This document shows positions 1 through 64,000 of a DNA stretch of 64,000 nt, one piece after another. Each line of letters begins with the position of its first letter. Position 1 is the stretch's first letter. This DNA comes from Muricea muricata (lineage: Eukaryota; Cnidaria; Anthozoa; Malacalcyonacea; Plexauridae), in assembly GCA_963855995.1 (NCBI GenBank), contig OY979719.1, positions 3,038,001 through 3,102,000 of the forward strand. Reading direction: 5' to 3'. Below the pieces are notes generated by a model that did not search any database, was not told the DNA's origin, and saw only the letters and a list, made by a program, of their open reading frames with translations. Made by a program: the position numbers and the translations under genes.

Positions 1-145
1 AACATTGTTCAAGGTTTTCAACAATACTGAACAAGTTGATGAGCCTGAATTAGCCTGCAATCAGGTGTAACAATGTTGAACAATATTGTTGACAACATTG
101 AACAATGTGGGCAGCAAAACACTGTTCAATGCTGTTTTCATCAGG
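1..145. repeat. Palindromic CAACATTGTTGAAC-type repeat
   Basis: The first ~145 bases contain several direct and inverted copies of a motif close to CAACATTGTTCAA, for example near 1-30, 70-110 and 120-135. Adjacent copies can pair with each other. This looks like a fragment of a dispersed palindromic repeat cut by the window edge. No coding sequence is visible. Confidence 0.55.
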
Positions 146-1504
146 TTGTGCGTTTTTTGCTGTGTAGTTCGTTTTTTCCTGTGTATACCATAAAATACCA
201 TATAAAACGTCATGTAATTTGCACTATACTGACCCCAACAGACATTCGCCGAAACAAGCAAGTGGTCTGAGGTGGACCAATGAGGGACTGGAATCAGAAA
301 TTTGTATGCCTTGCCAATTATTTTCAACGTTAATTACGTGCATAAGAAAGATAGCGGGATTGCTTAAATTGCCTCGAATACGCCGGGAAATGATTCAATA
401 ATTGAACAAATAATTGCTTTATCAATATGTACGCCTGATGATGATTTAGAACTGCGGAAAATACGCAGCCTAATCGAAAACTAATTGACTCTCATAGCCT
501 GAGTTAGGGTCTTATTTCAAAATATCACAAACATTATTACAAAATTAACTCGTTGTTCAGCTTCCTTTGGAAAAGAGTGAACGCGTTGAGCCGGATAATG
601 CCCATTCATGAGTTACCAGCTTTCCATCACAACTAATACTGAAGGTTTATTCAAATTCTGGGGATTTTTAAGTTTATCAATTTCAACCGAATTAAAAGGA
701 CGTTTTCGAAGGAAATTGCAAACACAATCCAACTTAATCCTATGGACGAAAAAGATATTTACAAAGATAAGAAATTAAAATTTAATACGGTTCTTAGGTT
801 TGTCATTATTCTATTTTGTCATAAGGCGAAGATAACGTTACCATGGCATATGATTGTCACATATCTTGGAAGAGCTTAGCTAGGATCGTAGTAAATCATG
901 TCCACATTGAAAAATAACTGCGCTGAACTTCGACTAAACGTCCAAAGCGTGCAATTGCACAACTCTCTTGTGAGGTCAACAATCTCACCATAAGATATAC
1001 TTCATCATGCTTATCAAACAGGAATCACCTAAATCCAAGACAAGCCTTGAAAACCAAGCTAAACCATACACAATCATACTTTGAAGGATATAAGCGTACG
1101 CACATTCAAATATCAAAGTGAGAGCAGAATCTATAAATACCCATTCAAGTACATTTCTGGTCAGTGTCGTCTGTTCTTGTTTAGAGCCTTTGTACATTTC
1201 CGTTGTTTGTGTAGTTTATCAGTCATGCTAACAGTGACTATATGTAATTCCTGTCAAAAATGAAGAAAGCACTAGCCTGCTTGCATCCAGGCTAATCTTA
1301 AAGGGAAAAAAAGACTCATCAAAGATACAAACATCAAATCAAAATGACGATCTTATCGACTTATCCGACCATCAGCTGGAGCGTTAGAAATTCGAATCAC
1401 GACGACGAGAAAAGAAACCAGATATCAAGATAGATCCTTCTGGCAATTTTGACACTGTCGCATCATTAACACAAAGTTAGACTAACTTTTTACAATATTA
1501 ACGA

Positions 1505-1640
1505 CACACAGTTTGCAGGGCGAACCAACCTATACTAACATGCTTTATGGGTGCTGGTTATATAAAAATGAAAGTGAATAAACAATAGAAATCAGTTTTC
1601 TTAAGAACGATTCATACGCAATGATCACCTTCTTCATTGG
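1505..1640. repeat. Fragment of dispersed repeat shared with 28.4-28.9 kb
   Basis: The stretch near 1510-1555 (AACCTATACTAACATGCTTT and following) resembles 28403-28435. The stretch near 1590-1640 (AGTTTTCTTAAGAACGATTC and following) resembles 28880-28920. Two separate matches in the same order suggest two copies of one non-autonomous element. Boundaries are approximate. Confidence 0.4.
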
Positions 1641-4032
1641 ATCTTGCAGGAAGTTTTGTTAAATGAGCTACACTGCTTAAATACATATCATCACAATCCC
1701 GAGTTGATGTTTGTTCATGACTGCGCTACACCATTGCTGCATAGGGACCCTGCAAAGACAACCAACAACTACTAGCCAAAATAGCCAAACTGAAGTGAAC
1801 AAATACAAAACCAGCACAGCATGATCAAGCGAGAGATAGGACAACAAAATAGGAGTAAGTCAATCGACTTTTCAAAGACAATCAATGAAAAAATTTAACA
1901 TCACATATGGCAAAAACTGAAATACAGGTATGAACAGCATGGCAACATTTGAGCTGGCGGAAGAAATCGCACTCGAGATGAAAACACATTTACCGGTGCT
2001 CGCCAAAATTTATCCCCCAGTTGATTCACACCGTTAACCCATTGGCAGGCATCATCATGCACTTTAAAACACAGCTACCTTCGTATCTATTGCATATCAA
2101 AGGCGTGCGTTCGATTGTTGCAAGAGGACCCATACATGATGAATACTCTTTAAAACCGTCCCCGCCTTGAATTTTGACACATGACACCCTTGCGATTAAG
2201 ACGCATTTACGTTCACAAGATGGATAATTGACAACTATGAGCACATTTAGCAAGAATAAGTCCCCTTCAATGAGAACTTTCCGTCATATACGGTAGTTTT
2301 TACGTATGACTGACAAAAATATTTCGACAGGCTCTAGAACAAACTACAAGGGCATACTGTCTTGGGGAGAACTGGAACTAAAATTCAGAATACGTGTTTC
2401 TTCAGCTGCTTCGCCTCGTTATCAAAGACAAAAAAGCACCAGCCATGCAAAATGTATTTGGCGTAATCTTTTTTCGATAACAAAACAACATAGGAAGTAT
2501 TTACTCCGTGTGCACGTATGTAACTTACGCTAGAAGTAGCTTATCTTTGCCCTAATTTTAATCGTGTGATTGTGTCGAAGATACATTCACAATAATCAGC
2601 ACTTCTTGTGAATTCTCAGTGGGCCTATCTGGAGTTTCATCAGGTTTGCCAGTGTGAGCTGTTCACGTGTTTGCTTTTAACACGCTTAAAAGGGACTTTA
2701 AGCTGATTTTAAGTGCATTGCGGTCTCAGAAATACTGCGTCTATTTAGAAGACCGGTGTAATAAAGACGCAGACAGACCAAATGAATTAATGTTTAAAAG
2801 CATATGTTATTGCGAACGAGTCCGCTAATTATTTGCAATACCGCACTTTTGATGTGACATTTGGATGAGTAAGTCAAATAACGAAGTAACTCAATACTCC
2901 ATGATATCGGTGATTTAAACGCGAGCACGGCCGCGATTACAAATAGTCGACTTCTAGAAGTCGCACACCGTTCGATTGGTGAAACGTCTGCCAACTCAGC
3001 TGAATTGCAGGCCGCGGTGTTAATGAAAAAGCTATGACAGAAACTGTGAATAAGTACACAGAGATTGGAGAAAAGCGAACAGTTTATGTCATTAATTAAG
3101 ACGAAACTCGAAGCCAAAGGTCCGTAGCCACAGGTCTGAGCAAGCAAGGAAGGGAACACCGAAAGAAGTTGCCAACAACATTTTTGATAGTCGAGAAAAA
3201 TTTGGGCACAGATATAGAGCACAAAGCGAAGGGATTTACCGTGAGGTGCAATAAATATCAGCAAGACACGAGGAACAATTATGTAAACTTGACAGAAAAG
3301 TTGGAATTCGTCGATCGTCTACAACAAGACGTCAAGAGTATAGAATCAAATAAAGTTGTATTCAATTTGGCGAAGCTATATTGTAATTAAAAGGTAAGAA
3401 ACATAAAAAGTGTGATATTAATATAAATTCATCAGACATCACTGGTAATTTTCAGCCGTCCCAAACACAAATAAAGACAGGTACAAACAAATGTTCAACG
3501 TTGATTTCAATTACATGGACATATTATACATGCATGCGTTGTACAAGTCATTTTAAAATTCACTTATTTCTCGCAAAAGGTATCGTTGAATTTTTTCATA
3601 CAGGATATATTTTCCGTTTTGAACGAACACACACAAGTCGTGTCATGTTTATAGACAATGATATTGGCTGTAGCTTCATAAATTGAAATTATGTAAACTT
3701 CCCGCTAATCAGACACGTTATACGACCTGAATTAAATGCGCAAAAATTAATCGGGCAAGACCAAATTTCAATTACCATTGGTAGTTAAAAGTGAGTTTGT
3801 ATAACTTTGCAGCTTGCACGTATTTATAAATTTAGAGGAGCATCTATAATAGGTTTAGCTCGACCCTAAAATAATCAGCTGAATGAGCATACGCCGCCCA
3901 GCGCAATATTTGTGCATAAACTCACCGCAATTTTCACGGAAAATCATTGAATTGGGGGTGAATTCGCAAACATCACAAAATATGAAGGAATTATACCTGG
4001 AGTTTACAACGTGTACATGAAAGGTAATTCAG

Positions 4033-4070
4033 TATAGATATATATATACATATATACATATATATTAGAG
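4033..4070. repeat. AT/ATAC microsatellite
   Basis: Short run of alternating TATA and TACATA units, simple-sequence DNA with no gene association. Confidence 0.7.
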
Positions 4071-6332
4071 CTAAGTTGTTCCGCATCAATAATTTAAGGT
4101 CGGTCGATTCGCAAGTTACTCGCAAAGCTTATATAACGTTTATTATAGGATTGTGAAAGTTTTGTAGAGAAAATGTTCGAAGTTCTAGAAAAATGGCTGC
4201 ATGGTTCCAAGAATTGCGTTTCGAAAAGATCATTTCTTGAGATGAGTTTGTGTCACCTAATACTTTACTGCTTGTCTATTATATTTAAGAATAACGGAAA
4301 CAATGCGTCTTCCTCAAAATATTTATAGCCATTGATAGAGTTGGACTAAAGAATAATTTATGATCTGACGTATTGATAGATTAGGCGAAACTCGAAAGGT
4401 ATATATAGATGAAAACTGGGATAGTCAGGAATAGCCATTGGTGAGATTTGAAGAGAAAACATTCGACAAAGAATAGGTAAGAAAGGGTAAAGTTATTTGG
4501 ATAGGACAGATTATAAGTATTATATACCATATAAGTTAAATCTCACAAAAAGTATAATTGTATATAACGTGGGGAAAGCAGGGGAAATGAAGAAGTAATC
4601 AGAGTCGTAAATCACGAAGAAGACTTACTTCTAAAACTGGTGCAACAATTAATACTATAAACAGCAAGCTTCCACCTGTTAGCTTGACGGATGTGTGTTG
4701 ATTGGGCAATATTTTATAGGGCAACACATACCCACCTCTGAGATCGACAGCTCATGCATGTGAAAAGAATCAATTATCTGCAGAATTTTGCGACTTCTCC
4801 CGTTTCCTCGAAGAAATGTTGACATAGTGCGTTCAGGGGATGGTCGTTTAACACTCAGTTAGCTATAGCCCAGGGTTAGCAACGTAAAGCTCAAAGGAAA
4901 TTCTCCAGTAGCTTGCTTTTAAGCTTTGAAAATTCCTTCAGTAGTGGTTTGAACAACTGCACGGCCCCAGGCCTGAAGACCAAGTTGACTTTAGTTCGCC
5001 CTTGTAGACTAGTTTGAGTAGCGTTCTTTGCATGTAATAACATTGTGCCTACAGTACTAGTTTATAATCTGCCATATCGGTAAGAAACATTGTTTCATCT
5101 TCGCAATATAGAAGGCCAAAACTAAGCGGTTTTTCTTAATGCATATTAACAAGTTATTATACGGCGCATTTCGCTTTTATCTCTGCACAATCTCAAGAAA
5201 TGTCCAGAAGTCAATTTCAGCCGAATGAGGACCTGAAATCAAGGAAGAACAACGAGAGAAAAAAGAAATATTGTGCAATTCGAAAATGCTAAACTGCTGG
5301 ATAACTCCATGTCAGAGTTGCCAAAAGCGACGGCCATGCGGGCATTGCCCGCGAGGAAGGTTTGCAAAATGATCGGTCGTTAATTAAAGGCTTCATGTCA
5401 ACACACTGGTATTGTAGCAAGTAAAACTAACATAACAGAAAAAATAATAGTTAATAGATTATTTCAGAAAAATGCCTCCTTTCGGAGGAAACTATATAGT
5501 GATAAAGCTTCAATTTGGGAACCCAACGTTAGAACATTTTGAAGAGGTTTGCAATCTTTGAAAATTTTGCCCGAGGGAAGATTAAGCGCTTTTGTTGTAC
5601 ACAGCAGCTGGCAAAATAAATTTAGATAAAATCCTAAAACTTATCACCCAGAATTACACAGTCACGTACATAGTGCTAAACGTTGAAAAAACGTCCAAAT
5701 GCACTTCCAAGACATCCTGAAAACAAATTGAAAATGCAAATCGGATCCAAAGTTAGTTTTTGACGTTGTCAATCACATTCAAGGTCGAATTCAAGGTTGA
5801 TATTACTATTTTTTAATCAGCTGCGAATGCAACGATGCTATATCGACCTTTTACTGAATTTGAACTAATATTTGTGGCTGGTCAATCCTATAGCTGCATG
5901 CATTATAAAAAAAATTTACAAATGTATCTGTCAGATTGTCTATTGCTTGCTTCCTTTTCGAGAGAGGAAATGCTTTCGAAAAGTGTTCATTTCTTCTGTT
6001 GGTCTCATTCATGTAAAAAAACATAGCTTCCCCATGCAACTTCTGCGATTAAAAAGAGCTTTAACGACCAAGAAGACAGAACTGACTTTCTCAATACAAT
6101 ACCCGCTGTGCCGATAGCCTTATAAGTATTTCAAGAACAATGCATGTCACTGTTTACAATTTATGCAAGAAATTCTTTACAACAACATGTTTCCATCTGG
6201 AAAATCACTTGTTACTGAACTTTGCTTTATTTCCATATAGAGTGTTTGTAATAAGACGAAGAACCTGCTGTTGATTAAACTTACAAATCACCTTAATCAA
6301 ATAAACACACTTCAGTTATATCGCTCATCAAA

Positions 6333-9300
6333 ATGTCGTGTTTTATGGACGAAACGGATGGCGAACAAGACGTTCGGGTCGTGTTAAATGTAGGAGGGAC
6401 GCGACACGAAACGTTCCTGAACACGCTCGAGAACTTTCCGGACACGAGGCTCGCTTGGATAAGCGAGCAATTGCGAAAAAATCCCGGCCGCGATCGAGAG
6501 TTCTTCTTCGACCGCCATCCCGGAATATTCGCTCATATTTTGAACTACTTTCGCACGGGGAAACTTCATGTTCCGCGCGATATATGCGGACCGATGTTCG
6601 AACAGGAGTTGGCATTTTGGGGCATTGATCCGAAACAAATTGAGCATTGCTGTTGGGCCTACTACGACGAACACAACGAGTTGGAAAAGACCTGGGGTGA
6701 ACTAATGAACACGGTGCCGGTAGAGTCGCCGAGCGATCAAGAGGATGATGACGAGTTGTGCTCGGATGGGGAAGTCGCCCACAGCGAGAATGGTAACAAC
6801 GGCTGGAGTGATACGGTGAAGAAGAAATGGAGAGTGGTCAGGAAGCGAGTATGGAGAGTACTGGAAGACCCGTACTCTAGCAAGATAGCCTGGGTGAGTA
6901 TGCTTGTTATTTTAAGAAGATCTAGCATGATACTAGACCACTGTACAGTGCGACACACGACGAAACACTCTGACTTTAAAATCTAATTCATCGACAGCCA
7001 ACGTCTACCTCAATTTTTCAGGATTCGATTATGTTTTAATATTTAGATACTTAGAGCAGCTTTTTAACTTATTTGATTAACACAATCTTATAAACTTAAC
7101 TCCCGTCTATCCTTTCGTAAAAGTCGCATCGTATTGCTGAATCTAAAGAAGAAAGGCATATATAACCTTGTAAAATCGATTGGGTACGTGTGTACGGGAA
7201 GTGCATGCTGATTGCAACCGATCAAGGGTGCCGACATGACAGCCAAAGATATCCCACTGAGTTAAAAAAGCATCAATTTCTCACATAATGTGTTTCATCG
7301 CTGCAAACAGCAGTGAAGTGCTGTAATTTTGGCGGGAGGAAAAATTATAATAGAAACTGGTAATACAATATTGTGAGCAATATCCGTTTTGTCAAAAGCG
7401 TCGTCGAATTGAAAACCTATACTAAGTATCTCGACGACAGTAAACCAGTTGTTGATCAAAATTTGCCATCCATATCAAGTTTTTCTAATGAAATATTTTT
7501 TCAGTCGAAGATGTGTTTGAAGCCGCTTTGTTTCACAGAGACAAAGTTGCTTTTAAATTTCAATTCAACTGAACAACAGCACAAAAAGCTTTTAGACTAA
7601 GGATGGAAGTTTAATTGTTCGATTAATGGATTTCGGTTGAAACACAAAGGAAAGTCTTCAAACAACGCTGACTCAATGTTATTTTGTGTTTAAAAACAAA
7701 AACACAAACACAGGCGATGCGTAGCGTCTAGTCGTCATCAAAAGACAGACTATGACTATGAGCACGGGGGATAGTTTTCGCGTGTTTTCATAACAGCCAA
7801 AATCAAGACGATATTAATCATAAAAATTTTCATCGCAGGAAGTGTTTAGTTTTTGTCCGGAGACGATATTTACGTTTTTCTTTCAAATATATCAACAAGT
7901 CTAGAATTATTTGAAACAGTTCAAAATGGAGACGCTCGAAAACGACCGCCCCCCCCATGTTCCAAACCTAGCTAGTATGCGTTTTCATTTGATTTGCCTT
8001 CACTTCAGTTAAACAGGGTTTTCATATATTCACGCGTAGACTATACGTATTTGAGCGCATTAGTGTCAAACAGGGCCCGAATTAAAATGCAGTTAGCACT
8101 TCTCTGCCAATATATTTTGAGGCATTAAAATAGCGAAAATTGCATGAGTAAATATGGGTTCGCAGGTATAAACACCCATTCTTTTAAATACGATTACATG
8201 CAATTAAGAATCACATGGAAACGCTTTGGCAAAGGAAAACATTTCCACTTTGCTTTATGTGGCAGACGTTAACCACATGCGGCTTGACAAAAACGATAAA
8301 CGTTTCTAAGAGTTATTTATAATTTTAAGTGCCAAGCAAAAATATTACCAAAATCGTTCTATATATAACATATGAGCTGGCATATAGGTTTCCTGGACCT
8401 GTTGACCCACTGCAAGAATTTTCTTATAATGAAAAGAGCGAGGGTTGTTATCCTATTAAATAAATCAAAGTTTTCCCCAGATGTCGCACAATATCTCGAC
8501 AGTTGAGGTCAACTGGAAGTTGGCTTACTTATACAGACATCTAACGATAATAACACTCATTCTGAAAGTAAGATTAATATTTAATCCACGAGCGCAGAAA
8601 TTGAATGAAAATAAACAAAAACAGGACATTCAACGTAGCTACTAATTTGTACTTCACATTTCTATTTTTGCTATCAGATTTTAACCTATTCTGATCGATA
8701 GGAGATAAGCAAAATTGGGAAAAAATCATGATGGGGCATCTGAACATAATAAAATGGTTGCAGTTTTACTTGCAGATAATTTGCACAAACATGATTTCCG
8801 CTAATGACATTTTTCATTTTCTTTTTCAGGTATTCAATTTGCTCTCAGTGCTGTTATCTATATTAGTAATGCTTGTGTTCTGCCTATTGTCGTTGCCGGA
8901 GTTTGCCGACAGGTCGTCGAGGCATTACGAAGTCGCGTTCGGCCTCGAGACATTCGTCATAACATTTTTTACAATCGAGCTCATTTTACGCTTGGTGACC
9001 GCACCAAAGAAGCGAAAACTTTTACGGGAAAAAAGTATGTGGGTCGACCTTTTTTCGATTTTGCCGTACGTCATCACGCTTGCGTTCCGAGACGAAGAAT
9101 CGTTCGAGATCCTTAAAATCGTTTACGTGCTTCGACTTTATCGTGCCTTCGAAGCGTTTCGCTTTTCGTACGTTTTGCAAGTTTTCATACAAACTATAAT
9201 GGGCAGCATTCGAGAGCTACTGCTGTTGTTATTCATCTGTTCGGTGTTAGTCATCTCCTTCGGTGCGCTGGCCTATTACGCCGAACACAAAACAAACTCC

Positions 9301-9813
9301 GAAGGCTTTTCAAACATTCCCGCCTCGTTCTGGTGGTCCCTAATCACTATGACAACCGTAGGGTACGGTGACGTATCACCCATGACGATTGGCGGGAAAA
9401 TCGTTGGATGCGCCTGCGCTATAACTGGCGTACTTTTGTTAGCCTTGCCGACGTCCATAGTTACGACAAATTTTTCGTTATACAACGCGTATGCAAAGGC
9501 AAAGATGAAACTACCGCCTCGAAAGAAGACACAAGTGGTAAGCCAAGCCTTGAAAAGTGTTCAGCTTCGAAGCAGAGACGGTTTGCGAAGCAGCATGAAC
9601 AGTCCAACGAACTACTCAGTGTCGTCAAAGAACGGTCAAGATGTAGCCTTCTCAAATACTGCCCCAAGCCTTGTGCGCGCAGTGAGTAGCCCGCGAACTC
9701 GCAGGAAAGCGCTATCGCCATTGGCTATCGAGTTGGATAACATCACTGTTTCCACGAACCCTCATACTAACGGTCTAAATCACGCGGCTCGTCGACGCTC
9801 CAGCTACTCGTGA
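6333..9813 (+). CDS. Shaw/Kv3-type voltage-gated K+ channel subunit with atypical S4 and S6 (2 exons)
   Basis: Plasma-membrane channel subunit of 514 aa. Exons are 6333-6893 and 8830-9813, joined in phase 0 (TGG|gtgagt ... ttttcag|GTA). Exon 1 holds the T1 tetramerisation domain (about residues 14-112), including the zinc motif H79-X5-C85-X20-C106-C107 of non-Shaker Kv families. Exon 2 starts exactly at S1 (188-211), then S2 (221-243, E237), S3 (256-272), S4 (279-305), the pore with TTVGYGD at 362-368, and S6 (375-402). The post-S6 stretch YAKAKMKLPPRKK matches the Kv3/Shaw signature. Odd features: S4 reads K283-Y286-R289-R292-E295-R298 at three-residue spacing, so two usual basic positions are lost, and the S6 PXP gate is P394-T395-S396. 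Both changes recall electrically silent modifier subunits, but function is inferred. The C-tail ends RRRSSYS, a possible basophilic kinase site. The start has A at -3. Confidence 0.93.
6894..8829 (+). other. Intron of the Kv channel gene
   Basis: 1,936-bp intron between the T1 exon and the transmembrane exon. The donor is gtgagt and the acceptor follows a T-rich tract ending in cag. A 34-codon open extension upstream of the acceptor (from 8728) is intronic read-through, not coding. I see no other gene or clear element in it. Confidence 0.8.
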
Positions 9814-11262
9814 TTAATACAGAAGATCAGAGGAATAATACTTGCTGAAGAAAGAATGGCTGAACAACGAGAATAGAGTACAAAGTCCTTAATGTTGTCG
9901 CCGCTATACGGACATCAATATACATGTTGCCATATAATACCAAGTGTTAAAAGTTTAATTAAAACAAAGAGTTACAAATTTTATGAAGAATATTTCTATC
10001 AATCAAGCTTGGCCATGTGACGTGGGAATTAAACACATTGAACGAAACATAAGAAGACAAAAAGAAACGAGCTGATCTAACTGTGAACAAGTAAAAATTT
10101 AGAAACAAAGCAAAGCCACATCTAAACAAACATTTAGTAGTCTTAACCTAAAAATCGATTTATATTGACAATTAGTACAAATTTTCAGGTGACTATTGAT
10201 TCTCCCGCATGCTGATTGGTCAAGATTCACTGACTCTGAAGTAATGGTCACTGACCAGTGACTATAGCTTTTTGATTTTTTATTTTTTTATACAGTAATA
10301 AATTTGAAGTGAATTTCGGCTGAGTTAGATTATTATTTGTAAACACAATAGGCTTGTAATCACCTCGCATTCGGCGACTAATCGTTAAATAGTGCAGGTC
10401 ATTTTCCAAGTTTTTAGAGTCACTTGGAAGATATGGAAACTGGAAAGATTAAAAAACAGATGCAGTTAAGTGATATCAGGAGGTAAACTGAGGCGAAAAA
10501 ATTATGGCATAACAGACGAGTTTTAAATTATTAGTTGACTATTTATAACCACAAATACCTGTATTTATATCTGCAATGACATGATTGTATATATATAGTG
10601 GACTATGTTAACATTGAAACAGATAAAAAAATATTTATTTCATTGAATCCTGTATACTAAGACTGTAAACAGATATTGAAAAATATAAGTATTAGATGTA
10701 ATATATAATTATTAGCAATAAATATTTCAAGCTTTATGAAAATCGGGTCAACATGAAGCGTTTCACAGCACAATGGACAAGAGTGATTTCAATCAATTTA
10801 TATTAATTAAACGAGTTCATCGCAAGACTGTAACTGTACTAGCTTGTTTCCAACAAGCTCTCCTAACCACTCAGGATCTTGACATTCAAATCACAGCAAG
10901 GGTATCGCAAGTAGACAATTTTAGAGATTCTTTTCCACGCGTTTGGAAATTTTACACACTTATGAGATGTAGTAGTACATTATAAGCGAAATACAAAGTA
11001 CTTTCTTGCAGGCAACCTCTTGAGTACTTTGGATGCTCAATAAATTGCGCTTAATATATTCAATAACACAGTCTCTACGCTAAGCAAGACCGGTTGCATC
11101 TTTTTCAACAAACTTTCTGGCAATATCAATGAAAGAAAGAAGAAAACATATCGTATTTCGTCTTTAAATCTACCATGCAACCTTCCTCCTTCATATCGTC
11201 CACTCCACTCAATCTGGAAGGTATTCAGCCCGCACACTCCCGCATGTGGGTATCAATCCACG
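9814..11262. other. Convergent 3' flanks of Kv channel and FAM98
   Basis: AT-rich region between two converging genes. It should hold both 3' UTRs. A canonical AATAAA at 10297-10302 on the plus strand is the best candidate poly(A) signal for the channel, 484 bases after its stop. No further coding sequence is visible. Confidence 0.55.
10297..10302 (+). terminator. Candidate poly(A) signal of the Kv channel gene
   Basis: AATAAA on the plus strand downstream of the channel stop codon. It is an isolated hexamer in AT-rich DNA, so it is only a candidate. Confidence 0.3.
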
Positions 11263-14200
11263 TCAACTTCGGTAATCATGTTTGTAATAGTCGGGCGGGT
11301 TGCTCGCAAAGAGATTTCCATCTTGCATCCCACCGCGACCACCTCGATTCCCTCCCCATCCCTTGCCATCCCGTCTGATATCCATGCTACCACCACGATT
11401 ACCCCCACCGCCGCCGTGGACACCTGAAGAATACATCAGATGAAATAAAGACGAAGCCATGAGGAAAGGAAACAGTTGGCAAAACAACAAAGTTTCCGGT
11501 GACTGGAAATGCTTTTGTCTTCAAATGCCCTCAAAAAATGTCCCACTATCCTTCATTTTCCTTCGAAATTTTCTGTTTACACTCACGAATAATATATAGA
11601 ACAGAGTGCAGGTATTTCTATTCGTGAGGATGTAGCCAAGATTTCGAGGTTGTCGAAGAATTTTAGAACTATTCTATTACCTCAGTTTACTATTAAGATG
11701 TTTTAGAGCGGATTAATTGTACAGTATGAAATATGCACATAAATTTATAAAGTCAGCCCATAGTATCACAGATTAGCTTGCCTTCCTCCTAACAGACTGA
11801 ATACCCTTAATACAACCACAAGCAGTTTCGTGCGCAGACTTAATGCGCTTTCATCAATACGAAATGGTCAGACAGTCATGGTCTAGGAGAATATAGTGCG
11901 ATCGACAATAAACATAAAGCATACCTCCTTGTACCCTGTTATCCCGAGCACGACCACTTCTACCACCATGTCCTCCTCCCCGACCGCCCCCACGGCCGCC
12001 ACGACCTGGGGATAACATAAGAGCATTATACGAAAATTAAATAAACTGAACCTTTATGACCACCGAATGGCTAAAATAGGGCGGACTTGTAGGGAATAGG
12101 TTTCAAGATGTCATCAGAATCCTTGAATTTGAACTGCTCAGTAATAGTGGTCCGTTAGTTTTCTAAATTCTACCTTATTGGCTTAATAACTTAATACATG
12201 AGCAGAATGTTTGACACATTTCAAGTCATTTCCAAATTTTAACCATATATACAGTAATGCATAGTAATGGTTTCAGCCCATGGTGATCGCAGCAAATGAT
12301 CACCAGGCGTAAGTGAATCTCACCTCTTTGATCTTTCGGGGGTTCTTCTCGCTTTGAAAACGACGGCATATCAGGAGGCGGGCCCCTCGCTGAGGGCTTG
12401 CCACCTCTGAACGGTACCTGAGGCAAAATAATTATGTTCGTGAAATACATCATACATTTAGCTGATCTGACTGAAAGTAAAAGGCCTGGAACTAGCTACG
12501 AATAAGAATACCATTTTGCTGTTGCTAGTCACTTATATCTTTTGTTTTACTTTGTGAAACTTGTTAAAACTCTGTAACTGTTTTTAACAAAGAAAATTAT
12601 AAATCTACCACAAATTTAGAAACACAGTAAATTTTATTTCATGAGAAATTTGATAACTTGCATCGAGAAATGGATTTCTATTTGAAAACCAGTGCCAGTA
12701 CTTTTCCGTGTTTTCAGATCAACTGGATTGCACCGTCATTCCCGATACACAGTCCGAATCGATTCAAGTTGTGGATTTTAGCAGCTGGGTGGAAGTTTGT
12801 CATCAAGCCCATGCTGCCTCAAGTCTGTGAAAATAAGATTGGACGCAACTTGATGGTTGCTTGTTCCAAGGCCGTAGGAAGATGAAAAAAGTTAGGGGGG
12901 CTCTTCGAGCGATGAAGACACAAGTGCTGCTAGGGGGTCCGGGGACACGCCCCCCAGAATTTTTTTTCTATTTTTAACACGCTCAAACATGCTTTTTTGC
13001 CCTTTTGAGGTTAGTTTTACCATAATCATTGGATTAATACATGTGTAACACTGTAAACCGTTAAAAACATGTATTAACTTCGGGACTGAAAGATCTTTTT
13101 TAGGGGGGCTCAGCCCCCCTGCCTTTGAAGTTGGGGGGGGGGGGGGCTCGAGCCCCCCCTGCCCCCGTGGTTCTTACGGCCATGGCTTGTTCAAACATCT
13201 TGCTTTAAGCTTGTGTAGAAAATGTTTGGACAATCAACTTGCATGAAGCTTGAAGAATTTTGAATTGGAGAGCAAGATTACATCTTCAAAAATGTTTGCT
13301 TCGCTTGTACGAGCCAGTGAAACAACATTACCTTTCCGATCAACACTCTATTAACCGCACATTTTGTTTTCTCTCGCAAATCTCCACTGCTTGTTTTTGT
13401 CACTTTAGTCAAGTCTGTCAAACAAAACATGGAAAATTATTAATGTCATTTTCAACTTGATTTGGATGTTCTGCAGCGGTTACCTGTGAAAACATCGGAA
13501 GTCTCACCTGTCCGAGCAGCTAACACATCGGCAATGGAGACTGGGGCTTGTACTTCCAGCGACGTTCTGATTGGTTGAAAATCACTGGATATCGAGTCCT
13601 GTTTTCTCTACCGTAAACAAGTGAAATTTCACGGTTAAGAAGCTATGACACTAGTTTCGCCTGAGGGCCACAACCCCGGTAGCACCGGCACCCTGACCAT
13701 TGAATTTACACGCAGGAATCAGTTACTTATACCTTTCCTAGTTCTGACCACTGAAACGATCGCACAGTAACATCAAGACGGGTCAACAATGTTTGCCGCC
13801 GAAGCGAGTATTCTCGAGATAAGGTCTTGTTGATTTGTTCAACTTGCGCCTAAAATGTCAGGAGAGATACGGTATCGTTAAAAAAGTAGGTAAACAGGCA
13901 AAAAAACCTGGTTGCATTTCCCCGTCATGCAGTCTTAATTCACAAAATATAAGTGAAATATGATTGGCCAAGCGGTTAACGTAATGTAGGTGACTGGATT
14001 AGTTCATATTGCGAATGCATCGCTAATCGCCAAAACCTTATATCAACAAATTTGAAACTAGCAGTTCTTCGATGTTGGTCAGAGTTGAGCCCTCAAACTT
14101 TGCTCAATGCTCGTCCACGTTTGACTGGGAAAAAAACTTACCCATTGACTTTTGCTGAGGCGCTTAGAGAGAAGTGGTTCACCAAGATAGCCCTTGGGGC

Positions 14201-16175
14201 TTTTACGCACAACTTCATTTACCTGACAACAAAAAAAATTTATAAATTTTCAAATTTTTTGAAAATAGATACGTAACGTACATACTTTCAAATTTATAAA
14301 AATAGGTGCGTATAACGTACATACTTCCAAATTTATAAAAATAGGTGCGTATAACGTACATACTTCCAAATTTATAAAAATAGGTGCGTATAACGTACAT
14401 ACTTTCAAATTTATAAAAATAGGTGCGTTAACGTACGTACTTCCAAATTTATAAAAATAGGTGCATTAACGTACATACTTTCAAATTTATAAAAATAAGT
14501 GCATATAACGTACACTTTTAAATTTATAAAAATGGGTGAAAAATAATAAAAATAGCCACGTTGGCGTACATATTTTATATATGTATTCTTGACTTTTACG
14601 TGACGTCATTAATTTCACTGGGGGTCAACTCCAAATCGATACACAGTCATTAGAGGGAAATAATCTTTCACTGTATGTATTGAACTTTTGTTTGGCAGCA
14701 AATATGTGCAATTTGATGAGATTTGTTCCCTACAGTACAGTATAATCTTCAATACATTTTGGGTTGAGCCCCACTCAGATTTACTGCAAAATGCCCAAGT
14801 GAAACCCAAGAATACCTAAAAATAGTGACACACCTTCTTTTCAATATCAGAAAGCAAATCAAACACTGAAGCTTGTTTACCAGGCTGAGGTAAATCAAGG
14901 GCTGATAATATTGCACTGAGATGTTGGAAAGCTGGACTGGCCTGCAAATTGAGAGAATTAATGATATGTCAGAAGGTAAGTCCCCTGTCACAACATCTTA
15001 ACCTTGCTCTAATTTTGAGCATAATCCGAGGTTATTGCCATTATTAAAAACGTTTCTAATACTCTCACTCTTCTGAGTCTCTTGAGTAATATTATTGTTT
15101 AAAACTTTCTTAAAATGTCAATAGGCCCTGGTTATGTCAGCAGTCTCCTTGTCGTAGTAACACATTGAAAGTGGATTATTGTTGATGCAGTAATACCTCT
15201 TCTTCATCAACATCCATAGCTTCATCCTCCTGACCCAAGATTCGACATGCTTGCAGTTCTGAGGTCAAAAACCCTAACAATAACAGCCTGTTTTCAGCCC
15301 TATTCAATCCAGTAACTCCCAACAACTCTGAGTAAGGACAACCTGCATTCAACAAGAAAAATTTTTAAAAGGAGTCACACTTTGTTTGCAATCCTGGAAT
15401 CACATATAGTAATTTCTGCTCAATACTTACCATATTCTCTAAGAAATTCACTTATTTCTATAGAAAATTCATCTTTATCAGTGCCTAAATTACCAAACTA
15501 TATTCAAATTTCATTCAAAAAACAAACAAATAAACAAACAAACAAAAGTCAACAACATGTCATTTTAGGCATTTTACAGTTGATATATTCTACCTAAACC
15601 ACCTAAAAACTAAAAAAATATTTGTATCTACCTGTAATTTGTTCTATGACTCCTGAAAACACTTGTATTTCATTAGTCAGCCACCTACATATATCCATAA
15701 ACTCTGACGTAATATCTTTGTTTTCTACACATTTTAGTAGCAAATCTTTCTCCATAAGTGGACCATTATGTCTGCAATGCATAATTACACAAATGAATAA
15801 ACAATGGGTTTTGAAAGGCCTAAAACTCTACCAAAACATGACCAATCAATCAATATAGTTTCTGCCCAGATATAACAAATATTATGTTGAAATCTATATA
15901 TGGACTCGAACTTGAAGGGTCAAAACAAAGCAACATTGATATACATAAAACACTCTCAAAAATTCTACAATGTTGAAAATTTGCTCAAAACATTGAACAG
16001 TCAGCTGTCGCAATTCTCGTATCAGAAAATACTTGTACACATGTACTATTAATAATGCCATTGTTACTAAAAATATCGCTATATTCGATGTTTGAACAGA
16101 CGCTAAGTGGTCGATAAATATGCCATTCAAAACGTACCCCAAATCTTCGAGAGCGTCAAGAATATCGTTCTCCAT
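11263..16175 (-). CDS. FAM98: FAM98 protein, RGG-rich (11 exons)
   Basis: Predicted 379-aa FAM98-family protein. In vertebrates FAM98B belongs to the RTCB-DDX1 tRNA-splicing ligase complex and FAM98A is an RNA-binding PRMT1 substrate. Exons, 5' to 3': 16175-16138, 15771-15632, 15342-15197, 14941-14834, 14222-14142, 13849-13733, 13598-13508, 13414-13332, 12417-12324, 12005-11925, 11423-11263. All junctions are GT-AG and phases agree throughout (total 1,140 nt). The N-terminus MENDILDALEDLGY matches the family start, exon 6 carries the conserved TRLDVTVRSF segment, and exon 8 the REKT-C-VN helix. Residues from about 269 on form a P-rich linker and a Gly/Arg-rich tail with repeated RGG motifs, probable arginine-methylation sites. 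The tail is shorter than in vertebrate FAM98A. Which vertebrate paralogue is closest cannot be decided here. Confidence 0.93.
12885..13175. mobile_element. G/C-tract-rich dispersed repeat in FAM98 intron 8
   Basis: Stretch with runs of G followed by runs of C: around 12892-12955 (GGGGGTCCGGGGACACGCCC) and 13103-13165 (TTAGGGGGGCTCAGCCCCCC and following). It is flanked by AT-rich sequence and can fold on itself. This composition is unlike the neighbouring intron and resembles non-autonomous elements common in invertebrate introns. The family is not identified. Confidence 0.5.
14262..14535. repeat. 39-bp tandem repeat in FAM98 intron 4
   Basis: About seven copies of a 39-bp unit with the core TTTATAAAAATAGGTGCGTA and ACGTACATACTT. 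Unit starts at 14281, 14320, 14359 and 14398 give the period directly. The array begins about 40 bases upstream (on the minus strand) of the exon 5 acceptor at 14223. Confidence 0.85.
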
Positions 16176-16558
16176 AGCAAATACTATCCGTCTTGATAAT
16201 TTTGCATAACTCTGCCTAAACAATGCTTTCTTTTTCCACAAACCATAAACCTTTGACGCTGAAATTGCACCACATGTACAAATACCAGTATTATCAGAAC
16301 GGCCAGAATGGGAACGTGCCTGGGACTAGCTAGTGCATGAATTCGAAAAAAAAATTAAAAACGTATAGCCTATAGGGGCGTAAAAACATCTTAAAATTAC
16401 ACGATTGTTTTGTTTGAAATACATAAAATCATTTATTATCATTTTTAGAGGGGAATTAACTTCAAATTGGGAAAAATTCCTCGAAATTGCGATCACTTTT
16501 ATAACATGAAGTAGCGGCCAACCGCTGTCCAGCAGCGCCAACGGTATCTTTTTAAAAC
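16176..16558. promoter_or_regulatory. Shared divergent promoter region of FAM98 and PSMD8
   Basis: Only 383 bp separate the FAM98 start codon (minus strand) from the PSMD8 start codon (plus strand), so both promoters and 5' UTRs must lie here unless upstream non-coding exons exist. I see no clear TATA box. The bidirectional role is inferred from spacing alone. Confidence 0.6.
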
Positions 16559-19500
16559 ATGAAGCGAGAAAAAATGGCTACGGGAAATATTAGCGAAGTC
16601 GTTAATATGTACCAAACACTCGTTAAAGATTGGAATAAAAAGCCAGTCAACCTTGAAAAATGTGGCAAGTTATTAAGCTCCTTGAAGGTTAGCGAAGACC
16701 TTATGTTATTTCTCATAGAATTACCACTTATCAAATCAACGTTGTTGTGAATGTCAAAAGAAATTTTACATGATTTTTTTTTAATCAGTGTATAAATACC
16801 CTGTCGAGCTTTGCTATGAGAAGTGTTGTGAAGGAAATCATTAATCATCATCTGTTTTTTAAGGTTGCATTGACTGGTTTGTCGTTTTTGCCAACATCAA
16901 CATTTGGCTCCCAGCCACAGGAGTTAGTAATAGCAAGTGAGTTAAACAAGAAAAAAAAATTCTCTGAATGGTTATTTGCATGTTGGTAAAGTTTTTAAGC
17001 CCATTCATCTCTCTCAATATAAATTGCAGATTTTATTTCATGTCTTTTTTCCAAATGATTGTGGGACCATTTTAGAATGATTGCACATGCTCAGTTAAGC
17101 AATTTTTACCCAGACTGCAGAGTATGTCAACAGTGCCCGCGAGATTTTTTAAAGAAAAAAATTAGTGCACGTACCTTCCTTTTTCTAGATTCAATCTGCC
17201 ACAAAAGCTCTAATTTTTATAGTTTTTAACACATATTTTGTTCTTTTACGCCTGAACTCACTCATGATCCACACTTGGCAACTGTTTTGCGCACCTGCAC
17301 CTAGGATTTGTGCCTTCTCTGCACTCGAGATTTCGTCGAAAACTGCCATACGTTGCAGTCTGGATTTTCACCATGACAAGCATCAAAAAGTTTTCCTTTA
17401 ACTAAGTCGCATGGCTCTCATTGTAAAACCATAAGGGAGTAGCTAGAGTAAACATAGCTGCCAAACTTGATTCACAGTTTTTTTGTAAACATATTTGTCT
17501 ATATCTCTTGCTCACAGTGGTTTCTCTTTCTTTACCCTAAGCTCAGCCCAGAAACCGGTGCTATCAGAGTGGTGCAGGTTTCCAATATTAACAATCATGA
17601 CTTCTTTTCTAGGGGATGTATTAGAAATAGGAGTACAATGGAGTGTTGAGAAGAATGATATTCCTTCTTTTGAGAGATATATGGCTCAACTCAAACCATA
17701 TTATTTAGATTATCGGTAATACAGTGACCAAGCTTTAATAAAAGGCACATTCTAAGTGACTCATGATGATATTTAATATTTTTAATTGTTTTAACATATA
17801 GAGGGATCCTTCAAGAGTCACCATACATGTACCAAACATTGGGCTTAAATCTTCTTCTTCTGTTGGCTCAGAATCGCTTGGCAGAATTTCATACTGTAGG
17901 TTATTTTTTATCATTCAGCTCCACCACAAAGCTACGGTCACTGCAACAGCATGAGCCAATTACACCAGGCCTGTATTATCTAACTCATGCTGTCAACTTT
18001 CCAGAGTTGGGAGGAAACCAGAGTACCAGGAGGAAACCTATGACATTCAGCATAGTATTCACTTCTACTCTTTCACATTGAAAAGTCCCTTATAAGAATT
18101 AAACACATTGTTTAAAGGTGAAAAACAAGTGGCTTACCCAATTCTTCACCAAAGCCCTTACAAATTTTCTAAACATGGTTGATGGAATGATTTTTTCACA
18201 TATTAGGAACTGGAACTATTACCTGCCAAAGAATATAGTGAGAATGTGTATATAAAACATCCAATACAACTGGAACGAGTGTGTACAGCTTCATATTTTT
18301 TTCATTCTTTTGTATTCTGTCAAGCGTAGAAAAGGCATTTATATTATAGTATTGTTTTTGTTTACTTTAGTTTTTAATGGAGGGAAATTATAATAAAGTA
18401 AGTTAAAGTTTTAATGCTTGCTTCAGATGTAACCAGTTGTTTTCTGTTCCTGTTTAAAACAGATTTTTGTTGTTTCAATGACAGGATGTAATCATAGTAC
18501 CTCTACATAAATAGTACCCATTTGTTATTGTTTTACAGGTCTTTCTAGCTCGTGGAAATGTCCCAGCTAAAAGTTATCATGTCTTCATGGATATTCTAAT
18601 AAATACACTTCGGTAAGTGAGAGAAACAAAATGTCTTGTGGAACAGTGCACACATGGGTCACTTTACAACCCATGGCAATAGCATGAATACTGGTAATTG
18701 TTGCTTTTTCCATTAGAGATGAAATATCGGCATGCTTGGAAAAATCATATCAAAGAATATCATTCCAAGAAGCCCAACGAATGTTGTATCTGGATTCTGA
18801 GAAAGACATCAAAGCATTTGCCACCAAGGTGGGCTGCTTGTTGTATTGTTCAGCTTGCCAGGGTGTGGTGCCCAGTTACTACAGCCCAGTTGGCAATTCT
18901 GCATACACCCCTCTAATATAGATACTTTCAAAGACATCTCTTGAATACAGACATCTTGCTAAAACAGACATCTCTCTCCAATACAGACATCTCTCTCCAA
19001 TACAGACATCTCTCTCTAATACATACATCTCTCTCCAATACAGACATCTCTCTCCAATACAGACATCTCTATCCAACACAGAAATCTCTCTCCAATACAG
19101 ACATCTCTCTCTCTAATACAGACATCTCTCTCCAATGCAGACATCTCTCTCCAATGCAGACATCTCTCTCCAATGCAGACATCTTACTCTAATACAGACA
19201 TCACTCTAAGACAGGCATCTCTCCAATACAGATATCTCTGTAATACAGAGATCTCTATCCAGTACAGACACCTTTCTAATGCAGACATCTCTCTAATACA
19301 GAAACTTCTCTGATTTTGTAATCAGGCATCTCTAATACAAACACCCCTCTAGCCATCTCCAATACACCCCCTCTCATACACACACCTCTCTAATGCGGAC
19401 AACGTACTGCACACCTCTCTGATACAGTCATCTCTAATCCAGACATCCATTATTACTGAAATCTGCCCCTAAATCTCAAATACAAAGCTCTTTGGCAAGT

Positions 19501-19703
19501 CTTCCATCCTTTCAGTACAACCTTTTTCTTGCAGACATCTTTCTAAAAACCACCTTTCATTTCTTTAGCGTGGTTGGAAACTTGCCAGTGACCATTTCTA
19601 CGTTTTCGAAGAAGAGGAATCGGATAGTAAACAAGAGATTCCATCTATAAACACGATCCAACATATGCTGGAATACGCGAAAGAACTCGAACGAATTGTT
19701 TAG
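16559..19703 (+). CDS. PSMD8: 26S proteasome regulatory subunit PSMD8/Rpn12 (9 exons)
   Basis: Non-ATPase subunit of the 19S lid, a PCI-domain protein, 272 aa predicted. Exons: 16559-16687, 16864-16936, 17613-17715, 17802-17895, 18207-18278, 18371-18397, 18539-18612, 18717-18828, 19569-19703. All junctions are GT-AG with consistent phases, total 819 nt. The sixth exon is only 27 nt. Recognisable segments include [14 protein letters not shown] (exon 3), [19 protein letters not shown] (exon 4), [10 protein letters not shown] (exon 5), [20 protein letters not shown] (exon 7) and the C-terminal YAKELERIV. Two in-frame starts are possible: 16559 (A at -3) and 16574 (ATGGC, A at -3). The second gives an N-terminus MATGN more like animal orthologues and a 267-aa product. 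The gene is divergent from FAM98. Confidence 0.95.
17900..18060. repeat. Dispersed repeat copy with GGAGGAAACC motif (PSMD8 intron 4)
   Basis: Contains a CAACAGCATGAGCCAATTAC-like stretch followed by GTTGGGAGGAAACCAGAGTA and AGGAGGAAACC. The same order of motifs recurs near 23135-23250. The GGAGGAAACC pattern is widespread in animal interspersed repeats. Boundaries are approximate. Confidence 0.5.
18930..19310. repeat. 19-bp minisatellite in PSMD8 intron 8
   Basis: About twenty degenerate copies of ACAGACATCTCTCTCCAAT, most regular between 18955 and 19190, decaying in both directions. It lies in the 740-bp last intron. Open frames across it on both strands are products of the repeat. Confidence 0.9.
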
Positions 19704-21154
19704 AACATCTTGTTAATGTATCTATTATTTTACTTGTAATGATATCTGATGTTAGTTGTAAATTTAATAGAATACAACTTAAATATACACAAGTTGTTTC
19801 TTGCCTTAAAAAATTCAACTTTTCAATCGCTTCAATTTGACCATAGATATTAGAAAAAAGGATGGATTGGCAACTCTTTTGTTATCTATATTTTATCTTC
19901 AGTTGAGCACACCGGAAGCAAACATTGCCCAACTTGTATGGTAATTATGCCCATGAACTCAATTTCGTTTATGCGCATAATTACCATAGCGAGTTGTGCA
20001 ATATTTGTTTCCGGTTTATTCAAAATAACTGAACCGAAGATCGTAGAACGAGGCTTAACTTGGAAAAACAAGCATGGATCCTATTAAAAGGAATAAACAC
20101 TCGGACCGAAACGTAATTTGAGGTTTGTGTCTCCATTACACAGCTCATTCTGAAGATTCTGGACCTCGTTCTGGAGAGTCCGATGCGTTTTCTGACCAGC
20201 AGAGATGCTGACCTGGCTGGAAATTATTCTGACATAATTAGACTGCATGAAAATAGGAGGGGAAATGTCACACTGCTGAGTGGCACGTCATTTTCTCTTC
20301 TGTGATATCGCATACATATCAGCGAGCATGTGCAGATTAACATTGGGATACATGATTACGTAACTTCATGTGAATTCGCGTATCGAAATACTTTTTCTCG
20401 CAAGTCATTTTTTTACCGCACTACCAATGACCAGAGACCAATGACCAAAGACTAATGACTATAGAAAAATTAATGGCATTTTAACATTGCACTGTAAGTG
20501 AGCTAAAAGAGGCTTTAAGATATTCCACTAAACCTACTGGCACGTGCCTCAACCCTGGGAAAATCCCACAGACACAAGTGTCATGTTACTTGTGTGTGGT
20601 TTTCCATCGCTTTTATAAAAATATTTGTCTTTACAAAACGTTGAATCCCAAAAGAAAAACGTCTTCGAGAGAGAAAGTTTAAGCACGGGATTCGAAAAAA
20701 CATCGATGATCTGAGAGTAGTATAGCACACGGAAAAGAGTGATCTGGAGTCTGACTCTTTACTTTTAAATCACGCTAGCTCAAACCCTGACCACGAGCTA
20801 CCTGACGCACATACCCTGTCTGGCTGACAGTCGCGCAAAACAAGTCCAGGATATTGCTCGTCTATTCTTTTGGAGATTCAGCCAGTAATACAAACGAATT
20901 CAAAGATAAGGAAGAGGTTTTAAAACCAGACAATAAAAAAATCATCGGTTTAAAATAAACCTGCTGTTATACCTGTTTGTGCTGCGAGAAAGCTTAAATT
21001 AGTCAATTCAGACTTGGCTGCGAGACAATAGGCCATACGACCCAACACAATAACCAATGTGAAGTCGAAAAAGGCAATCAACAACAAAGAACCAATATAT
21101 ATTTTAAAAGCCCTCGTAATTAGCACGAGGCTGAGACAGTGCAAACTTTCCATT
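19704..21154. other. Intergenic region between PSMD8 and the RING gene
   Basis: Holds the PSMD8 3' UTR, one inverted-repeat element at 19912-20014 and a short degenerate repeat of AATGACCAAAGAC type near 20424-20462. The promoter of the RING gene should lie in the last few hundred bases. No other coding sequence is seen. Confidence 0.6.
19912..20014. mobile_element. Short fold-back element (MITE-like)
   Basis: Two ~43-bp arms, 19912-19954 and 19971-20014, are inverted copies (CCGGAAGCAAACATTG... against ...CAATATTTGTTTCCGG) around a 16-base loop, with a few mismatches. It lies about 200 bases after the PSMD8 stop, so it may be transcribed within the 3' UTR. Confidence 0.75.
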
Positions 21155-21736
21155 ATGGCAGACGTGGAATGGTCTAGATCCTGGCTCGGAATGATTTGGT
21201 CGTTTACTTTCTACTTTGTGCTAAATTTCGCTACTTCACTCCTACTTCTACACGTAACGGGAAACGTGCTGTACTCGTTATTGTTGCTACTTTGTTACAT
21301 TTTATTGGCGAAATTTCGCAATGAATACTTTTCAAGAACCAAAGGTCAGTGGACGGTGCACTATCTACTCGAAGAGCTAAAAAGTATAGATGTGAACAGG
21401 AGATCGTTCGTTATAGAACGTTTTGTACAGATGGACAGAAAGAAGGGGGTCAGACAGACAGACATTTGCGAAGCGGAACGATGCGTTGTCTGTCTGGACG
21501 CGAGAGCTGAAATTGAAACATTGCCTTGTCGACATCGCGTGATTTGTGGGCCGTGCGCTTGGGGGACGTTTAAAATGGCTTTACAAAACACTGGTTCGCA
21601 CACGTGCGTTGTTTGTCGCACTCAAATAAAGGATTTCAATGGTTCTTTGTTTAAGAATCTTGTTCACGTAACATGGCAAGACATAGGAAAGATTTTGGAC
21701 GAGACAAAAGCCGTTCAAATACAGACTCATGAATAA
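21155..21736 (+). CDS. Intronless two-pass membrane RING-HC protein, probable E3 ubiquitin ligase
   Basis: 193-aa protein from a single exon. Two hydrophobic segments (about residues 12-34 and 36-52) make a membrane hairpin near the N-terminus. A C-terminal RING-HC domain has the ligands C110-X2-C113-X11-C125-X1-H127-X3-C131-X2-C134-X16-C151-X2-C154, the C3HC4 pattern. Known membrane RING proteins of this type are E3 ligases on the ER, mitochondria or endosomes; the organelle and substrates here are unknown. I chose the start at 21155 (A at -3, G at +4) over an in-frame ATG at 21059, because the upstream 32 codons are not conserved-looking and lie before the membrane segment. The stop codon overlaps a poly(A) signal. 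I cannot assign a named orthologue. Confidence 0.8.
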   Translation: MADVEWSRSWLGMIWSFTFYFVLNFATSLLLLHVTGNVLYSLLLLLCYILLAKFRNEYFSRTKGQWTVHYLLEELKSIDVNRRSFVIERFVQMDRKKGVRQTDICEAERCVVCLDARAEIETLPCRHRVICGPCAWGTFKMALQNTGSHTCVVCRTQIKDFNGSLFKNLVHVTWQDIGKILDETKAVQIQTHE

Positions 21737-21745
21737 ACAAATAAA
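21732..21745 (+). terminator. Poly(A) signals overlapping the RING gene stop
   Basis: AATAAA occurs at 21732-21737, overlapping the TAA stop codon, and again at 21740-21745. If used, the 3' UTR is extremely short. Confidence 0.55.
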
Positions 21746-22642
21746 CATATATTTATATTGTAATAAGTTACATAGACAGTCCGGTGAAGAGTCTTTGTCG
21801 TGCCGATTTAAAATATGAAATTGAGCATTGTATATTCATTCTTGTTCTAAAACATTGCCTTGCGCTGTGTTGGGGCACCAAGGCAACCTAGCATTTAGAA
21901 GCACTATTGCAAAACGAGCGTCTTCATATGGCTATTGTATTTAAAATATTTATATTACATAATTTACTAACGTTTTTTCTAAAATTCGTCATTAATATAA
22001 CAACGTTTTGAACGTGTTAATAATTTTATCAAAGCTATCGATATTTATCGAATATGTATGTATTTAATTTCAAACTATTGATGCAAAGCATCGATTAGCT
22101 TGAAAGCAAAATAAATATAAAATACTAATGGGACCTTTACAGTGTTACTTTTTAGAAGATAAATATTTAATTGGTATATTATACATGTATATATCAAATA
22201 GACAAAATAACAGCATTGAACTGTAGCCAGCGTGCTATTGTTATTTCTTTGCCGGAAGAAAGTACCAGGAAGTACGTAATAACTCTAGGTAATTTGGCAC
22301 GTCTGTGAAAGTAGTTTATGGTGTACTAACTTCTATAATACATACCTAAATTGGTTAAATATAATACCTATACCAGAACAAAGCATTTTTTCATTCGAGT
22401 ATAACCCTCATCCTAATCACAAATTGGTCCCAAATCTTTTCTGATCGTGAAGCCATTTATGGTAAGTTATGTGGGTGAATGACGTTTCTCCAAATAAGAT
22501 ATGGGGATTATCGGGTATATGGTTTCCAAGCAGTGGTGTAGTCTGCCCTCGGAAACATCCGCAACAAACAGAGGTGTGTTTTGATATCCGGCGCAAAAAC
22601 ATACCACCCGAATGAAACTTGAAGTGGACTTTGAGCTCATAC
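21746..22642. other. Convergent 3' region between the RING gene and RAB3GAP2
   Basis: AT-rich sequence between two converging genes. A possible further C-terminal RAB3GAP2 exon could lie at about 22420-22600 on the minus strand if the CCGTAAGT at the end of the last assigned exon acts as a splice donor, but no reading in that stretch matches the family convincingly. Confidence 0.45.
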
Positions 22643-25600
22643 TTACGGCAAGTTTTTCAAAAGTTCAATGATACTTGTAACAATCTCGTGTTCTTTAGAG
22701 CTGTCTGACACTCCATTTAGCATCACTGATAATAGCTCGCTTATGCCATTTAATGAAACAGCTTTTCTCCGAAGCTTGGAATATTCCTGAAAAATAACAG
22801 CTATCTTCTAAACAGGGAACAGGGAAGAAAGATTTTTTAGGTATTGTTTGGTCTCAGCGAAATTCAAGCAGTTTTGGTTTAGGCTGCTTTTCATAAGACG
22901 TCAGAGTTAATTACAAGGTCACCGCGACAGCCAATCACAGTCCTTGAAGTAACATTCTCAGCCTTAGCAACATGAGCAGGTAACATACACTACCCGTGTA
23001 TCATAATTAAAGTCACATTAAATAGGATCATGACATTTCTGAACTCGAGTTTATCAACTGAGACGGGACACTCGAATTTCCGAGGAAGGGCTCAAAATTC
23101 AGAATTCTTTCTTTACTTTATCATTTTAAAGGTAGGGTATTCGCAACAGCGCGAGCCAATTGCTGCGGGTCCGTATCACGTAACCCGCCCCTCAACTTTC
23201 CCAGTGGGAGGACACCGAAGTACTCGGAGGAAACCCACGCCTTTCGGCAGAGTGTTGATTATCCTCATAATATGGCGGCTTCGAGTTAGGTTGAGAAGTT
23301 ATTTCCTGAGAATCGAACCCGGGTAATAAGTCCGTGTTCTAATATGAATCTTAATCCAAGCCCTAATCCAAACCCTAATCCTAACCAGCATTTTATTTGT
23401 CATGTTTTAACTTTGATGGATTGAAGATTAATTTCGCGTACTGAGAACACGGAGTTATTACCCGAGCCCGCGACCTTTAAGGCCTAATTTCAACCAATCA
23501 CAATGCTAGGAAGTGTATTTTAATTAGAAGCAGGCACTCCCTGCAAGTTACTTCCTGCGAGCACTGGAAATCCGCCTTTATGGAGGTAAAAGGAAAGTGG
23601 TCCAACCACTTCGCTGCTTATATCGTTTTTAGGTAGTGAAAGATCCTATAGGTTTTTATGCGTATTTAATTAATTTATTAATTCATTTTTGAGTTGGCTT
23701 TCTTTGATTTTCCGACGAATTTATCTCGGATAAATACCGTGAATGAAAAGATTAAATCGTTTAAAGTCAAAAGACTATGTCAGAAAATCTCCTCATAAAT
23801 CCCTCCTTCTCGTTTTAACTCTAAAATATATATAAGAACATATACCTGCTTGCGTAACCAGGTGGTAACAGACATTGGCAATCCAGACAACATCCTGGCA
23901 GTTTCACTCGGGTCTTGACTTTCAAACAAATACTCGGCCAGTCTTTGCCCAATAATATCTAAAATCTTAGAAATGAGTCTCGACTTCTCGCGCACTGTGA
24001 CGAACTCCTGAAATACAAAGAAGATGCCTTGGTATAAAAGATCGCATAATGGCCTTCTCTGGAAAGTGACACGCATATCGAAAGGCGAACAAAATCGTTA
24101 AAATTTAGGCAGCGAAGACTGATTTTTAGCAGTAATACAACAGCATTTCAACAATAATACAACTATTTTTCAAGCGTTTTTGCTCAGTCTATAAACCTAT
24201 ATTAAACTTAAATATCTGCATTTTTATAGCTTTCTGAGTATTCGTTCAATGATTGAAAAAAACTATCCGTATATGTAATGAATTGCTTTTTGGAAAATGT
24301 TAATTAAAAACATTGTAATTTTGACTCTTATTGTACAATATTGGTACCTCCTGTGCTATTTTATATAGACCAACCGCACACAATTCACAAACGTAATTTT
24401 CCTTCAGAGGATCGATGTTCACGCCAACTTGTTCTGCAAGTTTGTAAACTTCTGACGCCCAATCACAGGCCATTTCTCTCAAATCCTGTTCGCTCATTGG
24501 TGGAGATGTTTCAGTGGAAACGACTTGAACAAGAGATGATAAAGACTTGCGGAAAAACTAAGAAAAATATGGAATAACTTTGAAACCGTGTACCGATAAA
24601 CTTTCTTTCGTCGACAATGTAAAAGATCCACATAATATAGCGACAAAATCGGCTATATGTACCAGATTCCTTAAGCTTTAGTGGATTCCTACTGGTGAAT
24701 TCTAGATTCTATGCCGTGGATTACTGGTGGATTCCAGTGTCTTAGTGGATTTAGGATTCCTTCAAACAGGGCGAAATAACAAGTTTCAAATTGTACCGTT
24801 TCGGTTTCTTCTGTAATGCCAGTTTCTCGCACTGCTGTGTCATAAGGCGAACTTAGCTTCTTGAAAACAATTTTTCTTTCCTGAACAAAAATACGTCATA
24901 GTTTGTCGTCGCTTGACTAGTTTTCAACTTCAAATACAAACGTAGCAATAAAGGCCAATCTACACACGACACGCGGATTGTCGTATAGCTACCCAAGGAC
25001 GAACACTAAAATGTGAAGTTTGTATGTCTGTTGACTAGACAAGATTACCAAGATTAGCACGAAAACAATTGCATTTGATTTGTGGTGTCCTGAGGATAGG
25101 GTAAAGGAGACTTACATTACTGCTCAAGAGGGCGAGCGGCTTCACACTTTTCATAGACAGTCCCATAATAATCCACAATACCGAAACAAACCAATAATGG
25201 AGAGCAACCAGCTCTTGATTACATTTCTCGTTTGCTATGGCTTCCTGAAGGAATGTCGATGGTGACCTACAAATATCATCATCCCTCATTTTTAAGATTA
25301 AATTCATTGGAGACATAATTTGAACACTGCATGATTTGTAAAAATCTAAGAACTTGTATAGAAAGAGCGTCAACAACTTGTGGTCGCAACTCTGTCAACA
25401 GTTATTCAATGGAGACATAATCTTAAAACAATAAGTCAACAAATCTGTAAAGCAAGCTAAGTTCGTACTGCTTGTCCCCAGTTGTGAACAAGAATTGACG
25501 AATTTCGAAGAATTGACTTGTTAACCGCTTTCAACAACATGTAACCTACAAAGTAATTTTCCATAGTTTATCATTAATTCGTCCTAAAGGTTACAATCAG

Positions 25601-28600
25601 AACTCTAGTATCACAGCGAAAACGTTGTATACATGATGAAATAAAAGCCTGTTCTCTGTTCAATGTCAATGACCAATTACTTACGCTTCCCCAGTTCGCC
25701 AAAAATCTTCAATTTCAAAAACGATTTCTTGATAATCTTCTTCCAAATTATCGCCTGATATCTGCTGATAATGCAAGCAAACATTTCTGCAAGTTTAGGA
25801 AAACAAACACTATGGATGGGACAAATCATGCTTGTACCGTAGCAAAAGTATAAATACTGCACCTCTGCCAGGAACTGTAAAATACATCTGGTGAACTTCA
25901 AAAATTTCGTCAACGAGGCACAACTCATTTCAACTGTCTACAAAAAGAAAGGGAATGTAATTTAATATGAAATACATACATTTATTTAACATCCATTTAT
26001 GTAATACACAGTTCTTGTATAATGTCATCTTAAACAACCGTCCCTTATCTTAAATTACTAGTCCAGTACGCAGAGTTGCCAAAAGCGTTCAATCTTCCTC
26101 AGGGCAAAATTTTGCCAACCTTCCTCAAAATGTTGTTAAGTTGGGCTTTCCAAACATAAGATCAGAATGAATCTTGAGAATGAATCACTATTTTTTTTCA
26201 GAAAGAAGGCATGATTTCTGTAATAGATCATCATCTATTAACTTTTTTTGTTATGCTAATGTCTAGGATACATTATGTAGTGTGTTGACATGAAACCTTC
26301 CTCACTCACCGCCCATTTTACAATACCCGAATACCCATGGCTTTTTTGCAACTTTGTACGAATAAGAGTTTTCAACTAATACAGTCTTTCAGCATAAAAT
26401 ACAACTACAAATATATGTCATACCTTGATACAAAGTCGTTCTTTAGGAGCTTTGCCAACCTACATTTGAAAAATTGCATATTCAATTACAATATATTTGA
26501 CAGAAAAAACATTAAAATATATTTTCCACTTACCTTTTCTGTGAGAGCAGTAAAGGAAGAAACCGCACTCCTTACATTCTGCCACATACGAACACATAAA
26601 CCTTTGAAAAGAAAACTCATCACACTTAACAATGACCTCTGTATATAATTGACAAATAACAGTCACGCGAATGTTACTCTCTACCAATTAGAACCTTGCA
26701 AAGAGTCACGTGAGCTTACTACATACCGTGTTTCAAACGTTGATCACCAATACATTTTACATGATTTAAAGCTTTCTGTAAAAACTCAGGTTGCTGCAAG
26801 AACAAAATACACAATTTCAAGTTAATTTCCTGAGCAAAATGTTTCCGAACATTTCAATGCGCTATGAAGGATCTTGAGGCTAAACACACACTCATCTGTA
26901 AGTGAATTAAAATAAGAATAAAACTTGACAAGATTTCTATATACCTTAAGGGAATATCAATTAACTCAACTTCATTAACAATTAGATTTCCGGGTTCGGG
27001 CAGTTTGCGGTCAAATTCACTCTTACCACTTTTACTATGAATAGTTGTTATTAAATCTTGTAATTTTATCATGAATTTAAAAGCTACACATCATCAAACT
27101 ACCCAATTTGATATTGTGACTCGGGTTTTAACCAAATTTGCATGTCGTGAAGGAGAGAAGACTCTCATACAAATATTGGACAGTCTGCATTCAAGCCTCT
27201 AAAACCCCTAAAACCTTTATACCTCTTTGTTCGTGGACCATTGGTCCATGTATTCCTGAACACAATGAGCCCATAACAAATCTTGACCTAAACTATACGG
27301 AAAACGTTTCCGCAGATCGGGCAAACCTAAAACAGAACAAATATTGTGTCAACGGCCAGTTCTCAATAGTTCTTAAGTTGGTTTTTAAAAAGTAGGTGAA
27401 TGTAACCCTAGGTTAATACAAAGTTCAAAAGAAATTTCCCAACATCTTGTTTATAAGCTTGGAAATGACGCTTCGATAATATTATATACATTTATAGCAG
27501 TTTTAGTTTGCAAGTTTTGAAAGCAAGGGACCCGTAAAGATACAGAGTTTGCTAACCCAGCTTTGAAGAACCGGCCTCTGCCTAATACCAGTGTATATGA
27601 CCGTGGTATGCAAAATATCAGCGAACCTGGCAGAATTTGATCAACACTTGGTTCATCGTTGATCTCATCAGGTCGATCTTCATCGTTAGTTGTTTTACAG
27701 CGAAGGGTTTTCTTGTTATTTCGATGGCCAAGAGAGTCAGGGGAAATGTCATGTCTGGCTACGCATTTTGCAACGATCTCTGGGATTCCTGACTGACCAC
27801 GGTCCAGGATGTCTGAAGAAAAAGTGATGAATAAGTCCCACCCCCATCCTCATTCAAATATACTCCAGTGAAATATGTGTTATTCTACAGCAGATGGCAA
27901 TGTGCCACATTAAGTTATCAGAGTCACTGATACTACATTATGTCTGAAGACAAGCACATATTCAACCGTGCTATCAATGTATCTCTAGGTCAATATAGGG
28001 TAGATGATCTTGACATTCTTACTTACTCAATACGGTTACATTAGATAAGTGTTGCTGACACTTGCTCAAGTCCCGAGACTGTTCCTTTAGCTGTGTCTGG
28101 TTATTAGACTCCAATATCAAACAAAACACGACCAAATTCAAAATGTCCTCCAGTTGGTTGACAAGCAAATTCCAGCGTTCCATTTCTAGTGACACTGACA
28201 CCCAATCAGCACCTTCCTTAGTATTATCTTGATCCTCCTTAAAGAACGACAATATGAGAGAAAGTTATTAAATAGAATCGAAGCACGCCTTCCTTGCTTT
28301 ACCTACAGAAGCGGGCTTAAGTTTGGCAACAAGGGGAAGCACACTGACCAGATCACGAGATCTTTTCATGTACTTAGTTAACAAATCTTTAGGCTCGCCG
28401 CTAACCTATACTACCATGCTTTCTGAGTGGTTACCATAGAGATCTCATATACACTAGATAGCGCATCTGTACATCAAAAAGTGAAGCCAAAAATCTCAGC
28501 GGTATCCCCTCATAACAATAGGCAGCGGCCATATTGGTCGTTCCCACTCATAAAAAAAAATGCTACAGAAAACACTATACTTTTCTGAATTTGTGTATTA

Positions 28601-31600
28601 AATACTTTTTAGCTACAAAAAAGAGGATTTATTGTCAACTTTGTCCATTTCCGCAAGACAAAATACACAAATTATCATACTCCGTGTCAACTCCGTGGGA
28701 ACGACCAGCACCTGCGATCTGGCTTCAATTTTCGCCTGTCCACAGTGTGGGATGCACCATCTAGTGTATATGAGATATCTATGGTGGTTGCTTATTAATA
28801 TGAAAGACAATAAACCACAGAACTTGGGTTTCTGGAAATTGGTTACCAGCAGCAGCAACAGGCTTTGTGAATGCTTGAAATTAGTTTTCTGAAGAATGAA
28901 TCACAAATAATGATCACTTTTGATTCAGAAGGCCAATCACAAAGTCTGATCATTTTAGTTTAGTACAGTATTCATTCCATCTTTATGCTCGGAAACTACC
29001 CATGAAATCTACCTTACGTCATAAATATTAATGACCTTATACACAGCTTATATTAGATATAAACTTAACACATAGTCGACCATCCCACCCACTGATCCCA
29101 CCTCAAGCTTCTTCGCAGTCAGTTGTTTTTCCAAGACTACACTTCGACAACATACTGCTGCTGACACTGTTTGAGAAGTGACTGCAGACTCGGCTAGCTC
29201 ATGACGTAATTTCCCCCACCATGCCGTAATTGAAGGATGATCTTCGTCCTCTGTATCAGGTCTGTTCTGAATACCTGAAAAAAATGCAATACTCGCACTC
29301 TTACAGTGAAAACAGAATTCTTTATTCTCAGACGGAAATAAATTGGATGTTGGGTGCTGTTGGGTGGATTGTTGGGTGCATTGTTCGGTCTGTGGGGTGT
29401 GTTGTTAGGTGAGGTGTTGGGTCCATTAGGTGCGGTTTTGGCTCTATTGAGTGAGGTTTTGGGTCTGTGGGAGCGTTTCTTGGTCTGTTGGGTCGGTGGG
29501 TGCGTTACTGGGTAGCACATATATTCAATTTAGCAAAATTTGCTCCACTCCAGAAGGCACAACGCGGCAATAAGTTGACTTCTAATGTAAAAGTATTGAG
29601 TGAAACCCACCTCTAGGCTTTATTTTATAGGGAAATACATACGACAGGATGTTAAAGAACAAAACCCAGATCTGTAAATTAAGCGAGTTTTTTTTTTTCA
29701 ATTTTGATCTACCTACCTTTCATCGAGCTGATAGTTGAAACAAGATTATGGAAAGTGAATAGGGCCGAAAGACTCAAAAGATGATTCATTTCTGAAGATA
29801 ACCAGTACAACATCAACAAATCCTACACACAGTAGATATGAGTCAGCGAATTTAACCGATTAACCGACGTAAGTGAATTAACGAGTACAAATGTCAACAT
29901 ACCAGCAGATCTGTGGGAAGAATATTTGAACTATCGAGGATTAAACAAAGTTTCTCTCTAGATAGTGAACCGCTGAATGTGTCCTGTGAAAAATGCGGGA
30001 AATAAACTTCCATTAAAAATAATATGAAAACATAAAGAGATCAAAAGGTTAAATATACAAAACTCATCCTTGTTTGTGATTCGTTCTTTGAAAACCATTT
30101 TTACAGTAGTCTCTATATTTTAATGTCTCTAAAAGTCAGTGTGACTAGATCTGGTATATTTTTTTACCAGATCCGGTTGGATGGGCTTGGACATCCCCCC
30201 TGCTTTAAAGATTTGCAATATTTAGAACAGGAAGGGGTGGTCCCACTAAATTTAAGCAGCTTTGGTAAAATACATTGCATATATGGTCACACTGGTAAAA
30301 TTATAGTTTTCATTATGTTCCTTACTTCGTATAAAAAGTTTCCTAAAACAAACAGAAGAAAGAAACATGAATAAAACATGTGATTTATACATAAAACAAG
30401 AGAGCACATTACATTTCTAACATCAACACAACTTGAATTATCCGTGAGGTCTACCTACCGAGTTTTGCAAGAGTTTCTGAAGAAAGATTTTTCCTCACAC
30501 GTAGTGAACGTTCGTCCAAGGTCAACGACGATGTCGCTTCCTTTTCATTTCTCTTCTTTGATATCGTAACTACTTCGAAGCAACTTAAAAACTTCGTTAT
30601 AGTAATCTCACATGAAGTACCAGGTTTCTTCTTCCCGCTCCGCGCATCGGAAAAAAGTTCCCAATACTTTTCAAGCACTTGCAAAAGAGCACTCGCTTCC
30701 GACATTGTCAAAGACAAGAATGAAGTCAGCCACTGGTATGAAAAAGAGAAAAACGAGTTTTAAAAATGAAGATAGAACTTCGCTACTTCAGGGTAACCCG
30801 ATTTGCAAAAAGCGTGCAACTTCCTCCGGGCAAAATTTTAAAAGCTTGCAAACCTTCCTTAAAATGTTGTAAACTTGGAATTTTAGAATTGAAGATGAGA
30901 ACGAAGCTTGATTACTAATTTCCTCAGAAAGGATGCATGATTTCTGGAATAGACCATTATCTATTAAATATTTGTATTTTGTTAAAGTTCACTACTGTAG
31001 CTATATACAGAACATTATGTATTCTGTTGACACGAAATCTTCCTCAATGGCCGCCCATTTTCTAAACCTTCCTCAATGGCAATGTCCGTGAGTATTTTAC
31101 AACTCTTAGGGTAACACTCTATTAGAAATTATCAATACCTCGATAATTCTACACTTGGTTCTTACCTTCACTTTTTCTTCATTATCGTTCAGGTTAGCTT
31201 CATTGTCATCCTCATCCTCACCTCTCAAGTTTTTCTTTTCCTCAGATAAAGTCGTATACATGTTTATGATCTGTTCTTGAATCTTGGTGAACTCCGCGAG
31301 AGCCTGGATGTCGCAATCATCCTCGTGCTCATGGTCATCACTCACATTTGCTGAAAGAAAGCAGAAACCCAGTGGGAATTGGGTTTAAACTGTTTTCAGC
31401 CTGACTATTTTCCAACAAAACTTCAATTTTGTAACAACATCCCGTTTTAAATAATACTTAATTATATTCGACCATATTTCACCTACGTTTTTTCAATATA
31501 TTTTGTGATACTAATTTGACCGCTTTCTCCAGTAAGCCGACAGGAAGGCCAACGGTTGATAGAACACACTGAAGTCCCTGCAAAATATTGAACTAAATCT

Positions 31601-34600
31601 CACACAACAGCAAAACTCAAGTCTTGCAAGCATCTTTGCTGAGTTGAAAGGAGCCCGCCCCCTCCCCCGAAAATATCTACAAAAACCCCTCGGAGATATG
31701 TATGTGCGTGAGTTTTACCTGTTGTAACAAAACAGGGACTTGAATTGATGTCAAAATCTCTGACACCGTCGCCTGTAGCTTCTCTAGCGTTCTACCTTTC
31801 AAGACTACAAGAAATAGGAAAGTAACTTAATTCTTATCATCACCTTGGCATGTCCACGTTAGAGAACGTTATGACACACTGATAAAAACAAAGAACGAAC
31901 CTTCATCTTCTTTTACTTGATCTAAAACAGCGGAAAGTTTCTTGAGAAGGTGAAGGTCTCTCACACGCCGACTATACTTGTCACTGAAACACAATGAAAA
32001 TGAATATATATTCTCCAGGAATTTTGCCAAAAGAGCCCGAAGCAGGTATCAAAATTAAAAATGAACTACAGACCCCTCCCCCGCACAAATTGAACTTGAA
32101 TTCCTGGACTAGTGAAATTAGTTCATTAGTTCGTAAGAATATCTCTATTGCACGTTTCCCATACCTTAAGGCACAGTGAAAGGGTACTGTAAGGATCTTG
32201 ATATTGCCGCTTGCTTGAAGTAATACACAACGTAGGGGACTACCGCTGCTTTCACTGGTCTGGCTCATCACGTGGCTTTGTCCAAGAATATGATGACCAA
32301 TGTAGAGAAACCTGTACAAGAAGTAACATGATACATTATTACAACACATGACTTCAAAGTTTTTTACTCCATTCAGTTAAGAGCTTGTATATGATATATG
32401 TTTTATTTTCACAGTACCTGTTTTCTCGCCCGACATTAAATGCTGCAGCTCTTGGTCCGTACTCTGTTGTCCAAACCTGTAGATAAAAACCCAAAACATG
32501 AACTTGCTCAATTCTCATCACCTCACATATCAATTCTTATTACCTCATGTATCAATCCTTATCACCTCACATATCAACTCTTATCACCTCACATATCAAT
32601 TCTCATCACCTCACTTATCAACTCTTATCACCTCACATATCAATTTTTATCACCTCAGATATCACTGGATGACTAAATCTACTGGAAGTTTACAAATGAT
32701 GAAGAGATGCCCATGAAGAAATGTCGGAACATTACTGAAGACAAATGCAATGTATTAACTCATTACGCTCCCGTACCTCAAGAATGCCCCTTCTAGGAGC
32801 ATAAATGATAAGAAATAAAGCTGTGCGCCTCGATTGCGCATGATCAGAGCCGTCATCGTGATGATCCTCCTGCACTGGTATCCAGGCACACTCTGCATCA
32901 CGATATCCTGTGAAAAATTTTACACAGCCTTAGCGACCAGTCATTACTTATAGAGAGGGGGAGGAGGGGTTCAATTAAAATATCGTATGCTCAAGCTTTT
33001 ATACCCCTCCTCCAAAGTGATACACACTTTTTGATGACTGACACCTCCCTCGTGGCAAAATTTATTCAGTGCACGTATCATACTTCTTACACAACTTGTT
33101 TTGGTTTTGTAGGAAGCGACGAATCAAGTGAAAGTGTTGCCTTGTTTGATTTCAATAAACGTTCTCAAGTTTAAGTATTCTTGTTGTATTTCATTACAAA
33201 GAATGCATGATTTCGCATGACGCCCCCCCCCCCCCCCTACATTAAAATTAGTAACCCTCCCCTTTTTTACCACCCCTCCCCCTATAGTTAACGATCGTTC
33301 TTTTAGCTAGCGGACCGTGTTGCGACGATCAAACCGCGCAAAATACTCCAATTACCTTTCCAGGTACGCAATACAATCCCCTCCTTCATACTGATTAGCA
33401 TAACTCGCCCAAATTCATCTGTGCTAGCCGCCAGTCTCCCGTCTGGGGATAACGTGATAGACGTGCCTTCTCGACGCTGATCTGAGATACTAAATCTGGA
33501 TGAAATGAATAGATTGGTACTAACATGCAGTAAACGATGGTCAACTCAAGTAATCTGTAACCAACTTATTTTTTGAACAGTATGTATATATTGTATGCCT
33601 GGGATGTTCGTGCAGAAAATGTAACCAGTGACATTAATTCATTGTGGGGAAAAAGAGGGCAGATGTCGATTTTACCAGAATGCATTGCCAATTAAAAAGG
33701 CAAATTAGCGTCTTTTGATAAACAGACAGAAGACAATAGGTCATTTTTACACTTGTGTTAAAATTTCAACCCATTGCTTTGCTTCTTGTAGTCTTTTCCC
33801 AGGTATTCTCACTTGATACCCGCAATGCATTCTGGTAACATCGACATGTCGCCATCTTTTTTGCTACGAAAAGGCAGTACTTTACATCACAACTGAAACA
33901 AGAACTCGCTCACCTCAAGGGAAGAGAGGATCCCTTTTCTACTTTGGGTTTGTCTTTAGACGTATCTTGTGTTTGCTTCGCATCAGGTTTACTTCCAGTC
34001 CAACCGAGCCAACCACTGTTCACAGAAAGAAAAGTATTGCAAGATGTAGGCAATAACAGTATTTGTAAGCTTAGACTAACGTTCAATGATACGCCAATCA
34101 AGAATGACTCAGCCAGGTTTACTTGTGACAGAGATTTCGTATCACGAAGTTTGATTCTATCAGCTAAACTAAGTCTGAGTTGATACCAAATACTATTTTT
34201 GTAATTGTAACCTTATTTTGGCCTTCAAAGTTTAGCCAGTTAAAATTAGTTATAAGTTTCTTGTACGTTTGCATGGTGAATACAATATACTTGTTAAGCT
34301 TTGTGGAAACACCACGTAAATAATAAATAATAATAAATTTACGTGGTGTTTCCACAAAGCTTAACAAGTATAAAATTAGTTAGTCATCGTAGCTGAAAAT
34401 ATGTGAAACTAACGTTGCCAGTGCAGGTAGTGCAGTTGATTGTACACGAAAGGTATAGGAAAAGAATATACCTTTCGAGAAATATGTGGTCCCAATTTCT
34501 AGCGACAAAGATCAATACAGATTAATATAAAAATCCCTGGCTAAAAGCGCCCACCTTGCAACCGACAACTTCGACAAAACAGCAGAAGTCAACTTAGATG

Positions 34601-37600
34601 CCACTTCCAACGCAACTTCAGATATGAGGGGAGGTGTCCCTCCTTCAACGGCGGAATAGATTCCAAGGAATGGATCAGTTCCTGACGTCACAAACTGTGA
34701 CATTGCTGGCGGTGTTGCCCGGACATTTGCGTCACATCCGCCAATGAACGAAGCCGTTTGAAGATGGTCGAATAAACTTGAAGTGACCGTACCTGGAAAA
34801 ACGACCTTAATTTCCATTTGTATTTTCATTCAATTGTCATTATAGCACCTGTAATATCTGGGTCACTCTACAAAAAATGATATCCTGATAACACCCATGA
34901 TAATATTTTTAGGACATTAGATATTTAATTTGTAAATTCGTTTGCTTTTTGTACCTGTACAGTTCATCAAAAAAACATCGTTACCGGGAAATTGTAAAAA
35001 GATTCACTAAGTGTGGAACGATCACTTAACAATTATTAATCTGTTTTTTTACCACAAGAGACAACGTCTGTAATATTTTCCTGTCCCTTAAAGTTCCATT
35101 TCTTGTAAGCCAAAGGAGGGGGTTTAATGCTTTCACCTGTCCCACTTGCCTGAGCTAAATAAAGTTTACAAAGGTAATAAGATGGGCAGCTTCAGACACG
35201 AGTCATACGAGAGTAATACCATCTTCACACAAGACACAGACTAAGGGCCAGCTGTTCAAAAGTCTGTTGGCTCAACCCTGGGTTAACATGAAATTGATTC
35301 AACAAAAATTTCCCGGCAGCTTGTTCATAAGTTTGGAAACATCACTTCAGAAATCTTATCTGGATCAAAAGTAACACAGAAACATGGATGCAGAAATATA
35401 GGAACTAAAACAGTAGGTTACACTTTAACTCAGCTTTGAAAACCAGCCCTAGGTATGTAAGAATGGGATGATTTTGATTCAATTACATATTGTATCGCTA
35501 CAATTCCTGCTCATGGTGGATTAGAATTATGACAACATGTGCTGTAGTTATAGTAAATCAAATGCATAAAACACATTGCACCTACAAACTACATACCTCT
35601 AGCTAACTGATTCCTGCATCCCCTCAATGACTGGTACAAACTAAAGCCATCTAGCAGAACCAATGAAGTTGGATACAAAATGGCGAGTTCTTCAAGTTGC
35701 TCAAAGTCAGTATGTGTAACACCGAGCTGCCATGTCTGACACTTTAGTTTCAACACAGGGTCTTCATGCAGTAATTGATGTAGCAACAGAGAGCCATCCT
35801 ATGTAAAAGTTTGTTCTTAAGGTAAAGATTGAGAAATATAGGACAGAGATTAATTGCAGACCAAGGGCAATAACATACCTCCAAATAGAAGCGGATATAG
35901 CCGGATGTAAAACCAGCCACTATACAAGTCCAATCTGGAAAGCCTTGAGAACTTCTGTTTAATAAATTGTTAACGCCATTTCAATTGATGCAAATTACTG
36001 TGAACATTGCGTGATAAGCATCTAAATCACTATCTGAACAACATACTTGTGTTGTGATGCCAAAGGAATACAAAGTAAACTTGAAATACATTCCCTAAAT
36101 GAAGCATTAAATTGTAAAACAGGTGTAAAACAGATGACAATAGAAAATAACAATTCAAACGAATAAGTTCAAATATTTATTTTAGAAGTAAACATTTTCC
36201 AAACTAAAGTGTACAACTGCAGCAAAGTCATTTTCAAACATTTCAACATGCCATGCCTATACACAGGGGGTCATTGAAGAACATGTTAAAGTGGCTTGCA
36301 GTTGCTGCTAAAGGGTTTATACATCAAGGGGTTGGCACCAAGATGTTTTCAAAGAAATTGTACTTCTGTTAAAGTAGCTCCCCTGAGTTTTATATTGATG
36401 CCATATTTAAGGTGGCTCCCCAAGGGTGTGGAACAAAATATTACCCTTCTTCCAGAGCAAGTTGCCCTGTCCAAGATATTTGAAACTTTGTTTTTGGCCC
36501 TGAAGTTGCTTGCCTGTCCCATTTTGCTGAAAATAATATAGTATAGAATGAATTTCACACTCTTTTGCAATATCTAAGCAACCAAAATTGTTATAGTAGT
36601 ATACTGTATTAGACTACCTTACACTGTATTAGACTACCTTACACTGTATTAGACTACCTTACACTGTATTAGACTACCTTACACTATCTTAGACCACTTA
36701 ACCACAATAACCCACCTAGGGTGGTCTAAAATAGTGTACGGTAGTTGTAAGGCTGTCTACAGTAGTTCTAAGGTAGTCTAAGGTAGTTGTAAGATGGTCT
36801 AAGGCAGTTCTAAGGTAGTCTAAGGTTGTTTAAGATAATTTAAGGTGGTCTAATCTGACTAAGGTGACTTAAGGTGTTCAAAGATGGTCTATTGAAGGTG
36901 GTCCAAGGAAGTTTAAAATAATGTTAGGCAGCATAAGGTTGTCTAATGCGGTCAAAGATGGTCTATTAAGGGCGGTCTAAGGTAGTTTAAGATAGTTTAA
37001 GTTAGCATAAGGAGTTGCAATGTGGTCTAAGCTGGTCCAAGGTGATCTAACGTAGTAGAAAGCATGGACTAAATGTTAATTGTAACTATTTTGGTTGCTT
37101 AGATATCCAGAAAGAGCCATATTTTGGATTTACCAATGTCGGCAACTACTTGCAGATAACATTTTACCTTAATCTGAAAGGATTGCTATGAAATACCTGT
37201 CAGAATAACCAACTTGTCCTCCCTGCCGAAGGCAACTAAGTCCTCACAAGGTGAAACACTAATACAACAATCTTGTAACCAATTATTTTGAATATCCTTT
37301 TCATCAACTTGTTTTTCATCTTCTAATAACTACAGGTTATGAAAACATCATTTAAAATGCAGATAGTGTTCCAATTAAAGGACAAAAATGTATTTGCAAT
37401 ATTTTTTAGTGAGAATTTGTAGGAAATGTAATGAAATGTGGAAACACTGCTTCCAAAATTTTCAAAGAAATTTGTAGTTATATCATCGGCAGCCCAATAA
37501 ACTGTGTAGTCCATAAACATACTTCGTATTTAAATATTATGAGCATACTGATCTCTATATATTACTGAAACTACACTTGTGTGCATAAATGTTTCGTTCT

Positions 37601-38834
37601 TTGATCTAATCGCCACATTTTTAGTCACATTCTTTATACTTCACTAATCCTTTTGATAGAAAATTATGATACAACAGTGGAAAATATTTATACCCTGTTC
37701 TAGTTCTATAGTAAAATTGTATGAAATTGACACAAATCTATTAATGCTGGATGTTTTTATATGCATATGGATGATTTTGCATTCAAAATAGAGAACATAA
37801 TGAGCAAAAACTAGTTTAGTCATTAATGCAAAGTTTCAAGGAATTTCATCAAAAGTTGCAAAATTTCAAAAATTCACCCACATATAAGAGTGAAAAAATT
37901 ACAAGTAAACTACAGTGAACTTCCTTGAGATTTTGTTGATATTTTCTCTTTCAGAGATATTTTCAGTTTTAACTTTTCATTAAATTAATTTTTTGATGAA
38001 GAATGGTCTGTTTGTTATAATGTGATAAATGACCCAAACAAAGGCCAAGTAGCCCTGCCCTGGATAGTTATGGCAATTTGCAAGTAATACTAACTTCATC
38101 ATTGGTATCATCTTCCCAACCCCATTCATCTTTTTCATTCACAGTATTGCCTTAAAATTAAATATTGCTACATCACAAATGGGACATCAGAAATTTATTA
38201 GTAAAACAATATTTAACTAAAACATACAGCTAATTCAAATAAGGTTGACATCAACAATAGTCAAACGGCAAATGTGCAATATGCAGGAGCATAAAAAATG
38301 ATGGTAATAATATAGTTTTAAATACGATCAACACATCAGCAGCCTTGCTGGATTATAAATATAGTACCTATGTAATGACCTGACTGGAAAGTTTGCAAAT
38401 TGCGCGCCCGAGATTTCAAAAATTTACTATAAAATATATAGCGAACATCAAAACTGCGCGGCCGAGATCTCGGTCGCACAATACAAACTTTCCAGACTGG
38501 TGTAATGATATCTTTTACATTCACATGTAAAGAATCATCATTCTTTTGGCACTCAATCGATCATAATGCACATTTGACTATTGTCAATGTCAACCTTAAT
38601 TGAATTAGCTGTATTATCTTCCTACATTATATCATTGTACTTTTTACATTCAGTCCCAAAATATCAGTTGGTTGCATGGCACCATGAACAACTGCGGAAC
38701 ACAAAACATTACAAATTTAAACGTTCCAAACCTTGGAGAGGATTGCCGTCACTTTCTTTCTCCCGTTGATATAAACATGAAATAACACGGTCTACATTCT
38801 CAATGCAAGCAAAAAGCGTTAACGTACTTGACAT
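22643..38834 (-). CDS. RAB3GAP2: Rab3 GTPase-activating protein non-catalytic subunit (about 34 exons)
   Basis: Regulatory partner of RAB3GAP1 in the Rab3 GAP / Rab18 GEF complex; cytosolic and ER-associated in animals. Exons, 5' to 3': 38834-38732, 38150-38095, 37329-37197, one unresolved, 36094-36047, 35954-35879, 35798-35597, 35154-35053, 34792-34555, 34015-33914, 33495-33356, 32907-32777, 32476-32418, 32311-32165, 31983-31901, 31804-31719, 31577-31487, 31350-31166, 30732-30459, 30006-29903, 29822-29717, 29274-29102, 28237-28027, 27812-27627, 27326-27223, 26793-26727, 26601-26534, 25937-25863, 25764-25685, 25266-25116, 24880-24797, 24557-24348, 24007-23846, 22786-22643. Phases agree except for one missing exon of length 1 mod 3. 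About 1,393 codons are placed, the usual family length. Diagnostic segments: [64 protein letters not shown]. Weak points are the exon 1 donor (GTTTGG), the acceptor at 30007 and the C-terminus. Confidence 0.93.
23120..23312. repeat. Dispersed repeat copy with GGAGGAAACCC motif (RAB3GAP2 intron)
   Basis: CAACAGCGCGAGCCAATTGC, then GTGGGAGGACACCGAAGTAC and TCGGAGGAAACCCACG, match the order of motifs at 17935-18045 in PSMD8. Two copies in one window indicate a dispersed family. It adjoins the fold-back element at 23314-23472. Confidence 0.5.
23314..23472. mobile_element. Fold-back element with telomere-like CCCTAA loop
   Basis: Inverted arms at about 23314-23339 (CGGGTAATAAGTCCGTGTTC) and 23444-23470 (GAACACGGAGTTATTACCCG) flank a loop that contains degenerate CCCTAATCC/CCCTAATCCTAACC repeats at 23352-23386. 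It lies in the last assigned RAB3GAP2 intron (22787-23845). Confidence 0.6.
26070..26335. mobile_element. Dispersed element, copy A (RAB3GAP2 intron)
   Basis: Shares an ordered series of motifs with 30800-31095: AGGGCAAAATTTT, CAACCTTCCTCAAAATGTTG, GGCATGATTTCTG.AATAGA, AACATTATGTA..TGTTGACA and CTTCCTCA...CCGCCCATTTT. Roughly 260 bp long with no coding capacity, in the intron between the exons at 26601-26534 and 25937-25863. A shorter related fragment may lie near 5310-5360. Confidence 0.6.
27405..27585. mobile_element. Dispersed element with AACCCTRGGTTAA motif, copy 1
   Basis: Contains TAACCCTAGGTTAATAC, AATTTCCCAACATCTTGTTT and AAGCTTGGAAATGACGCTTC in the same order as 35268-35452. Intronic in RAB3GAP2 between the exons ending 27627 and starting 27326. 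A more diverged fragment occurs near 4860-5000. Confidence 0.5.
28429..28788. mobile_element. Fold-back MITE-like element in RAB3GAP2 intron
   Basis: Arms at 28429-28475 and 28745-28788 are inverted copies (ATAGAGATCTCATATACACT against AGTGTATATGAGATATCTAT). A second inner pair (GGTCGTTCCCAC near 28535 against GTGGGAACGACC near 28696) nests inside. No long coding frame is supported. Confidence 0.65.
29345..29516. repeat. G/T-rich imperfect tandem repeat (RAB3GAP2 intron)
   Basis: Plus strand shows many GTTGGGTG-like units with strong G/T strand bias. The complementary minus (sense) strand of the gene is a C/A-rich intron tract. Open frames across it are repeat artefacts. Confidence 0.7.
30800..31095. 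mobile_element. Dispersed element, copy B (RAB3GAP2 intron)
   Basis: Second copy of the family at 26070-26335, in the same orientation, between the exons at 31350-31166 and 30732-30459. Similarity is patchy with indels, so the copies are old. Confidence 0.6.
32505..32665. repeat. 22-bp tandem repeat (RAB3GAP2 intron)
   Basis: About seven copies of ATATCAACTCTTATCACCTC plus AC, most regular at 32545-32660. The array starts close to the acceptor of the exon at 32476-32418 and fills much of the intron. Confidence 0.85.
33215..33242. repeat. Poly-C tract in RAB3GAP2 intron
   Basis: Run of about 16 consecutive C residues, with further C-rich tracts to 33290. Simple-sequence DNA, and a possible sequencing or length-variation hotspot. 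Confidence 0.8.
34286..34372. repeat. Perfect 36-bp inverted repeat (long hairpin) in RAB3GAP2 intron
   Basis: Arms 34286-34321 and 34337-34372 are exact inverted copies (core CTTTGTGGAAACACCACGTA) around a 15-base A/T loop. Transcribed RNA from either strand would form an uninterrupted 36-bp stem. No target-site duplication is evident. It lies between the exons at 34792-34555 and 34015-33914. Confidence 0.9.
35248..35452. mobile_element. Dispersed element with AACCCTGGGTTAA motif, copy 2
   Basis: Begins GGGCCAGCTGTTCAAAAG and ends CTCAGCTTTGAAAACCAGCC, so the ends are imperfect inverted copies (GGGCTGGTTTTCAAAGCTGA on the other strand). Internal motifs match 27405-27585. About 200 bp, non-coding, consistent with a MITE. 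Confidence 0.55.
36603..37075. repeat. Tandem repeats of opposite polarity (TTAGACTACC / GGTAGTCTAA)
   Basis: 36603-36715 holds direct copies of the 20-mer ACTGTATTAGACTACCTTAC. 36718-37075 holds many degenerate copies of GTCTAAGGTAGTTTAAG, which is the reverse complement type. The two halves can pair into a large imperfect hairpin. The region falls where one RAB3GAP2 exon is still unplaced. Confidence 0.8.
38379..38500. mobile_element. hAT-like MITE with 8-bp target-site duplication (RAB3GAP2 intron 1)
   Basis: Terminal inverted repeats CCTGACTGGAAAGTTTGCAA (from 38379) and CAAACTTTCCAGACTGG (to 38500) bound a 122-bp non-coding element. The direct repeat TGTAATGA flanks it exactly at 38371-38378 and 38501-38508. 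An 8-bp duplication is the hallmark of hAT-superfamily insertion. Inverted similarity extends inward to the CCGAGAT motifs. Confidence 0.85.
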
Positions 38835-39391
38835 TTTGTTTTTGCAAACTTTTTTCATTTAAATTTACTACATTTTAATACTCTCTTTTCCACATTTAGT
38901 TCTTTTAGTTTCATTTTTTCTTCTCAAGGGAAAACTCGCTGACCAAGATAACGAAGACACCAGTTACACCTCCGATACTTGACCATCGGGGAAACATTAC
39001 CGGGTACATTACCTCAAAAAGAATCACTCCAGTCACTTTCCACTTCCAGTTAATACATGTCCTGAATTGGGAGGGGGGGGAGGGTGGTTTCTTTTCGCAT
39101 TTCCCAGCCCAAATCCCAGTGTCCAAGTGCACAATTAGTCCTAGTGGCTGTTTTGATGAAATCATAATCCCACTCCCACGTTCTATTGTTTTTTTGCCAA
39201 TAAATCCCAGTCCCAGCGCATGGAATCTCCCTTTTCCCAGCACAAAATAGGCTATTCCCAGCTCCCATTTTACCCCTTTAGGACCCTTTAAAATGGAAAT
39301 ATACGGCCTACTAATTGCAAAAAAATCCCAGATGCAAACAACTACAGATCTAATTTCAATGAATCACAACATATTATTTACAACTTTTTAG
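38835..39391. other. RAB3GAP2 upstream region with a GGGATT-type repeat
   Basis: Between the RAB3GAP2 start and the WDR92 poly(A) signal. It must include the RAB3GAP2 promoter. From about 39060 to 39290 it carries a repeat rich in CCCAGTCCCAG/TCCCAGC motifs on the plus strand, non-coding and probably a dispersed element. No other gene is visible. Confidence 0.5.
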
Positions 39392-39397
39392 TTTATT
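39392..39397 (-). terminator. Candidate poly(A) signal of WDR92
   Basis: AATAAA on the minus strand, 203 bases after the WDR92 stop codon, a plausible 3' UTR length. Confidence 0.5.
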
Positions 39398-39599
39398 ATC
39401 AGGCATATGTGTTTTACCGTTATCGCAAGGCTATTCTCTAAAATACGCAGCACCCCCGATTATATTTATAACCGCGGTCCGCAGTCACGTTTTCGGATAA
39501 AATTGCGTGGAACTGGACAGTTCCGTTGATTTGGCTGCAACGACATCAGAGTCTTACTGTCTTGTGTGATTTATCGCTCATCGTCCATTTACTTTTCGA

Positions 39600-42500
39600 T
39601 CAAACTTTGTTCAGTTTGGTGACAATCAATACCCGTACTGTTTGGTCGAAGGATGTACAGACTGCCAGCCCTTCCTGAAAAATACCGAGAAGCAATTCGT
39701 GACACTACTAAGAAAATTTTTTAACTAAACTAAGTTTTCTCCCATGCACGAAGCATCCATGTGGAAATTAAGAGTATAGCTATGTCTTCACAACTAAAAA
39801 GAAAGATTTTCTGTAGATATAACGCTGAGTTTAAAAGGTATAACCAATGCCTTCAATAGTTCAACCAAAAATTGAACAGATAAATAGTCATGTCTCACAC
39901 TCAGCTACAAATGAATGTCTAGATGTTACCAAATATTTCGTTTTTCATTCCAGCCTTACGTAAGCCTCAGAATGCCTGCTCAGCTGTAAATTTTCAGTCA
40001 CAATTTCTGAATGTGCCTGAGGTGGCCTAAGGTGCAACAGACTAAAGATGAAGTGAAGCTGCCGAGGACTGGGTATCAGGATGTGGCTCATCTGATGATG
40101 TGACAAACTTATGTTACCTTGTCTGGGCTCCAGTCTAACGAAGAAACAGGTTGAGTTGAAAGATTTACATTTTGTAAAAGATCAACGGATCCAACTGCGC
40201 CCATATCTTGACCTTCGCTGTCTTTGATCACTCTTTTAGCAGGATACGAACTTCATTAAACACAAATTAAAGTTATATAAGAAAATCGCATGTGATTTCG
40301 CAGTGTTAGAGCCAATGTCAATAGAGAACACATTAGAACTGAGAGAGCCATTCTTTTCAAACATATTTACAAGTTGTGGAACAATTATTGTACTTAAGTG
40401 AAATTAACTTTTTAGAAAAGTTTTGCTTAGCCATAATGAGATTCGAAAAACTAGATTTGAATTAGAAAGTTTTCCAAAAACTGCATCGCGGTGAGATTTG
40501 AATCTTCGAGCTCTGAGTTAATGTACTTACTTTAACTCGCGAGCAATCCAATGGACTCGTCTCATAATGACGTCAAATACGGGAACACTAATGTAACATG
40601 AGATCTGATTGGCTCGACATTTTTTCCGAGCCAATCAAATGTTGTGTAACATCTCGAATCCGCAATTGACGTCATTTCACGAGTATGTTACGTACTATTT
40701 CCAAAGGTTTAGTGATCCACTTCCACCAGAAGTCATAAATATTTCTCTATTCTGCGGTAAATGACGAACACACCAAATGGTAGAACTGTGAGCCTGTACA
40801 TAACAATAAATTTACTTTTGAATAACCGTTTCCCTCCAATTTCGCTTTTTACAGTATATCAAGAACTTTTTCAAGGAATTTTTATGACCGTAAAACGTTT
40901 AATCTTCAATTGATTTTTGAAAATTGAAACTCAATCTTCTCACCAAAGTATTCGCAGTTAAAATGAAATTGTTCATTTTTCACTTTAGCCGAGACTGATT
41001 AAAAAAATTATTTCCCAACACAAGACAAACTACGCATTATAGTGATACTCATACACAATGACCAGACTCCATTTTCATTTCGAATAATACCCCTTCAAAA
41101 CCTCTGAATTTCACCTAAACTCTAGCTTCTCTGCAGAAAAACTGGCCCAAGGAAAAACCCTGAAATAACCTTTGAAATCATGTGTGGTATGAAATTTTGT
41201 TCAAACCTTTTCTGTCAACATTGCAAAACCTTTGCTCGGGTGCTGTGTTCTCATATCCCACAAAAAGAACTTTGATTCCAATGTAGTTGCGACCAGTTTG
41301 TTCATTAAGATATCACGACGATCGAACTGTATATCACACACCTGGAAACATGAGGTAGATCTACCTTGAAACATGAAATGACCGCTAGGCATTCAATATT
41401 TTTGAATGGAACTGAGAGCTTTACACAATGACATCCCAATATCCAAATGCAGGCCATATTTGAGAAATAAACATTATTTTTGTTAAGCAAAGTTTTTCTA
41501 ATCTAAAGCTTACCCCATTCTTAACATTTGTCTCCCAACGTAAAGACATGTTCTTCAAGTCAAAAAGTTTTATATCACCATTATCATATCCTGCTGCAAC
41601 TGTACGTTCATCTGCATTAAATGCATTACCTAATAGAATATGAACATTATTAAACTAAAGACTCTGACAAGGGCCATGGTAAGTCTGAAGATAAGTAGTT
41701 GGTTTTGTCACAGCATACTAGAATCTGGAATGTCTTAGCTGTAGTTTACATAGGGGTGCACAGTGCACTGTTGCCAGTTTCTGGTTTTAGAAACTTAGGT
41801 ATTTATTATTTTATTCTGGTTCTAAGTGAAAGCAATCTTGTAAAGTATCCCATACCAAAAGCAACACACCAACAGTCTCGGCGATCTTGACCAGCTCCAG
41901 GTTCCATGTTTGCAACTGGTTCATCCTTCTGTCTTGGATCCCAAACTTTCACAGAACCTAGTATATTTGTTTATAAAATCATCATAATTAGGGACAGAAC
42001 TTTAGTCCTAACCCTTCCCCAAATCAAAAAGAAAAAGCCAGTTTGATTCTGTATCATCCCCTAACCTCCCCTACATTTTGCACCCCTCCCCTCCACCACC
42101 ACTAGATTTGGCAATGGCCTCACATTGAGCATAGCCATACAATCAAACGTATCAATATGATTGATTGGTTGCATTACTGCATTTATGATATACTATGCAC
42201 ACCACTCACCATCTCTGCTACCCGTAACAAGTTCTGGGGCACCTTCACCAATACCAGCACCTCCAATACCATTGATGCAATTGATGATTTCTTTGTGGGC
42301 TTGAACAGAATATATAGGAAGTTCTGTCTTCTCCAGGTTCCTGATGAGGGAACACACAAACATGTTGGAAACAAATCATAATCCCTCATGTCACAATTAA
42401 ATTTTGACATACCATATCATGAGTTTTCCATCAAAATCACCAGTCGCCAAATGTCTTTGCTGTAAACTGCTTGCCCCAAACGTCCCACACTTAAATGATG

Positions 42501-43778
42501 CCTTCTTTTCAACCTTTTAAAATTAAAGCCATGGAGAAGGAAAATAAATGGGCTATTTTAATTTTTTTAACCCACAACCCACCTCCTGTCAAGGAACTGG
42601 AAAATTCCATCAAGGAATTCCAAAGGAGGAAGGCATTTTCTAGGCCAGGATGTTCCATCATCATGGTAGTAGACATATTTTGACTGGAAATTCCAAGTAG
42701 AGGATTAAAAATGCTGGAAACTCTACAGGAGGGGGAATATCCTGTACTCCAGTACCACCAATTGGCCATTGGTGAGCAACCACCATGGGGAAGTGGGACT
42801 AGAGTACAGGCTAGAGGAAGAGGGGTAAATAAGGGGTGGATGGAGGGGTGTTGGAAATTCCATGGGATGGGATTGACTACCTCACGGGCGTTCTTTGTGG
42901 GTGACGTCAATATTTTTGGCATGCGGTTGTTCATAGAAATTCGTTATTTCTTCGTAAATAATCGTAACGTGTTCGTATTGGGACTATTCTCACTCACTGG
43001 GACTGTATCTACTTCACCAAATTTAGCTAAAGAGGGAGCGCGTAGCGCGACAATCATTACTCGCCCTTCGGGCTCGCGCTTTTGCTAAATTTGGTGAAGT
43101 AGATACAGTCCCAGTGAGTGAGAATAGTCTTAAATATAATACCTTTTGCTAGTAAAGTTTAATAAAGTCCATTGTGACATATTTGCTACTTTGCTAGTGA
43201 TATGAGTATGAGATACACAAAACATGAGGTACCCATATCACTGTGACACCGTTTTGCAATCCCAGTACGAACACGCTACGATTATTTACGAAGAAATAAC
43301 GAATTTGTATGAGCAACCGCATGACAAAAATATTGACGTCACCCACAAAGAACGCCCGTGAGGTAGTCAATCCCCCATGGGATGGGTGGTTAATTCCAGG
43401 GAATGGAAAAAAATCGTTTGAGGGGGGTTGGAAAAAAGGGTTCCTTGACAGGGGGGTGCAACTACCAATTAGAATAGCCCAATAATCAAAGCACTTAAAG
43501 TCAACTACAGATTATGGTATAGAGTAATGACATACATATCTACATTTGTACACATTGTTGCACAATCTACTATATATTAAACAGAACCCACTCACATCTT
43601 TCAACAGGTTTGCGCTTCCCCGAGAGACTTCGTAAATCTGCATCGCCCCTGTTCCTTTCGGATGCGAGCCAAGCACAACAAATCTAGCACTGCAAGGAAT
43701 CCATTTTGCGTCATAAGCAGTGTAGTTCAACCCTTTCTGTACGTGTACAATAATCTGAGGCTTTTCCAGTTTGTCCAT
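39600..43778 (-). CDS. DNAAF10: WD-repeat protein WDR92 / dynein axonemal assembly factor 10 (9 exons)
   Basis: Predicted 357 aa, exactly the vertebrate length. A cytosolic seven-bladed WD40 propeller that works with the R2TP/prefoldin-like co-chaperone in pre-assembling axonemal dyneins. Exons, 5' to 3': 43778-43596, 42513-42413, 42340-42210, 41957-41856, 41629-41514, 41341-41207, 40793-40696, 40250-40118, 39674-39600. Every junction is GT-AG with matching phase, total 1,074 nt. Diagnostic segments: [16 protein letters not shown] at the N-terminus, [20 protein letters not shown] (exon 2), VTGSRDG and [19 protein letters not shown] (exons 3-4), [12 protein letters not shown] (exon 5), [14 protein letters not shown] (exon 6), [15 protein letters not shown] (exon 8) and [12 protein letters not shown] at the end. 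Presence of this gene agrees with a ciliated animal. It lies 765 bp upstream of RAB3GAP2 on the same strand. Confidence 0.96.
40555..40684. mobile_element. Fold-back MITE-like element in WDR92 intron 7
   Basis: Inverted arms from 40555 (ACTCGTCTCATAATGACGTC) and to 40684 (GACGTCATTTCACGAGT) converge on GATTGGCTCG / CGAGCCAATC around a T-rich loop near 40619-40628. About 130 bp, non-coding, ending 11 bases from exon 7. Confidence 0.7.
42550..43480. mobile_element. 931-bp fold-back element in WDR92 intron 1
   Basis: Outer ends GGGCTATTTTAATT and AATTAGAATAGCCC are inverted copies. Further in, a strong arm pair matches: about 42868-42983 (GGGCGTTCTTTGTGGGTGAC, GTGACGTCAATATTTTT) against about 43254-43370 (inverted). 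The arms are imperfect in the C/G-rich outer part. A second, perfect inverted repeat is nested between them. No transposase is encoded. Open frames inside are by-products of the arms. Confidence 0.8.
42982..43129. mobile_element. Nested 148-bp perfect-arm palindromic element
   Basis: Arms 42982-43027 and 43084-43129 are exact 46-bp inverted copies (core TCACTCACTGGGACTGTATC) flanking a 56-base loop. The loop contains its own small hairpins, GCGCGTAGCGCG and GCCCTTCGGGC. It sits inside the larger fold-back element, next to the inner end of its left arm. Confidence 0.88.
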
Positions 43779-43928
43779 GATTTGAAATTGAAAAAAAAAC
43801 AACTTTTAATTTTTAAAAATATTTTAAACTCAAAATGGTTATATCGTTATGTTACGCGCACGAAATGTATATTACGTCATTTATAATATAGATCAATGAC
43901 GTCATTTATACAGCATATATGCCATATG
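43779..43928 (-). promoter_or_regulatory. WDR92 upstream region
   Basis: 150 bp between the WDR92 start codon and the minisatellite. It holds two CRE-like TGACGTCA/TTACGTCA motifs (around 43873 and 43898). The promoter role is inferred from position only. Confidence 0.35.
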
Positions 43929-45317
43929 TGTTATAGACGTATTGGTGTTATAGACGTTGTGGCGTTATTGGTGTTATGGGCGTTAATGGTGTTATGGGTG
44001 TTATTGGTGTTATGGGCGTTATTGGTGTTATGGCGTTATTGGTGTTAAAGACGTTATTGGTGTTATGGACGTTATTGGTGTTATAGACGTTATTGGTGTT
44101 ATAGGCGTTATGGCGTTATTGGTGTTATGAAAGTTATTGGTGTTATGGACGTTATTGGTATTATGGACGTTATTGGTGTTATGGACGTTATTGGTGTTAC
44201 AGACGTTATGGCGTTATTGGTGTTATGGACGTTATTGGTGTTATAGACGTTATTGGTGTTACAGACGTTATGGCGTTATTGGTGTTATAGACGTTATGGC
44301 GTTACAGACGTTATGGCGTTATTGGTGTTATATACGTTGTTGGTGTTATAGGCGTTATGGCGTTACAGACGTTATGGTGTTATTGGTGTTATAGACGTTA
44401 CTGGTGTTATAGACGTTATTGGTGTTATAGACGTTACTGGTGTTATAGACGTTATTGGTGTTATAGACGTTATTGGTGTTATAGACGTTATTGGTGTTAT
44501 AGGCGTTATGGCGTTACAGACGTTATGGCGTTATTGGTGTTATGGACGTTATCAGTGTTATAGGCGTTACGGCGTTATTGGTGTTATGGACGTTATTGGT
44601 GTTACAAACGTTATGGCGTTATTGGTGTTAGAGACGTTATTGGTGTTATGGACGTTATGGCGTTATTGGTGTTATGGACGTTATTGGTGTTATAGACGTA
44701 ATGGCGTTACAGACGTTATGGCGTTATTGGTGTTATAGACGTTATGGAGCTATTGGTGTTATGGGCGTTATTGGTGTTATGGGCGTTATTGGTGTTATGG
44801 CGTTACTGGTGTTGTAGACGTTATTGGTGTTATAGACGTTATGGCGTTACAGACGTTATGGCGTTATTGGTGTTATAGACGTTATGGCGTTATTGGTGTT
44901 ATAGACGTTATGGCGTTATTGGTGTTATGGCGTTACTTGTGTTATAGACGTTATTAGTGTTATAGACGTTACTGGTGTTATAGACGTTATTGGTGTTATA
45001 GACGTTATTGGTGTTATAGGCGTTATGGCGTTACAGACGTTATGGCGTTATTGGTGTTATGGACGTTATCGGTGTTATAGGCGTTACGGCGTTATTGGTG
45101 TTATGGACGTTATTGGTGTTACAGACGTTATGGCGTTACAGACGTTATGGCGTTATTGGTGTTATGGACGTTATTGATGTTACAGACGTTATGGCGTTAT
45201 TGGTGTTATAGACATTATTGGTGTTACAGACGTTATGGCGTTATTGGTGTTATGGACGTTATGGCGTTATTGGTCTTATAGACGTTATGGCGTTATTGGT
45301 GTTATGGATGTTATTGG
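43929..45317. repeat. 9/18-bp minisatellite, 1.4 kb, upstream of WDR92
   Basis: Continuous array of about 150 nine-mers of the types GTTATTGGT, GTTATAGAC, GTTATGGAC, GTTACAGAC and the 8-mer GTTATGGC. The commonest higher-order unit is the 18-mer GTTATTGGTGTTATAGAC. CpG within ACGTT recurs throughout. Open frames rich in CYRRYWCYRRYW or VLWTLLVLW are the translated repeat and not a gene. Confidence 0.95.
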
Positions 45318-45477
45318 TTCTTATTCAAACTCCTTTCCTTCCTCAGTGGCGTAGATACTTACCTGGGCCCCAAAGTTGACATTCTCTACTTCTGCGGAAA
45401 CTGAAAAGATGTTTTGCTGGTAAGACGGAAAATACAGCGTGTTGCTTAACATTACTCATGCAGAATTACCCTTTAAA
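45318..45477. other. Unique spacer between minisatellite and satellite array
   Basis: 160 bp not matching either repeat. It contains a possible minus-strand exon (45400-45363). The last bases before 45478 show only partial similarity to the satellite, so this is the array edge. Confidence 0.55.
45363..45400 (-). CDS. Possible orphan internal exon
   Basis: On the minus strand CATCTTTTCAG precedes a 38-nt open segment ending CCCAG|GTAAGT. With two leftover bases at the start it reads VSAEVENVNFGAQ. Acceptor, donor and open frame together suggest a real exon of a minus-strand gene whose other exons would lie beyond or within the repeats. No family is recognised, and short spurious exons are common. 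Confidence 0.22.
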
Positions 45478-46349
45478 TTGCAAAAGACTCAATTGGATTT
45501 ACTTAGAAATAAATTTGTACATACATTTAAAAATGTAATTACACTCAAAAGCAACTTCAAGATCTTCCTCGACAGAGTATGATTAAATATTATTCGATGA
45601 AATGCGAACAAAAGCTCGCGAATGGCTTCGAATAACTTTGATTTAATCTAGCGTGTACATGTATAATAATTCTTAACCAAGTGAAAGTGGTAACTAACAT
45701 AGAAAGTGGTAACTATCATAGTCTGGTGGTAAAGACAATGTGTGTCCCTTCAGAGTCAATCACTGAGTCCGGAAACAATACCTGCCTTTGATAAAAATCG
45801 TTCTGGCTTTGGCCAGTTGTAAGAAATTAGCATAGGCTAGAAGAACGTATAGACAACTTAAACCAACTTGCCGAAGCCTCATAACCAACGTAATGCAGTG
45901 GTCAAATACAAATTACTCAACAAAAGTGGGTAGGGTAAATTCCTACCCTTGCCATGCATTAAATAGTTTTCGTCTTGTGTAAGAATTAATAACCCTTTCC
46001 AAAGTATCTTCTCGTCTATTTTGCAAATTTTTTTAGAAAAAAATTCGTCAAAATTTGACAACTTCTTTTTATCATACAGTCTGATAAAGAAAAATTTTTA
46101 TTTCCTTGTTAACCACACTGGCAAAATTTTTGGTAAATGGAGAAAATAAAAGTTCTAAAAAATCATCGAAAAAAATTGAACAAAAAACCGTGCTCAAAAT
46201 GCTATAGTTTTTCTTAACGGTGGGAGCCATCTTTTTTGGCGAAAAAACCCCAAATAAATAATTGAAAAGAATTACGCTCTACCACTTACATTAGGGCTAT
46301 TGAAAAGCGTCATAAGAGATTGTACGCCGGCCAGCGTAATCAATTTAAA

Positions 46350-46670
46350 TTAAAAAGTTCCAAAAGGTGTCAGGAATTCTGCTACCTTCGAAGGATTAAC
46401 CTTGGAATGGTATAACGATGGTAAAAAGGACCAGGTATTGTAATAAAAGTTTGCACATGGATGGCACTCGGATGGCTTCGCACAATTGGCCTCGACAGCC
46501 CACCAAATGCGGTTGCCTTTCGACAACGACATCGAATTGACTGCCTCAACCGTCTGTGTTATAACTCCACCACCTCTGGTTCGAAATATAGGGGAGGGTG
46601 GAAGCGGCCCCCAGACCGTAAGTGCTAAAACCCTGTATCTTCGAATCAGACCATCAACATATAGTATCAC
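46350..46670 (-). other. Recurrent unrecognised 106-codon open frame in spacer U1
   Basis: Open on the minus strand in satellite units 1, 2, 3, 5 and 6 (also 49661-49981, 52972-53292, 59594-59914, 62905-63225) and interrupted by a stop in unit 4. Methionine start, no recognisable domain, and a competing open frame on the opposite strand. Conservation between copies reflects array homogenisation, so it is not evidence of selection. Probably a fragment of an older element or captured sequence. Confidence 0.3.
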
Positions 46671-47769
46671 CGATTTGTATATATATACCTCATGCTCTGC
46701 TGTTGCAGTGATTGTGGTTGAATTACGACCGGGTAGACACTATTGCCATGCGCACATGCATCTATATATAGGCTGCTGTTATTAACGTGCTGTATAAGTT
46801 TTATCATATCAAAATATAATTTGCGTGGTCATTTATGCAATCAGCGAAAAACATTTCCATTTATTTAATACTTATCGTGTCTGTAGTGCCTCAGCAATAA
46901 ACTTGTTCTTCGACATTAGATTTAAATAGTGATCTGTTTAGTTCAATGATATATATTGAACGTCATATAGCTGGGTCATTAAATTTGGAAATGTATGTTT
47001 GATCAGAATTTACATGGTCTTCTCCGAGTATAAGAGAAGGCTGATTTCAACACACATTTATCTTTCAAATGTTCTACTTACAAAAATATGGGATTTTAAA
47101 ATTCGTAGCACCAGAAACCTACTGTATGCCCAAGTTGTAATCTTACCCATTTTTGTTATTGTGATATTGCAAAAGACTCAATTGGATTTATTTAGAAATA
47201 AATTTGTGCATATAAATGTAATTACACTCAAAAGCAACTTCAAGATCTTCCTCGACAGAGTATGAGCAAATATTATTCGATGAAATGCGAACAAAAGCTC
47301 GCGAATGGCTTCGAATAACTTTGATTTAATCTAGCGTGTATATTTATAATAATTCTTACCCCAGACAAAAACCTATGGGGTTTGTGACAAGGGCAATTAG
47401 GTTTGACCAAAACTCGTTGACTTGAGACATTTTGCATTGGCCACTAGACTATATATGTTTGCTATCACGCGCTTGCCACTTAAATTGTTTAAGCGGGCTT
47501 TTCTCTAGCCTATAATTAATTCTAAAACATGAAAAGAATTCAGAGCAAGGGAATTATCGTTCAGCTGCGTTGTTTATTTACCGCCACTTTGCCTTACCAC
47601 CAGACCGCGTTGGCTATTACACTCGCCCTATTTTACCCGTTTTTAACTGAATGAGCTTTAAGAAATGGTTAAACGGCCATAAACCACTAAAAATCGTAGA
47701 TGTGTCAATTAGACATAAATGAAAAGGGTGAGACGTTCTCTGACTAAAATATATTTATTTGTTTACGAG

Positions 47770-47801
47770 CTTTCGGCCACCAGTCTGTAGCCTTCAACGG
47801 G
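47770..47801 (-). ncRNA. Degenerate hammerhead-ribozyme-like core (one per satellite unit)
   Basis: Minus strand reads CCGTTGAAGGCTAC, a 6-base loop, then GTGGCCGAAAG. GGCTAC pairs completely with GTGGCC (one G-U pair) as stem II, followed by the invariant GAAA. The CUGAUGA box is CCGUUGA here, changed at two positions including the conserved A6, so self-cleavage is doubtful. Hammerheads of this form sit at the 3' end of Penelope-like elements, downstream of the GIY-YIG domain as here. Further copies: 51081-51112, 54392-54423, 57703-57734, 61014-61045. Confidence 0.6.
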
Positions 47802-47895
47802 TATATTTATAATGATTGCAGTAAACTGTGAAAGTGTGAAATGAAGCTAGATATGACGTGTATACATGTGCACTGTGAAATACGATAAGGTGATA

Positions 47896-48150
47896 CTATG
47901 TTTTCTTTATTAAGATTGTACATTGTCGAGGAAGCGGTTTTGAGTTGTTATCAGCATTGCTGTGTTTGGCAGCTGTATGCCATGATTCTAGACTTTCTAG
48001 TGTTAGGCGACTACGGAAATTCCCTGTGTCAATGATTTTCGCGTTGCACGTTTTTCGATGTTTGAACCATTATCATGTTCCTTAACGTTTCTGATGTGTT
48101 CAGCCTTTCTTGTTTCCAGAGATCTGCCTGTTTCCCCTAAGTACAGGCAG
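47896..48150 (-). pseudogene. Penelope-like element fragment: GIY-YIG endonuclease C-terminal part, frameshifted
   Basis: On the minus strand, one frame reads LGETGRSLETRKAEHIRNVK and runs to a stop. A shift in frame then continues with FRSRLTLESLESWHTA and SKPLPRQCTILIKK to a stop at 47896-47898. The GETGRSLETR-EH and LESWHT motifs are typical of the GIY-YIG endonuclease of Penelope-like retroelements. The reverse transcriptase and the GIY-YIG catalytic N-terminus are absent. Copies in other units: 51207-51461, 54518-54772, 57829-58083, 61140-61394. Confidence 0.75.
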
Positions 48151-48180
48151 ATATTTTAAAAGAAGAAAAGCAAATGATCA

Positions 48181-48362
48181 CGCATGGCAATAGTGCCTAC
48201 CTGGTCGTAATTCAACCACAATTAGTGCAACAGCAAAGCATGACGTATATAAATACAAATCGGTCGTACTATAGTATCACCGATTTGTATTTATATACGT
48301 CATGCTTTGCTGTTGCACTGATTGTGGTTGAATTACGACCAGGTAGGCACTATTGCCATGCG
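48181..48362. repeat. 182-bp near-perfect palindrome (one per satellite unit)
   Basis: From CGCATGGCAATAGTGCCTAC to its inverted copy GTAGGCACTATTGCCATGCG, centred at 48271.5. Each arm is about 91 bases with essentially no loop (the centre TACTATAGTA is itself palindromic) and roughly one mismatch per arm (near 48222). The right arm is the end of block S, so the left arm is an inverted S terminus. Further copies: 51492-51673, 54803-54984, 58114-58295, 61425-61606. Confidence 0.93.
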
Positions 48363-48787
48363 CACATGCATCTATATATAGGCTGCTGTTATTAACGTGC
48401 TGTGTAAGTTTTATCATAAACATCAAAATATAATTTGCGTGGTCATTTATGCAATCTGCGAAACACATTTCCATTTATTTAATACTTATCGTCTCTGTAG
48501 TGCTCCAGCAATAATGTTGTTCTTCGAAATTAGATTTAAATAGTGATCTGCTTTGTTCAATGATATATATATATTGGACGCCTATAGCTAGGTCATTATA
48601 TTTGGAAAAGTATGTTTGATCAGAATTTACAAGGTCTTCTCCCAGTATAAGAGAAGGCTGATTTCAACACACATTTATTTTTCAAATGTTTTATTACTCA
48701 CAAAAATATAGGCTTTTAAAATTCGTAGCACCAGAAACCTACTATATGCTCAAGTTTTGACCTTACCCATTTTTGTTATTTGTGATA

Positions 48788-51700
48788 TTGCAAAAGACTC
48801 AATTGGATTTATTTAGAAATAAATTTGTACACACATTTAAAAATGTAATTACACTCAAAAGCAACTTCAAGATCTTCCTCGACAGAGTATGATTAAATAT
48901 TATTCGATGAAATGCGAACAAAAGCTCGCGAATGGCTTCGAATAACTTTGATTTAATCTAGCGTGTATATGTATAATAATTCTTAACCCAGTGAAAGTGG
49001 TAAACTAACATAGAAAGTGGTAACTAACATAGTCTGGTGGTAAAGACAATGTGTGTCTTTTCAGAGTCAATCACTGAGTCCGGGAACAATACCTGCCTTT
49101 GATAAAAATCGTTCTGGCGTTGGTCAGTTTTAAGAATTAAGCATAGGCTAGAAGAACGTATAGACAACTCAAACCAACTTGCCGAAGCCTCATAACCAAC
49201 GTAATGCAGTGGTCAAATACAAATTACTCAACAAAAGTGGGTAGGGTAAATTCCTACCCTTGCCATGCATTAAATAGTTTTCGTCTTGTGTAAGAATTAA
49301 TAACCCTTTCCAAAGTATCTTCTCGTCTATTTTGCAAATTTTTTTAGAAAAAAATTCGTCAAAATTTGACAACTTCTTTTTATCATACAGTCTGATAAAG
49401 AAAAATTTTTATTTCCTTGTTAACCACACTGGCAAAATTTTTGGTAAATGGAGAAAATAAAAGTTCTAAAAAATCATCGAAAAAAATTGAACAAAAAACC
49501 GTGCTCAAAATGCTATAGTTTTTCTTAACGGTGGGAGCCATCTTTTTTGGCGAAAAAACCCCAAATAAATAATTGAAAAGAATTACGCTCTACCACTTAC
49601 ATTAGGGCTATTGAAAAGCGTCATAAGAGATTGTACGCCGGCCAGCGTAATCAATTTAAATTAAAAAGTTCCAAAAGGTGTCAGGAATTCTGCTACCTTC
49701 GAAGGATTAACCTTGGAATGGTATAACGATGGTAAAAAGGACCAGGTATTGTAATAAAAGTTTGCACATGGATGGCACTCGGATGGCTTCGCACAATTGG
49801 CCTCGACAGCCCACCAAATGCGGTTGCCTTTCGACAACGACATCGAATTGACTGCCTCAACCGTCTGTGTTATAACTCCACCACCTCTGGTTCGAAATAT
49901 AGGGGAGGGTAGAAGCGGCCCCCAGACCGTAAGTGCTAAAACCCTGTATCTTCGAATCAGACCATCAACATATAGTATCACCGATTTGTATATATATACC
50001 TCATGCTCTGCTGTTGCAGTGATTGTGGTTGAATTACGACCGGGTAGACACTATTGCCATGCGCACATGCATCTATATATAGGCTGCTGTTATTAACGTG
50101 CTGTATAAGTTTTATCATATCAAAATATAATTTGCGTGGTCATTTATGCAATCAGCGAAAAACATTTCCATTTATTTAATACTTATCGTGTCTGTAGTGC
50201 CTCAGCAATAAAATTGTTCTTCGACATTAGATTTAAATAGTGATCTGTTTAGTTCAATGATATATATTGAACGTCATATAGCTGGGTCATTAAATTTGGA
50301 AATGTATGTTTGATCAGAATTTACATGGTCTTCTCCGAGTATAAGAGAAGGCTGATTTCAACACACATTTATCTTTCAAATGTTCTACTTACAAAAATAT
50401 GGGATTTTAAAATTCGTAGCACCAGAAACCTACTGTATGCCCAAGTTGTAATCTTACCCATTTTTGTTATTGTGATATTGCAAAAGACTCAATTGGATTT
50501 ATTTAGAAATAAATTTGTGCATATAAATGTAATTACACTCAAAAGCAACTTCAAGATCTTCCTCGACAGAGTATGAGCAAATATTATTCGATGAAATGCG
50601 AACAAAAGCTCGCGAATGGCTTCGAATAACTTTGATTTAATCTAGCGTGTATATTTATAATAATTCTTACCCCAGACAAAAACCTATGGGGTTTGTGACA
50701 AGGGCAATTAGGTTTGACCAAAACTCGTTGACTTGAGACATTTTGCATTGGCCACTAGACTATATATGTTTGCTATCACGCGCTTGCCACTTAAATTGTT
50801 TAAGCGGGCTTTTCTCTAGCCTATAATTAATTCTAAAACATGAAAAGAATTCAGAGCAAGGGAATTATCGTTCAGCTGCGTTGTTTATTTACCGCCACTT
50901 TGCCTTACCACCAGACCGCGTTGGCTATTACACTCGCCCTATTTTACCCGTTTTTAACTGAATGAGCTTTAAGAAATGGTTAAACGGCCATAAACCACTA
51001 AAAATCGTAGATGTGTCAATTAGACATAAATGAAAAGGGTGAGACGTTCTCTGACTAAAATATATTTATTTGTTTACGAGCTTTCGGCCACCAGTCTGTA
51101 GCCTTCAACGGGTATATTTATAATGATTGCAGTAAACTGTGAAAGTGTGAAATGAAGCTAGATATGACGTGTATACATGTGCACTGTGAAATACGATAAG
51201 GTGATACTATGTTTTCTTTATTAAGATTGTACATTGTCGAGGAAGCGGTTTTGAGTTGTTATCAGCATTGCTGTGTTTGGCAGCTGTATGCCATGATTCT
51301 AGACTTTCTAGTGTTAGGCGACTACGGAAATTCCCTGTGTCAATGATTTTCGCGTTGCACGTTTTTCGATGTTTGAACCATTATCATGTTCCTTAACGTT
51401 TCTGATGTGTTCAGCCTTTCTTGTTTCCAGAGATCTGCCTGTTTCCCCTAAGTACAGGCAGATATTTTAAAAGAAGAAAAGCAAATGATCACGCATGGCA
51501 ATAGTGCCTACCTGGTCGTAATTCAACCACAATTAGTGCAACAGCAAAGCATGACGTATATAAATACAAATCGGTCGTACTATAGTATCACCGATTTGTA
51601 TTTATATACGTCATGCTTTGCTGTTGCACTGATTGTGGTTGAATTACGACCAGGTAGGCACTATTGCCATGCGCACATGCATCTATATATAGGCTGCTGT

Positions 51701-52098
51701 TATTAACGTGCTGTGTAAGTTTTATCATAAACATCAAAATATAATTTGCGTGGTCATTTATGCAATCTGCGAAACACATTTCCATTTATTTAATACTTAT
51801 CGTCTCTGTAGTGCTCCAGCAATAATGTTGTTCTTCGAAATTAGATTTAAATAGTGATCTGCTTTGTTCAATGATATATATATATTGGACGCCTATAGCT
51901 AGGTCATTATATTTGGAAAAGTATGTTTGATCAGAATTTACAAGGTCTTCTCCCAGTATAAGAGAAGGCTGATTTCAACACACATTTATTTTTCAAATGT
52001 TTTATTACTCACAAAAATATAGGCTTTTAAAATTCGTAGCACCAGAAACCTACTATATGCTCAAGTTTTGACCTTACCCATTTTTGTTATTTGTGATA
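48788..52098. repeat. Satellite unit 2
   Basis: 3,311 bp. Shares TTCGTCTTGTG and ATACATGTGCACTG variants with unit 1, and otherwise matches the later units. Confidence 0.95.
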
Positions 52099-55000
52099 TT
52101 GCAAAAGACTCAATTGGATTTATTTAGAAATAAATTTGTACACACATTTAAAAATGTAATTACACTCAAAAGCAACTTCAAGATCTTCCTCGACAGAGTA
52201 TGATTAAATATTATTCGATGAAATGCGAACAAAAGCTCGCGAATGGCTTCGAATAACTTTGATTTAATCTAGCGTGTATATGTATAATAATTCTTAACCC
52301 AGTGAAAGTGGTAAACTAACATAGAAAGTGGTAACTAACATAGTCTGGTGGTAAAGACAATGTGTGTCTTTTCAGAGTCAATCACTGAGTCCGGGAACAA
52401 TACCTGCCTTTGATAAAAATCGTTCTGGCGTTGGTCAGTTTTAAGAATTAAGCATAGGCTAGAAGAACGTATAGACAACTCAAACCAACTTGCCGAAGCC
52501 TCATAACCAACGTAATGCAGTGGTCAAATACAAATTACTCAACAAAAGTGGGTAGGGTAAATTCCTACCCTTGCCATGCATTAAATAGTTTTCGCCTTGT
52601 GTAAGAATTAATAACCCTTTCCAAAGTATCTTCTCGTCTATTTTGCAAATTTTTTTAGAAAAAAATTCGTCAAAATTTGACAACTTCTTTTTATCATACA
52701 GTCTGATAAAGAAAAATTTTTATTTCCTTGTTAACCACACTGGCAAAATTTTTGGTAAATGGAGAAAATAAAAGTTCTAAAAAATCATCGAAAAAAATTG
52801 AACAAAAAACCGTGCTCAAAATGCTATAGTTTTTCTTAACGGTGGGAGCCATCTTTTTTGGCGAAAAAACCCCAAATAAATAATTGAAAAGAATTACGCT
52901 CTACCACTTACATTAGGGCTATTGAAAAGCGTCATAAGAGATTGTACGCCGGCCAGCGTAATCAATTTAAATTAAAAAGTTCCAAAAGGTGTCAGGAATT
53001 CTGCTACCTTCGAAGGATTAACCTTGGAATGGTATAACGATGGTAAAAAGGACCAGGTATTGTAATAAAAGTTTGCACATGGATGGCACTCGGATGGCTT
53101 CGCACAATTGGCCTCGACAGCCCACCAAATGCGGTTGCCTTTCGACAACGACATCGAATTGACTGCCTCAACCGTCTGTGTTATAACTCCACCACCTCTG
53201 GTTCGAAATATAGGGGAGGGTAGAAGCGGCCCCCAGACCGTAAGTGCTAAAACCCTGTATCTTCGAATCAGACCATCAACATATAGTATCACCGATTTGT
53301 ATATATATACCTCATGCTCTGCTGTTGCAGTGATTGTGGTTGAATTACGACCGGGTAGACACTATTGCCATGCGCACATGCATCTATATATAGGCTGCTG
53401 TTATTAACGTGCTGTATAAGTTTTATCATATCAAAATATAATTTGCGTGGTCATTTATGCAATCAGCGAAAAACATTTCCATTTATTTAATACTTATCGT
53501 GTCTGTAGTGCCTCAGCAATAAAATTGTTCTTCGACATTAGATTTAAATAGTGATCTGTTTAGTTCAATGATATATATTGAACGTCATATAGCTGGGTCA
53601 TTAAATTTGGAAATGTATGTTTGATCAGAATTTACATGGTCTTCTCCGAGTATAAGAGAAGGCTGATTTCAACACACATTTATCTTTCAAATGTTCTACT
53701 TACAAAAATATGGGATTTTAAAATTCGTAGCACCAGAAACCTACTGTATGCCCAAGTTGTAATTTTACCCATTTTTGTTATTGTGATATTGCAAAAGACT
53801 CAATTGGATTTATTTAGAAATAAATTTGTGCATATAAATGTAATTACACTCAAAAGCAACTTCAAGATCTTCCTCGACAGAGTATGAGCAAATATTATTC
53901 GATGAAATGCGAACAAAAGCTCGCGAATGGCTTCGAATAACTTTGATTTAATCTAGCGTGTATATTTATAATAATTCTTACCCCAGACAAAAACCTATGG
54001 GGTTTGTGACAAGGGCAATTAGGTTTGACCAAAACTCGTTGACTTGAGACATTTTGCATTGGCCACTAGACTATATATGTTTGCTATCACGCGCTTGCCA
54101 CTTAAATTGTTTAAGCGGGCTTTTCTCTAGCCTATAATTAATTCTAAAACATGAAAAGAATTCAGAGCAAGGGAATTATCGTTCAGCTGCGTTGTTTATT
54201 TACCGCCACTTTGCCTTACCACCAGACCGCGTTGGCTATTACACTCGCCCTATTTTACCCGTTTTTAACTGAATGAGCTTTAAGAAATGGTTAAACGGCC
54301 ATAAACCACTAAAAATCGTAGATGTGTCAATTAGACATAAATGAAAAGGGTGAGACGTTCTCTGACTAAAATATATTTATTTGTTTACGAGCTTTCGGCC
54401 ACCAGTCTGTAGCCTTCAACGGGTATATTTATAATGATTGCAGTAAACTGTGAAAGTGTGAAATGAAGCTAGATATGACGTGTATACTTGTGCACTGTGA
54501 AATACGATAAGGTGATACTATGTTTTCTTTATTAAGATTGTACATTGTCGAGGAAGCGGTTTTGAGTTGTTATCAACATTGCTGTGTTTGGCAGCTGTAT
54601 GCCATGATTCTAGACTTTCTAGTGTTAGGCGACTACGGAAATTTCCTGTGTCAATGATTTTCGCGTTGCACGTTTTTCGATGTTTGAACCATTATCATGT
54701 TCCTTAACGTTTCTGATGTGTTCAGCCTTTCTTGTTTCCAGAGATCTGCCTGTTTCCCCTAAGTACAGGCAGATATTTTAAAAGAAGAAAAGCAAATGAT
54801 CACGCATGGCAATAGTGCCTACCTGGTCGTAATTCAACCACAATTAGTGCAACAGCAAAGCATGACGTATATAAATACAAATCGGTCGTACTATAGTATC
54901 ACCGATTTGTATTTATATACGTCATGCTTTGCTGTTGCACTGATTGTGGTTGAATTACGACCAGGTAGGCACTATTGCCATGCGCACATGCATCTATATA

Positions 55001-55409
55001 TAGGCTGCTGTTATTAACGTGCTGTGTAAGTTTTATCATAAACATCAAAATATAATTTGCGTGGTCATTTATGCAATCTGCGAAACACATTTCCATTTAT
55101 TTAATACTTATCGTCTCTGTAGTGCTCCAGCAATAATGTTGTTCTTCGAAATTAGATTTAAATAGTGATCTGCTTTGTTCAATGATATATATATATTGGA
55201 CGCCTATAGCTAGGTCATTATATTTGGAAAAGTATGTTTGATCAGAATTTACAAGGTCTTCTCCCAGTATAAGAGAAGGCTGATTTCAACACACATTTAT
55301 TTTTCAAATGTTTTATTACTCACAAAAATATAGGCTTTTAAAATTCGTAGCACCAGAAACCTACTATATGCTCAAGTTTTGACCTTACCCATTTTTGTTA
55401 TTTGTGATA
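52099..55409. repeat. Satellite unit 3
   Basis: 3,311 bp. First copy with TTCGCCTTGTG, ATACTTGTGCACTG and AATTTTACCC variants. Private change TTATCAACATTG near 54581. Confidence 0.95.
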
Positions 55410-58400
55410 TTGCAAAAGACTCAATTGGATTTATTTAGAAATAAATTTGTACACACATTTAAAAATGTAATTACACTCAAAAGCAACTTCAAGATCTTCC
55501 TCGACAGAGTATGATTAAATATTATTCGATGAAATGCGAACAAAAGCTCGCGAATGGCTTCGAATAACTTTGATTTAATCTAGCGTGTATATGTATAATA
55601 ATTCTTAACCCAGTGAAAGTGGTAAACTAACATAGAAAGTGGTAACTAACATAGTCTGGTGGTAAAGACAATGTGTGTCTTTTCAGAGTCAATCACTGAG
55701 TCCGGGAACAATACCTGCCTTTGATAAAAATCGTTCTGGCGTTGGTCAGTTTTAAGAATTAAGCATAGGCTAGAAGAACGTATAGACAACTCAAACCAAC
55801 TTGCCGAAGCCTCATAACCAACGTAATGCAGTGGTCAAATACAAATTACTCAACAAAAGTGGGTAGGGTAAATTCCTACCCTTGCCATGCATTAAATAGT
55901 TTTCGCCTTGTGTAAGAATTAATAACCCTTTCCAAAGTATCTTCTCGTCTATTTTGCAAATTTTTTTAGAAAAAAATTCGTCAAAATTTGACAACTTCTT
56001 TTTATCATACAGTCTGATAAAGAAAAATTTTTATTTCCTTGTTAACCACACTGGCAAAATTTTTGGTAAATGGAGAAAATAAAAGTTCTAAAAAATCATC
56101 GAAAAAAATTGAACAAAAAACCGTGCTCAAAATGCTATAGTTTTTCTTAACGGTGGGAGCCATCTTTTTTGGCGAAAAAACCCTAAATAAATAATTGAAA
56201 AGAATTACGCTCTACCACTTACATTAGGGCTATTGAAAAGCGTCATAAGAGATTGTACGCCGGCCAGCGTAATCAATTTAAATTAAAAAGTTCCAAAAGG
56301 TGTCAGGAATTCTGCTACCTTCGAAGGATTAACCTTGGAATGGTATAACGATGGTAAAAAGGACCAGGTATTGTAATAAAAGTTTGCACATGGATGGCAC
56401 TCGGATGGCTTCGCACAATTGGCCTCGACAGCCCACCAAATGCGGTTGCCTTTCGACAACGACATCGAATTGACTGCCTCAACCGTCTGTGTTATAACTC
56501 CACCACCTCTGGTTCAAAATATAGGGGAGGGTAGAAGCGGCCCCCAGACCGTTAGTGCTAAAACCCTGTATCTTCGAATCAGACCATCAACATATAGTAT
56601 CACCGATTTGTATATATATACCTCATGCTCTGCTGTTGCAGTGATTGTGGTTGAATTACGACCGGGTAGACACTATTGCCATGCGCACATGCATCTATAT
56701 ATAGGCTGCTGTTATTAACGTGCTGTATAAGTTTTATCATATCAAAATATAATTTGCGTGGTCATTTATGCAATCAGCGAAAAACATTTCCATTTATTTA
56801 ATACTTATCGTGTCTGTAGTGCCTCAGCAATAAAATTGTTCTTCGACATTAGATTTAAATAGTGATCTGTTTAGTTCAATGATATATATTGAACGTCATA
56901 TAGCTGGGTCATTAAATTTGGAAATGTATGTTTGATCAGAATTTACATGGTCTTCTCCGAGTATAAGAGAAGGCTGATTTCAACACACATTTATCTTTCA
57001 AATGTTCTACTTACAAAAATATGGGATTTTAAAATTCGTAGCACCAGAAACCTACTGTATGCCCAAGTTGTAATTTTACCCATTTTTGTTATTGTGATAT
57101 TGCAAAAGACTCAATTGGATTTATTTAGAAATAAATTTGTGCATATAAATGTAATTACACTCAAAAGCAACTTCAAGATCTTCCTCGACAGAGTATGAGC
57201 AAATATTATTCGATGAAATGCGAACAAAAGCTCGCGAATGGCTTCGAATAACTTTGATTTAATCTAGCGTGTATATTTATAATAATTCTTACCCCAGACA
57301 AAAACCTATGGGGTTTGTGACAAGGGCAATTAGGTTTGACCAAAACTCGTTGACTTGAGACATTTTGCATTGGCCACTAGACTATATATGTTTGCTATCA
57401 CGCGCTTGCCACTTAAATTGTTTAAGCGGGCTTTTCTCTAGCCTATAATTAATTCTAAAACATGAAAAGAATTCAGAGCAAGGGAATTATCGTTCAGCTG
57501 CGTTGTTTATTTACCGCCACTTTGCCTTACCACCAGACCGCGTTGGCTATTACACTCGCCCTATTTTACCCGTTTTTAACTGAATGAGCTTTAAGAAATG
57601 GTTAAACGGCCATAAACCACTAAAAATCGTAGATGTGTCAATTAGACATAAATGAAAAGGGTGAGACGTTCTCTGACTAAAATATATTTATTTGTTTACG
57701 AGCTTTCGGCCACCAGTCTGTAGCCTTCAACGGGTATATTTATAATGATTGCAGTAAACTGTGAAAGTGTGAAATGAAGCTAGATATGACGTGTATACTT
57801 GTGCACTGTGAAATACGATAAGGTGATACTATGTTTTCTTTATTAAGATTGTACATTGTCGAGGAAGCGGTTTTGAGTTGTTATCAGCATTGCTGTGTTT
57901 GGCAGCTGTATGCCATGATTCTAGACTTTCTAGTGTTAGGCGACTACGGAAATTTCCTGTGTCAATGATTTTCGCGTTGCACGTTTTTCGATGTTTGAAC
58001 CATTATCATGTTCCTTAACGTTTCTGATGTGTTCAGCCTTTCTTGTTTCCAGAGATCTGCCTGTTTCCCCTAAGTACAGGCAGATATTTTAAAAGAAGAA
58101 AAGCAAATGATCACGCATGGCAATAGTGCCTACCTGGTCGTAATTCAACCACAATTAGTGCAACAGCAAAGCATGACGTATATAAATACAAATCGGTCGT
58201 ACTATAGTATCACCGATTTGTATTTATATACGTCATGCTTTGCTGTTGCACTGATTGTGGTTGAATTACGACCAGGTAGGCACTATTGCCATGCGCACAT
58301 GCATCTATATATAGGCTGCTGTTATTAACGTGCTGTGTAAGTTTTATCATAAACATCAAAATATAATTTGCGTGGTCATTTATGCAATCTGCGAAACACA

Positions 58401-58720
58401 TTTCCATTTATTTAATACTTATCGTCTCTGTAGTGCTCCAGCAATAATGTTGTTCTTCGAAATTAGATTTAAATAGTGATCTGCTTTGTTCAATGATATA
58501 TATATATTGGACGCCTATAGCTAGGTCATTATATTTGGAAAAGTATGTTTGATCAGAATTTACAAGGTCTTCTCCCAGTATAAGAGAAGGCTGATTTCAA
58601 CACACATTTATTTTTCAAATGTTTTATTACTCACAAAAATATAGGCTTTTAAAATTCGTAGCACCAGAAACCTACTATATGCTCAAGTTTTGACCTTACC
58701 CATTTTTGTTATTTGTGATA
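55410..58720. repeat. Satellite unit 4
   Basis: 3,311 bp. Shares ACCCTAAATAA and CCGTTAGTGC with unit 5. A private C-to-T (GGTTCAAAAT near 56512) puts a stop into the U1 minus-strand frame that is open in all other copies. Confidence 0.95.
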
Positions 58721-61700
58721 TTGCAAAAGACTCAATTGGATTTATTTAGAAATAAATTTGTACACACATTTAAAAATGTAATTACACTCAAAAGCAACTT
58801 CAAGATCTTCCTCGACAGAGTATGATTAAATATTATTCGATGAAATGCGAACAAAAGCTCGCGAATGGCTTCGAATAACTTTGATTTAATCTAGCGTGTA
58901 TATGTATAATAATTCTTAACCCAGTGAAAGTGGTAAACTAACATAGAAAGTGGTAACTAACATAGTCTGGTGGTAAAGACAATGTGTGTCTTTTCAGAGT
59001 CAATCACTGAGTCCGGGAACAATACCTGCCTTTGATAAAAATCGTTCTGGCGTTGGTCAGTTTTAAGAATTAAGCATAGGCTAGAAGAACGTATAGACAA
59101 CTCAAACCAACTTGCCGAAGCCTCATAACCAACGTAATGCAGTGGTCAAATACAAATTACTCAACAAAAGTGGGTAGGGTAAATTCCTACCCTTGCCATG
59201 CATTAAATAGTTTTCGCCTTGTGTAAGAATTAATAACCCTTTCCAAAGTATCTTCTCGTCTATTTTGCAAATTTTTTTAGAAAAAAATTCGTCAAAATTT
59301 GACAACTTCTTTTTATCATACAGTCTGATAAAGAAAAATTTTTATTTCCTTGTTAACCACACTGGCAAAATTTTTGGTAAATGGAGAAAATAAAAGTTCT
59401 AAAAAATCATCGAAAAAAATTGAACAAAAAACCGTGCTCAAAATGCTATAGTTTTTCTTAACGGTGGGAGCCATCTTTTTTGGCGAAAAAACCCTAAATA
59501 AATAATTGAAAAGAATTACGCTCTACCACTTACATTAGGGCTATTGAAAAGCGTCATAAGAGATTGTACGCCGGCCAGCGTAATCAATTTAAATTAAAAA
59601 GTTCCAAAAGGTGTCAGGAATTCTGCTACCTTCGAAGGATTAACCTTGGAATGGTATAACGATGGTAAAAAGGACCAGGTATTGTAATAAAAGTTTGCAC
59701 ATGGATGGCACTCGGATGGCTTCGCACAATTGGCCTCGACAGCCCACCAAATGCGGTTGCCTTTCGACAACGACATCGAATTGACTGCCTCAACCGTCTG
59801 TGTTATAACTCCACCACCTCTGGTTCGAAATATAGGGGAGGGTAGAAGCGGCCCCCAGACCGTTAGTGCTAAAACCCTGTATCTTCGAATCAGACCATCA
59901 ACATATAGTATCACCGATTTGTATATATATACCTCATGCTCTGCTGTTGCAGTGATTGTGGTTGAATTACGACCGGGTAGACACTATTGCCATGCGCACA
60001 TGCATCTATATATAGGCTGCTGTTATTAACGTGCTGTATAAGTTTTATCATATCAAAATATAATTTGCGTGGTCATTTATGCAATCAGCGAAAAACATTT
60101 CCATTTATTTAATACTTATCGTGTCTGTAGTGCCTCAGCAATAAAATTGTTCTTCGACATTAGATTTAAATAGTGATCTGTTTAGTTCAATGATATATAT
60201 TGAACGTCATATAGCTGGGTCATTAAATTTGGAAATGTATGTTTGATCAGAATTTACATGGTCTTCTCCGAGTATAAGAGAAGGCTGATTTCAACACACA
60301 TTTATCTTTCAAATGTTCTACTTACAAAAATATGGGATTTTAAAATTCGTAGCACCAGAAACCTACTGTATGCCCAAGTTGTAATTTTACCCATTTTTGT
60401 TATTGTGATATTGCAAAAGACTCAATTGGATTTATTTAGAAATAAATTTGTGCATATAAATGTAATTACACTCAAAAGCAACTTCAAGATCTTCCTCGAC
60501 AGAGTATGAGCAAATATTATTCGATGAAATGCGAACAAAAGCTCGCGAATGGCTTCGAATAACTTTGATTTAATCTAGCGTGTATATTTATAATAATTCT
60601 TACCCCAGACAAAAACCTATGGGGTTTGTGACAAGGGCAATTAGGTTTGACCAAAACTCGTTGACTTGAGACATTTTGCATTGGCCACTAGACTATATAT
60701 GTTTGCTATCACGCGCTTGCCACTTAAATTGTTTAAGCGGGCTTTTCTCTAGCCTATAATTAATTCTAAAACATGAAAAGAATTCAGAGCAAGGGAATTA
60801 TCGTTCAGCTGCGTTGTTTATTTACCGCCACTTTGCCTTACCACCAGACCGCGTTGGCTATTACACTCGCCCTATTTTACCCGTTTTTAACTGAATGAGC
60901 TTTAAGAAATGGTTAAACGGCCATAAACCACTAAAAATCGTAGATGTGTCAATTAGACATAAATGAAAAGGGTGAGACGTTCTCTGACTAAAATATATTT
61001 ATTTGTTTACGAGCTTTCGGCCACCAGTCTGTAGCCTTCAACGGGTATATTTATAATGATTGCAGTAAACTGTGAAAGTGTGAAATGAAGCTAGATATGA
61101 CGTGTATACTTGTGCACTGTGAAATACGATAAGGTGATACTATGTTTTCTTTATTAAGATTGTACATTGTCGAGGAAGCGGTTTTGAGTTGTTATCAGCA
61201 TTGCTGTGTTTGGCAGCTGTATGCCATGATTCTAGACTTTCTAGTGTTAGGCGACTACGGAAATTTCCTGTGTCAATGATTTTCGCGTTGCACGTTTTTC
61301 GATGTTTGAACCATTATCATGTTCCTTAACGTTTCTGATGTGTTCAGCCTTTCTTGTTTCCAGAGATCTGCCTGTTTCCCCTAAGTACAGGCAGATATTT
61401 TAAAAGAAGAAAAGCAAATGATCACGCATGGCAATAGTGCCTACCTGGTCGTAATTCAACCACAATTAGTGCAACAGCAAAGCATGACGTATATAAATAC
61501 AAATCGGTCGTACTATAGTATCACCGATTTGTATTTATATACGTCATGCTTTGCTGTTGCACTGATTGTGGTTGAATTACGACCAGGTAGGCACTATTGC
61601 CATGCGCACATGCATCTATATATAGGCTGCTGTTATTAACGTGCTGTGTAAGTTTTATCATAAACATCAAAATATAATTTGCGTGGTCATTTATGCAATC

Positions 61701-62031
61701 TGCGAAACACATTTCCATTTATTTAATACTTATCGTCTCTGTAGTGCTCCAGCAATAATGTTGTTCTTCGAAATTAGATTTAAATAGTGATCTGCTTTGT
61801 TCAATGATATATATATATTGGACGCCTATAGCTAGGTCATTATATTTGGAAAAGTATGTTTGATCAGAATTTACAAGGTCTTCTCCCAGTATAAGAGAAG
61901 GCTGATTTCAACACACATTTATTTTTCAAATGTTTTATTACTCACAAAAATATAGGCTTTTAAAATTCGTAGCACCAGAAACCTACTATATGCTCAAGTT
62001 TTGACCTTACCCATTTTTGTTATTTGTGATA
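58721..62031. repeat. Satellite unit 5
   Basis: 3,311 bp, nearly identical to unit 4 but with the U1 frame open. Confidence 0.95.
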
Positions 62032-64000
62032 TTGCAAAAGACTCAATTGGATTTATTTAGAAATAAATTTGTACACACATTTAAAAATGTAATTACACTC
62101 AAAAGCAACTTCAAGATCTTCCTCGACAGAGTATGATTAAATATTATTCGATGAAATGCGAACAAAAGCTCGCGAATGGCTTCGAATAACTTTGATTTAA
62201 TCTAGCGTGTATATGTATAATAATTCTTAACCCAGTGAAAGTGGTAAACTAACATAGAAAGTGGTAACTAACATAGTCTGGTGGTAAAGACAATGTGTGT
62301 CTTTTCAGAGTCAATCACTGAGTCCGGGAACAATACCTGCCTTTGATAAAAATCGTTCTGGCGTTGGTCAGTTTTAAGAATTAAGCATAGGCTAGAAGAA
62401 CGTATAGACAACTCAAACCAACTTGCCGAAGCCTCATAACCAACGTAATGCAGTGGTCAAATACAAATTACTCAACAAAAGTGGGTAGGGTAAATTCCTA
62501 CCCTTGCCATGCATTAAATAGTTTTCGCCTTGTGTAAGAATTAATAACCCTTTCCAAAGTATCTTCTCGTCTATTTTGCAAATTTTTTTAGAAAAAAATT
62601 CGTCAAAATTTGACAACTTCTTTTTATCATACAGTCTGATAAAGAAAAATTTTTATTTCCTTGTTAACCACACTGGCAAAATTTTTGGTAAATGGAGAAA
62701 ATAAAAGTTCTAAAAAATCATCGAAAAAAATTGAACAAAAAACCGTGCTCAAAATGCTATAGTTTTTCTTAACGGTGGGAGCCATCTTTTTTGGCGAAAA
62801 AACCCCAAATAAATAATTGAAAAGAATTACGCTCTACCACTTACATTAGGGCTATTGAAAAGCGTCATAAGAGATTGTACGCCGGCCAGCGTAATCAATT
62901 TAAATTAAAAAGTTCCAAAAGGTGTCAGGAATTCTGCTACCTTCGAAGGATTAACCTTGGAATGGTATAACGATGGTAAAAAGGACCAGGTATTGTAATA
63001 AAAGTTTGCACATGGATGGCACTCGGATGGCTTCGCACAATTGGCCTCGACAGCCCACCAAATGCGGTTGCCTTTCGACAACGACATCGAATTGACTGCC
63101 TCAACCGTCTGTGTTATAACTCCACCACCTCTGGTTCGAAATATAGGGGAGGGTAGAAGCGGCCCCCAGACCGTAAGTGCTAAAACCCTGTATCTTCGAA
63201 TCAGACCATCAACATATAGTATCACCGATTTGTATATATATACCTCATGCTCTGCTGTTGCAGTGATTGTGGTTGAATTACGACCGGGTAGACACTATTG
63301 CCATGCGCACATGCATCTATATATAGGCTGCTGTTATTAACGTGCTGTATAAGTTTTATCATATCAAAATATAATTTGCGTGGTCATTTATGCAATCAGC
63401 GAAAAACATTTCCATTTATTTAATACTTATCGTGTCTGTAGTGCCTCAGCAATAAAATTGTTCTTCGACATTAGATTTAAATAGTGATCTGTTTAGTTCA
63501 ATGATATATATTGAACGTCATATAGCTGGGTCATTAAATTTGGAAATGTATGTTTGATCAGAATTTACATGGTCTTCTCCGAGTATAAGAGAAGGCTGAT
63601 TTCAACACACATTTATCTTTCAAATGTTCTACTTACAAAAATATGGGATTTTAAAATTCGTAGCACCAGAAACCTACTGTATGCCCAAGTTGTAATCTTA
63701 CCCATTTTTGTTATTGTGATATTGCAAAAGACTCAATTGGATTTATTTAGAAATAAATTTGTGCATATAAATGTAATTACACTCAAAAGCAACTTCAAGA
63801 TCTTCCTCGACAGAGTATGAGCAAATATTATTCGATGAAATGCGAACAAAAGCTCGCGAATGGCTTCGAATAACTTTGATTTAATCTAGCGTGTATATTT
63901 ATAATAATTCTTACCCCAGACAAAAACCTATGGGGTTTGTGACAAGGGCAATTAGGTTTGACCAAAACTCGTTGACTTGAGACATTTTGCATTGGCCACT
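62032..64000. repeat. Satellite unit 6 (cut by window end)
   Basis: First 1,969 bp of the unit. It returns to the ACCCCAAATAA, CCGTAAGTGC and AATCTTACCC variants of units 1-2 while keeping TTCGCCTTGTG of units 3-5. Confidence 0.95.

Follow-up and report, generated by a model that had tools for sequence, protein, structure and literature searches.

Is the array of 3,311-bp units at the right-hand side of a 64,000-nucleotide stretch of the Muricea muricata genome a free-standing satellite, as the original prediction held, or the inside of something larger? This whole stretch (hereafter the window; C4:3,038,001-3,102,000) was analysed together with the genome to which it belongs, 453 Mb in 74 contigs. 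The array proved to be as real, regular and kilobase-scaled as predicted, with exact 24-mer offsets in the window that peak at 3,311 and multiples thereof. It begins on the forward strand at 45,477, one base before the predicted start at 45,478, occupies the window up to 64,000 with 5.6 units, and runs on, as had been expected, to C4:3,106,919. Relative to a reference unit at 48,400-51,710, the three other full units are identical at 99.79-99.85%, the first partial unit at 99.42% and the last, which leaves the window, at 99.58%. Single-base differences between units had been reported as well, and amount to 1-23 bases in pairwise comparison of the five full units on C4. Because the units are thus already distinct in the assembly, a trivial copy artefact seems unlikely. 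Over-expansion of one unit during assembly would likewise have to account for the point changes that separate the units, and for arrays at other loci with differing unit numbers and spacing, and we regard it as very improbable.

The unit is composite in the way that had been described, with two S blocks and two unrelated spacers: S2 (722 bp), spacer A (979 bp), S1 (705 bp) and spacer B (905 bp) add up to 3,311 bp. In an example unit on the forward strand, these lie at 48,270-48,991 (S2), 48,992-49,970 (A), 49,971-50,675 (S1) and 50,676-51,580 (B). S1 and S2 are 91.8% identical, and the sole stretch common to A and B is a 34-bp inverted match. Spacer B closes with ~90 bp that repeat the start of S2 in inverted form, and the B/S2 junction holds a 182-bp palindrome (48,181-48,362), in which 88 of 91 positions are complementary in the five copies found in C4 and the six in C2. 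For the copy on C14, a search with the palindrome motif gave 0 matches, yet BLAST shows the inverted match there. An Rfam search gave no match at the gathering threshold. With E values up to 5, six matches appear, all under their gathering scores, five of which sit on the palindrome (mir-2513, mir-15, mir-3149 and two others) and the sixth of which is RT-6 in spacer A (E 4). A tRNA search found none.

What lies at the edge of the array answers the opening question. The array on C4 lies inside an element with terminal inverted repeats (TIRs) that spans C4:3,081,837-3,109,033 (27.2 kb) and is flanked on both sides by the 8-bp direct repeat CTCAAAAT. The left copy of this duplication is at 43,829-43,836 in the window, and the right copy follows directly after C4:3,109,033, outside the window. 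Inward from the left copy, all on the forward strand, come the outer part of the left TIR, beginning GGTTATATCGTTATGTTACGCGCAC (43,837-43,927), a subterminal minisatellite of GTTATTGGTGTTATAGACGTTATGGC-like repeats that recurs inverted at the right end of the element (43,928-45,318), and a linker from minisatellite to array (45,319-45,476). A second array, in opposite orientation, is located at C2:6.07-6.12 Mb. The similarity between the two loci extends beyond the array edge and through the minisatellite, and ends at one common base; at both, the minisatellite is found inverted on the far side of the array, and the outermost bases are inverted repeats beginning GGTTATATCGTTATGTTACGCGCAC. The C2 element measures 51.6 kb and is flanked by 8-bp direct repeats of its own, AAATGCTG. 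Therefore, the inverted outer ends and the 8-bp direct repeats at both loci place the array inside a TIR element, and the claim of a free-standing satellite array does not hold. In overall layout, the termini are inverted repeats that start with GGTTATATCG, the subterminal minisatellites are likewise inverted, one end has a gag-protease fragment close by, and the head-to-tail array lies in between. The long TIRs with internal tandem repeats that define foldback elements are present as well, as the minisatellite that, in C4 and C2, is found at either end in inverted orientation.

These ends recur at many other sites of the genome. With up to 3 mismatches allowed, the TIR 25-mer is found at 106 places (reversed control 0). 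Pairing of ends gave 22 elements from 100 listed places, and four more with the aid of a 15-mer search (77 places). The 26 paired elements range from 3.7 to 215 kb, with a median of about 31.5 kb, and comprise 1.25 Mb altogether. The ends of all were read, and perfect 8-bp duplications flank 24 of the 26 (18/20, 2/2 and 4/4), including elements of 164, 169 and 215 kb. When the left flanks of the first 22 pairs were set against the right flanks of other elements, 0 of 462 swaps were identical; the target sites are unrelated to one another. At C3:24,840,070, the duplication GAAACGGA is present on both sides only when the right end is read 2 bp further out, and the pair at C16:10910221-10971792 is without a duplication and may represent the ends of two different copies joined together. 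As expected of class II elements, TIRs are found at both ends and the target duplication has a fixed length of 8 bp. The original prediction had named units scattered as complete elements with target duplications as the observation that would speak against it; what is scattered in this manner is the whole array-bearing element. A classical satellite should have no transposon ends bounding it. That such an array, whose units would indeed be head-to-tail and homogenised as they are here, came to lie by chance between two inverted repeats is extremely improbable in view of the identical TIRs and perfect duplications at these 24 loci, the recurrence of complete elements and a gag module at a fixed position.

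Our preferred reading, which we give a probability of roughly 0.8, is that a large and apparently non-autonomous DNA transposon moves via its TIRs, with the array as a variable core that is resized inside it. A transposase supplied in trans, most likely of the Merlin type, would cut at the TIRs and move all DNA between them. Between moves, unequal exchange or conversion in each element would alter the copy number and homogenise the units, and such changes in copy number would yield the size range from 3.7 to 215 kb. The ends alone seem to suffice, since elements of ~100 bp are bounded by the same TIRs: mini-elements of about 101-114 bp share their TIRs with the large elements, and of 11 such mini-elements, seven have perfect duplications, three have one mismatch and one was unscored. 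Six of the seven perfectly duplicated ones (L078, L081, L082, L084, L085 and L086; ~110 bp) have one duplication in common, GAAATATT/AATATTTC, and a larger repeat has thus probably carried them along. Among 20 unpaired TIR matches sampled, one (L098) has a long interior unlike that of either the array elements or the mini-elements. The 7.7-kb copy on C14 was considered as an autonomous element and rejected, as its odd right end is another inserted repeat. This insertion into the right TIR (L087, C14:8229900-8237740) is a ~270-bp repeat with inverted ends CATTGACATAWATACATCTGGACTGCC.

The gag-protease segment is found at a constant place in these elements. A 34-mer from it has 37 occurrences: 23 of the 26 elements have one each, and of the remaining 14, all outside these elements, several adjoin unpaired TIR ends. 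By eye, the module is nearer the end with the longer TA run in its TIR in 20/20 cases, i.e. those of the first 22 elements that have gag. Its 225-aa open reading frame is open in C4, C2 and C14, with the upstream part in a different frame. With the C14 protein as query, identity over the main match was 96-100% in 13 of the 23 elements; the remaining 10 gave 74-95%, and some of them contain stops. Long open frames elsewhere in the genome (1,312-1,328 aa) are ~62% identical to this protein, and the segment is best read as a captured fragment. Between C4 and C14, about 4 replacement versus 3 silent differences were counted by eye, thus giving no sign of selection. The Pfam match to a zinc knuckle is weak and below the cut-off (E 0.07); from the motifs CCHC and DTGATSH, we presume the fragment to be of Copia type. 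Could the arrays then be tandem LTR retrotransposons, with the S blocks as LTRs and A and B as internal parts? The order S-A-S-B and a gag-protease fragment in the same element would suit this. However, the fragment lies outside the array, A is unrelated to B, and a Pfam search of five ORFs of the unit gave no domain above the cut-off (best E 0.12), so we consider this explanation highly improbable.

How far the arrays are shared among elements can be followed through the S blocks. The array or its junction is seen in 6 of the 26 elements, and the other 20 interiors are known for the gag module only. S-type units are present in all three elements whose complete sequence was read, namely C4, C2:6.1 Mb and, at C14:8.23 Mb, the 7.7-kb element, and the elements at C6:13.19 Mb and C16:7.16 Mb have a left array junction identical to that of C4. 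In the 164-kb element there are at least 76 S-block places, spanning at least 133 kb. Genome-wide, the monomer, as represented by an S-block 22-mer, occurs at 1,418 places (control 0); among 100 matches listed, the 164-kb element accounts for 76 and the C2:6.1 Mb element for 23, and one is solitary. These listed matches, apparently in contig order, start with C2. Distances between successive S blocks alternate in the window (1,621/1,690), and mostly do so in the C2:6.1 Mb element as well (1,621 and 1,691). In the 164-kb element, spacings of 1,690-1,699 are interspersed with steps of 2,228-2,239 that recur every 1 to 11 steps. Thus, the spacings differ between the C2:6.1 Mb and 164-kb elements, indicating one monomer family with different higher-order patterns per element.

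So did the arrays themselves move, or only the ends? In the alternative to transposition of whole arrays, small TIR elements were inserted and the arrays grew afterwards in place, so that the copies of 164-215 kb would have been smaller whenever they moved. A target duplication records when the ends were inserted and not how large the element then was, and homogenised units within elements, together with the differing spacing patterns, make later change likely. We give growth in place about an even chance. Against it stands the comparison of C4 with C2:6.1 Mb, an argument restricted to these two and not extending to the giant elements. Their left junctions are exactly alike (this junction being found in four elements altogether). 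The last ~4 kb of the C4 array are degenerate, with 86-91% identity and an insertion of ~2 kb; in C2:6.1 Mb the register and the internal break of this last, degenerate unit are the same, and the ~2-kb minisatellite is inserted at one common point of the degenerate right edge. The right arms are 98.9% identical. As the edges, breaks and insertion point are alike, an array bounded in this way was already present in the ancestor of both, and would therefore predate the move. Judging by these sequences, at least one array, that of C4 and C2:6.1 Mb, is thus one that moved as an array, a claim that leaves out its ancestral length. The units diverge by 0.33% within C4 (5 units), by 0.46% within C2 (12 units) and by 0.90% between the two, while C2 units 3 and 4 are nearer to a unit of C4 than to most others within C2. 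This pattern is consistent with exchange within elements and, in addition, some variants that are older and shared or have been exchanged. As such, satellite arrays in M. muricata appear to travel as transposon cargo.

Which enzyme would mobilise them? Searches with the TIR 25-mer and 15-mer, the unpaired ends and the mini-elements found no transposase-bearing element with these TIRs. Four transposase families were searched, and among the matches scored, a single rva_4 gene lies inside an element. This gene is in the 215-kb copy (150 of 1,177 rva_4 candidates were scored) and is probably nested; with so many candidates in the family, its presence there is no surprise. By eye, 0 of the 150 hAT candidates scored (of 1,175) fall inside a listed element. 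None of the 66 KDZ matches (Zisupton etc.) was seen inside a large element, and a comparison by script of 35 of these puts the nearest at distances of 6.5 kb and 13.5 kb from TIR matches that are short or single. When ~100 TIR positions were compared with the 58 Merlin-type matches in the genome (DDE_Tnp_IS1595), none of the latter came closer than 200 kb; the ends of an autonomous element might deviate at more than 3 of the 25 bases. The Merlin superfamily, as outlined in the cited source, has TIR ends with 5'-GG and duplications of 8-9 bp (PMC8101967). Here, the TIRs start with 5'-GG and the duplication is within that range, and we lean slightly towards a Merlin-type enzyme as the one that would mobilise these elements. 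At C1:66.71 Mb (L108), a decayed HTH fragment adjoins an end AGATATATCG; this candidate was dropped, since the rva_4 domain is found outward of it. Contig C1 (124 Mb) has many KDZ, hAT, Merlin and rva_4 matches among those listed, and one short paired element only.

The one solitary S-block match raises the question of where the monomer came from. This locus (L028, C2:5.36 Mb), outside the listed elements, carries one S-A monomer of 1,687 bp, 92% identical, with both ends at a single point of spacer A. Inside the array, monomers abut at this same point with one extra base. The 3,311-bp unit has a single perfect 7-bp stem that is GC-rich, at about 49,238-49,259 in spacer A, and this stem ends 4 bp before the point; the chance of any perfect 7-bp stem being so placed is 2.4% of positions. 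Helitron-like elements have a hairpin near the 3' end and a CTRR terminus, and make no duplication. At L028 the hairpin is present, CTRR is absent and no duplication is seen by eye. These features hint that the S-A monomer may formerly have been mobile, perhaps in a Helitron-like manner. Taken further, the 1.69-kb monomer would be a Helitron-like rolling-circle element and the arrays its concatemers within the TIR transposon. The shared end point and the nearby stem speak for this, but there is a single solitary copy, the CTRR end is missing, and the array edges on C4 lie in S, beside TTAA on both sides, i.e. away from the L028 end point; we deem such an origin unlikely. A broader picture, somewhat doubtful but worth stating, would be that of a mobile macrosatellite, in which whole arrays, nearly gene-free and of a size that perhaps reaches about 215 kb, are relocated by a transposase that acts on short ends alone; each array would evolve its own higher-order pattern, and the monomer may be a rolling-circle element nested in the transposon.

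Returning to the variable core of a TIR transposon as the preferred reading, its parts have counterparts in known systems. The foldback transposon Tetris of Drosophila virilis is described as having a satellite unit of ~220 bp in its TIR, with arrays of up to 66 copies (PMC4079207). Like the present family, going by that description, Tetris is apparently non-autonomous, has long TIRs with internal tandem repeats, feeds satellite arrays, and has TIR ends that recur in a short element, DAIBAM; its duplications are 8-10 bp versus 8 bp here (PMC4079207). Unlike in Tetris, the unit here is a 1.6-3.3-kb composite in the middle of the element, and elements with both ends and the duplication reach 215 kb. 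The non-autonomous Cg_HINE Helentrons of oyster, as summarised in their source, carry monomers that are mostly 140-180 bp long, with usually no more than 5 and at most 29 in an array; they share central tandem arrays in a mobile element and element-specific flanks with our family, but belong to another class of mobile element (PMC7492417). One Merlin family holds 3-4 units of a 163-bp tandem repeat (PMC8101967). Compared to Merlin as described in that source, both size and array are far larger here, and no TIR-linked transposase was found. Giant eukaryotic transposons such as Teratorn (180 kb) and Starships are likewise transposon-bounded units of at least 100 kb, and are outlined as virus-derived or gene-carrying, whereas here, where interiors were read, the bulk is tandem repeat (PMC10175614, PMC12289983, PMC6431247).

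Among the titles and abstract openings listed in searches of open-licence papers, none describes a TIR element with a kilobase-unit array. Here, kilobase-unit arrays are found in complete elements with intact duplications at several loci of one genome, and this touches on how satellite families reach new chromosomal sites and on how large a DNA-transposon load can be. Since the arrays lie in complete duplicated elements, spread by transposition and local growth by exchange become separable, and datable per element.

Elsewhere in the window, a 234-aa ORF at 21,032-21,736 has transmembrane-like stretches and, by eye, a RING-finger-like cysteine pattern. The ORFs at 6,297-9,813, with tetramerisation and six-transmembrane parts, resemble a Kv-type potassium channel gene in their translation. 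Four more minisatellites are present, at 14,248-14,538 (39-bp period), 18,932-19,302 (19), 32,508-32,664 (22) and 36,603-37,037 (10-74).
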